A DNA stretch of 64,000 nt from Membranipora membranacea (Eukaryota; Bryozoa; Gymnolaemata; Cheilostomatida; Membraniporidae): the NCBI GenBank assembly GCA_914767715.1, contig OU612073.1:24800001-24864000 (forward strand), read 5' to 3'. This document shows positions 1 through 64,000 of the stretch, piece after piece. The notes beneath the pieces are model-generated. The model made no database searches, had not been told where the DNA came from, and saw only the letters and a list, made by a program, of their open reading frames with translations. Position 1 is the first letter of the stretch. Each line of letters opens with the position of its first letter. Both the position numbers and the translations under genes were made by a program.

Positions 1-3000
1 CTATGTAAGTGGAAAGTAGGCTCACAACTGTAACAAAAATGCATGGGGCTATCATGAGATTTAAGGACCTGTATTGTGGAGGAGTGGACTGGTATGGTAT
101 AAGACAATTGCGACCTAATATCTAAGTCTAAGTCATCATTGCGGAGAGGATTACCCCTCTTGAATACAGGTACAGGGACCCATGGTATTCAAGCCGCACC
201 CTATACCGTTGCCCACCGGAATTCCGGCTACTCTTATTATCAAAGAGGGGGATCTTTTTACTGCATGTGGGGCGTGCAAACACACAGTGGACCTCCGATA
301 TTTTTAGTCCCGTTCCGCAAGGACCTGGCTAGGATGAATGGCACACCAGTACCAAATCAAAGATGACTGCCGGACCTCACAGATCACAAGTCCACACCCT
401 TGACCATCAGACCACTCCTGACCTAATATATTATGTTGTTCAACACCCGACATGTATGACAAATTTATTATACACTCTCTGACACCCCCGGAGTGATCAG
501 AGTGAGACATCCTTTGAACAGAGACTGATTGATTGACAATTCTGATTCCATTGTAGATTGACGACGCTTTGGGTTACTTACATTCCTCGACTTGTCCGAA
601 GTAGACTATCCCCGCTGGATTCACTTTAGTCCTGAGATCGACCACAGTGTTTGTTTTATCCATCTCTAAGTTTATTTCTATACGCCTCGTTACACAAATC
701 CCATTCAGCTTAGCGTAGTGTTCTATTCGATCTGCTCCAGCCCTCCCATAGTTATCATCTGAGTGTATGAGAGTTATGATTGGCCAGTCGAGACAGCTGG
801 CCAATTGGAGGATGATCTACAGCAAAGTATTTATTCATTGGTTGCTTGGTTATCGCACTTAAACCACTGCTGCCACAGCTGGGCTCTGCTCAGCATGGCC
901 ACCAGTAAAACATCTAAATAGAGAGTTGTGGCATCAAAACATCTAGCCAGTAGCTTTGCATGGAGTCATATGAGCCCTCATAATGTAGGGATTATCTTCT
1001 TCCCCAGCCATCCACCATTAGTGATGACAAAAGTTGACCCTGACCAATCAGGTGCCTTTAAAATCTAGCTGAGATCCAACACTAATAAAAATGTTGGATC
1101 TCAGCTACATTACAAAAGTTAATGCAGTTCTGAATGGGCACTTAAAACTGTTGCTGGCGATCAGTTCTGTAAGACATGTTGTGGAACATGTCCCACAGCG
1201 CTCAAAGCGTCTATAGCATTGTTCTCAAATACAATACAACATTTTATACAGCCTATATCGTTAAAAATCCATTGTTCTTTAGTGCTGTATGATATGTCCC
1301 ACAAAATTTATTTATTTATTTATAGAGGTTTTCTTAGAAGTGTACAGATATCAAAAAGAATTCTATTATAGGTAACTTATTGACCTCTGAAAACAGCAAA
1401 AAAAACATATTAAGCTTACTACCAAAGTTAAGCACAGAGTTAATTATGATTAATGACATGTGGCATTACACTGGTTATGAGGTAAAAAAAAGTATTGAAG
1501 AATAATAAGATCGGATAATAGTGTTGCAGTTAGTATGGGAGCTGATTAGCCGAAGAATTTACGGTTTGGAAAATAAAAAATATACGAAAGAATGCTAAAG
1601 ATATAAATCTATGAGTTTACTGTATCATGTTCCTGTTCAATCATAAGTCAGATGAGTTTTAGCTGATTTATCTTTAAGTGTATATTGGTGAAGTAAGTTT
1701 AAAAGGGCTGATTTTCCAAAATTTGTTTGAAATGAGGGTTTAAATAATAGTGCAGATGCTTCTCAGACAACGCTGATGCTTTCGGGACTTTTGAACGAGA
1801 TTAAGGATATGCTTAGAAGCTTTGTTTTTTGCAACTTTTTATGTGTAAAATTATGAAATAGGTATTGTCTCCTACTTAGTAGTGTGGGAAAATTTAAAAG
1901 CAATCTAGTCAGTTGTGACAGAAAATTTCTTGGGAGCAGATACAATAATTCTGATTGCTCTATTTTGAACTTTCTCAATTGTTCCAGTGACCTTTTGTGT
2001 AGTATCTAGGTAAATTGCTGAGCAATATTCTAATATTGGTCGGACAATGCTTTTATAAGTTTTAAGGGATTCTTCAACATTCATGTATTTTTTTAAGTTT
2101 AGAAATAAGACTAGTTTGTTTGCTCTAGTTGCAACATCAGTAGCATGGGTATGAAATGTGAGGTTTGTGTCGAGAGCAACTTCCAGAACATTGATTGATA
2201 GCTGTGATTCAATTTTTGTGTTTTGAAAACTCAAGTGGTAATAATCTTTTAGATTCCTGTTTGAGAAGATACAAAATTGCGTTTTCTGAACGTTGAGTTT
2301 TAGGAGATGACTGCTATACCATTGAGATGCATCTTCCAATAAAGTATTGGATTTTTCTAGAACCTCTGGTATAGTTGTTGCCTCACAGAATAACAAAGTG
2401 TCGTCTGCGTAAGCAAATGAGTTTTTAAAAGACACTAACAATCCATTGATAGCAAGGTTGAAAAGGATGGGGCCAAGAATGGAGCCTTGTGGGACTCTGC
2501 ATGTTATTGGTAGTGAATTTGATTTTGACTCTCCGACTTTCATGATTTGGGATCTGCTGGTGAGGTATGATTCTAAGAGCATTACTGAGGAGGGTGAGAA
2601 TTGCCTTTTGCCTAGGGTGTGCAAGAGGAGTTTGTGGTTAACAGTGTCAAAGGCTTTTCTGACGTCTAGGGATATGGCTCCAATGTAGCAGGGAGCAGTC
2701 TGATCCTGTTTAGTTTTCCATTCTTGTAGCACAAAAAAACAGCATTTGTTCAGTAGAGTGATTTTGTCTGAAGCCAAATTGTTTGTCCAATGAACTCCCT
2801 CTTCCTCGAAGAGGGAGTTCATTGGTTTGTCTGAGAACAGATTGCGTTTTTCAGTGAACAGCATCATCTGCTTCTTCATATCAGATTCGAATATTTTGGA
2901 TAATATTGGGAGGGAGGAGATCGGCCGATAGTTTGATGGGTCATTTTTATCACCTTTCTTGAAAATTACAGGACTGGACTTTTCTGTAATGTAGATTTTA

Positions 3001-4936
3001 AAGGCACCTTAATGGTCAGGGTCAACTTTTGTCATCACTAATGGTGGATTGCTGGGGAAGAAGATACTCCCTACATTTTGAGAGCTCATAATTATAACTC
3101 CATGCAAAGCTACTGGCTAGATGTTTGGATGCCAGAACTCTCCATTTAATTTTTTGACTGGCTGCTCTGCTGGGCAAAGCCCAGCTGTGTCAGTAGTGGT
3201 TTAAGAAAGGCTATCTTGACTTGGTTGGTTATACAGAGGATCATTTGGAGCACTGGAATATGCTGACATGCTATCGTTGTTTGTTTACACCACACCTATA
3301 ATGAGCTATAGGTCTGTAGTTACATAACACTACTTGACATTGTGATGAGTGGTCTATGATGCTTACCTGAACTTGTAGATCATCTGATGGTATGGTCCTG
3401 TAGAACGTGCTGTACTTAGATCGATCACCAAGATCAGTTAGAGAGGCAGTCGGTGAAATCAGAGGTATGTTTGTCTCATTCAGAAACTCGGCAACTTCTA
3501 CAGCATTACTGCTACGGGACGGGCCGATCAGACCTAAAATAAACACTAGGAAAGGTGAGAGGAAGGTTAAAGGTTCGGGTACTTTCATTGAAAATTGGGA
3601 TCAGCCTATCAGATATAACGCATATAGAATGATGAGTAAATATGGCATAGAAATGGCATATGTTGAGACATAACAAAGGCAGAACAATCACACATTGCCG
3701 CGGAATTAATTCAAAAACAGTTCTAAATGGAATTGCCTAGATTAGCTCCCTAATCCATCTTGTACTGATACCAAAGTCAAATTAACCTGGCCTAAATATA
3801 ATAAAGTGAAACTGGCCAACAAGGTGGCTTTGGTGTCTGTAAACAAAACCTCGGCTGGATGCATGTATGGCCCAAATTATCACACAATAGACTGTCTTCT
3901 GCTATTTGGTCACTAATCGACCACAACTATGGGTGCGCTTTGTGAAATCACATCCCAATGCAACTCCTTTCCCTGTGGCAAGAATATCACTATCATTATG
4001 GACAATAGGCACAGAAATCTTGACATTCTGCGCTGCTAGGGCATGATAGTATCTCAGACAAAGTTAAATACCGATCCCACTCACAACAAAACAACTGAAA
4101 CCCAGTGATTATAGCCCTCAAAATATCCTATCCATCCCAGCAGATGGACTAGAAACTACTTGTGTAATATATTATTATGAAGACAAATTGTAATTATCAA
4201 GATTCTTGCTGCCAAAGCTGTAAATAACCCACCTAGCAATAGAGATTTGTCTTTCCAGTCTTCCTCATCTAATGTCAAACAGAGCTTCTTATCTATCCAC
4301 ACACCTTGAGCTATACTTGAGCCTGCCTGTCTAACAGCAAGGGACTTGTTGTTGCATATGTCAAGAAACTGTACACCTACAAAAAAAGGTATAATTCTCA
4401 GTGTAAAATATAAACCAATGAAATGAATATACAATTCAGGACATATGAAGCACCTCACTAGAATATCACAGTAATATTAAATGGTTTAAGTTAAATGTGG
4501 TTGCAAAATTGTTTGCAATGCAATAGATGGCATTGATGACTCGAGTAACTTGCCGTATGTGATGCCGGGGACTGTGATTGTGTTGAGATTGCCAGCGTTA
4601 GCTTCCTCTATGAGCCATTCTACAGCTAGTGCTCCTGACAAGAGGGATAAGTCCTGCCCATCGCAAGATGCAGTTGTGCTCATCTCAAGAAGTATGTTAA
4701 TATGAACAAGGTTACTGCTATCTCCTGAAATCAAAATCTTTCATTGGGAAACTGTAAAGTCTTATTTATTCTTATAATGGATTCTCCCACACTTTTTTTC
4801 GTTGACAAAAGAGTTTTCTGCTAAAGTAAATGTTAATTGTTACTGTACCTGAGCATTGTTTCTGTGGGTAGTTAGATACCGAGAACCCCGCTGTGACAAG
4901 CGTGAGAATTAGCAGAGCAGAAGTATGCGAGCTCAT
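1..4936 (-). CDS. Venus-flytrap receptor gene A (5' part, runs off window)
   Basis: Partial gene on the minus strand. Exons in reading order: 4936-4849, 4724-4554, 4376-4233, 3533-3367, 816-582, and 27 to beyond base 1. Exon 1 encodes a signal peptide (start MSSHTSALLILTLVTAG). Exons 2-5 encode the first half of a family C receptor VFT (ANF_receptor) module. Signs of this are the 'ALAVEWLIEEANAG' opening helix, the 'IPLISP..SLTDLGDRSKY..FYRTIPSDD' stretch that matches the mGluR/CaSR ligand-cleft segment, and 'HSDDNYGRAGAD' of lobe 2. Exon order, phases (1,1,1,0,1) and sizes match the complete paralogue at 9888-19835, exons 3-5 being identical in length. The exon 2 donor reads GCAAGT, so intron 2 appears to be a GC-AG intron. 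Exon 6 starts after a clean TTGTTACAG acceptor, and only 27 bases are present. Presumed product: extracellular ligand-binding receptor at the cell surface. Ligand unknown. Confidence 0.85.
1066..1107. repeat. Perfect hairpin inserted in the left inverted-repeat arm
   Basis: Arms of 15 bp (1066-1080 and 1093-1107, 'tagctgagatccaac' and its complement) are separated by 12 nt. Without about 40 nt of this palindrome the left arm would read straight through like the right arm (…aaatcta|cattac…). This marks it as an insertion. Confidence 0.8.
1763..2995 (-). pseudogene. Non-LTR retrotransposon reverse transcriptase, 5'-truncated and frameshifted (CR1/Jockey-like)
   Basis: Reading on the minus strand from about 2990, the frame gives 'PVIFKKGDKNDPSNYRPIS', then 'DVRKAFDTVNH' (RT motif A), 'VPQGSILGPILFNL' (motif B) and 'YADDTLLF' (catalytic YADD box). 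It continues to the thumb-like 'LEYCSAIYLDTT…IEKVQNRAIRII', characteristic of CR1/Jockey-clade LINEs. The main frame stops at 1905 and the sequence appears to continue in another frame to about 1763, so it is broken. No endonuclease domain or 5' part is present. A 17-bp-arm hairpin (2787-2825) sits inside the coding frame. The copy lies in intron 4 of receptor gene A, in the same orientation as the gene. Confidence 0.85.
2787..2825. repeat. 17-bp-arm perfect hairpin inside the LINE reading frame
   Basis: Arm 'ccaatgaactccctctt' (2787-2803), loop of 5 nt, complementary arm (2809-2825). The short sequence 'gtttgtc' lies on both sides. The encoded residues (MNSLFEEEGVHW) replace what is normally a conserved 'QFGFRKG'-like RT segment, so this is probably an insertion or templated palindrome. 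Confidence 0.75.
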
Positions 4937-7795
4937 GACTTCTCAGGTCTAGTGCAGTCTGCCTAATATTTTGGCATCGCTTATAAGAAACTGGTATCTA
5001 AAATGTTTTATAGGACAATGAATTGTTCGATGCAGGGGGAATGCATTACATTGACATTTTCTTTCTATTATCCCAACATCACACTGCTCTTTTGTTCAAC
5101 ATCAAATAGACACATAACATATGCAAATAAATATCATTATATCTATTTGTAGAGGTAAAGCAGCAAAGAGGAAGTTAAAGCACAAGGGCTGACGGCTGAC
5201 GGCAGGCAATGGAATCTCATTATAGATGTGAGGACGGCGGGAGAAGCTGATAATAGTTCACAGCTGTGTGGCACCGTACTTTGTGGCACTCGACACAACC
5301 CAACTTGATAGTGGTTATAGTTGAATGATCAGCTGGAATCAAGAAAGTTAAAATTCCTCAAACAAATTTGGAAGGAGATATATATTCTATGACACAAGAC
5401 AGAATGCATGTTACTTACTTAGAGAATCAAATCAGCTGCAATTCTGAATGTGAACTATGACTTGATTATGACATGGCTATTTTTTACCTCACATGAGAGG
5501 GAATTAGGCATATAATAACCTCATCCTGAGTAATATTTGTTGTATTCAATGTTAGCTTAGTGAAGCCTTCTATTTATTTACATTTTCAGTAGTCAAGTTT
5601 TTAAAGCTAAACACTTAACATCAGGCAATTTGATTCTATACTGATCGTAATCAGATCGTATTTGATTGAACAGTAAGACAGGGGTATGAGAGAAGTATCA
5701 AAGTTGTCAGGGTGAGCAATAAACTGATGTAATATGATGTGATGTCAAATATTTAGCATTTTTAGTAAATCTTTCTCAATCAAAGAATGTAAAGATTTAA
5801 CCTTTCTGGTTGCATATTTTTTTTAATGTTAAAACGACCTTGTAACCAATTATGAGAAAATTGTGCTAGATTATGCTGTTTTTAGGTTGTTACTACTACC
5901 AAACTATTCAAGTGAAATCTTATACTGAAGGCTGCTGCTGCTGGAAGCTCCTAAATTGAACTGTTTTCTTGGGTCACCATGAGCTGTTATATTATATAAA
6001 TTATTATGTTTGATAAAATTATCAGAATACATGGGATGGAATCATACGATGTACTATATTTCATCAATATTCTAATAGGCCAGGTATGTGCAAAGTTGAA
6101 AAAATAAGACGATAATGGGACAACTCCTAGTCTCATGACACCCCCACAAACAAATGAAACAGAATGAGGCTAATTGTATCTGCTAACTAGAAATATATGA
6201 AGATGAACAATTTATCTTAGTCACCAGACCACTGTGATCTCAACAAGTAATTTTGTTCCATAACTGAAACTTAAATACAAAAATACAATCGGTAAAGCGG
6301 ATAGATGTGACAATATGTATATATATCTTCCTCAAACTTGATCTGCTTCTATAGAAGCCATCTCAGGTAAGAATGTCTTCTGGGCTAAGCACAAGCCTTT
6401 GCAATGATTTAACAAATAATTGAATCTAAATGTTTTATGGTATACATCTCCAGTAGAACCCTGGCCCCTACTCACCAATCACCATTCTAATTCAGTTATT
6501 TTTGTCTTACAAATTTTGCTCCTATCCTGAAACCCGCAAAGCCCTTACAATCAAGAAGGGTTGCAGCAGAACAAGGGGGTACGCTGATCGGGGAATATTT
6601 GAGGAATCATAATACTCAGTGAAAATGTATTCATTGTCCGCAATCCAGGTTTTTTGTTTATTACTCTATCAATTTTGATCGGATTTCTAGTTTGAAAATT
6701 GCTTTACGATCAGCAGCATCTTGTTATCAACTTGATGTTATTTCTTCTTCAAAAAATTGTTTTGTCTCAAATTAGTATCAAACTGTTTACGACAAGCTGC
6801 TAAATCTATAATAACTTTCAAACTCAAATTCGATTAAAATTGATCAAGTTAATGAACACAAAACCTTGATTGTGGACATTAAATAAATGATAGCATCATT
6901 GCTTCTACACATTCCAATGTCGCTGCGTTGCCCACAATTAAAAGCCTCAATGCTGATTCTCCATATAGTGTCCTGTCTAGGTTTATTATCAAGTCTGTGG
7001 GTGACGCTTACTTTGATGTAAGACAAGGCAACTCCGAAGTATCACTGTTGACTCAAATAGTTTATTTATTTAGCACCTCAAACAGAAACACTCTATAAAA
7101 TATCTAAGCTGAGAACAAGATAAATACTTCGGTTGTTTAGACATGGGAGCTAAACGCTCCAAATCAATCAAAATTAGAGGGCTTAGTTTTAGTGTTACTG
7201 TTTTCCTATAATTCTACACATCAAGTAGAAAGGATGACGTGTATGCGGAGATTGATAGAGAAATTGAGCAACCCATTAAACTACATGCACTGGCCTGTTT
7301 GATGTGGCAGTAATTACTTCAACTTTTGTGTACTTCTCCCATCGCCCACGGCAGACAAGGTAAGCCAATGTCACGACATGACTACGGCACCCTTTCCCCA
7401 CCTGCTAAGGGCGGATCCAGATCCAACCGAGTGCGAGTCTCCTGTTCACAAATCTGCTTGGATACTATCAATCAACGTAATTTTATGTGTATTCTTTTGT
7501 TGCAGTATCTGTGGAGAAGCTGTCTTAAAAATGATCATTTCATAATGATTTCTTTCTTCATCACTTTTAAATACTTCATTATGTGCAGTTTGATTTTGTT
7601 TACTGCAAGAGGTCAATTAACATCCCTTATTATTTCCTGATTTGGGATCATCAATGTATGGGACAACTTGAGCAGCAATCAGCCTCCATGTAACAAAGCA
7701 ACTTATAAACAGCTCCGCTCACAAACTGCAGGGTGGTCAATTGCCTTATTGGTACAAGGTAAAATAAAGTCATACTTTCTGATTCCAATTTACCA
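4937..7795. other. Intergenic region between receptor genes A and B, upstream part
   Basis: No gene was recognised on either strand. The sequence is AT-rich with short open frames only. A TATAA-like motif reads on the minus strand near 4980-4986, about 45 nt upstream of the gene A start codon, and could be its core promoter. A short open frame at 6844-7026 (minus) has no recognisable family. Confidence 0.4.
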
Positions 7796-7799
7796 GACA

Positions 7800-8568
7800 C
7801 AAAGTAGATATCAGTCCCCTTCTTTTTTCAATATATGTACAGTATATGCCTAAGCCTAGCTCTGGTAACTTTCATCAGATTAAATATGCTGACGACACAG
7901 TATTGATTGAGCTTTTGTCGAGAAGTGATGTTTCATGTATGGGTAATGCTGCCCAAGATTTGGCTGGTTGGTGTCATGATAATGATCTATTTTTGAATGT
8001 GTCAAAGACAAAGGAGCTTGTATTGTGCAATCTTAGAGACAATCCTGTACATGATAGCTTAGTTATCAATGGTAATAATGTAGAGCAGGTTGACAGTTTT
8101 AAATACTTAGACACTATTATTGACAAAAAGCTTAAGTTCCAAGAATATTCCATCGAAGTCATCAAGAAAGCCCGCAAGAGACTTTACATCATGAAGAAGC
8201 TGTATTCAATGCATATAGCTGTGCCTCTTAGAATGCAATGCTATACTACTTTTATTGAATGTATATTTTTGTACCACCTTAGCACTCTATATGGCCACTT
8301 ATCCTCGTCATCTAGGAAATCGCTCAATAAAGTTATAAGCCTCGCAGGCTATCTAGGTAGCTGCAAGTTTGACCCCATCGAGGCAATATACGAAAGAGTG
8401 ATGAGAACAAGATGCCTCAGACTCGTAGTTACTGACCACGGTGACCCAGTATTTACATTCGATAAACTTCCGTCTGGTCGATACAGAGCAATCAAAGCGA
8501 GGGTAAACATACGAACTGACTGTTCCCGATCCCTCTGTGTGCGGAAGTTAAATAGTATACTTTTTTAG
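7800..8568 (+). pseudogene. LINE reverse transcriptase 3' half (L2/Rex1-like), degenerate
   Basis: The plus-strand frame opens at the catalytic 'IKYADDTVLIELLSR' box. It runs through 'DSFKYLDTIIDKKLKF' and 'IKKARKRLYIMKKL' to the characteristic 3' end 'FDKLPSGRYRAIKARVNIRTDC…LNSILF' and a stop at 8568, followed by a T-rich tail. Motif B just upstream ('QSPSFFNIC') is in a different frame, so at least one frameshift separates the pieces. The 5' portion, including any endonuclease, was not found. The second, more decayed copy at 28028-28528 ends in the same way (LPSG…LNKSLF), which defines one family. Confidence 0.8.
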
Positions 8569-9887
8569 CCAACTAGTGATAATTCTTACTGTTTATTTAT
8601 TTTTTTTCAATTTTTACAACCAACCAGACCAAAACTTTTTTATGTTTACACCATAACTTTTATTGCTCAGCGAAAACAAAATATTTCTCAAACATGAGAC
8701 TGTAATAAACGATGAATGGTTTTCATGAAATGCCTTGCCAAGGATTTGGATCAGAGATGACATTGTCATACTTTGCTGTAAACTGATATCCTTTCCTAAG
8801 TTCATTTTTCAAACCAAATATTTTTCTCAGGTCCTGCCTTACTCTAACTAACCTACATATTTTGATCTAATGGTAAGTACAATATTTAAGAAATGATAAA
8901 ATAAATGCTCTAAAATGATAAAATTAAGTTATTATCGATGGTTTATATGTATATGTCCAATACTTCCAACCTGAGTGACCGCTGAGTTTTCTACTGCAGT
9001 TAGATTTTGTTGATTAACTTGGTTTAGAATTGAATTTGGTTTAGTGTTGTATTTTTTTTCTATGGTCTGTATACATGAAAGTTTTTTTACTTTTTTTATT
9101 AAAAAAAAGGTTTTTTCCAATTACCAGAACCGTAAAACAGTCAGAAATCATTATGAGAACATTCATACCCAAACTTTTAAACAAAGAAAACTAGGAACAA
9201 GCATTAACATAATATTATAGTAATAGAGTACAGTTGCATTTCAACACTGATATAGTATAAAAAGCATTTATCCATATGTGTCGCAGAAAGATAGTGCAAA
9301 CAAGGATGACAATAAGACTCTTCAGTTTATATTTTGACACTTGAGGTATATGGAAGGAAATAACACTATGAAGGCTTCACAATCAATCGATGATGATAAG
9401 TCTGGTAGAGGCATTATCAGATAAATCACTAAAATATAAAATGTTTAATAAATGTTGAAACGATCCAATTAAAACTTTCCTACTCATTAAGGAGATGATC
9501 CAGATGCTTCTGTATGGCACTTGATGAGTAAGTATTTAAAATGAAGAGCTGGTTTAAGCATAGCAAGGATTGTTTATGATACGCTAGTGTCCTACAAGAG
9601 TGTCAGAGTTACCTTCCCACCCATATGGGGAAGTGTTGATGACAATCAGTTATATATCGACACGATATTATATTTAGTTATGATTGGCAGGGGCTGTGTG
9701 TAATTAATTATATTGCGGAAAGATGAAGTCGAAGAATTATTTTATACACAGGAGGGGACATTATGAGAAGCAAGCAGTTTGAATGGTTACAGTAGATTTT
9801 ATAAATTGTAACATGGTAGCAATCAGCAAGCTAGTTAACGAAGTGCATTAACCAGGATAACTCCGTTGTTTGAGGATGTTGGTGAAT
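8569..9887. other. Intergenic region downstream of receptor gene B
   Basis: AT-rich, with T and A homopolymers (about 9050-9115) and no recognisable coding sequence. It should hold the 3' UTR and polyadenylation region of gene B. I saw no convincing AATAAA on the minus strand close to the stop. Confidence 0.4.
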
Positions 9888-12800
9888 TCAGTATCTTTGC
9901 CGAGGCGCAGGTGATGGGACTCTGCACAGGTCTGAGTCAAGGCTTTGTCTCCCTAAGCTCTGTTCATGTTCATGTTCATGTTCATGTTCATGTTCATGTA
10001 CTGGACCTGAGAAAAAAATGGCATGGCAATGAGATAACAAGTATTGGGATAAACTTGTGCACAAGCATATTCTCTGCCCAACCACTTCATTTAAAAACAG
10101 CATATTAATTTATGCCCTGATCTACATATATTATAATACATAATTTCGAATAGTGCAATAATTCAAAGGATCTACCTGCCAAACATGATATTTAATTGAA
10201 TTTTTTCTGAGATAGACTCGCTGATAGTGGCCATCTATATAGCACCAGTTAAGAATAAAAGTAACATTTTTCCTTTCCTATAATTCTAAAGATTGTGAGA
10301 AAAATATTCGTGCGTTTGTAACCTATAGTGACGATCAAGACCGTAATTGGCATACAGGGACCGTATCATATAATAGATGTTCTCAACAAAATCGACAAAC
10401 AAATTAACAGCCTAACCAAAAGATTGTTAGAATATTCGCTGAACAATGTAAGTTAGTGAAAGGGAGGTGAGAGGGTAATTTTTGCATTTATTTTGTATTA
10501 ACAGCCTCTCAATGAAATGGTGGGCTATCAGTGGCATTTGCACATATGTCCAAGTTAGGCCAAGTTAACAGCTCACTTTCCTTAGTTGGTGGCGAGAGGG
10601 CAACTTCTTAGAGTTGAGAATGACAATTACAACACATGAATAAGCTTTTACCAAGTATGGCCAGAACAGAACAATGGTCCTGAATGCATTGGAAGATGTA
10701 CAGTAACTTTGATACATAGGGAAACAAAGGTTGCAAAAAAGGGGACAATGACTATATTCATTTGATATCAAATTTCAATCTATAGACTTACCTCTTTGTG
10801 AGATAAATGTGAATGGTTCCATCCTGTGCATGTTATTATTACTCTCCTGACTACCACCAGTGCTCTGAGTGACACTCTCTTCTTTTGGATCTGTAGAATG
10901 CTCATTGTCCCTACTGATATCACCTACAGATTTTATGAGTAAAACAGTTGAATGAATGAGTTGAATGTCAATGTTTTGTGCTAATGTAGACAAAAGTGCG
11001 ATGAAAATATGTTGTATGTATCAAACTCAACACAGAATGAATTAAGAGGGAGATGCATTTCAAGCAAGATATCCCTGCCACTTTGCTCAAAACCATCAAT
11101 TAGACAAATACATTCTGCAATCATTCACGATTTTGGAACGACACCCCCAGGTCTTGCAAATTTGATTAGAACTAGAGGAAATAATATTTTAGAAAGTTTT
11201 AATTGAAAGCCTCCCCCCCCCCCCTTCCTACCCCCTTCCCTAGTGGTGCCTATATTTGAGAGTCCTCCTCTTCATTGAAATAATTATTGTCGATAAAAGT
11301 TGACAACTCATTTTGAACTTTAGAAACTGGATCTCCATGACAAACAAGAGTTATTATTAACCTACCATCAGGTTCAATTCTGACTTTTAATGCTCTACCA
11401 TTTCGTCCTGAAAAAAAAATTCAGAGTAAATCCAGTCAAACAAATGTGCAGTGATGATGAAAGCCCTGGAAGGTTTGAATCATTAAAGGCTACATAAAGA
11501 CCAAAGCAATTTAAAGTCCGGCAGCCAGTGTCTGCAGTAGTTATGCAATATCTTTATGCCAAATAATTCATAGCACCCAGTAAAAGTCATGTTTAATTTT
11601 TAGGAATTTTCTCCCCTTCTCACCAATGCAATATTAAGACCTAGTGCTGCCAGCAAAATAAGCTTTAAATTACCATAAGTTAAAATTAAACATATCATTT
11701 TCATTGTCAGGAGAGAGTGTACAATAGTAGAGATCTTCATTCATCATGAACCTTTAAAGTTTTCTAAAGTAGATAGAAGTGGTAGCTTATAAGGCTGGTG
11801 CAGCAAGAACTAAGCATTGAGATCTCGTAGATGGGAAGGGGGGACAGATTCAAACAACATACATCATTTCCATACTATGAATTTATTCAATGTTAAAAGA
11901 GAATTGCATAAATAATGCATAACTAGCTGCCAGACTGCCTTGGTCTTTCTGTAGATCTTAAGTTATCCAAAAAAAATGTATAATATTAATAAGCAATCTA
12001 CTAGAAGTTAATGGACCAGATTGATTTGCAAATGTATGGAGTTGAATGTTTCGAGTTACAGTTTGTCATATGTTGCCTCACCTGGCAGCATGGTGTAGTA
12101 AGCGTAATGTCCTACTGCTGGAGTAAATACGAGAAGTATAACAAGTGTTACTGTACTGATCCAAAAGTTGGCTGTACTGTAATCAAGAGCTTTCTTTATA
12201 TTTTCCAAATCAGACAGATTTGAGAAGCTCGGTAACTGCTCCTGTTGGCTGCTGATAGTGACCTCCACATTTTGTGGACATTTAGGGTGGGGAATTTGAG
12301 TCATGAGGGCTTCTTGACCTCCAGGGAAGTATTTTGGCTGTCTGCCCTCTCTAAGTGACACTTCTCCCTCAAAAACTTCATATATTAGCTCATATTCTGG
12401 AGCCTTCACATCAATGTTAGAGACCTCATAGTTTGCCCGGCCGTCACCTTTTCCATCAAATGGGGACATATTACGAGATGGATTAGGATCAACAGCAGTT
12501 ACGACCTGGTCAGGAATTTCTGTACGTAGCAACCTATCACGAAATTCTATTTTTGAAGTATTTGTGAATATATTTTCGCAGTATTTGGAGAAGCATTTGC
12601 CTTCAGTCAATGAATCATATATGGCGTAACCTATCGAATAAACTGCCATCACCATCCTCTTTGCATATACTTCTTCAAAATCAAATGTCCATCTTCCTGT
12701 GCAACCTGCTGAGGAAGAAACTAGGTTACATTCACTCGAACAACTCGATTTGCGCACGGTGTCATATTTACCCTTCACAGAACAGTTGAAGTTATCCTGC

Positions 12801-15800
12801 CAGCTCATAAGAAAGAGATGATCATTTTGGTGATTGGCTGTTGTTAATGCGCTGAGAAAGTCCTTGAAATGATTTGTTTCACCATTGACTGTCCACTGAA
12901 AGGAATCTTGATCAAAATCGAACGTGATGCTTCCTCGTGTTACATCATTCCTGTTTTCTATCAGAAGTGGCTTCCGTCCCCATGTTTCACTTGCTATGAA
13001 AAATCTGCCATGTTCAGTCCAGGTGTATTTCAGTGCTGAACGTTCTAAACCGTTTAAAATATCCTCTATAATATAGTCTTCACAAAAAATTAAAAAGGCC
13101 ATAGTTTTATGCTCCGGACTTACAAGGTATTCCACAGCACTCTTTATGTCTTTTTCCCTATTATTAGCACTTATAGTTGCTTCAAAACTGATGCACATGT
13201 CTCGCTCCTGATGAACAGTTTGTTTGACTTTTTCTCCACCTGTCATCCCATATAATGTGTCCGAATGAATCACGCCGATATTTTGGATACCAATTCTCTT
13301 CGCAATCTGAACCATTGAGACACCTTGTTCAGAGTCACTAGGAACATTCCGGATGAATGTTGGGAATAAGAAATGGTCACTTAATGATGTGCTAGTACTT
13401 GAATATGATAATTGTGGTATGCTAAATAGTTTCAGAAAGCCTTGTAGAATAACGGAGATCCCGCTCGAGTTGTCTCCAACTGCAGCTACAATACTGTCGT
13501 AGGTAAAGTTTATAATTTTTCCTGCATCATCTTCAATAGTCAGAAATTCGGGTTGAAACAGCTGCTCAAGCAGAGAGTAAGCACGCTGATCTGAGTAACA
13601 GAAATCAATGAAGGCGGTATTGAAAGTAAACCCTACTAGCTTCTCAATATGTTGAAGGGAGTAATAAAAAGCTTGCATCCTGAGAAACCCGGCCGGAGAG
13701 ACACTTCCACAATCAGCCGCCCCAGGTGTATGAACACTTTCACGAACAGATGAACTAGCTATGATCAACAGTGAAGAGTTTCCTTTTCTAAACACATACG
13801 GTGGTTCTTTTGGCTTGAAACCTAAACATTGTTCAGTTGAGCAATGGGACGCACCAGCATAGTTGGCTATATCCATTGAATCGTCATAAAACTGAACAGT
13901 ACCATCGGTGAATCCAGTGCCAACCTTCAATTACAATACAATACTGATTATATTATGGCATATACCGAGTCAATCAAGTCCGTATAGATATAAGTACTGA
14001 GGCCCTCCTTGTTATTCCTGTTCTGAGAGTGGATTACAAAAATATGACTCTTCTACTCAATAATGTATGGAAATTAGCTTTTACACTTTTAACATGTATT
14101 TGGCCCGGGATCCCTGACTACTAAGTACTGACCCGTAGGTAATTCAGTATCTACATAGTGATCCTTAAATCTTAGTGAGCACCTCCAGAGTGGTAATCAC
14201 AGCTTATACAAGGTTCATACCTATTCTCACTTGACTAGGCGTTCTATCTAGTGATTTATAATTGTATGGCTCATTTGACTCAGGAGGTTGTTACTTACTT
14301 CTTTGTAAGTTACATCATCAGGGGTGACAATATGGAGCTTGTATGCAGGTACATGCTCTGTCCGGTGTGTGTTTGGAAAGTTCAGAGTATAGCTAGTCCC
14401 ATCGATCTCAATACTTGAGTTTAAATCATTTAACGATCTGTGTTGCCAAGCATAGAAATTATCGGTTGCTCTGATTCCAGGGCAAAATCCAAATTGCTCC
14501 TTTGAACAAATAGTTTCATGGGAAGTTTTGAAGGCAGACAGCATACTCAAAGCAGAGATAAACAAGTTGTGAGTTGCGCCGTTGTGGACGGAGTCTTCTG
14601 TACATGTTCTAAGCTGTTTACAGCGGCTAAGAAGCTTATCTGTTAGTCCACAATCCGAGGTTATGTTGCTGAAGCGTCTACTTAGGTAGTCGGTAAGACC
14701 TGCGGGCCGTCCTTGTTCAGAGAATGACTGGTATATTTTTAGTAGTCTCAGCTGGTTCTCAACATACCCTTGCTCAGCTTGCTGTAGCTTCTTGAGAACT
14801 TCCTCACTATCAGCAACAGCTTCACTTACAATGATAGTTCTTCTTGGGTAGCTTTGATGCATTTGCACATTTTCTATGTAAGTCGAAAGCAGGCTTACAA
14901 CTGTAACAAAACAAAATATGATGATGATTAGAGAGTGTGGAAGTTGTGCCAAGATTTACAAGCAGCTTATAAGAAGTGGCAAATCGTTTTTGGCTAGCTT
15001 TATATTATGACAGACACAATTTTCTGTTTATTTCACTAATAATTACTATTGACTTTTAAAGCACCACTTGGTCATTTGTTTCATGATGAAAAATAAAAAT
15101 TGACCCACAGGTGAATGTAACTCTTGAATTTTGTAGATAAGCACAAAAGTATCTTATGTGCGCTACACATTTTAAACTGTACTGATATGACTGTATATAT
15201 ATATATATAAATATGTATATAAATATACATAAAGATATGAATATACACTTATTCATATTATTAAATCAATTAATTAGACCAATATTTATCCTACATAATA
15301 ATAGATGCATTGTGATGCTACATCATGCAGGCTGTAGGGCACCAGCACCAGTCAAGTGAATAAATCGGAGATATGTGACCTGGCATTATCTCCGCAAATT
15401 GTGCTCAGTATAAAATATCTAAATCGATAAAAAGATTTGATTCGAGTTTTTAGCGTTTAAAGTTAGTGGAGACCAATTAGCACACAGAAATTTATGAGAC
15501 ATCGGGACTGGATGTGCCGTTATCATTAAGATTGATTTGATTTATGATCTCAACATACATTCCTCGACTTGTCCGAAGTAGACTATCCCGGCTGGATTCA
15601 CTTTAGTTCTGAGATCGACCACAGTGTCTGTTTTATCCATCTGGAGGTTTATTTCTATACGTCTCGTTACACAAATCCCATTCAGCTTAGCGTAGTGTTC
15701 TATTCGATCTGCTCCAGCCCTCCCATAGTTATCATCTGAGTGTATGAGAGTTATGATTGGCCAGTCGAGATAGCTGGCTAATCGGATGATGATCTATAAG

Positions 15801-16497
15801 CACAAGCAAGTAAAGCATAATATATACCGTAATACCTCACCTATAAGGCGTGCCTTATAAGTGAAAGAGCCTATAAGAGAGGAGCATATAGGCCAACTAG
15901 CATTTGAAGTATTTTTATATTTATGTTGGATCATAATCCCCGTTTTATAAGGGAGGATGGATAGTTCAGTGAATTTAAGTTTCTTAAGGAAGGCTGAATA
16001 GCTCAGTGTGTAGAGCTCAGTGTGTAGAGCGTCTGCCTTGTACATAAAGTTCCAAAGATGTTGTGGGTGCAAATCCCTTCATATGTCAGTTTTTTTTCAA
16101 AGGGGTGCCTTATAGCTGTGGGCAGGGGCGTGTATTCTAAAAAATTTCACTCTCTGACTTTTTTTGCATATCGGTAGCAAAATAGTGCAAGCAGAGAGGT
16201 ATTTCAATAGCTCACTGAGCTGTTGGGTACTTTCAGAAAACAACTCAATAGCAGTAGAAGATTACAGTAAAAATGCTCCAGTTATAAAGCATTAATTTGA
16301 AAAAAAACTGACCTCGATGGGATTCGAACCCACAACAATATTATTTACAGTGTTTATTAGGCAGACGCTCTACACACTGAGCTATTCGGCCACTCACTGA
16401 AGTACATGGGCCGTGAGTGTTAATATACGCCACTGGCTGTGGGGTGCTTTATAACTGGAGCATTTTTATTTTTTCAGAGGGAAGTGAGGTATTACGG

Positions 16498-16529
<32 letters not shown>

Positions 16530-19500
16530 TACGATAAACATGCAGTACACAAGCACTTTCAATATTGGATCTGATTTGCCCTCTTTATATGGAAAGACTG
16601 ATATAGGCAGATACATATTTATGCATGTATATATATTTATTCAAATATGATGGCAATCGAAGAGAGGCTCTGAAAACTTCCTACTGTTGTGATTAGTCTG
16701 AACAGCCACTAGTTGTAATAAGATAAAGAAAAGGTCAAGCATCGACTGAGTGTTATATATTAGATGATTATCTAAGAACAATACATATATATATATATAT
16801 AATGTTTTAAAAGTATATGTTCTTCTTGCTGATGAAAGAGTGTGAATCTAACCTGAGCCTGTAGATCATCCGATGGTATGGTCCTGTAGAAATTACTGTA
16901 CTTAGATCGATCACCAAGATCAGTTAGAGAGGAAGTCGGTGAGATCAGGGGAATGTTTGTCTCCCTGAGAAACTCAGCCACAGGTACAGTATTACTGCTA
17001 CGAAGAGTACCAATTAGACCTGAAGAATAGTGGGCAAAATTTCAACACAGTTTTCTGAAGGCTGAGACATTCGCAATATCACTAAACTATTTGAAACGCA
17101 AAAAATGTAAGCTTACAAAGGACTTTATAGATATGCATATGAAACTATCAGGGATCAGGGAAGCTCAGTATTAGAGGTGACCCATTAAGGATCATTAGGT
17201 CCTGGGTTCGAGCCCCACCGTGTGCACTGTTCGTCTAGTACTACCTGACTTGGCTGTCGCGGGCCAATCACCCTAGCCGTCTTGGAAAGACTAACGGATA
17301 ATGTTATGCCATATTGCCAGGACCTTCAACAATGAAGTTGGCGATCATCCAAGAAAATAGTCTAGGCCTCGGGTTATTTTAAATGTATCTGAAATGCAAC
17401 CAAACCCTCCCTGGTGAACGTTATTCTATTAAAACCAGTTTCATGTTATTTTTTTTATATTATTCAGCCACTAGGCTGACAATGAACATTACCAGAAGGT
17501 GCTTGAGGAGAATTTTAGATAAACCAGTACCAGTACAGCACAGTATAGCTCTGAACGAGTCAAACTGTAATTCCTTGAAGCAATTTCTTGAATCAAATTA
17601 TTGTTTGGTATGGAATTAAAGGAGCACAACAAAGGCCTATCAATATTATAAGTGTCACACATTAATCCTGTGATGTAACTCATTTTAGAAGCTTTTGTAA
17701 ACTGATAGCCTATATCCTATAATGACATTCAATGCCCACAATTTTTATAGAAATTCAGAAAAAATTATGGCAGCTGTCAGACTGTATTTTGCTTCGGTCT
17801 ATGGATAGTCAGTCATTCTCGCTATTACCCTTCTTTACTAAATATGGTATCCAAAATCAAATCACTTCAGTCAAGTTTTCTTTGGAGTACATATTGACAA
17901 CTATCTTAATTTTAGACATGTAGATAGCATTATATTTAAATGTAATTCAAGGTTTATATGTTACGCCCGTTGTAGGTGCTAGGCATGAAAACCGCAGAAC
18001 TGTCTTTTTGTTCATTTTAAATGGCTTTAATCAGGTTAGTCACAGTTAGTCAAAAAAAAACTCACCTAGCAAGAGGGATTTTTCATTAAATTCCTTCTCA
18101 TCTGAAGTTAAACACAGCGTTCTATCTGTCCACAAACTTTCTGCCATACTGGAGCTCGCTTGTTTAACAGCCAGAGATTTATTGTTGCATATATCGAAGA
18201 GTCTAACACCTAGAAATAAGATCATAAAGAAGATGAAAACAAAAGACATACAGTCTGAAACCTTGACCAAACTATTTCGCTTTGCAAAAGTGACACAAGA
18301 CACAGCTGCCTTCGATGGACTTCATGGTGATAATGATATACAAGCTTTACTGTTGAGAGTTTGTGTGTAGATCATTTTAATTGAAGAGCATGGTAAAGAA
18401 AAATTTTAAAAGTTATTTGGAATCATTGATTATAGGTTGGATTTGAACAATAATGTCAACCCAAGGATGACTGATAATGATATGCACTTTTTAAAGATCA
18501 TACCAAGCATACTCAATGTTAAATCTGTCCATAAAAAACTAAGTTTTCAACGCTTTTTTATGCAAAAACTGAAGCGAGACCTTGTTGCTTGTTGTGCAGT
18601 GCTAGCTGATGATGAAAAGGATTAATCTTTATACAATATCTATACATCCTTCTCATAAAATATCAAGCATCTTAGTATTTATGAAATGTCCAAGATAAAT
18701 TGCTGTTGTGAATCAGCAAGAACCGTTCCCCTCAACATCTGCCTGGAACTGCCTTTAAAACTAGTTTCACTGCAGATGGTCCTCTCTTCCAAATGAACAG
18801 TATTGGAAAAGTCCCTCGCATTTATTGTCACTGCGGTTGGAATTCCAGCCTCAGATGATTTGAGGCAACCTCTCATCAAATCTCAAACAAAGCAGCACGC
18901 TGATTTACATACCATATGTGATACCGGGGACAGTTAGATCAGCAAGTCTGCCAGCGTTAGCCTCCTCTATAAGCCATTCTACTGCCAACGCTCCAGACAA
19001 GTAGGTTAGTGAAGGTTCTCCATCACAGAGATCAGAGGGGGTCAGCTCCAGCAGCATGTCTATGTGTACCTGGTTACTGCTATTTCCTAAAGTCAAATAA
19101 TACATGCTGAATTTCTATTATCCATTTCAAAAAACACAATGAAGACATCAGAAAAAAAACTTTGAATTGTGATTGTCTTCCTATTTGACAACCAAGTTCC
19201 AAGGCGATTTCATGTAGCCATGAGCTGTTCAATTCATGACCAACTGAAGATGTCTATGTGCAATTCCTAGCGCATGTGATTCGGAGTGGCTAAATATGAT
19301 GCTTGTCACAGACTCAATAATTCCACTGCTGTCCTACTGATGTCCTAATGATGTCCTACTGCTGTCCTACTGATGTCCTAATGATGTCCTACTGCTGTCC
19401 TACTGATGTCCTACTGATGTCCTACTGCTGTCCTACTGATGTCCTAACGATGTCCTAATGATGTCCTAATGATGTCCTAATGATGTCCTAATGATGTCCT

Positions 19501-19835
19501 AATGATGTCCTACTGATGTCCTAATGATGTCCTACTGATGTCCTAATGATGTCCTAATGATGTCCTAATGATGTCCTAATGATGTCCTAATGATGTCCTA
19601 ATGATGTCCTACTGATGTCCTAATGATGTCCTACTGCTGTCCTACTGATGTCCTAATGATGTCCTACTGATGTCCTACTGATGTCCTACTGATGTCCTAC
19701 TGATGTCCTACTGATGTCCTAATGATGTCCTACTGCTGTCCTACCTGAGCACTGCTGACGCTGCTGAGTATTAGATACAGAGGGATGAAGTCCTAGAAGT
19801 ATGAGAATGAGCACAGCAGAAGTATAAGAGTCCAT
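9888..19835 (-). CDS. Tandem Venus-flytrap single-pass receptor B (complete, 10 exons, ~1182 aa)
   Basis: Exons in reading order: 19835-19745, 19086-18913, 18209-18066, 17019-16853, 15793-15559, 14900-14299, 13924-12082, 11407-11366, 10923-10792, 10006-9888. They total 3549 nt (1183 codons), and every junction has a GT donor and AG acceptor with matching phase. Residues 1-22 are a signal peptide. VFT module 1 spans about 30-490 ('IPLISPTSSLTDLGDRSKY', 'SDDNYGRAGAD', 'FGFCPG'). VFT module 2 spans about 500-1045, with 'SYSSTSTSLSD' near 644-654 matching the mGluR/CaSR amino-acid-binding segment, then 'HSDTLYG'. One membrane helix lies at about 1058-1081 (WISTVTLVILLVFTPAVG), followed by a hydrophilic tail of ~100 residues with an (HE)6 tract. 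No cysteine-rich domain, seven-helix domain or kinase follows. The family relation to mGluR/CaSR VFTs is clear from the fold motifs. Ligand, partners and signalling mode are unknown. The exon 7 acceptor has a weak pyrimidine tract. Confidence 0.85.
9960..9999 (-). repeat. Coding hexamer repeat giving the (His-Glu)n tract of receptor B
   Basis: About six copies of a 6-bp unit (CATGAA on the coding strand) lie just inside the terminal exon, a few bases after its acceptor (TTTCTCAG). They encode alternating His-Glu in the cytoplasmic tail. The length is likely polymorphic without changing frame. Confidence 0.85.
11211..11235. repeat. C-rich homopolymer tract
   Basis: A run of C's and C-rich sequence just beyond the stop of the read-through exon 8 form. 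Similar C runs occur near 25183, 28665 and 30241. Confidence 0.8.
11250..11407 (-). CDS. Alternative longer form of receptor B exon 8 ending in a stop
   Basis: The acceptor CAG at 11410-11408 is followed by an open frame that either splices out at the donor GTAGGT (exon end 11366) or reads on to a TAG at 11250. Reading on gives a shorter cytoplasmic tail of about 52 residues ending EEEDSQI. Both choices are in frame with exon 7. The read-through form would skip exons 9 and 10, including the HE tract. It may be an intron-retention isoform. Confidence 0.45.
15991..16088 (+). repeat. tRNA-derived segment with duplicated A-box (left arm)
   Basis: The sequence 'GGCTGAATAGCTCAGTGTG' is followed by an exact 14-bp tandem duplication (gctcagtgtgtaga), then 'gcgtctgcc' and a decayed B-box, 'GGGTGCAAATCCC'. 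The cloverleaf is disrupted and longer than a real tRNA, so I read it as a tRNA-derived repeat. Confidence 0.65.
16311..16396 (-). repeat. tRNA-derived segment with intact A- and B-box motifs (right arm)
   Basis: On the minus strand 'GGCCGAATAGCTCAGTGTG' leads to 'GTGGGTTCGAATCCCATCGA', a canonical T-arm. The region between is too long and AT-rich for a normal anticodon and variable arm, which suggests a SINE head and not a functional tRNA gene. Confidence 0.65.
16501..16525. repeat. (TA)n microsatellite next to the foldback element
   Basis: A TA dinucleotide run abuts the right TIR. Similar short runs lie at 15196-15211 and 16784-16800. Confidence 0.85.
17155..17345 (+). mobile_element. tRNA-headed SINE in intron 3 of receptor B
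   Basis: The sequence has an A-box-like 'AGCTCAGTATTAGAGG', then a B-box 'GGGTTCGAGCCCC' about 40 nt later, near 17206-17218. A tRNA-unrelated body of ~130 nt follows. This spacing is typical of a tRNA-derived SINE. The 3' boundary is not clear. Confidence 0.6.
19324..19744. repeat. 11-bp minisatellite (~38 copies) starting at the intron 1 donor of receptor B
   Basis: Units TACTGATGTCC, TAATGATGTCC and TACTGCTGTCC are interleaved. On the transcribed strand the array begins at intron base +1, and each TACTG-type unit contains GTAGGA, identical to the authentic donor (CAG|GTAGGA). The corresponding intron of gene A is only 124 bp and has no array. Confidence 0.9.
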
Positions 19836-21306
19836 GACTATCTAGTAATGCTACTTCCTGCTGAATATCTCACAGTGAAGGTTATACTACCACCACGCTC
19901 TTGGTGAGATTTATTAGACAATTCTGTATATACGCATCCATCGCAGATTTACTACACCCGTTGACTAAGCAGAATTCTCTCCTTAATCCGACTTAATGTC
20001 TTCAACACGCAATATAAGGAAAAGGGAGACAAGTCTTCCCCCTTTGCATCACCATAATGTGAATTAACAAGATTCATTACCCAGCGATTAATGAGTATGT
20101 CTTAATGTGAAATAACTTTGTCCAATCATCCATATAAAAACAACACATTAAACTGCAGATTACGATTATTTACGCCAGCATATAATGTGAGAGTTCCAGA
20201 CTCGTTGATAGGCAAACAAATATTTCAAGATTATGTAGTGTCAATTCCAAAGTTATCACAAAGTCACTCTCCACATACATCATCATGTCAAATAAGGCTG
20301 TTATATTTATTTGTCAAATACTATCTGATCACAGTTCATATAAAAAACGGTGGTCTGGTTAGCGCTGCAGCCAAAATTTGTTAAGAGTTCTATTAGTTCA
20401 AAAAAACAGGTTGCCTCTTGACGAAGCTGATTTCACCAGACGCAGACACGGCACTCAAGGAGAGGTTCTACTATTCTGCCTTCTGCAGTTTATGGACAAA
20501 GAAAAACTTGACAAAATGCCAAAAGAACAGATAAAATAATCTTCAATATCTAACCCGTAAATATCGATTTGTAAATTGAATAATTTATATTCCACCAACT
20601 CGCCAGCTGATGAAATCAAAAATATGTTAACTAGCCAAATACCATACTTCAAATATGAATCACTTTCTGAGCCAACACTTGGCTTGTAACTAGCCAACGT
20701 GTTGGCTCAGAACATAATGCATAATTTTACTCCACAGCTGAATTGTGGCTACTACTGGAAGAATACTATGATAATACTATACTATGATAATAATACTATG
20801 ATAATAATACTATGATAATACTGCGCTTCAGTTCAAAGCTATAACGACTTTTGAGTTATGATAAAAAAAGTCATCTTAACTGTTTTTCCTTTACTTTACT
20901 TTACCTTACCTTACCTTACTTTACCGACCAAACAAAATTACTTCTGGTCAGCACTATATGAGGCAGTCTACCAGCAGCCCGGCTTACAGTCCGTCTGTGT
21001 GTACAGTCACATGTTATATACTTCTCTATGATGAGCTTGATTGATTTAGTAGCAATGGCTTTCAGGACACAATACATAGAGGATATTATGCGTTTTCTTT
21101 GATCTGCTCCGCTAGCAAGTCCTACAAACACAATATGCTCACAGCTCACAAAAAAACATTACAAATTACTTGAATTCGGTAGCTTCATAAATTCATTGAT
21201 CAAAGCCTGTATGATAAGAAGTCTTTGTACATGCTGCACTACCCTGAGAATGAGTTATTATTATTTGAGCTCAGTCTGCGCGCTGATTGAACGACTCTCT
21301 ATGTTC
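19836..21306. other. Intergenic region between receptor B and the SELENBP1 homologue
   Basis: No gene was recognised. It contains a 12-bp-arm hairpin at 20668-20711 (ctgagccaacac…gtgttggctcag), imperfect repeats of 'actatgataata' at 20762-20822, and a CTTTA/CCTTA simple repeat at 20888-20925. Confidence 0.5.
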
Positions 21307-24300
21307 TTATTCAAGCTCGTCATTCTTTACCTGAGGAAGGTAGATATCGCTGCTGCAGTCTCCTCCTGGGTATCGAGTCTCGTGGGCCAGCACTGGACCG
21401 TCTGGCTCTTGTCCGAAATCAACAAGAAAATTCTCATTTACGGTAAGTCCCCCCTCATCAGTATCAACATCTATCTGTAGCATCAAGCTACCACTCCTGT
21501 AATCAAAGAAAATGGTTATAATAGAGGGGGGATGGGAATTTTTAAGCAACACTGTTCTATCACTACTGCTGTGATCTTCCGCCACCTATTCTACTACTGT
21601 ATGTTGTAAGTAAATGTAAGGATCGATTATCTAGTCACCTCGTCTCTTGTTTATCAGATAAGCGAGATTACAAAGCATTGAAATCCTCATCAATGACAGT
21701 GGGTTGTATTCAAGAGTTGTCTTCTCTTATCACACCTATGACAACTAGACTCAATTGGTATTCACTAAAACTTAATACAATTCAATGTAAGTACTGATGA
21801 TAAACTAGGTAATAATTGCTCGTAAACAGCAATCTCACTTACTTCACCAGCTCAGGGTAGAATTGTTTATCCCAGGGACTTAGCAGTGAATCAGTCACAT
21901 ACATTCTCTTTCCATCCAGACTTAGCTGTATCATCTGAGGCCCACCTTTCATTAGTCTGCCCTTAATAAGACGCTGGTGCGGCTGGTCAGTCATGTCCTT
22001 ATCTTCAGTAACCTTAACTGGTCCTCCCTTACAAACCGAACCTCCAATCCAAACCTGTAAGCAACCAATATTACAATCTACATGACAAGTAACTTATGCT
22101 AGAACTAAGCAATGGTTGTATCAGCTGGTTGTTCTACCTGTCAAGATCTAGGGATCAAATAATTTTATCAATACTGTACATAAATATCATTTTTGCTTAA
22201 ATTGGATATCTAAACATTCACTGCAGTCACTGTCTTGGGTCAGTTATACACAAACTTTTGTGTCAAAGATTATCTATCGGTGCTTATGAACTCCTCAGGA
22301 GTGCCGAAATTAATATAGCCAGTGCAATGATAGGGCAACTCCCAATTATTTTGGTGGTTTCTAATTCCAGATTGAGTTCTTTCGTCCGACAAAGCATCAA
22401 TACTTTTTTAACTTTTGAAGTTTTGATAACTTACTTGTCCAACAAGTTTAGGATGATCAGGGTCAGTGATGTCATACTGTCTCAGATCTCCGTGTAACCA
22501 GTTAGAGAAATAAAGGAATCTATCATCCATCGATATCAGTATATCAGTAATAAGACCTGTACACACACATAGATATCAGTAATAGGACCTGTACACACAC
22601 ATAGATATCAGTAATAGGACCTGTACTGAGTCGTGATCACTGTGGTGATGTCATAAAAATAAGTCTGTGCCCTCACATGGAAGCAGGTGCAAGTTTGTGG
22701 TCTTTCATGTTTTATAATGTAATGCCGCAAACTCGCATCTGCTGCGATATTGGCAAACATACAGTTTAGAGGAATATCAGGGATCTAATGATATGGATGT
22801 TGATGATGCTAAATAGTAAGTACATTGGTGAATGAGGATTGTAACAAGTTGCTCCCATCCCGTTGCCGCCCCCCATTACCCCACATAGTGAAATCAGAGA
22901 ATTTTACACATATGCATATAACTTGAAAAGGAGAATCCTCAAATTAATAATATCAGCTGAGCTTTAGCAGCAAATATGCTGCAAGGAATCTAAATGTAAC
23001 CTCCTCTTCCCATTCACACTGTCCATGTATTCATGAACACAGGTCTCCTGATCAAACCACGTCACATCTTGAACTTACATGTTACAAATTCTATACAACA
23101 TATTCTACAGGGAAAATTGCACAAACTCTGCCTGCCAAGTGTACTTAAAAGTGCCTCGAACAGGAACAGACTTTAGAAATTAATTAATCAATTAAATTAT
23201 AAAAATGCAGCTGTCTTCTTTTTGGCAGACCTAATAAATAATTGTTTTATGGGAAAATGTTCATTTTAATGAGATAGAGAAATCTAACAAGGTATTTTGG
23301 CTCTGACAGACAATTCCTTTGAATTAACTTCGTCAGTCACTGTTGAAATATTCTTTGGTCAACTTTGTAATTAGCGACTGTGACAATAAAAGATAAAAAT
23401 AGTTCTAATTTTGGCACTGATCTACTTTAAATTCTAGATTAAGTGTTTTACAATACATGTATAAAACTTACCGGGCATGTGAGGTAGGGCCCAACCTTCA
23501 ACTGTCTTAGGATTGACAGCTATCACAGTCTCTGTACTCCATTTACCAGTCTTCTAGAAAAAGTATAACAAATCAACTGCATAATACTGCCTCTACCTAG
23601 TGTAGCGCATCCAAAGTCCTAAAAAATCTCTATGAATTTCCAGTGATGTAATAATCGATACAGATTCAGAAATCGATTCAATTCAAATTCCTATAACATT
23701 GAATTGAATCGGGTTGCAACAATGTTGACTAAACTGAATTGGAATCGAATTTTGTGTCATCACTTACCTGGTTTTGCTCAAACTTTTTGATGGTACTTGA
23801 GAGAGCACAGCCAACGAACCCTATTGGTTGGTTTGGGTTATGCATGAATCTTATCTCCAGTGGGATGAGTCCATCGTCTCCGAGCTTGACGGACTGCTGC
23901 AGGCGACCCGTACTAAAGTCCCAGAAATGTAAGCTGTTTCCGTATTCTAAAATAATTTTGTGATAATGTAGGGCGAGGACAAGAGACACACAAAAGAGAT
24001 AAATTATGTCAGTATTTTTTGTTTGAGGATGTAACAATGTTAATTAGGATTAATGGAATATATTTCGGTGTTCAATTAGCGATAAGCAAAATACAATATC
24101 AGTATATTACTCACGAGAAGCCACTTCAGCAGGGTTGAAACCGTTCCACCAGGCCTGAGGACATCCGAACTCGGTACTGATCAGAGTGTTAAACTTATAC
24201 TGATACCAGAAATCATAACCAAACGGAATTGTGTCCCCTCCCTTCTCCCAGCAGCCTTTAATCTCCCATGTCTGTCCATCCAGTATAATAAATCCACCTG

Positions 24301-27300
24301 AAAATATACAGAAATCTATGTGTGGACAGCTAATAGAGCATAGTAATGATTAAAGCAACATAAATATGTCAAAACACAGAAATACTCTATCAACAGGCAT
24401 AGTGTCAGCTTATCAGACAAATCCATTTTAAACAGCATAACAGCTCTTCTCAGCAAATCATTATTTTATAGCTGCATGTAAAAGCAATGACCTTTAGTTT
24501 AGTTTTTGAAAAACCTGATTTTTACATTTTTTAAACCTTTTCTTGCAATCACCATTATTAGTATACTTTTCATCTTGATGTTGCATGTTGACATTGGCCT
24601 TAAGCACTGAACAGCCGATAAACCATTTAAAATTTTTTTTAAATTTAACGTTTGTCAGCATCTTCTTACCTTTAGCCTTGTTATTCTCATCCCCCATCAT
24701 ACCGACTATGACATCACCATTCTTCATACAATGTGAACTGTGAGGTCTGCTGAATCCTCTAGCTGCCAAGTCCTCAGGCTCAACAACCTAAAAATGCAGC
24801 TACATCATTACATAAACACTTAGCCACACCCTGCATATATGTGTCACTCTCTCCTTTATTTATTTATATATGCATAGTCTTTTTTGTCATTGACTTTGAT
24901 CGGCAATAATAAATTACATTATGTATTATTTGCCAGTTAACAAAACGCTAAAGCAGAATGCCTATGCTAATCAGCTTCCTGCAGGGATGGATCACCCTGA
25001 GTGGCGGTGGACTAAAGGGTAATCTGTTCGAAGATGGACTGCAGGGCATATTGATGTGCAATGGATCTTTTACCACTTGCCATTAGGTTAAAATTTACAT
25101 ACATCATTTTACCATTCAGCTAGTCAGTAAGCCAGAAGTTTTCAATTTATAAAATGATCTTACATGGCTTATAAATAACCCCCCCCCCCCCCTTCTTGCG
25201 GTACAAACTGCAACAAACCACACTTGTTGGCAATATTCCAATTAGTTTAGCCCTATGTAATTTTTTTCAGCCTTGGACCTTCCCCGTTCATTATCTTCAA
25301 ACTGATAATCTTACCATACAAGGGTCATTATATTCTTCAAAAAACATTCCAGCTAACAATCATCTCTGAATTTGATAATACTGCCAGCTTTATACTTTCA
25401 GATTGTTGATGCTAAGAGCCTACGATATGCTGAGATACTTACTGCGTGGTTTAATACTGAGATACTTACAGTGTGATGTAATACTGAGATACTTACAGCG
25501 TGATGTAATACTGAGATACTTACAGCGTGGTGTTTGGGGTTTTGCTGGTCTGACATGTCTAGGATATATATTCTACTGGAGCCGAGCGATGGCAGGATGA
25601 GTTTATCTCTAGTCGAGTCCTTGACCCCGTGACAGCTGGCACAGGTGTTCCATCCTGAGTGATGTATCTCATCATTATCATGTAACATCGGCAGTCTGTG
25701 TATAACCTGTCAGGTAAATATATGTTCAGAATATTACAACATAGGTAACAATCTACACTATTCACTATCCTGAGTCTATTTTACATTATCTGTAAGTTCT
25801 GGTTTGATATTATTTTGTCTTACTCAGTGTCAAAACTGGAATTTCATGCAATCTCTCGCTTTGGTTAACCGTTTGCAAGCAATATTGAACTTAACCGACT
25901 TTCCAATCATTATTAACGACTTTCCAATCATTATTAACGGGATAAACATTTGCTGTTGCGTTTTTTTCAAACACTGCAACATTCTTGGCAAACAGCCAGA
26001 CCACAACTTAGATTCAAGGAAGTAATACTAGCCTGGGTAAATGTTCCCAGAGAGATTGAAAAATAAGTAATTATCTGTAATAACAGATGTGGAATAAAAC
26101 ATTTGCAGACTAACTCAACGCCTAATCACTGGTGCAGATTATCTACTGCCAAACTCATTCAAAAATTACTCTTAGGATCTTTTACATTCCAGAAAGGGTG
26201 AATAGGCCATCCCATATAGTACAATTTGAAGACTTTTTGAAAAATGGATGTTCGGACGAGAGGCAAAAGTCTGGGGGGGCTCAGACTACACATAAAGGTA
26301 CAAACTGAATTCAAACCTTACTCATATGTATGATTCTTATTACCAGCATACCTCAGCCTACAGAAGGTGATGGTTGGACTGTGATACCTTACAGAAGGTG
26401 ATGGTTGGACTGTGATACCTTACAGAAGGTGATGGTTGGACTGTGATACCCTACAGAAGGTGATGGTTGGACTGTGATACCTTACAGAAGGTGATGGTTG
26501 GACTGTGATACCCTACAGAAGGTGATGGTTGGACTGTGATACCTTACAGAAGGTGATGGTTGGACTGTGATACCTTACAGAAGGTGATGGTTGGACTGTG
26601 ATACCTTACAGAAGGTGATGGTTGGACTGTGATACCTTACAGAAGGTGATGGTTGGACTGTGATACCTTACAGAAGGTGATGGTTGGACTGTGATACCCT
26701 ACAGAAGGTGATGGTTGGACTGTGATACCTTACAGAAGGTGATGGTTGTACTGTGATACCCTACAGAAGGTGATGGTTGGACTGTGATACCTTACAGAAG
26801 GTGATGGTTGGACTGTGATACCTTACAGAAGGCGCCTAGCCTTGTCACAAAGCTCCTATTTTAGGTTAGGCTGTGGTTGAATACCACTATATCAGTAACC
26901 CTAGCTGCAGAGTTTGAGCTCTTATACTCACCTTACAGTAGTCTGGGGACTCAGGGTCTACGCATATAGTAGATAGGTAATCTTTATGTCCTGGCTCTGT
27001 GTGTATACACTGTGTATAGACTATCTTCTCTCTGTCCGCTTTCATAGCATCAGATGGGCTGGCATACCCCGGCCCCTTACAGCAGCTCGCTGTTAATCAG
27101 AATAACAACTAAAAACAGCTGGTGCTAGGAATTTGACATAAATAAGGCTGAAGAATCGCAAGACGATACCAATTATTGATATTTGATCATTTTCACATAT
27201 CAAATTAGTTTTCACTTTTCTCATCACTTCATGCACACCTAATTTATGTACAACGTATAATTAAGGAAATACACGTCAACAGGTGTTATAGTGTCAATAA

Positions 27301-28786
27301 GAAGGACTAAAATCAGATATATCACGTTAATTTGTAATTGTGTGAAGGAAAAATACACCACAATGTACTTTAAGCGCTTAAATGGTGTCGGGATAGCTGG
27401 TAGTAGCATTTCATTGGCCTTCATTATCAAGTGGTTGATAATGAAATGCCTCTACCAGCATCCCGCCTCGGTTTGCTTGGCTAAATATAAGCTTCATATT
27501 TTAAAAAAACTTTGATTACGTCCTCCAGTCACTTCTCAGATTTCTACAAACTATTTTACCGCACTGGCTGTCAGACAGACAGACGGACAGCCAGACAGAC
27601 GCTACATTCAGGAGTCACAAAACTCGCTGAAGCAGTGGCTGTGAGTTGATAGGCCGAGGTCTCCCCGCGATGTACATGGTGATATGATGGTATTACCGTG
27701 CACAGATACAATTAGGAGGAGCGAATATTCAATAATTACAGATGATTTGCAGCACATTCTCATTATTAAATCCTGGGTATAATAAAGGAGTTAAAGGCAA
27801 CTCCTTGGTATATTAAAGCACATTAGTGCCATTTTGGCCAAACAGAGGATATCGTGGCTCCAAGTGTAGAAGCTAACTCTCTAGATCTCGACTTTTACCT
27901 ATGGGTGTCCCATACATGGAGCATTTGCCTTGGCGGCATTTTCCCATGTATGATGATGCGCTATATTTAGTCCCATCAAGAGACGTAGAAAAGAAAATCT
28001 ACAGAAACTTCTGTGTGCACGTGATCAGCAGAGTTATCTCTCAGTGGTGTCATTATCGAGGAATATAAATATTTAGGCACCACGATAACAAACAAAGTAA
28101 AATTCCTCAAAAACACCGGAAATCTTATCAAGAAAGCTTGTAAGAAGCTGCATGTGATGAAAAAACTACATTTTACGGGAACATCAGATAAACTCGCTAC
28201 CATATGCGATAAAACATTTATTGAAAGCAAACTAATGCACAATCTACTAGCCATATACCATCATCTCTCCGCCTAAGAACGCATGGATCTGGACAAAATC
28301 ACAGAGCGCGCCGAGAAACTGTCCAAAGCTCCCCTCCCAGCAGGTACAGTCAAACACAGACACAAGCCGAATCCCTCAGAATCGGTGGCCACCAACACAC
28401 CTACCCCTCTACTCTCCTTTTACACGCTACCATCTGGTTGTTTTAAGTCTCTATGCCACCGCATTAACCTCCGTAGAGACTGTTTTAGGTCTCAAGCTAT
28501 TATTATTTTGAATAAATCACTCTTTTAGTTTATTTTCTACCTTTTTTGTATTTCTGTATTATATGTAATTACTACAAATAGTTTTCATGCGATCACTAAC
28601 AGTTTTAGACAACTGCACTTTTACAAACAATTTTACAGCAGGCAAACCAGCTTAATATTTCTCAGTCCCCCCCCCCCCCCTTTGAGATAATAAAGTTACA
28701 TACATACAGGGTCATTAATATAATACAGGCAGGTAAAATGAGCTTTGTGACTGCTTACCTGCTGTTGCGTTATCGTTTGGTGCCAT
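21307..28786 (-). CDS. SELENBP1: Selenium-binding protein 1 / methanethiol oxidase homologue (10 exons, 484 aa)
   Basis: Exons in reading order: 28786-28759, 27089-26932, 25706-25524, 24787-24670, 24297-24115, 23946-23768, 23553-23472, 22556-22435, 22054-21843, 21496-21307. They total 1455 nt, with all phases consistent. Hallmarks of the family are '[13 protein letters not shown]' (about 75-87), 'PFGYDFWYQ', '[14 protein letters not shown]', '[11 protein letters not shown]', '[19 protein letters not shown]', '[14 protein letters not shown]' and '[17 protein letters not shown]'. Cys61, in 'PDYCKVIH', aligns with the selenium-binding Cys57 of the human protein. The length is close to human (472 aa), with a 9-residue C-terminal extension. 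SELENBP1 proteins oxidise methanethiol to H2S, H2O2 and formaldehyde in the cytosol. Oddities: four tandem in-frame donors after exon 3 and a triplicated acceptor before exon 8. Intron 1 holds a dead LINE. Confidence 0.95.
22557..22625 (-). repeat. 32-bp tandem duplication of the exon 8 splice acceptor (SELENBP1)
   Basis: On the gene strand 'TGTGTGTACAG|GTC(C/T)TATTACTG' occurs with 32-nt spacing, and the first copy is partial. The last copy is the authentic acceptor (exon start 22556). The upstream copies also end in ACAG|GTCC. Use of an upstream acceptor would add 32 or 64 nt and break the frame. Confidence 0.85.
25443..25532 (-). repeat. 27-bp tandem repeat duplicating the exon 3 splice donor of SELENBP1
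   Basis: Identical donors GTAAGTATCTCAG follow possible exon ends at 25524, 25497, 25470 and 25443, each exactly 27 nt apart. The intervening sequence is open in the SELENBP1 frame and encodes VSISVLHHA-type nonapeptides. The unit includes the last bases of exon 3 (…CACGCT). Confidence 0.9.
26361..26832. repeat. 31-bp minisatellite (~15 copies) in SELENBP1 intron 2
   Basis: Near-identical units contain 'cttacagaaggtgatggttg'. The main variation is accttac versus accctac, plus one ggttgta. On the gene strand each unit carries 'CTGTAAGGTATC', echoing the exon 2 end (CTGTAAG|GTGAGT) about 100 nt upstream. Confidence 0.9.
27371..27482. mobile_element. Short palindromic MITE-like repeat (copy 1)
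   Basis: The left arm (27371-27415, containing 'gctggtagtagcatttcatt') is inverted at 27431-27482 ('aatgaaatgcctctaccagc'). It shares arm sequence with elements at 29598-29770 and 57526-57655. It lies in intron 1 of SELENBP1. Confidence 0.6.
28028..28528 (+). pseudogene. Decayed LINE RT 3' fragment (same family as 7800-8568)
   Basis: The plus-strand translation gives '[17 protein letters not shown]', '[14 protein letters not shown]' and '[19 protein letters not shown]', then an in-frame stop near 28274. It resumes with '[22 protein letters not shown]…LNKSLF' and a terminal stop. It sits in SELENBP1 intron 1, antisense to the gene. About 140 nt beyond the stop come a C run (about 28665-28680) and 'tttgagataataaagttacatacatac', which resembles a LINE 3' tail. 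Confidence 0.75.
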
Positions 28787-30967
28787 AGTAATGACTTCTT
28801 TTTTCTCTTTATGTCATCAACTTCTTTTTCAGCAGCAAATGACACGAGCAGTGAGATAGCACATCAATATATACCTAGAGAGTGTTTTGCTCGACTGCAC
28901 TGCCTTAATCGTTCAGCTTGTGCAAAAGGTTCCCATAGAATTTTTTCAACCAATCCCATTGGCCTTGAGGGTATTTACTGCACCATAAATAAGCTGTTAT
29001 ACTGATCTTTATTGCAGGTATTAAACTGAGTAATGTTATTTCGGAATAACCTCAGCTTAACTGTAGTCCATAAAATCTGATAAATAGTTATTCTCACAAC
29101 ACAATCATTACAGTGAGAAACTCTGTCACTAAATAAGGCGTAATATTAAATAATATTTTTGAGCTTAAATGAGCTTTCAATAATCTAGGTCAAATACTCA
29201 AATGTACTCAAAATAATCTAATATTATCACAATTCTGGTATGTCATGTGTAAACTGAGGTATTCAATCCGCTGACCGAATTATGCAACAGTTTAATTTAT
29301 TGACATTGCTTTTTCACATGGTAAAGTATTTAGTATAATTGTCACAAAGTTACCGCTCACTCAGCCACCAACAAGATTAAAGTTTTAGCCCGATGATATA
29401 AGTTTTGTGAATTCCTACACTGGCTTCTACTTATTTCTTATTGATTTATGTGAAATCCAGAATTAAAATGGGCTACTACCATTCAATAAGCTGGGGGTGG
29501 GACTATAATTGTTCACAGAAGTGAAAAAAGTTTCAAAAAAAATTGCAAGTTATACCAATGCAAATTAAATCAAATTAAATTAGTCTCTGGTAACACTAGT
29601 TTGAGCGCACAAACTGTGGCAGGATAGCAATTAGAGGTTTTTTTTATCACTTTATTGTCATCAACATCATCTTGAAAAGATTTAATTATCAACCACTTTG
29701 ATGTGGAAAGTGGTTGATAATGAAATGCCTCTACCAGCTATCTCACCACAGTTTGAGCGCTTAAACTAGAGTAACACTGGTATGATTGAATATCAATTCT
29801 ATATCAATTCAAAGAACGAAAATTTCATGAAATTTTACAGCCACAAAAAACTAGTTGGTACCAGTTAGTGAGAGTGAGGTCATCGATGAATGGTGTCATT
29901 TCCAATTATACGGTCTCTGTACACACTTCTGTCAAAGATTATAAATACTCATAGTCATTGCTTCTGTCAATTAGACTGAGAATCACTATAGGCAGCTGTG
30001 GGCGACCTGCGGCCTTTTTGCCAGTGCGACTTCATGGGTAATCTTTTGCGGCCTTATTGGGCCTTGTGCCTGCAGAATTTATGACACAATTTTGATTCTC
30101 ATTTCGTTATGTGGATATCCATCTATGTATAGCACTCTGTAAGCACAATATTTTTTGCAAAATAGTGGCCATTCCGTATAATGCATGTAGCTAACCATCC
30201 TAGACCTAATCATCTCAACTGTACAGGTGCTAGTCTGAGCCCCCCCCCCCCCCCCCGTACTCTTGCCCCCCATCCCCGCCCGGAGCAACTACTGGAGCCA
30301 AGTACTTTTACAAGTGCTTTGTTTTTTTTTAAATCCCGGAACAATGACCTTTGGATGTTGGACTTATAACGTTCTATAATATGAGAGGAATTGTTCCTTT
30401 GTTGCAAAACTGTCATTTTGAGCAAAAAAGTCAAATTTGTATAAAAAAGTTCTCATGTTACAAATGCTCCTGCATGTTGGCTGAAATTTTCCAGATTGCC
30501 TCTCGTTTCACAAGCATTTGGGCATTTGGGCTACAGCACCCCTCCCGCACCCAACCTGCTCCAAACATATGAAACATAAGGATACAGACATGTACACAAC
30601 CCTTTCATGCATAAAATGACGTCACAATACTTCATATTAGTTTAACAAGTATAGTTTTTGCAGCACAACGCAGTTTTTACGCATAAATCTGTTTGAGTTT
30701 GTACGGAATAGGCAGTGCCAAAATCGTTACTCCAGTTCCGATTTTATGCCTGGAAGATATGCTGTGGCCTTCTAAGTTGAGCCTGCGTAAAATGGGGCCT
30801 TTTTGCGAAAAAAGGTTGCCCACCCATCATGTAGAGAATATTTATATTTATTTTATCTATGAATTTTCTTACTCCATCAATATTTGGTGACCTGTGAGTT
30901 GAAGGGGCCCAAACACCGATTTATGACATGACATGACTATAAAATACAAGGCAGAGTTTCAATTAAT
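28787..30967. other. Intergenic region upstream of the SELENBP1 homologue
   Basis: No gene was recognised. It holds one MITE-like element (29598-29770) and a C-rich tract (30241-30290). The short open frames are not supported by splice sites or any family. Confidence 0.4.
29590..29778. mobile_element. MITE with 8-bp target duplication (copy 2)
   Basis: An element of about 170 bp starts 'agtttgagcgcacaaactgt' and ends with the near-complement (…acagtttgagcgcttaaact). It is flanked by the 8-bp direct repeat GTAACACT at 29590-29597 and 29771-29778. An 8-bp duplication suggests a hAT-type origin. No coding capacity. Confidence 0.65.
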
Positions 30968-31219
30968 TCAGTATGCATTAGCAGCAATGCAGCAGCATGA
31001 ATATCCTTGTGAGCAATGGTGTGCCTTACAATTTGGATTACCCTGACAATGTGCTATACTCCATTCATCACACGTCGCTCGATAATAATTACTTATACTG
31101 ATGAAAGCACTGTCGAATTTGGTCCAACATGATAAAGACTCCTGAAAAACAACATTTTGTGGTGGTTGGCATTGTGGCTCACAAATTGTCGAAAGTTTAC
31201 CGCCGATCAACAAAATCTG
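30968..31219 (-). CDS. Cysteine-rich secreted-type protein, 3' exon only
   Basis: On the minus strand a good acceptor (CTGTTTTATTACAG) at 31220-31233 opens a frame beginning 'ILLIGGKLSTICEPQCQPPQ' and ending at a TGA at 30968. It encodes about 83 residues with ten or more cysteines, including a terminal CCC. The N-terminal residues are hydrophobic and look like the rest of a signal peptide started in an upstream exon. I could not identify that exon, and no ATG precedes the frame. The family is not recognised. Confidence 0.45.
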   Translation of the reverse strand, partial: QILLIGGKLSTICEPQCQPPQNVVFQESLSCWTKFDSAFISISNYYRATCDEWSIAHCQGNPNCKAHHCSQGYSCCCIAANAY

Positions 31220-33098
31220 TAATAAAACAGAATAGGTAGCCGCCAAACAGTGAGGCAGTAGGAGTTAAGATGGGTCTCATACTAGTATACATTAGGAGTT
31301 GTCGCCCATGACAAGAAAGGGGACAATTCATGTAAAGTGATAGCTGTGAGATCAATTATTTGTATTTGAAAATTCTCCTGATAATCCACAGTATATTCAG
31401 TACAGTGAAAGGTTATCGAGAGTTTGACTGTGGTAATAAAGATATATAAACCAATCTAAGTGCGAATCTACCTGTGCGAATCTGCCTGTGTGAATCTACC
31501 TGTGCAAATGACGCCACAAGCCAACTCATGGATGTTACTGCAATTGAACTACTTTTGATTCTTTGAATACTTTTGACATGTTTTTAGTACAGGTGTAAGC
31601 CAGTATATTACGATGAATTTTTGAGCCCATAGGAGGGCTGTATAGTTTCGCTATCTGATGGTATGGAGGATTTACGTAGAGTCAAACTTTAGCAGCGAAA
31701 TGAAAACATAAGAGCTGGCATGTTAAGGAATAGAGAGCCAAGTTTCTTGTCTTCCTCACCATGATACAATGAGTTGTGTACAGTACTTTTAGCGTTTTTC
31801 ATGTTTCTCTTTACCTTTATCTGTTATATTATGGGGATACCAGCATGGGAGTTCATGCGCTATAGAATAGTGTCACTGTCACTATAGAATAGTGTCACTG
31901 TCACTATAGAATAGTGTCAGGCAGTCAGGGCAAACGAAATAACATCTTTCAAGCCTCACTAAAGCATGAGTAAAGGATTATTGAAAGGAGAGTTAAATAT
32001 TTGTTGTATCGATTGAAATAGCCACCAACAACAATACTTATCTAGCCACATGGATTTATGTAAGCTGAGGGATTATTTACACGGAGCAGAAGACTCTTGT
32101 AATAGCTTGAAGTGTAATCTAAAGCTTGCTGAAGAGGACTACTGCCAGTGAATAGTACATTTGCCTGGTGTGGTGTCGAGACATGCACTGTGCATTCTCC
32201 TATTTTTTGGGGATGTAGAGTGAAATCATTTTGTTCTACTGCTTCACATCACATCGGGTAAATTGAGAAAAAAAATGGTTCTTTTTCTATAGACTTATCA
32301 TTTAGTCGTTGGTCTATCCCTGAGTCAATCAGGAGTTGACTTTAGCAGACATTAAATGGGTCAGAAATGGTATAGAAAAATATTATATTTCCTCTTCATC
32401 CCAAAAAATGGTGAATCACCGTTCAAGATATCCTCATATTATCATAAATCATTCCGTTTACGCAGATATTGTATTTTCGGTGACATGAAAGCTATCAATG
32501 TTTCCTCATAGTTGTGTCAGCTTTTGTCACACTGTGTCATGTCAAAAATAGATTATGTCGCCAACCAGTCCTATTGGCACTCGAACTGACCACTAGAACT
32601 GACACTAGTGTTAAAAGTGTAACAATGTAAAGGTCAAGTTAAAAATGTAAAGGTCAAGTTAAAAGTGTAAATATCCATTGTACTAAGTCTCACAATCGTC
32701 CAGAAGAGATGTGGAAGGAAGTATTTAGAACTATCGAATAGTTTGGGATTGTTGAGACAGCATAAAAGAACACAGCTTGTGCTCTTAGGCGTTTTGTATA
32801 AGTATAACAGTTTTGGGATTTTTGCACCTCTAAACATCCTTATAAGTCAATTAAAAGGGATCCGGAACTAAGCAGAAAGATTTTGATTGACCAGATCTGA
32901 GCCAAATCCGAGTGTCACATTGCATCAGTTAAGTTATGCAACCTTCCATTTTTTAAATGATAGTTGCATTTTAATTATGATGGATAGGTTCAGTCACAAC
33001 TGTTGTTCCTCACATATAAAAGTATGATTATATTTCTCTATCTCTCAGACTGAGGAAAGCATCTACCAGAAGAAGAGCACACATCAGTCAGCGCCAAC
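31220..33098. other. Intergenic region; short repeats only
   Basis: Contains a 15-bp-type repeat 'gtgcgaatctacct' (about 31459-31506, three copies) and a ~22-bp repeat (31858-31920) whose unit includes the near-palindrome 'cactatagaatagtg'. No gene was recognised. It should include the missing 5' exon of the minus-strand cysteine-rich gene. Confidence 0.4.
33015..33020 (+). promoter_or_regulatory. TATA box candidate for the small secreted protein gene
   Basis: TATAAA lies 79 bp upstream of the start codon at 33099, a plausible core-promoter position given a short 5' UTR. Confidence 0.35.
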
Positions 33099-34022
33099 AT
33101 GGAGCTTACACGAGCACAGTTTATATTAGCTCTGATAGCTGTATCACTAACAGGACTGGATGCCTATGCATACACACTGACATATTCACGTGAGAGTTTG
33201 ATATCAATGTTCAAACTGATGCCTCGCCTACATGAGCTGGGCTGATTTCTTGATCATAGATAAACGCTGACAGCTAAAACTTATTTGCTTCACTTTGCCT
33301 GCCTGTTTTCTGAGCTACTTATCAAACAGTAAATGTACATTGATGCATTGAACTGTATTTACAATTTCCACTTTTACCAAAATCCTGCCATAGTGTGTTG
33401 GCTTTGTATCTATATGGCAAAGTGAAACAGTACAGTGTATGTACCATAATGCACTCATGCGCCTTTATTCGTTATCATCATTATTCTGTCCTTAGGTTGT
33501 GAAGGGAATCCTAACGCAGTATTCTATAACTGGAGGAAATGTGAGCAGATATCGTGCAGCGAGTCCTATCCAGGAGGAGGACCAAATGCATCCCTCTTCG
33601 GGTATGTTTGATTAGAAAACTCTATAGCAATGAATTTCCTCGTTGATTTGTTAACGCTCTTTTGCAGTAAAAAGTGGCAAATGGTAAATTTACTCACTAA
33701 TTTATGTTGTCTCCGCCTCTGCAGCTCTAGATATAAATCAGCTGGACAATATTACATAACATTTTCCTTTTCATCAAAGTCTAAAGCAAATGCAAAGCAG
33801 GATCAGATTCAATGTTATAGAAAAATAAAGCACAAGCGTTTCTTGACTAACGTGTATGTATGGTATGACTATTCTTTCAGATGTGGAGTGGCGCGATTTA
33901 TCACAGAAGAGCAGGAGGCCCAAGGATGTGAGCAGAGACTCTACCCTCGTAACCCATCGACTCAGTACCCTGACTGCTGTAAGGAGTATATCTGGTGTCC
34001 TACCGCCGGCGCAGTGTCCTAA
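33099..34022 (+). CDS. Small secreted protein with a single VWC (SVWC)-like domain, 3 exons, 112 aa
   Basis: Exons 33099-33189, 33496-33601 and 33881-34022 total 339 nt with consistent phases (1, 2). Residues 1-24 are a signal peptide (MELTRAQFILALIAVSLTGLDAYA). The mature part has eight cysteines at 32, 46, 51, 67, 82, 98, 99 and 105, with the 'YP.CC' pair near the end. This is the spacing of single-domain von Willebrand factor C proteins, known mainly from arthropods as inducible secreted factors. The function of this copy is unknown. It could equally be a lineage-specific cysteine-knot peptide. Confidence 0.75.
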
Positions 34023-34478
34023 TTTCCCCGATGTACTCAGTTCACTGGTTTACCTGCACTTCCATCTGTACTGCTAACAGGCAAACCTGCATAACACTGA
34101 TCTTATAATACAAAGAAAGTAAAAATACATGTTCAAAATAATACAAAGAAAATATAAACAACTCATGAGCTATGATTTTTTGCCGTCATATTCTTCTTGC
34201 TTTTATTATCGCAGCATATTTGTTCATTCAATAAAATCAAATAAATATCTACAGGCAATCTGAAAACTCTTTACTTGAGAACAATACTACTCATTTTTCA
34301 TTCAAATATTCTGTAATCAATAACTTTCACACAAAGGCTTTTTGTATTGAATGTTCCTTTATTTTTGCACTACTCATTCAATCAGCCTTCAATTTAGTTA
34401 TCAAATTGAGGAGAGTTAGCACCGATTACCTAGTAGCAAACACCAGTTCATAATCTGACCTGCTGCTACAACAATGAA
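34023..34478. other. Short intergenic region with polyadenylation signal
   Basis: AATAAA at 34230-34235 probably ends the small secreted protein transcript. The F-box gene begins at 34479. Confidence 0.45.
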
Positions 34479-34482
34479 ATGA
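34474..34482 (+). promoter_or_regulatory. Two-codon upstream ORF overlapping the F-box start (ATGA)
   Basis: ATG AAA TGA at 34474-34482 ends with its stop overlapping the main start codon (ATGA, 34479-34482). If it is in the mRNA, it would force reinitiation or leaky scanning. Confidence 0.55.
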
Positions 34483-35912
34483 CGGCTTTGTTGGTGAATC
34501 TCTTTGAAGACATTCTAGTCACCATCTGTAAGCATCTGGATATACAAGATAGGATTAATTTAGCCCGGACATGTAAAACACTGAGGGATAGGCTGTACAG
34601 TCCCGTATTCTGGGATGATGTAATTGTGAGAATCACAGACAGACTCGATCAAGAAACCATTCAAAGCCTCACAGGGCGCAGTATCAATGTGTTCAGACTT
34701 GACAGGTGTGCAGGTCAGTTAGAGTTAGAGGACTTACTGTCAGACGATGATCTAAGGAGCAGCATTACAGCTATAGTCATGGAGCTGGACTCAAACAATG
34801 AATCAGGCTCATGGAGAAGATATCCAAAACTAACTGCACAAATCTCGGAGATCTTCGATAGTCTAACGTGCTTGATTGTTTACATATACAATGATGATTT
34901 TTATGGCGAGCTGGATTGTGATCACATCCACAATGTTCTCAGTAGAGTATTCCCCATGATGCCCCAGCTAACAGAGCTACATGTCTATCATGAGGATGGC
35001 TTGGATACAACTACTATAGCGCTAGAGGAGCTCATCCTCAAACATCTACCATGTCTGGAGTCTTTGGAATACAGACTTTTTGAACAACAGCGAGGCTTTA
35101 TATGTCATCATGAGGACCAGACTATAAGTTCAGTAATTCCAAACACTAAATTACTTTGCCTTGATGGCTATCAAACATGCGTCCAGAAACTTTCCCAGAC
35201 CTACCCTTGTCTGCGACACTGGAGTTTGGGTAGGATTGATAATTCTGTTATGATGGATGGAGTAGGAGGAGGAGGACCACTGCTCCCAATGCCTTCAGTG
35301 CGGAGTATAGAGGTCAAATGCAAAGGGTGCTGCCGTCAGCATGCATTGTACTATGATGAGTTGAAAAGGTTGTTTAATTTATTCCCCAATCTTGTTGCAA
35401 TAAATGTAAGTACTCTCGGACTAAAGGCAGCCTATCACCTTAGCAACCTGTTGAAGGTTGTTTCAGAGGTTTGTCCAAATATAGTCGTTCTTGACTTGAT
35501 GCACACAGACAAAGTTATCTCAGAGTATGATCTCAGCTCAGTTATAAAGAAGCTGAACCACCTTCGAGTGCTCATTTTGCCGTACGAAGATCATAGCATA
35601 CCATCAAAGTATTCCGATGAGATAGTCGATGAGCTAGCTAAGCACTTACCACTGCTCCAAAGTCTCATCGGATTCTCAGCAGATAAAGGACTAGATCAGA
35701 TATCAACTCTGGAGTACCGGACAAGTTCTATAGTGCCGTATTGTGTGGTCAAGAAATCATCAACAAGCAAACAGAAATCATCATGGAGAAGAATACAACC
35801 GTACACAGCGCCATGGCATGAGGCTTTTGGAACTAAATATTTCCGTCCAAAGAGTCAAATTCCAAACCTCGAATTCGTCCATAGACACGCTCCCCGGTAT
35901 GCCACAGTCTGA
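34479..35912 (+). CDS. F-box protein, single exon, 477 aa
   Basis: An intronless frame begins MTALLVNLFEDILVTICKHL. The F-box at about residues 5-48 includes 'LFEDILVTICKHLDIQDRI', 'ARTCKTLRDRL' and 'FWDDV', which should bind Skp1 in an SCF ubiquitin ligase. The rest is leucine-rich, with irregular LRR-like strands ('LTELHVYH', 'LESLEYR', 'LVAINVSTLGL', 'IVVLDLMH', 'LRVLILPY', 'LLQSLIGF'), probably a degenerate substrate-binding LRR domain. C-terminal residues from about 425 are basic (KKSSTSKQKSSWRR). No close named orthologue is recognised. The lack of introns, unlike all its neighbours, suggests a retrocopy origin or a lineage-expanded F-box family. Confidence 0.85.
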   Translation: MTALLVNLFEDILVTICKHLDIQDRINLARTCKTLRDRLYSPVFWDDVIVRITDRLDQETIQSLTGRSINVFRLDRCAGQLELEDLLSDDDLRSSITAIVMELDSNNESGSWRRYPKLTAQISEIFDSLTCLIVYIYNDDFYGELDCDHIHNVLSRVFPMMPQLTELHVYHEDGLDTTTIALEELILKHLPCLESLEYRLFEQQRGFICHHEDQTISSVIPNTKLLCLDGYQTCVQKLSQTYPCLRHWSLGRIDNSVMMDGVGGGGPLLPMPSVRSIEVKCKGCCRQHALYYDELKRLFNLFPNLVAINVSTLGLKAAYHLSNLLKVVSEVCPNIVVLDLMHTDKVISEYDLSSVIKKLNHLRVLILPYEDHSIPSKYSDEIVDELAKHLPLLQSLIGFSADKGLDQISTLEYRTSSIVPYCVVKKSSTSKQKSSWRRIQPYTAPWHEAFGTKYFRPKSQIPNLEFVHRHAPRYATV

Positions 35913-36671
35913 TCTTCATTTGTCGGAAGACAAAACACTTATGGAATGGAGATGATTCCGGCAAAATCCATTGTGGCATTGTAGACCTGATCTGCTCAAA
36001 TAATAATGAAAGTATATATGAAAAAATTAATTATACTAGGAATGTCTATTCTCTGCCTACATACTGTCGAAATGCAGTGCCATACAGGTGTAAAAAATAT
36101 GCTAAAGAAAGTTCGCTTATCTGCTAGTTAACATTCACTGGCCGTCTTTACATCATATAAGCTAGGACCTTAGCTTGCTAAATTAAATGCTAGCCAACAT
36201 AATGTCACCGAACTAGCAAATATATACAAGCAAATTGAATTAAGTACTAGCTCGCCCAATAATGAAGATTGTTTACACTGGCCTATTGTGTTCCTTTTGT
36301 CTAACCATAAATAAATTAAGAATCACGTACTGTGTGGCACAGGCCTTCAATAGTGGTCGAGACCTCAACCAAGGGAGTGAGATGCTATATTTCTGTAACA
36401 GACATATTTATATCGTTATGCTCGGCTGCTGGTATTTTGAGAGTTGTCTCGACACTGTCATCTATCTGGCTAAGCAAAATCATTCATTTCATTACACACT
36501 ATCAATTGAATAAAAACGAATCCATTAAGGGCAAGATAGAATGTTATTCTCGTTTAATACACGAGCGCTATGAGGCAAATATGGCTGGATTGATAGCATG
36601 TATAAAAACTCATTGGGATGATAGGAGCAATAAATTAGTTTTCATTCAAAAATAAGGCTGAAAAATACCAT
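35913..36671. other. Convergent intergenic region between the F-box and CCDC130 genes
   Basis: The two genes converge here, so both 3' UTRs lie in this stretch. Nothing else is recognisable. Confidence 0.4.
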
Positions 36672-38966
36672 CTACTCAGTAATACTGCTGTTAGATGAAT
36701 CCGAATAATCACATAACTGTCTGAGAGTTTCATGTGAGTCAGTCGGAGATTTATCAGAACCACCAGGCTGGCTAACTCCTCCGGTCGGAGGGTCAGAGCT
36801 ATCCTGCCGCTGCAGTAAACTTCCATTCTCAACAGGATTCGGATCATTCGTTGTTAATGGTGAGTCAAGTTCGTCACTTTTTATCATAGGGCTGTGTGAC
36901 TTTCGTTTTAATTTAATAATTCCTTGCAGAATTGGTTTTGATGAGTCTTGATGTAGTGATTGGTTAGCTTTTGCCAGTGAGGACTTGTAAGCCAACACCT
37001 TGAGCTGAGTTAATTTACTGGCTTTGTCAGTGGCCAGATTTGAGTGAGAATTGTCTACTCCCAGATGAGGAGTAAACAGGCTTTGCTTCTGTATCACATT
37101 TCTTCTTTCTATTTGCCTTTCCTCATAGGATTCTAGAACCAAGATTTTACAGGTATTTGAATTATTAATAACAAAAAGAGAAACTGAGTCAAGCCAATGA
37201 ACTCATTGGTCAAGCAGTGTCAACAAAATCAAAAGTTTAGGAGGTCGAGGCGTAAACTGAAAGTGTGGAGGAACGATCCTGTAATAGGAAATTAAGCAAA
37301 TTAAGGAAGCCCACTGAGCAGACCTGACCAGTACCTGACCAGTACCTGACCAGTACCTGACCAGTACCTGACCAGTACCTGACCAGTACCTGACTGGCAT
37401 TGTACACCTCTGACATAATTATGATTTACAAAAAATATGTACATTTTTGCCTTTCTATTTCAATAACAAAATGCTGTTGTGTGTCTCTAAAATTTTCATG
37501 CATATTAAAATGATTTTATAACTTATTTTGGTAATGCAATTCTATTTCCTTAGGCCAAACTAGATATTAAAACACCACTCAATTAACTGATCAATCAGTC
37601 TTTGGGCAGTGTGCTAGTGCCTCAAATAAGACTTACTTCCATTATTTGGGTCTTCATATTTCATGAGTTGGGCCAGTCGCCGATCCTCGGATGTCTCCGG
37701 TAATAAGGCTATATCTAATGATGATTTATCCAGGAGTGCCTTGTCTGTCTGTGCGGTTGATTTTAGCTCCTTCTTTTCTGTTCTGAACTGTTAAATCAAA
37801 AACAACAGCTATAATAAGCCATCATATAGTAGTATTTATAAATACCTACCAATCAAATTTATCAAAAGTGAGAGAGAGTTCATTCATCTATCACTCAGTG
37901 ATATACCAATATAAATGTACCAGCTACCAATAGTTGTTATCATTTTTGAGTCTATGTACGTATAACTGTTTAATCTCAAGTTGTCCTCTCATTTCTCAAG
38001 GAATGATAACTCATATTATTGTTCTGGACACAAACTATTCTACAGGAGTGCTGATCGTGGATTAAGTTCATGACTTGTTAAACAAACCAATTGGGTAGTG
38101 TACTAACTTACGTTACAACAATAATTTAGTCATACAATAATTCACCTTATTACGAGCGACCTTGTTCAGCATATAATCATCTTTCCATTTTCCCTGCCTT
38201 TCCTCGAGTTTCTCCATAGTCGGAGCCACGTCTGATTTCTTCTGTACATCGTCAGTGAGATGCTCTAAAGCAAACATTGGATCTGTCTCTAACTTTTTGT
38301 GTGTCTCTCTCATCTCCGGTACAACCTACAAATAATCATACAATACATCAGATTAAAAGTGCATAACATCAAGCCTGGGCTAACACCGAGGACCAAAGAT
38401 AAAACCTTCACGTGAGTCATGTCACTTAAAAAGCGAAATTGACTATGAACATATAGAAAACATAAGGCAAAAAATACAATTAAAGCGATTCATTAGTTGT
38501 TCCCATTGATATGAGTAATACATATCAGTGGTTGTTATAATTGGTAAAGCTTAGTACATCAGGCACACTCAAATACCTGTTCATTTTGAGTAGCATCCCA
38601 TCTTTGCTCCTTTCGTCTAGCACCTGACAATATGACATAGTCCTGGTTCTTTGGATCAGTTTCAATCTCAAAGCGTTGATCACACATCGCACACTTCATA
38701 CGGAACTTGTAGATAGGTGTAGTGTAGTAGTATCCAGTTTTAGTCTTCTCGGCGTTGTACCTCACACCCATGCCGATCGGCTTCATACATCCATTACACC
38801 AAATGTTATATGGCATCTCGAATCTGATAATAAGTATGCCCTCAGATTTAAGTCTCTTGGCTCTTTCTCGGAGGGGATGACTTCCGTGGTATCCATCTAG
38901 TGACTTATGCTTCTGAGGATCAAAGTCGGGTGGATAGTACTTATTTTGCCCTTTTCTCTCTCCCAT
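36672..38966 (-). CDS. CCDC130: CCDC130/YJU2B splicing factor homologue (4 exons, 393 aa)
   Basis: Exons in reading order: 38966-38577, 38325-38146, 37787-37637, 37132-36672 (1182 nt). The N-terminus, MGERKGQNKYYPPDFDPQKH, is the signature of the YJU2/CWC16 family, and I chose this ATG over one five codons upstream for that reason. Residues 40-130 carry 'GILIIRFEMPYNIWCNGCM' and 'MGVRYNAEK'. Two CxxC pairs (57/60 and 92/95) form the zinc-binding core. The protein continues with 'ETDPMFALEHL' and 'LLPETSEDRRLAQLMKYED', both typical of CCDC130 and not of CCDC94/YJU2. The tail is low-complexity and Ser/Asp-rich. Expected role: nuclear, spliceosome-associated. The length is close to human CCDC130 (396 aa). 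Confidence 0.93.
37317..37396. repeat. 11-bp tandem repeat (~7 copies) in CCDC130 intron 3
   Basis: The unit TGACCAGTACC reads GGTACTGGTCA on the gene strand, so every copy contains CAGGTACTG, a match to the splice donor consensus. The array is mid-intron and not at an annotated exon end. Confidence 0.85.
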
Positions 38967-41822
38967 GATTGGATCAGTCAATCAGTCTCGAGTATCTTCT
39001 ACACAGAAATAAACAGAAACTGGTAAACAGTTGAAACACATTGATACGGGTAACATAGGAGGAGCGTTTACATATTTACAGGTTAGAGCACAGACGGAGG
39101 AAAAGAAATGTCATCATGATTCAGCAAGAAACTGATAGAACAATGATGGCCAATGCACATACATGATAATATTAGGGCCTGTCGCTATTCCTCAGATCAA
39201 TACAGCAATGCACACTCTAGCAGGCACTGTTCATCAGTATTTAAATTTTCTAAAATTGGATGTATGCAGTCCATATAGTAACATCAAGCCTCAAGGAGTA
39301 TCACCTAGGTAACAACATTACATATAAACCTAAAGAGACCTGCACTTATTGTATTATTTAGGGCCATTTAGACCCTACACTACCCAAAGGCTGGCTAGGT
39401 AACCCTTATTTGACAAACTCATCTAGCCTACTATGAATGAAAATCACAAATCAACCGAGTAAACTCATAGCCTATCTTGACAAGCTTGGTTGTACAACCT
39501 CCTTCACCACATAGCTTGCCAAGACAGGCTAGTCAGCTCATGTCATCATTGGACTGGTATTGAATGAACAAACAAATGAACTACCTCTTCAGTTCATATG
39601 ACAAACCATGAAATATAAACCAATTCTTATTACTATGAGCTATGTTCTTCATTATGTGTCTCAAATATCGTGGAGCAGCTTATTCAGTATTGGTCAAATA
39701 TAAGTAGGCCCACTAAACACACGAACATTAGCTAGTAACCTTTTACATACCTTAGTTAGTTGAGTTATCCAAAGTAAATTATTGCCAATCTTTGTAACCG
39801 GAAGCACATACAAATGGATTTACACTGAGTCAAATTTCCTCAATTCTTCGTTGTACTTTGTTTCAAAATTTAAGTATATAAGTGATTTAGTGATCACATT
39901 TTTGCCCTTTGTATCAAATTTCCCACGAATTTAATTTTCAAAAGTTGCGAGAAAATTCGATTTCCATTCAATTCGTCCACCATGTTTTGTGGATAAAGTC
40001 GCATTGAGTTCAAAGGTTATGGCTAGCGAATGGCAAAGATCAAACACGTGTACTAAAATGTGTATTTTTCACTTCAATTCAGTATTTGATCCAACAGATG
40101 GTCTTCTTCTCTCTGCAGTTACTCTGCTGAGTCTGAGTCAGTTAGACCACCAAGGGCTCAAGAATAGAATTCCACCTTTACATCAATGATGATGTCATGC
40201 TAGACCACCTAGGGGGCATCAGGGGTGTGCCTCAGTGTTTGGGTTTGACCAGTAGTTGGTCTAAGTCCTCTCTCGAGAAAATGCCTCGACCTCTGGACTT
40301 GCACCACCTGCAGAAGGCCTGTGATTGTTTCAGTGTACCATCCCCCCATTGGTCGGGCATTTTGGTTCAGAGGGAGTGCAACGACCCATCCAGTAAACTA
40401 CTCTCCTTCTGGTTTTGGCAAGCTGCAAACATCGCAAATTGTTCGGTGGCGTATGCAAGTGGTTTGAAAAGGAAAGCAACTAGTTTTACGAGGTCGGCTC
40501 GGGCCCATGACCAGCGACAGTCAAATCACCTACAGGCACCACTGAGGATCGGACCACAACCTTGCAATCTTGGTATTGGTTAGTTGGTCCTCTGGTATCA
40601 GTCATTTCTTCTTGAGGTCCCCCATCGTAAGGGGGATAAAACTGTTGTAATATCACTCTCTCCGGTCTAGCAACTTCTTTCATTTTCAAGTCCACGGCAG
40701 TGTTTGAAGCATTACAAAACTAACCCAGTTCTAAAAGGCTGCCTTACAACAACTCAAGACTGCCTCACAACAGGAATTATTAGTCTTACCTTACCTACAG
40801 CTAATCCAAAACGTCCAACACAGGGCGCGAATAGATATATATAATCATGGTAGTTCGTGAATGGGTATGGCGCGTTTGGAATGAGTGTTGTGTTGTTAGA
40901 TAAGGAATTATAGAAAATTTCTGATGTGATACAAAATACCTGATAAGCATTTGAATATAGACAACTTAAGCCACCTGCCGTAAAAAAATTAAGAGAGGAT
41001 ATTTTTTCTGAACCCGTGGTACTAGCGTGAGTGTTCATACGAGGATAAAGGTCCTTGGTTAAGACTAGGCTGAGTTTGGGTGGATGGTCAGACAGTGAAA
41101 AACATCATGACTGAGTTAATAACTGTTTAGAACATAGATATGGTATCGGTTTTAACCTTTATGTTAGCTGTGGTCATTTTGTGTCTAATGTCCAGGTTGA
41201 TCAATTTTTATTGGTATTGTTGTTAGTCTTAAAGTTATATGTACTTTCAAAACTGATACACCAATTGTTATGATCATCATTTGAATTTGTTTATCAGAAT
41301 CCTGACCGAAGGTCATCATTATGATGCCCGTTGTACAGGATTCTTGGCTGTTTTTAATTGAAATGTATCATAGCAGTCATTACAATTTGTTTTATCAGTT
41401 CTGAAAGCCACCTTGACCAGTCACTGGCAACAAGTGAGTGAAGGCTCATATGACCTGTTATTTGGTAGTCTCGGGATGTCACAGTCTTGTTGTTGAGCAG
41501 TCTTGAGACACAGCAAGGCGTTGTGATGCAATCTTGAGACGTTGTAGGACTGTTTTGAGGCCTAATGCATAGACTCAATCCATCTCACACCACAAACAAA
41601 AGACTCGGATGAATTACAATACACTCACAACTTTGACTTTTATGGAACTAGGTTAATTTTGTAATAAAGAATCATAAAAATGCACAAAAAATTGCCTTGC
41701 CAACAATCAAGTGCCAGCAACAAGCTAACTAATACTGGTAATTGCAAGTATAGAAAAAAACTGTTTATTTATGTCAAAGACGCCTACTGAACACTGAGAG
41801 ATATTTGAATTATTACAGAGTC
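38967..41822. other. Divergent intergenic region between CCDC130 and NEMP1
   Basis: Both promoters should lie here. Apart from them I recognise nothing. A GC-richer stretch at about 40190-40700 has longer open frames on both strands (for example minus 40695-40486) and could be a decayed transposon, but no motif supports a family. Confidence 0.4.
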
Positions 41823-44800
41823 ATGAGATCAGGAATGGCCTGGTTGGTGACTCTACTGCTGATTGTGTCCACATGTATTACATCATGCTTCCCTGCTAAT
41901 TTTACAAGTGAGTGTGTAAGAGTGGTGCCTCCGTAGGCTCAAGTCGTTATTATACTGTACTACATGCATCCTCTATCAGGGGAAACATGTACTTGCTTGT
42001 CTCAGTATGTTTTGCTTTGTCTTAGTCAAAATATTCAGGTTTTCAATTTCAGTTTACATTCCAATGTCGTTTGAATGATGTACATAGAGCGTTTTGTTTT
42101 CTATGTTCGAAACTATTGTTGTCGGTAATCCCTGCTGTTTGTCTTTTATGTAGTTAGGTCTGATAAATGGGTTAAAAGTGTCCCAGCTAAGTCGACTACA
42201 GACCGGCAACTCAATATCTACTGTAGAGAGGGGGAAGACAAGAGACTTACTAAAATATGGAAGAAAGCTACAGTAAGTAAAGTATTCTACAGTAAGTAAA
42301 GTATTCTACAGTAAGTAAAGTATTCTACAGTAAGTAAAGTATTCTACAGTAAGTAAAGTATTCTACAGTATGTTAAAGTATTCTACAGTAAGTTAAACTA
42401 TTCTACAGTATGTTAAAGACTCCAGAAGGACAACAACACTATATAGTGTGGCAGCTAGCTCTGCAGTAGATACACTATATTTTCACACATAGAAAATTCA
42501 GAGCACTTCTTGGTGAAAATTAAGTTTGGTTTTAGAAATTATCCTCCCTTCTGATATATGAGGTATTCATGGGGCATAGTGCTGTACCAGCCCAGTAAAC
42601 TATCACTTCTATCTACTTGAGAGAACAGTATAAATTCATAAATTAAGTTATCTACTATTGTAAAATGTCTCCTGACAATGGAACTATATTTATTTTGAAC
42701 TTGTCTTTAATTGTTCTCTGTTATTAATCAATGAGATATCAGATAGCTATAATTAAGTTGACATTGTTCACCACATTGCTAAATAAGACCTCCATACAGG
42801 CCTATTTTCCTTCACCAACTGATAATAACTCTTCGTACTGATAATAACATCTGAAGTCATTCTTCTCAGCTCATCGAAATATATTTCTATATTATTAGTA
42901 TTTGCTTTCCACCGCTTCGTCCTGTTTTATTTTAGCTACGGTTTAATTTCAATGAGACATCTAGTTATGAGCTCTTTGATGAGCCGACTACCCAGCAGGT
43001 ACAGTTAATGTATGATCAGCAGCGCAAGAGCTGGTTCCACTTTTATCCGCTTCAAACTACAGACGTAACTCTCAACCTCTTTAACAGTACATGTGTAGGT
43101 GTGGCTACCAGCGAGGAGTACCGGGTATTCATCGAGGTTAAACGTAAGTCAATAATAGCTGACCTAATTCTGATTGTGCTATGTTAATGAGTCATTGTGT
43201 TGAACATAGGCATGACTATAATATGGTAAAGCAACTGATGTTCACACAGCTGATGGATTGATTGATTTGTCCTGGAATCTATCTGTTTGTTTCATTTCAA
43301 ATGCGGCGTTGGCAATAATTTATAATCATGAGCAACTTCGTATCTCTAGGATGAGACATCTCATAATAAGAATATGATGCGTGTGATATTAGGGATATAC
43401 TCCCACCCTCCCTCGTTCATATGTTGTATGTTGTTGGTTTATTTCTCAGCCGTTTATTCCGCTTATCTGGCTGCCACTATTGGTGCCATATTTCTCTTCT
43501 ATGCAGCTAAAAGATTAAGCAAGTAAGTCATTTACACCTCCACCCTGAAATCATTGCTGAAGTCATCCGAACTCTAGAAAAACTGATTTATAGGGTTTCC
43601 TGTATTTGTAAGAATATTTATGTTTATCAGATAGAATCTGAATAAACCTGTAGAACAACACATTGAAAAATTGGCAGAATTGTCCTCATGATCTCATCTC
43701 ATCAAACTTATAGGCTGAGCTCACAAGTCTTACATTTTTACAGTACAATCACCACACATCTTAAACTATGCTGATTTCTGTTGTAGAAATATCGCCTTCT
43801 ATTATGGGACTGGAGTTGGTATTGGTGTGATAGCCTCTGTTCTTGTTTTGTGTTTTGTTCTGAGTAGACTAATCCCAGGCAAGGTAAGTTTATCAAACCC
43901 TACATCCTAAGACTATCTAGATTTAGCTGAGTTAAGTGTCAAAGCAGAGTTTAGCTCCTATATCAGATAGAGACATGACAGCTCATAGCAGTCTTACAGT
44001 TTGCATGTATCTGTATGTGAATATTGTGTCATCATCTTACATCATTAATTGTTGGAGTTCAGACCACTAAGTAAACAACTGCCCAATGTGCATGCAGCCT
44101 TAGCTAGCTAGCCTGCTCACTCAGCCAACAGGATGTCTTTTTTTGTGTTAAGGCAAATGCGTCTCTTGACAAGGTTTTACTCTAGCTTAGCCTAGATTAT
44201 CAGGCTTTGTGCGGCGGGAATACCATGAGACATGACACACGATTAAGTGTTTTCATGTTTTCAAATGCATAGTATTATATTTATATGTAGAAAGCTGGAA
44301 TAGCTATAATGCTGACAGGGATATCATCCTTCCTCACAGCCGTACAGTATCTATGGAGGACACAGATTCTGGTGTTCCTTGAGGATCATTATGATATAGT
44401 TATAGGATATATAGTAATCAGCGGTCTCCTCTCATTCGTCCTCTTATACTGGTACGGACCTCCGAGTAATCCCAGATCTCTAGATATCGTCAAATGGATT
44501 ATACAGGTCGGTATTAATATTTTGCTATTTTGAGCCATGGAGTCTCTAACTCCTTGCTCGAATCAGGGAGTTTTCCAACCCGCTCTTTATTTTTCACCTG
44601 AATTCTCTGTGTTTGAGTTGTCTGCTCTTGTTGGTGTAGAGGACTACTCCAAACCATTTAACTGATGTGAATTTCATTCGTATGAATAGTTTGTGTAGTG
44701 ATGTGCATGATTCATATAATTGAAATCTTCTAAGAGGAGGGATGTATAGGGTCTTTGTTTTGTTTGTAGCTAATAGCACTCAGTATGCTGTACTACAGTA

Positions 44801-47800
44801 TACAAGTAAGAGAGATAGCAGTGGGTGTGATGTTACTATTAGTCACTATCTATAACTTCCCTATCAGAATACTCAGGCGCATCACATGGATGTGGTATGT
44901 GAATATAACATGTGTAAAAGTGTGCTCATATGATCAGTTCCTACAAATAATTTGACCATTAGGTGACAATTCTGATATTTTAGTCTCAATTACTTATCTT
45001 AGACCTATACAGATTTCAATGAGCACATATTTTCGTGACTAGTTTGAGTGTGCTTTTACAGAAGGTAAGATCCTTGGCTCCCAGATCTTGTCGTGTTAGT
45101 GTGTGGAGGTAGTGTACTGGAAGCCTAGGAGGTCTTGTCGTGTTAGTGTGTGGAGGTAGTGTACTGGAAGCCTAGGAGGTCTTGTCGTGTTAGTGTGTGG
45201 AGGTAGTGTACTGGGAGCCTAGGAGGTCTTGTCGTGTTAGTGTGTGGAGGTAGTGTACTGGAAGCCTAGGAGGTCTTGTCGTGTTAGTGTGTGGAGGTAG
45301 TGTACTGGAAGCCTAGGAGGTCTTGTCGTGTTAGTGTGTGGAAGTAGTGTACTGGGAGCCTAGGAGGTCTTGTCGTGTTAGTGTGTGGAGGTAGTGTACT
45401 GGAAGCCTAGGAGGTCTTGTTGTGTTAGTGTGTGGAGGTAGTGTACTGGAAGCCTAGGAGGTCTTGTTGTGTTAGTGTGTGGAGGTAGTGTACTGGAAGC
45501 CTAGGAGGTCTTGTCGTGTTAGTGTGTGGAGGTAGTGTACTGGAAGCCTAGGAGGTCTTGTCGTGTTAGTGTGTGGAGGTAGTGTACTGGAAGCCTAGGA
45601 GGTCTTGTCATGTTAGTGTGTGGAGGTAGTGTACTGGAAGCCTAGGAGGTCTTGTCGTGTTAGTGTGTGGAGGTAGTGTACTGGGAGCCTAGGAGGTCTT
45701 GTCGTGTTAGTGTGTGGAGGTAGTGTACTGGAAGCCTAGGAGGTCTTGTCGTGTTAGTGTGTGGAAGTAGTGTACTGGAAGCCTAGGAGGTCTTGTCGTG
45801 TTAGTGTGTGGAGGTAGTGTACTGGAAGCCTAGGAGGTCTTGTCGTGTTAGTGTGTGGAGGTAGTGTACTGGGAGCCTAGGAGGTCTTGTCGTGTTAGTG
45901 TGTGGAGGTAGTGTACTGGGAGCCTAGGAGGTCTTGTCGTGTTAGTGTGTGGAGGTAGTGTACTGGAAGCCTAGGAGGTCTTGTCGTGTTAGTGTGTGGA
46001 GGTAGTGTACTGGGAGCCTAGGAGGTCTTGTCGTGTTAGTGTGTGGGGGTAGTGTACTGGAAGCCTAGGAGGTCTTGTCGTGTTAGTGTGTGGAGGTAGT
46101 GTACTGGAAGCCTAGGAGGTCTTGTCGTGTTAGTGTGTGGAGGTAGTGTACTGGGAGCCTAGGAGGTCTTGTCGTGTTAGTGTGTGGAGGTAGTGTACTG
46201 GAAGCCTAGGAGGTCTTGTCGTGTTAGTGTGTGGAGGTAGTGTACTGGAAGCCTAGGAGGTCTTGTCGTGTTAGTGTGTGGAGGTAGTGTACTGGAAGCC
46301 TAGGAGGTCTTGTCGTGTTAGTGTGTGGAGGTAGTGTACTGGAAGCCTAGGAGGTCTTGTCGTGTTAGTGTGTGGAGGTAGTGTACTGGAAGCCTAGGAG
46401 GTCTTGTCGTGTTAGTGTGTGGAGGTAGTGTACTGGGAGCCTAGGAGGTCTTGTCGTGTTAGTGTGTGGAGGTAGTGTACTGGAAGCCTAGGAGGTCTTG
46501 TAGTGTTAGTGTGTGGAGGTAGTGTACTGGAAGCCTAGGAGGTCTTGTCGTGTTAGTGTGTGGAGGTAGTGTACTGGAAGCCTAGGAGGTCTTGTCGTGT
46601 TAGTGTGTGGAAGTAGTGTACTGGGAGCCTAGGAGGTCTTGTCGTGTTAGTGTGTGGAGGTAGTGTACTGGAAGCCTAGGAGGTCTTGTTGTGTTAGTGT
46701 GTGGAGGTAGTGTACTGGAAGCCTAGGAGGTCTTGTTGTGTTAGTGTGTGGAGGTAGTGTACTGGAAGCCTAGGAGGTCTTGTCGTGTTAGTGTGTGGAG
46801 GTAGTGTACTGGAAGCCTAGGAGGTCTTGTCGTGTTAGTGTGTGGAGGTAGTGTACTGGAAGCCTAGGAGGTCTTGTCATGTTAGTGTGTGGAGGTAGTG
46901 TACTGGAAGCCTAGGAGGTCTTGTCGTGTTAGTGTGTGGAAGTAGTGTACTGGAAGCCTAGGAGGTCTTGTCGTGTTAGTGTGTGGAGGTAGTGTACTGG
47001 AAGCCTAGGAGGTCTTGTCGTGTTAGTGTGTGGAAGTAGTGTACTGGGAGCCTAGGAGGTCTTGTCGTGTTAGTGTGTGGAGGTAGTGTACTGGGAGCCT
47101 AGGAGGTATTGTCGTGTTAGTGTGTGGAGGTAGTGTACTGGGAGCCTAGGAGGTCTTGTCGTGTTAGTGTGTGGAGGTAGTGTACTGGAAGCCTAGGAGG
47201 TCTTGTCGTGTTAGTGTGTGGAGGTAGTGTACTGGGAGCCTAGGAGGTCTTGTCGTGTTAGTGTGTGGAGGTAGTGTACTGGAAGCCTAGGAGGTATTGT
47301 CGTGTTAGTGTGTGGAAGTAGTGTACTGGGAGCCTAGGAGGTCTTGTCGTGTTAGTGTGTGGAGGTAGTGTACTGGAAGCCTAGGAGGTCTTGTCGTGTT
47401 AGTGTGTGGAGGTAGTGTACTGGAAGCCTAGGAGGTCTTGTCGTGTTAGTGTGTGGAGGTAGTGTACTGGGAGCCTAGGAGGTCTTGTCGTGTTAGTGTG
47501 TGGAGGTAGTGTACTGGAAGCCTAGGAGGTCTTGTCGTGTTAGTGTGTGGAGGTAGAGTACTGGAAGTCTAGGAGGTCTTGTCGTGTTAGTGTGTGGAGG
47601 TAGTGTACTGGAAGCCTAGGAGGTCTTGTCGTGTTAGTGTGTGGAGGTAGTGTACTGGGAGCCTAGGAGGTCTTGTCGTGTTAGTGTGTGGAGGTAGTGT
47701 ACTGGGAGCCTAGGAGGTCTTGTCGTGTTAGTGTGTGGAGGTAGTGTACTGGAAGCCTAGGAGGTCTTGTCGTGTTAGTGTGTGGAGGTAGTGTACTGGG

Positions 47801-49270
47801 AGCCTAGGAGGTCTTGTCGTGTTAGTGTGTGGAGGTAGTGTACTGGAAGCCTAGGAGGTCTTGTCGTGTTAGTGTGTGGAGGTAGTGTACTGGGAGCCTA
47901 GGAGGTCTTGTCGTGTTAGTGTGTGGAGGTAGTGTACTGGGAGCCTAGGAGGTCTTGTCGTGTTAAGTGTGTGGAGGTAGTGTACTGGAAGCCTAGGAGG
48001 CCAACAGATAATACATGATATATGTGGATGAATGCATGACAACATACCGTAGAAGTATAGCTCTCAGAATGTAACAATATGTAGATCAGATTATGAACGT
48101 AAACATGAAACATGAACATAAAGTGACATTGTGTACACTACAGCTCTAAACCAGCTCGGACACCACCTGACATATGGGTAAACATATTCTGTTGTGTTCA
48201 ACCCATTTACCTCAATCTGATGACATTTTCTCTGTTTGCTAATACTGTCATCTATTCTGTGGCCATGTATCAAAAGGCTAAATCAAGCTGGATTAATCGA
48301 TTGTCCTCTTCTAGTGAAACAATTTAGACACAAATATCTCCTATACAGAAAACAATGTTGACATTATGTTATATATATATTTCTTTCGAAGTCAGTTTAC
48401 ACTGTTCTTGTTTATAGGAGAGTTCGGTTTCCTCCCAAACCTCGGTTACTTACTACTGAAGAGTTTGAGCAGCAAGCTGATGAATTCACACGTAAAGCTC
48501 TGGAAGATCTAAAATCTTACTGTAAGAGTCCAGATTGTAACGCGTGGAAAACTATTGGCAGACTCAAATCTCCCACCAGGTAAGAGTTAAACCTAGATTA
48601 TGATTTCACTGCAATTTTAGTAGTGTATTGGTATGTATAATCCATTGTACAGAAGAAATTAGAAGTTATCATACCTGATTGAGATTGTGATTAGTGTTTG
48701 GCACATTTAGAAATCCTGGCATACGTCACTTCCTTTTTGTCCTACATTCATCCATTCTGCCTGCTGGATAGACTTCCATCCAGATCGATAACTCCCAGAG
48801 TTCAAGGATATGAGATGCCAAAACCTGTTCCATCGAGGTCCAAAAATTTTCAAATTGTGGGTTTCCACTATTTTCATAATTTTATTGCTCAGTCTAGGGT
48901 GAATTAGTTCAGGCCCTATGCTGCAGAGACAAATGTATGCCTCAACAATTTGCAAATGCGCTGAGTGACACTGATCTCTTATCACATTTACTTTTTAATA
49001 AATTAATTTTTTATACCAGAACATCCTGTCATGTGGCACATGTTTGCAAACTTAGAGTTTGTTGCACCGTCTTGTATATTTCATTCTTGTGTGATGTAAT
49101 AATAATGTAATTTTGCTGATTTCAGGTTTGCCGATTTTGTGGAGGGAAGTTTCCACCTTCAGGACGACGAGTTATTGTCGTTTGATATCGGAGATTCTGC
49201 AGAGTTGCCTCCCATGACATCTGATGACGATTCGGACGCTGAGATAGACTTTAGACTATCCACCAGGTGA
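41823..49270 (+). CDS. NEMP1: Nuclear envelope integral membrane protein (NEMP1/TMEM194-like), 9 exons, 409 aa
   Basis: Exons 41823-41907, 42154-42272, 42936-43143, 43450-43522, 43787-43883, 44291-44506, 44770-44894, 48418-48579 and 49126-49270 total 1230 nt with consistent phases. It opens with a signal peptide and a lumenal/perinuclear domain (to about residue 140). Five or so membrane helices follow (about 140-300), including the family-typical 'FYYGTGVGIGVIASVLVL'. The nucleoplasmic C-terminus has '[56 protein letters not shown]', the highly conserved NEMP tail, and ends in an acidic stretch. NEMP proteins support inner nuclear membrane stiffness and bind emerin/Ran in animals. The protein could be the NEMP1 or NEMP2 type. 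Intron 2 starts in a tandem donor repeat, and intron 7 holds the 47-bp array. Confidence 0.93.
42262..42420 (+). repeat. 19-20-bp tandem repeat duplicating the exon 2 donor of the NEMP1 homologue
   Basis: The unit is GTAAGTAAAGTATTCTACA. Donor-like GTAAGT/GTATGT copies start at 42273 (authentic), 42292, 42311, 42330, 42349 and about 42368, 42388 and 42408. All but the first are preceded by TTCTACA, echoing the exon end GCTACA. Downstream use would shift the frame, with a stop met in the second unit. Confidence 0.9.
45085..48000. repeat. 47-bp minisatellite, ~62 copies, in intron 7 of the NEMP1 homologue
   Basis: Head-to-tail units contain 'gtcttgtcgtgttagtgtgt' and 'ggaggtagtgtactggaagc', with few substitutions (ggaagcc/gggagcc, gaggt/gaagt, tcgtg/ttgtg/tcatg). 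There are no unique spacers. A run of variant units near 45345-45612 recurs 1269 bp (27 units) later near 46614-46881, which shows a segmental duplication within the array. Confidence 0.95.
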
Positions 49271-50744
49271 CAAAAACTATTCGAGTCCACAGTCACATTT
49301 TTGTTCGCTTGAGGAAATCACAATCAAATGTCTTTTTAGTAAGTAACACTAGTCCACCAAAACACTAGAAATAAATAGCTCACTAAGCGCTGGATAAGTT
49401 TTGCCATGATTGACCAGCTGAATCCTGAAAACGAAAATACGTCCATATATTATGATTTTTGAATTTCTCCCACATTTTATTTGCTAAGTTGAGGTGTTGT
49501 CTCGGAAACCTCCAAACATACGCCAAGATTAATCCATGAAGATTTGAACTACATTGTGCTCTACGCAAGTATCTACTGCACAAATTTCTCTGTATTTTCC
49601 AGTACTCATAGTCCATAAATCCCATCACTTGTGGTCTTGACCAATCAAATGGTGACTGCAACATTTTGTAGTTTTTTATATTCATTTTTAACACAGTATC
49701 ATTATCAAAAGCAGGGTTTCAATATTATATAACTGATGAATTTTGCCTTATTTGATGTAAATTGTGTAAAGCACTGTAAATTTTGTACATTTTCGCATTG
49801 TTGTGATGCTAGAAATCATTATTACTTATTTTACTTTAATTTGGTAGTTTTACCGTGCCGTGAGTCATAATAACACCTCAGACTGATCGATCACGACTGA
49901 ACAGGTAATAGGGCAAGTTTCCTCTATGTCTATAAACATTTATCTAAGATTTCTCAGGCTATACATGAAGAAAGGAGGAGGTTTATGTTATTTGCACCTA
50001 TAAAGAGGGGAATTCGGATAACTCAGATCACCTGCTCCAGTGTTAATTATTTTAAACCTCCAAAATACTCGAAGGAGGTTTTCCCTATCAAGCTAGAAGA
50101 CACAGGAAAGAAATCAGACTTTCTACTGAAAGGTTAATTTTATACTCTCCCTGAGATTTAGAGAATCTTCCCTCAATTCAACCAATGATTCAACTAGAAA
50201 TTACCGGATAGAACTAAACCTACTAATAGGTAAATTCTAGATTTTCAGTAAGATTTGGAGATCTACTCAAACTTGCAAATCTTTACTTTATTGCGAAATA
50301 GACACAGCTATACTTAATACAGATTATCCAACAACTTTCAGTGCAGGAGCTGTTTCTATAAATCAAACCCTAAAGACCTGGAATATATTTCAAAATAGTC
50401 CGATTCCTTTTTTTATATGCAAGTCAAAAAAACCATTCTGCATTTGTCTTTTCCAAACATGCTGATTTTCTCTTATCTAGCAGCTCACATTGTAAAATCA
50501 CTATATCATACAAGTTCGAACCGGGATCTAGCTAGCTTTAGCTTTGTCAGTTGCTTACCTTTTGGGAGACCATGGACTGCATGGATATATCCTCTCAGAA
50601 ATATCAAGAAAACAAATTTTCTTCTTCCTCGGCAGGAAAAGGACAGGTAACCAGCCTAAAGATAACTATCTCACCCTTTTTTTTAAATCTTAAGAATCTT
50701 TTGAAAATTCAACCAGTTTAAATGACAAAACATCATAGATGAAA
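49271..50744. other. Intergenic region downstream of the NEMP1 homologue
   Basis: AATAAA at 49370-49375 probably ends the transcript, 100 nt after the stop. No other gene was recognised. Confidence 0.45.
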
Positions 50745-51272
50745 TATATCTTACATCTTACATCTTACATCTAACATCTAACATCTAACATCTAACATCT
50801 TACATCTTACATCTTACAGCTTACATCTTACAGCTTACATCTTACATCTTACATCTTACATCTTACATCTAACATCTAACATCTAACATCTTACATCTTA
50901 CATCTTACATCTTACATCTTACATCTTACATCTTACATCTAACATCTAACATCTTACAACTTACAACTTACATCTTACATCTTACATCTTACATCTCACA
51001 TCTCACATCACACATCACACATCTCACATCTCACATCTCACATCTCACATCTTACATATTATATCTTACATCTTACATCTTACATCTTATATCACACATC
51101 ACAAATCACACATCTTAAATCTTACATCTTACATCTTACATCTTACATCTTACATCTTATATCTTACATCTTACATCTTACATCTTATATCTTATATCTT
51201 GTATCTTACATCTTATATCTTACATCTTATATCTTACATCTAACATCTTATATCTTACATCTTATATCTTAC
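50745..51272. repeat. 7-bp satellite-like array (ATCTTAC), ~75 copies
   Basis: Heptamers ATCTTAC, ATCTAAC, ATCTCAC and TATCTTAC run for about 530 bp. On the minus strand the unit is GTAAGAT, which is itself a consensus splice donor. No exon adjoins it. Confidence 0.9.
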
Positions 51273-53300
51273 CCATTTAGCAGGGCAATATGTAGCCGCA
51301 ACAGGGCGGTGCAAAAAACTATTTGTCCTAACAAGCTAAACTAACTTCTAGCTATTATTCACTCATATTGGGATTATTTTGTCTGTTCTATATTCTTTGG
51401 TTCTGAAGTTGAAATATTATTTGCTTGCTATGCTTGTGATTATCACATTATGCTAGTAATAACAATGGAATATTTCTCTCCAATGCTTTCAGTTTGATTT
51501 TCTATGTTGATGAATTCATGACATTTATTATGATGATATTTAGAGTGTACCTTGCATTATGTTGCATAATAAGCGAGTAATTGTGGGTAAAATGCGTTTA
51601 GAAAATGGGAAAGTGATTAAAAAAGGATGATATGGTTTCAAAACAGCAAAACTGCTTTTCTAATTTTGCCTTCGCATGGAAAATTGGCTTTAGAAGTTTG
51701 TATCCATTATAGAGTTATTTATTATTTATCTATTAGAGGTTTTATTGTGAAGTTTGTGAGTTTATTGGAACCATTTTCGTCCGTTTCTCCGCTACTCATC
51801 TTGGCAAACCCAAAAAAATTCTACTATTCCTGACATGATCTTTCAAATTTTGCAATTTTAGCAACCATATCACTATTGTTAGCCACTTTGCCTTTTGCCA
51901 ATTATCTGCTTATTGTGCAACATTATGAATGGTGCGTTATCACCATTGTGATCAGCTCAAAGAACTATACCAGAAACATCTGTCAAACCCTTTCCAGCTG
52001 ATTTTCAATATAGAAGTGAAAGATAGGAGACTGTCACCAGACTAATGATAAACTCAGAGGAGTTGCTCCTAAAGAATTTGCAATCAGGTTGATTGAGGGT
52101 TAGCTGAGAGACCAAGATAATGTGTAAACTGGAAACTAGGTTATTAAAAGAATGGGCATCGCAATAATGATGACTCTGTACATCAAATATTAAATACAAA
52201 CATACCAACAGCTCCAAGCAGCAATTGGATTCCGGGAGAAAATATCCGGCATGTAGCTATCAACAGTTGAAAACAAACAGTTTAATTAATGCATCCATGA
52301 AATTAAGTATAGGATTCAGCCAAAGTTGTTTCTCTAGCTACTATTCAGCTTTAAACCAAGCTTGTATCAAAATGCGTGTTAGTGACATCATATCCCCCTA
52401 ACCAAAGCTTGCGAGCAGCAGGAAGGCCTTACTTTAATAATTCATAACTTACGCCCTAGTTGCCCGATTGGATTGTTATTGGGCTTATTTTTAGGCTTTA
52501 TTACATGGATGCCTTAACAGGTACAGGTGCTGGGTGGCTAAGAAGCCTAATAGTTCTGTGATCCAGACTGATCTCTTCAACTAGTCAATCTAAGTCACCT
52601 GATGTTTTATAAATTGGTTTCTGTGCAGGTAATGAAAATGAACAATAATGGGGTCTATCATGTGTAAAGATCATGAAGAAGAAACAACTGATATCTTAAC
52701 TCTCCATTTTAAAGTGGTGGTCTTCTAGAGAATGACAGTACCTAACAGGTGGTCTTACAGAGTACGACAATGCCTTGGAGGTGCCCTTACACACAATCAT
52801 AGACCGAGTAATAATAGAAATAATCAATACTATTTATACCACAAAGCTAACAACTCACACAGATGAGACAAAAGAGACGGGTGGTCAATTAAAACAAGTC
52901 AGTCATTGACAATGTCAGGAGAGGCACTACGATCCATTGTCAGCGACAGAAGGGCAGCATCACCTTGACAGAACCTAACCGGGATTTGATACTTGTATCA
53001 GAAAAAAGTTTAACCAGGTGTAGAATACTTCCTTCTTTTGAGTATATTTGTTGATATCACAGAATCTGTGTGATGCTATTATAGTTAGAGATGCTTCTAT
53101 TTTGGGACTGGAGTAGAAAAATAAATAATATATTTCAAATCTGTAGTAAAACATAATCCTTTATCTGAATATGGCTAAGGGAAACCAGTAGCTTCTAGTG
53201 ACTTTATCATGAACGTACTTAGGGATTTTTATGCCCTTTAAGTCACATACAGACAGCATGCGGCTAAAATAATTCGATCATTTCCAAAATATTCTGAGCG
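51273..53300. other. Gene-poor region
   Basis: AT-rich sequence with only short open frames. No gene, RNA or mobile element was recognised. Confidence 0.4.
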
Positions 53301-54797
53301 CTAGTGGGTGTGAGTGATGGCTATTATTTTATCTCTCTCCTCTTTTAATATCTTGCAAATGTCTCGGATATTTTTAGCCGCATCGGACGGGGTTCCTTTC
53401 TGTATTTGGATAGCGTGATGTATCACATAGCCGAGATCCACCAGTAGAAATAGAGATCCAGCTACGCCACCACCTACAGACATTATCGTTCTCTTCAGAC
53501 CTTGTGTAGCACCAAACTGTAATAGATTAACATCGATGATGAAATATTGGTGGAAATGTCATATCTCGGAGTTACCTGTTCAGTAACAGTTAAAGGGGAG
53601 CAACTCCCAGGTACCACATTGCTATGTCTGGTAGTCTGTTTCTAAGGTCTAGTCAAGCGAAACAGATTCTCAAACAAATAATGGTATAAGAAAACTAAGG
53701 TGTATAGCCCTCAATAATTACAACCCTCAAAAAATAGTGCTGTCCCATGATGCCTGATGATATCTAAAAACAACAAACCTTCCATATGGAGTTTCCAGCT
53801 TTAGCCCATTTCACTGTTGAGTATATTGCCTGGCCAGACTTTGCCCATCCATACCTAAGATATAGAGATAATAATCAATTGTCTCCAGGTTTTATCAGAG
53901 AAGCTTTAATTACCCCATTTTAACACTCATTAATTTGGTAAGAAAACGCTCTGCATGAATATTATAATACAGATACCACTAACTGGTGCACTGATATCAG
54001 AATATTCTGGGCCTATGTCGCTATGATTGCGAGCAAACCAAACATACAATGTCTGTCAGTAACAGTTCAGTGTCTGTAAAGAAACCTCCGTTATAAATTT
54101 AAATGATGTTTTCAATCTTATATCAATCAAGAGAGACTAGGCAACTATAGTGACTGTTTCATTTCATGGTTTGAAATGTTTCTACTACACCACAATGACA
54201 CATAGCTCATATATGTACTTGTGTACATTTTAGTGATACTTACACTCGCAAGCCGGAAACCCACAACTTTTGCATTCCATCAACGAAAGCTTTGAGGCTG
54301 GTTTTCACCCGACTTTTGTGTTCTGCTTCAATATCAGAGGTATCTATGGTCGATTCTATTTTGGCCAGCAACTGAGCTTGGACTTTTTTGTCCTGCTCCA
54401 GAGCGCTTTGGGCAGCATCAACTCGCGTTCTCTTCTTAAGATACTCAACAACCTCTGCTACAGTCGCAGTCACGCCACCACCAGCAGCTATTGTCAATCC
54501 AGTTCCTGTCAGGAATAGACTTGCACCACCAGTAAAAAATGAAAGTGCTAAACCTCCCAGAGCAATGCCACCACCTACTGCCCCAGCTACTCCTCCAGCT
54601 ATCTTTGAGTATGTGGCCCTTTTGTGTAAAAGATCAAGCTCATCAGCTACTCTTGAAAGTTCTGTTATTGTAGTGTTCCTCAGTGCAACCCAGTCACCAA
54701 TCTCTAGCTGGATTTGCTTCTCCTTCTCTGCCAAATCAGCAGATTTAGAAAAACTCAGCCCCATCCTCCCTGACTCATGTTTATATGTTTTGATCAT
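53301..54797 (-). CDS. Apolipoprotein L-like protein (3 exons, 281 aa)
   Basis: Exons in reading order: 54797-54244, 53854-53779, 53516-53301 (846 nt), with matching phases. An N-terminal coiled-coil-like helix (about 20-60) ends in 'ELDLLHKRATYSKIAGG', close to the APOL 'L..LHK' motif. A long Gly/Ala-rich hydrophobic hairpin follows (about 64-118: IAGGVAGAVGGGIALGGLAL…GLTIAAGGGVTATVAEVVEYL). An amphipathic middle region comes next, then a second hydrophobic segment (about 221-247) with 'LFLLVDLGYVIHHAIQIQKG' and a helical tail 'AKNIRDICKILKEERDKI', as in the APOL C-terminus. No signal peptide is seen. APOL proteins are membrane-inserting, some of them ion channels. The role here is unknown, and an upstream 5' exon cannot be excluded. 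Confidence 0.8.
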
Positions 54798-56441
54798 GTG
54801 ACCAAACTTTTCTGTAAACTACTCCATTTATCTGAAGTTGCTTATTTTAATTTCTCCTAATCAGGCTTGATATTCCTTGAGTTTAAAATTTTAATGATGT
54901 GAAATAATTTTGAGGTGGAATTATGTATACAATTTTGGAAAAATATAAGATCTGGTAAAATAACATATTTTTATCTACAGGTACAGACTTATTCTTCTAT
55001 CAAAACTTCCGGGTTCTTATGTAGACTGAGAGCATTTTCATTTGTATTGGGGCACCTACCTTCACCCATAGACGTAACAATTTAACTCACAGGCTGTATA
55101 TTGTTATGTCTCAGAGGAAAAACTTTTTCACATGACTTCTCTACTTATTTTGTGAACTGAAAAACATTAGATTCCACCAACTAGTCCACATTTGATAGCT
55201 TTAAAACTTGCTCATTGGAATATTGCTATCATTCAAGTAACAGTTTACTATATTCATAACCTCAAAGTGAGTATTATCTACAGCCTATCATCTTGTGTTT
55301 ATTACTATTAGTCATCATTATTATTAATATTTTTGTGAGTATTATTTAGAAATTGATTAGATTATTATTTATTTCTCATACATACATGGTATACTAATCT
55401 ATAAACATCGCTTGGAAGTAGAACTGGAAGCTGGTGGTGATCATGGTTTGTTATATATCCATATATGGAAGATCATTTCATAGTCCAGAGTTATCAAGCT
55501 GAACAACAAACCTGAAATCACTGAACTCCACCAGACTCGACTGTGACTAGGATTGAGGGAACATAGGACTGCCGCAGTTCCTGATTTTGGGCTTGGTGTG
55601 GGTGGGGGTGACCCACCCACACCAAGCCCAAAATCAGGAACTGCGGCAGTCCCATGTGAGGGAGAGGTGGGACAGGTTGTTACTACATTGCTGGGTGAGA
55701 CTCAGACTCTAGCAGTCATTGACTTCTCTGATAGCTGCTCAAATGGAGCAGCACCAGACTCACTGAGAAAGACGCCTCATTGCAATGATCCTCATCATTT
55801 ATAATTCAACTGTGTCCTGGTTACCACACACAAGCTATCCGCCTCTGCTTCATAAAAATTGAATTGTTAATTAATTTATACATTCCATTCATGACTCATA
55901 ATCATCAAAATTGTTTAATCTTCTCCGTCATTTTAGTCTGTGAAATTATTGCCACGTAGTACACATCCTTGCTTAATCATGGCGTTCTTCTCAACTCCTT
56001 ATCAAACGCAGCATTAAGATGTTGTACCTGACTATTTGTCTGCTCGTCCGAAGGCCAATGAATATCACCCTGTCTAAAGAGCCACCTACATATAGCTACC
56101 TGTTTATGATTCTATCTCTCTGACCCATCCAATACCATGGAAGGTGATTGGCTTTACTAAGAAGTGCTCCTTGCCTGATTTAGTTCATTAGTTAAGCTGT
56201 CAAACCAGCAAAGCTAAAGCCACTTATTTTTAGTACAACTCAACTGCCAAACAGGAGCTTGTTGAATGGTTCATTAAAGGAGCGCTAATCAACCAGGTTG
56301 GATCCAGGTTTCCTAGACCTGATCAACGCCAGCCAGCCTCCATTTTTGGTCTGCATTGAAAATGAAATTTACACTGATGCAATTATTTCTATTCTTTAGA
56401 GGAGAAGGTAGTAATACTTCACATCTCAGTACACATTCAGG
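54798..56441. other. Divergent intergenic region between the APOL-like gene and TMEM50
   Basis: Both promoters should lie here. It contains the perfect 41-bp-arm palindrome at 55566-55652. No gene was recognised. Confidence 0.4.
55566..55652. repeat. Perfect 41-bp-arm palindrome with a 5-nt loop
   Basis: The arm from 55566 (ggactgccgcagttcctgat…ggtgtgggtggg) to 55606 is exactly complementary to 55612-55652, with loop 'ggtga'. It is much more GC-rich than its surroundings. There are no mismatches, so it is either very recent or maintained. Possible explanations are a foldback insertion, a hairpin RNA precursor or an assembly artefact. Confidence 0.95.
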
Positions 56442-59398
<2,957 letters not shown>

Positions 59399-60511
59399 CA
59401 GCGTCTCTTATATTTCTATACCTGCTACTGAGATTCTATGTGACAAGGTGGCCACAACTTCAAACTCAAATAGCTCTGAAAACTCGTCGTGTTACTGATT
59501 TCTCTTCACCCCCTTTCGTATCAGTATTCTATGGACAAATTTATTTATTTTTTGCATTTCTCCAGAGAACACAACTCAGCCTTTTGACTTAGCGTTTAGG
59601 CTTCTAAATGTATTATTAAACAGAGAAATACTTACACAGTAAAGGCTTCTTTCCAGTGATGCCTTTTCTGGGATTATCTCCTCTTTCTTTGTCAAGACCG
59701 TTGTGCTTAACTGAACACCATGTAATCATTCACATAATCGGAGTGTTCTTTCAATTTTTAAACTTAGAATTTGATGCCATTAAGCCACCCATATTATTTC
59801 AGTCCTATATGCTTTGTTATCTATTTTTGATGCTGTTTTCTTCTCTTGTGTTACAAAGTCAGATAATAATACCATTGATAAGGGTACCAGGAAACAAACG
59901 TGCTCTATGACACAACGATATCAGTGCTCTGTGACACAACGATATCCAGTGTCACTCAGAGTGACATCTCTGGTGTCACCCTCCTTATTTTTTGTCATCA
60001 TCCGTTTGAATTCGTGTTGCAAGTGGGAACGTTAAGTCAAATTATGTCATTACACCTCAGCAAGTCAGGTAAGGTTGTATTCTTTTAGGTTTATATTTGG
60101 GTTAGACCATATAAATACATTTTACAAATACTTATGATTATGATTTAGACGTATACTTTGGGGTTGAATTCCTAAAAATGTTGGCAGCATCACCTGTTTA
60201 TGTGGCACTACTTGGCTGACAAGCTGAGCTTTACGCAATATTACACATTATATATACAGCATGGTGAAGCCTATCTCGCTGACATAGTATGTCATAGTGC
60301 ACACTGTGTGCTTGTGTAAATATTACCATGTGACATTTCTCAAAGTGATATGTAGCCACCATACAAGGTAGGGTAGACGTTATATACAGACATCAAATTT
60401 CACTTGTTAATTGATAAGGGTATCTATCAAGTGGTTATTTGCTTATACGTGGAGTCGGATATTAGTAACTAGCTACTGACAAGAGTACTAATACTGTTAC
60501 AGGGTTACAAG
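59399..60511. other. Intergenic region between TMEM50 and TMED
   Basis: Both genes point the same way, so this holds the TMEM50 3' UTR and the TMED promoter. No further feature was recognised. Confidence 0.4.
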
Positions 60512-63500
60512 ATGAAGAATCTCATTACAGGATTTAGTTTTCTCTGCATATTTTCTGTGATGTATAGTTTGGGTAAGTGAGCTTACTTCCTAATATTTGT
60601 TGTTTTACTCTCCTAAAAATATTCGGATAAGGAAAATTACTTGCGTTTTCATGTTACGTTATACAGCTGTTGCAGGCTAGTTGCATCATACCGGTGTTGG
60701 GCCAATGTAAATGAGTTTGCTAGGGTATGAAGTTAAATATTGATTGAAGCAACAGGTTCTATCATGTACCAATTGGCATATGCTCAATTCTGGGACTATG
60801 TCAGTCTCTTCAGCGTTCGAACAACATGAAAACAAGTCCTTCCGTTATAAGTCATTCTAGAAGATAAATGAAGTCACAAGGCGCCTATTTCGTTGCGTTT
60901 TGTAATCACTGCACTATTTTCTTCAACTCTGAATGGACCTTCAATTTGTAGCTCGTGGTTGGAAATATTTATGAAACTTTGACAGAAGGCTTAACATTTA
61001 GTTGATCAAAACGCGAGACAACCTTGATCTGATACAGCTGAGCATGAAAAACATTCCTTTGAAAATACTGCTCCTATCCTTGAACAAAGAGAAGCTAAGG
61101 GATGTTTACCCCTAGTAATATGACAATGTTACTTATTTACACTTGTATTTTTAAGCCACAGGATATGAGTATGCGGATGAGAATACCGAGTTTAAGTATC
61201 ACAGCTTCCAGATTGTGACAAGAGCAGGCCAGCAGGAATGCTTCTATCAGGAATTCCTACGTAACACCAGCACATCCCTTATATGGCATGTGAGTTACTC
61301 TGATCATTAGTGTATGTTAGAAAATAGTCAGGTAGTTACTGTATGTGGGTCACTACAATTTGGATCCGGGGCTCCCAAAGGAATATATATATCATACTAT
61401 ATAAATCCTACTATATACTATCATACCATACTATAATATAGGTTTTATGGGTGTACCCGGCTGGTTACGACATGAATAAAACGGAATTTGAGTGACCACA
61501 ATACAGTACAAACAAATGGCTGCTGAACATGAGTTGTACATCTTACACTGCCACATTCATAAAAAAGAAGGATATATATTGGTAGAATATTCAACTGATT
61601 ATGCATCTCTCGAGTTCTCCGTCCATATCCGCATGTGGAGGGATTGTGATTCCGTGTTATATGAGCTCCGCATCCTGATTAAAGTTTGAGTGAGCGTTAC
61701 AAGTGTCATTCATTCATAAGCTATGAAAAAGAGGACTATGGGAAATGGTGTCTTCTACAGTACGTTTGCAGACATTATTATAGGCAATACTGAGCTGTAT
61801 AATCCCTTAAGACCAAATTCACCTAGGGGTTGTCGTTTCTGAGACCCAAATGAGATAACTCACCTGGTGTGCTTTTGTGATATTATAGGTAATGACTACC
61901 AGTGGAGAAGGAGAGTTAGCTGTCACTGTCTCATTCAAGAGAGTCGAGCCAAATCAGATCGTACTCTACGAATCAGCGTACGGTCAGATGGGTGATCATA
62001 GGGAAGAAAGTCTAGATGAAGGTAACATTAGAGAAGATTGTGACCTGCAGTCAGAAATTCATAGATAGTCTGCTCACAGTCATGGTATCCAAGTTTAGAA
62101 AATATTGTTAGGAATCTAAAAATGCATGACATGTAAAACACAGAAACTTCAGTTGGAAAAAGGGACTCGGTTACATATCAGTCAACATGCTAATTGTTCA
62201 ATTAATACAGTATGGTAGTTGTGTGCTCTTGACATAAGAACAGATAAATCCTAGGAAATAATAATGCCTATTACTATTAGCCTATCTGGGACTAATTACT
62301 TAATTATCTCATGCGTTCACAAGTACCAGTTTCTTTGAGTAATGGTCTGCTTAATGATATACTCTGATTGTGTCATTCACACACTGATGTGAAAGTTTAG
62401 GTTTCCACCTTATGAGCTGAAACACTGCTGGGTCAAAGAATTTCAAAAATTTTGTTTTCATCAGAGTTCACTTGAACAATCATCATGGGCATATGCTAGT
62501 ACTGGCCTTGCATACATAAAAAATAATCCCAAATAATTTAACTGTGAAGAGCAGCAACCTAAGAAGCCTGGTTAGCACTTTAGGATCTGGCAATGAAAAT
62601 CTTTTATATTCAACTCAGTCACTACTTATAGTAGAAGTTACATTCAAAGGAGAAAACATCAACACATAACCAAAAGCGAGTACTTGCAGTTTTTTTAATG
62701 ACACATGGGAAGGAGCACTAAACAGAATTCAAGTTAACCTAATTCAGATTTAGACGATATGAGATGTAATTACAGGTACATATGAGGTGTGTATAGATAA
62801 TGAGTATAGCTACACACAGAAGAAGGTTTACTTATGGATAGATTATCAGCGTCAGAAGGACTGGGGGGAGGCAATCTCCTCTGACGACGCTATCAAAGAA
62901 TTCGATCTCAAACAAGATCTGGTCAGGGTAAGCTGTGCTTTCTGATTACCTCGATACTGTCTGCCTGTTACTGATATTAAGCTGAAACGTTTGAATCTTA
63001 TAATGACGAAAAAGAAAAAAAATGGAACTAGAACTACCATATATATTTATAAGTTTTTCGAAGATCCTGATTAATATTCAGGGCAAACATCATCTTCACA
63101 ATTTCTGAGCAGGGGTTTTCTGAAACATCAGTCATTTACCTCCTTCTAGTCTTGCTATGTCAATCCTTAAGATTACACTGTCTTAATGACGGCACTGTAA
63201 AGCACTGAATTGAGTACAGGATTATTAGAGTATTTTGCACCAAACACTATTTGTTATTAGCAATTGTCCGCTTTTTATACGTGGACAGACAATATTTATG
63301 CTGTAATCATGGTGTTTTTTTACTGACAGGATATAATGCGTTCAGTGGAGAGCAGATTACGAGATATGACATACTATCAGACAGTGTATAGACAGACTAA
63401 CTTCTATGATGAGGCAGCTCTTATAAAACTATACAGTATAGTACATACCCGATCTCTCATAGCTTTTGTGATGGTGATCGGCACAGCTATACTCCAGGTC

Positions 63501-63560
63501 GTGTTTGTGAGAAAATTATTTGCTACACCTACTACTAAGTCATTAAATGCTGGGATATAG
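60512..63560 (+). CDS. p24/TMED family cargo receptor (5 exons, 234 aa)
   Basis: Exons 60512-60572, 61162-61289, 61889-62021, 62776-62927 and 63330-63560 (705 nt), with phases 1, 0, 1, 0. Residues 1-21 are a signal peptide (MKNLITGFSFLCIFSVMYSLG). The GOLD domain follows (about 30-125), with its disulfide pair Cys47 ('QQECFYQ') and Cys113 ('YEVCIDN'). A coiled coil spans about 155-195 (IMRSVESRLRDMTYYQTVYRQ). One membrane helix lies at about 199-218, and the tail is RKLFATPTTKSLNAGI. p24 proteins cycle in COPII/COPI vesicles between ER and Golgi as GPI-anchored cargo receptors. The tail lacks a C-terminal KKxx signal and has only a partial FF-type motif (KLF), so retrieval may depend on hetero-oligomers. 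The subfamily is uncertain. Confidence 0.92.
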
Positions 63561-64000
63561 GAGCGTGATACAGATTACATATATACCACAGTGTCCTTTG
63601 ACATAATAAAGTTGGTTTTATATTAATGTGTAGAATGCCTAGATTTTGACTGCGGTAGTTGTTGCTTGTTTTGTCGCAGAAAAATTAACAATTCACACTA
63701 ACATACAATTAATGGTATCAAAGTAGTGCTTTCTAAGCTATGCATGGTGTGTGGAGAATTTTTTTAGGTCTTTTACTTGCGAAAGTTGATTATTTATGAA
63801 ATATATTATTATCAGAATGATACAAATCTATGGTGTCAATGAAAAAAAAAACAGCGCATTAGTTAAACGACAAAATCTACAAAACTATCTTCCTTGGATA
63901 TGGCTATTACTGCAAAGCAGGTGTACAAAACATAGAAAATTGAGCATTTGGGGACGGCAGTGATTACAGGAATGTGCACAAAGGATACAAAGTATCAAGA
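63561..64000. other. 3' flank of the TMED gene with polyadenylation signal
   Basis: AATAAA at 63605-63610, 45 nt after the stop codon, is well placed as the TMED polyadenylation signal. Nothing else was recognised to the window end. Confidence 0.6.

Follow-up and report, generated by a model that had tools for sequence, protein, structure and literature searches.

A candidate receptor with tandem Venus-flytrap modules and a single membrane helix in the bryozoan Membranipora membranacea

A gene on the minus strand of the 64,000-nucleotide stretch of Membranipora membranacea DNA analysed here (the window; C9:24,800,001-24,864,000) appears to encode a type I single-pass surface receptor, in which two Venus-flytrap (VFT) modules of the class C GPCR type stand in tandem and no seven-helix, cysteine-rich or enzyme domain follows. 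Taking architecture, family, dimer, ligand closure and output jointly, we give this explanation an even chance of being right as a whole. The gene under study is designated A, and B-L denote related loci of the same genome, which together appear to form a tandem-VFT family of about 12 loci in this bryozoan.

Gene Structure

The model of gene A was built from genomic DNA using splice signals, reading frames and comparison with paralogues. It runs from an ATG at 19835 to a TGA stop at 9890-9888, and the ten phase-compatible exons proposed in the initial annotation are all present, with GT donors and AG acceptors at every intron, phases 1,1,1,0,1,0,1,1,1 that are compatible throughout, and a coding sequence for 1182 amino acids, including 10 N-glycosylation sequons and 24 cysteines (counted on the translation). 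The features comprise:

Exon 1, 19745..19835, minus strand: start codon with the signal peptide (an ATG and a hydrophobic N-terminus, then a GT donor in phase 1)
Exon 2, 18913..19086, minus strand: start of VFT1 (AG/GT, phase 1; paralogue exons match)
Exon 3, 18066..18209, minus strand: VFT1, including Cys121 (AG/GT, phase 1)
Exon 4, 16853..17019, minus strand: VFT1 core with the ligand-contact positions Ser145, Ser167 and Asp187 (ANF_receptor match)
Exon 5, 15559..15793, minus strand: VFT1 core with Tyr215 (ANF_receptor match)
Exon 6, 14299..14900, minus strand: second half of VFT1 with Glu297 (profile alignment to mGlu3)
Exon 7, 12082..13924, minus strand: end of VFT1, the cysteine linker, VFT2 and the sole membrane helix (ANF_receptor, 3.5e-28; mGlu7, 7e-30)
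Exon 8, 11366..11407, minus strand: tail, provisional (splice signals and phase only)
Exon 9, 10792..10923, minus strand: tail, provisional (splice signals and phase only)
Exon 10, 9888..10006, minus strand: tail and stop, provisional (splice signals and phase)
Paralogue B, 5' part, 1..4936, minus strand: exons 1-5 plus the opening 27 bases of exon 6 (spliced alignment)

Exons 1-7 of A have paralogue support in spliced alignments: exon 1 has a counterpart of 88-91 bp in B, C and D, exon 5 measures 235 bp in both A and B (95.3% identical), and exon 6 keeps its length of 602 bp across A-D. The nucleotide matches of A to B, C and D (19 rows) end within about 30 bases of the exon bounds, those of exon 3 within about 10 bases, and blastn found no match in B, C or D for exon 1 or for the last ~200 bases of exon 7, which include the helix. 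One repeat-like nucleotide match between A and C falls in an intron. The ~100-residue tail of the initial annotation stands as an open frame with splice signals across exons 8-10, and finds no counterpart in B, C or D, where tblastn returned a best E of only 2.3; within exon 10 the frame runs through a (TGTTCA)n microsatellite (TRF array 9961-9999). The tail is provisional and may be wrong; reading on past the exon 7 donor would meet a stop at about 12057, directly behind the helix, and leave only a few tail residues.

Continuity of the Coding Sequence

One alternative is a gene-model artefact, in which two adjacent genes were fused or a downstream effector exon was missed. Such an error could hide in exons 8-10, placed on splice signals alone, or in downstream exons shorter than 22 codons, which fall outside the scan described below; the boundary between the two modules argues against it. 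The splice between exons 6 and 7 follows residue 471, the residues on either side of it both lie inside the alignment of VFT1 to mGlu3, and the last stretch of VFT1 is thus encoded by exon 7. In E, F and G the counterpart of exons 6 and 7 is a single exon, of 2427, 2370 and 2466 bp, respectively, with stop-free open frames of 847, 892 and 834 codons that take in the latter half of VFT1, VFT2 and the helix. The splice inside VFT1 and the single-exon paralogues place exons 1-6 and exon 7 in one gene, as the initial annotation had proposed, as far as DNA allows.

A downstream exon encoding seven helices, the other finding that would have spoken against the initial annotation, was not found, to the same extent. 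Between the helix of A and the start of B, none of the 108 minus-strand open frames of at least 22 codons (shorter exons would escape) matched Pfam at E 0.1, and no kinase or catalytic cyclase domain was found in the A protein or in these frames. The own-genome search for 7tm_3 listed 19 matches, none closer than about 0.3 Mb to any of the loci A-L, the nearest being ~300 kb from G on contig C2; the three NCD3G matches listed all fall below the cut-off and all stand next to 7tm_3 genes; both counts are lower bounds (at least 19 for 7tm_3). We consider an artefact very improbable.

Domain Architecture

The A protein comprises, in order, a hydrophobic N-terminus or signal peptide, VFT1, VFT2, one membrane helix and a short tail. 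Pfam ANF_receptor (PF01094) matches the joined protein in two stretches (E 5.6e-55), VFT1 alone at E 5.9e-26 and the exon 7 frame at E 3.5e-28; the related family Peripla_BP_6 is the only further Pfam match in the A protein, where 7tm_3, NCD3G and kinase profiles found none. The single, strongly hydrophobic membrane segment spans residues 1053-1081, after VFT2. The two mGluR/CaSR-type modules, the lone helix and the missing effector that had been read from the letters alone are supported by these searches.

The best solved-structure matches are mGluR and CaSR for both modules, with taste receptor chains also found for VFT1. Aligned to mGlu3, a profile built from five VFT1s covers positions 42 to 482 of 493 and extends as far as the first pair of cysteines in the cysteine-rich domain, and VFT2 aligns to mGlu5 at E 2.5e-55. 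One strong membrane segment after VFT2 is common to A and C-H (B stood outside this comparison); in F the gene model truncates the segment, which carries on in the open exon. The VFTs of F and H contain additional weak hydrophobic stretches (1.51, 1.56). An AlphaFold2 model of exon 7 from five sequences had a mean pLDDT of 34.3 and was discarded.

A Paralogous Family in the Bryozoan Genome

The genome searched comprises 339,339,785 bases in 18 contigs, compared with 339,374,674 bases in 21 scaffolds in the genome note (PMC10290214), a few small pieces being missing from the searched set; the genome note also lists an RNA-seq set for the assembly, ERR6464929. PF01094 matches 43 places in it, 7tm_3 receptors among them. 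Spliced-alignment models for B-H span both VFTs and the helix, the A protein scoring 606-3694 against these seven paralogous loci, as against 53-62 for three shuffles of B and 61 at F and 106 at H for a shuffled query; in E, G and H the alignment of the first exon is unconvincing. Identity to A is 66.9% for C, 65.3% for D, 29-30% for E-G and 24.9% for H. The family occupies several sites: B adjoins A, C and D form an inverted pair on contig C4, E and F lie on C1, and G and H on C2. Four further loci (two on C3, one on C10 and one at C4:29.35 Mb) can be aligned to H across a large part of both VFTs and look like additional members; one of the two on C3 carries a stop, and the one at C4:29.35 Mb is aligned only from mid-VFT1, where the fetched stretch ends. 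A candidate at C8:15.64 Mb scored 90 and 108, in the region of the 53-106 reached by shuffled controls, and was rejected.

The remainder of B extends to the left of the window. B aligns to A with a score of 3560 and 724 identities in 1127 aligned residues, and its exon 7 contains one in-frame TGA, outside the window. This TGA stands opposite a threonine of A, not a cysteine, in a by-eye alignment, and a selenocysteine reading was rejected.

In a tree of the modules of A and C-H (B and I-L not in it), the VFT1s and the VFT2s separate at 99/99, with none of 500 shuffles as low. The tandem is therefore older than the split of A and C-H. The VFT2 group is set apart from three reference VFTs at only 81/99, in a midpoint-rooted tree where the references are long-branched, and VFT1 and VFT2 are both distant from the single own-genome mGluR VFT included. 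This distance bears on a co-receptor role, in which A would partner a class C GPCR of the same genome and add ligand sites to it. Class C receptors function as VFT dimers, and class C genes are present, with at least 19 7tm_3 matches in the genome; the distance of both modules from the own-genome mGluR speaks against such a partnership, which we regard as improbable.

Both VFTs are under purifying selection between A and its relatives C and D, with dN/dS of 0.13-0.19. The individual values for VFT1, VFT2 and linker plus helix are (i) 0.16, 0.14 and 0.61 for A-C; (ii) 0.19, 0.13 and 0.54 for A-D, dS of A versus C or D being high (0.9-1.6); and (iii) 0.21, 0.25 and 0.60 for C-D. Synonymous change is saturated for E-F and A-F, and no ratio is therefore given for these pairs.

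Two sequences from other sources resemble the family. P0001 is 98% identical, with the exon 7 frame intact; both its ends extend into intron sequence of A, so it represents genomic DNA, probably from another individual. P0003 (ENA) shares 250 of 552 residues, helix included, and groups with the VFT2s of A, C and D at 90/99; since it begins within VFT2, it is no proof of a tandem in its species. A single-sequence search with the whole A protein found none of 7991 scored candidates at E 0.001, and profile searches retrieved 2 of 7993 and 3 of 7486 (P0001, P0003 and two ordinary 7tm_3 receptors), the scored set being the most word-sharing database entries, with few animal proteins among them.

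Ligand-Binding Sites and Cysteines

The alpha-amino acid group is contacted in mGlu1 by Ser165, Thr188, Asp208, Tyr236 and Asp318 (PMC2680970). VFT1 of A has chemically similar residues at all five positions (S145, S167, D187, Y215 and E297, residue 167 being read from the printed alignment context, one column to the right of the scripted column), and VFT2 at four of the five (T648, D668, Y696 and E784), with S625 one residue off for the fifth. Across the seven members compared (A, C-H), VFT1 presents Ser at the Ser165 position in 4/7, Ser or Thr at Thr188 in 7/7, and the Asp208, Tyr236 and acidic Asp318 positions preserved in 6/7 each. In VFT2, Ser is found at the Ser165 position in 0/7 and one residue earlier in 7/7, Ser or Thr at Thr188 in 7/7, Asp208 in 7/7, Tyr236 in 6/7 and the acid in 5/7. 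The position of the glutamate-specific Lys409 of mGlu1 differs between two printed alignments.

Judged by these residues, both pockets of A seem suited to an alpha-amino acid, and the retained contacts in both modules favour true ligand binding; the VFT2 pocket, we assume, perhaps holds its ligand in the CaSR manner. The more distant members depart from this pattern: VFT1 of H differs at four of the five contacts, and in G and H a Lys replaces the VFT2 acid. Since the contact residues vary in this way, the ligand would differ among paralogues and might be something other than an amino acid. Carried further, the same variation, spread over ~12 diverged loci, could point to a chemosensory receptor for non-amino-acid cues, the tandem providing ligand diversity across paralogues. 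A, C and D retain the amino-acid contacts of VFT1 and most of those in VFT2, against this possibility, and for A we think it rather unlikely, if somewhat less so than a co-receptor role.

Cys121 is kept in six of the seven aligned members and stands opposite chain position 127 of mGlu3 (9ii2_R, hand count), which we take to be the inter-subunit cysteine. Cysteines found in at least five of the seven members include C51, C96, C121, C233, C364, C370, C402, C410, C580, C715, C852, C866, C915 and C920.

Comparison with Known Receptors

Compared to class C GPCRs (mGluR, CaSR), with which it shares mGluR-type VFTs and largely retained amino-acid contacts, A has two modules in place of one, keeps just the first pair of cysteines from the cysteine-rich domain, and lacks a seven-helix domain. 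The extracellular ligand domain of NPR-C is a single VFT, whereas A has two, of the mGluR type, and a modelled tail of ~100 residues that is provisional; the VFTs of BvgS belong to a different VFT class. Like A, NPR-C combines an extracellular ligand domain with a single helix and a short, enzyme-free tail, of 37 residues (PMC6628360). Venus kinase receptors (VKR) also place an external VFT before one helix (PMC2680970, PMC4038586), but A has two VFTs, and no tyrosine kinase domain was found in it. SmGBP, a truncated mGluR of Schistosoma, similarly preserves an mGluR-type VFT minus the seven-helix part, as one VFT with no membrane segment after it (PMC3206071), whereas A has two VFTs and a helix. 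Outside animals, the trypanosomatid receptor adenylate cyclases share two external VFTs and one helix with A, as far as their description goes, and unlike A end in a catalytic domain (PMC6027212). BvgS-type bacterial sensor kinases carry tandem VFTs before the membrane, as A does; BvgS is dimeric, and its VFT1 and VFT2 have different roles (PMC4352136). It is a sensor kinase with an effector, a part that was not found in A.

The initial annotation had judged the architecture to match none known. Among the open-licence papers listed, no description was found of an effector-less tandem-VFT single-pass receptor in animals, and PMC12716839 and PMC2670285 gave nothing on such an architecture; on the wider point the judgement gives way, two VFTs with one helix occurring in the trypanosomatid cyclases and tandem VFTs in BvgS.

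Proposed Mechanism

The initial annotation suggested that the protein may be a decoy, a co-receptor or a two-site ligand integrator with signalling through its tail. In the mechanism proposed here, the chains would pair as a disulfide-linked dimer through Cys121 of VFT1, at the place of the class C inter-subunit cysteine. VFT1 and VFT2 may each clamp shut around a small amino-acid-like ligand, and this two-tier closure would alter the geometry of the dimer. The single helix and short tail could then relay the change, recruiting other proteins or, by analogy with NPR-C, internalising the bound ligand. An elaborate tail signal is disfavoured, because the tail is unconserved in close paralogues and the linker and helix evolve faster than the modules, at dN/dS of 0.54-0.61 in the A, C and D comparisons.

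The same tail is compatible with a pure sink or decoy, by which amino-acid-like or peptide ligands would be captured, cleared or stored with the tail silent. No enzyme or seven-helix domain occurs in the A protein or in the scanned downstream open frames, which agrees with a sink, and NPR-C was at first classed as a clearance receptor; it was, however, later found to signal (PMC6628360). Moreover, A-D and P0003 share P-x-V-x-H-Y at the end of the helix (missing in E-H, by-eye reading), a feature that exceeds the needs of an anchor. We consider a silent sink unlikely, though less so than the chemosensory and co-receptor alternatives. Most likely, A encodes a dimeric receptor for amino-acid-like ligands resembling NPR-C or a VKR devoid of its kinase, in which ligand, dimer and output would be as outlined above.

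Significance

Flytrap receptors are normally read by the part below them, whether a seven-helix core, channel, kinase or cyclase. It is possible, though we put it at somewhat short of even, that the family represents an undescribed animal receptor class, in which class C VFTs were tandemly duplicated, one helix took the place of the GPCR core and a bryozoan expansion followed, giving a covalent dimer with four sites of two kinds and a two-ligand output that needs no attached enzyme. A conserved two-flytrap family without a recognisable effector suggests that animals have turned the class C sensor to new use as an independent module with two sites. The family would offer a natural setting for testing how two flytraps in series communicate, and a candidate set of chemosensors in bryozoans.

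Neighbouring reading frames

Besides receptor gene A, which encodes two VFT modules and one membrane helix, the window holds further open frames, including those of SBP56, located directly upstream of gene A, and an Apolipoprotein L-type frame (PF05461), here from a bryozoan genome. In addition, two reverse-transcriptase-like frames look like LINE remnants, as judged by eye.

Open frames in the window
1908-3008, minus strand: reverse-transcriptase-like (by eye)
7783-8565, plus strand: reverse-transcriptase-like (by eye)
21310-24787, minus strand: selenium-binding protein (SBP56), two frames (E 1.6e-41)
38562-38981, minus strand: Saf4/Yju2 (E 1.2e-48)
54243-54818, minus strand: Apolipoprotein L-type (PF05461, E 6.9e-15)

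Introns of gene A

Intron 1 contains a minisatellite (window 19325-19744) comprising ~38 copies of an 11-base unit and extending to the exon 1 donor. Intron 4 includes a tRNA-like match on the minus strand (window 16309-16391; 29 bits, E 0.059), just at the Rfam threshold, with no tRNA called by ARAGORN at this position; the match is perhaps a SINE.

Comparison with the neighbouring paralogue

Paralogue B, whose 5' part lies within the window, is full-length except for a single in-frame TGA in exon 7 (OU612073.1:24797633, left of the window). This gene could have turned into a pseudogene recently, or the TGA could stem from a wrong base in the sequence. Exon 5, encoding part of VFT1, displays 95.3% identity between the two genes (window 15793-15559 in A versus 816-582 in B), whereas the values are lower in exon 6 (74.9%) and exon 7 (73.5%). 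Judging from these sequences, the far closer similarity of exon 5 is the pattern that gene conversion between A and B would leave.
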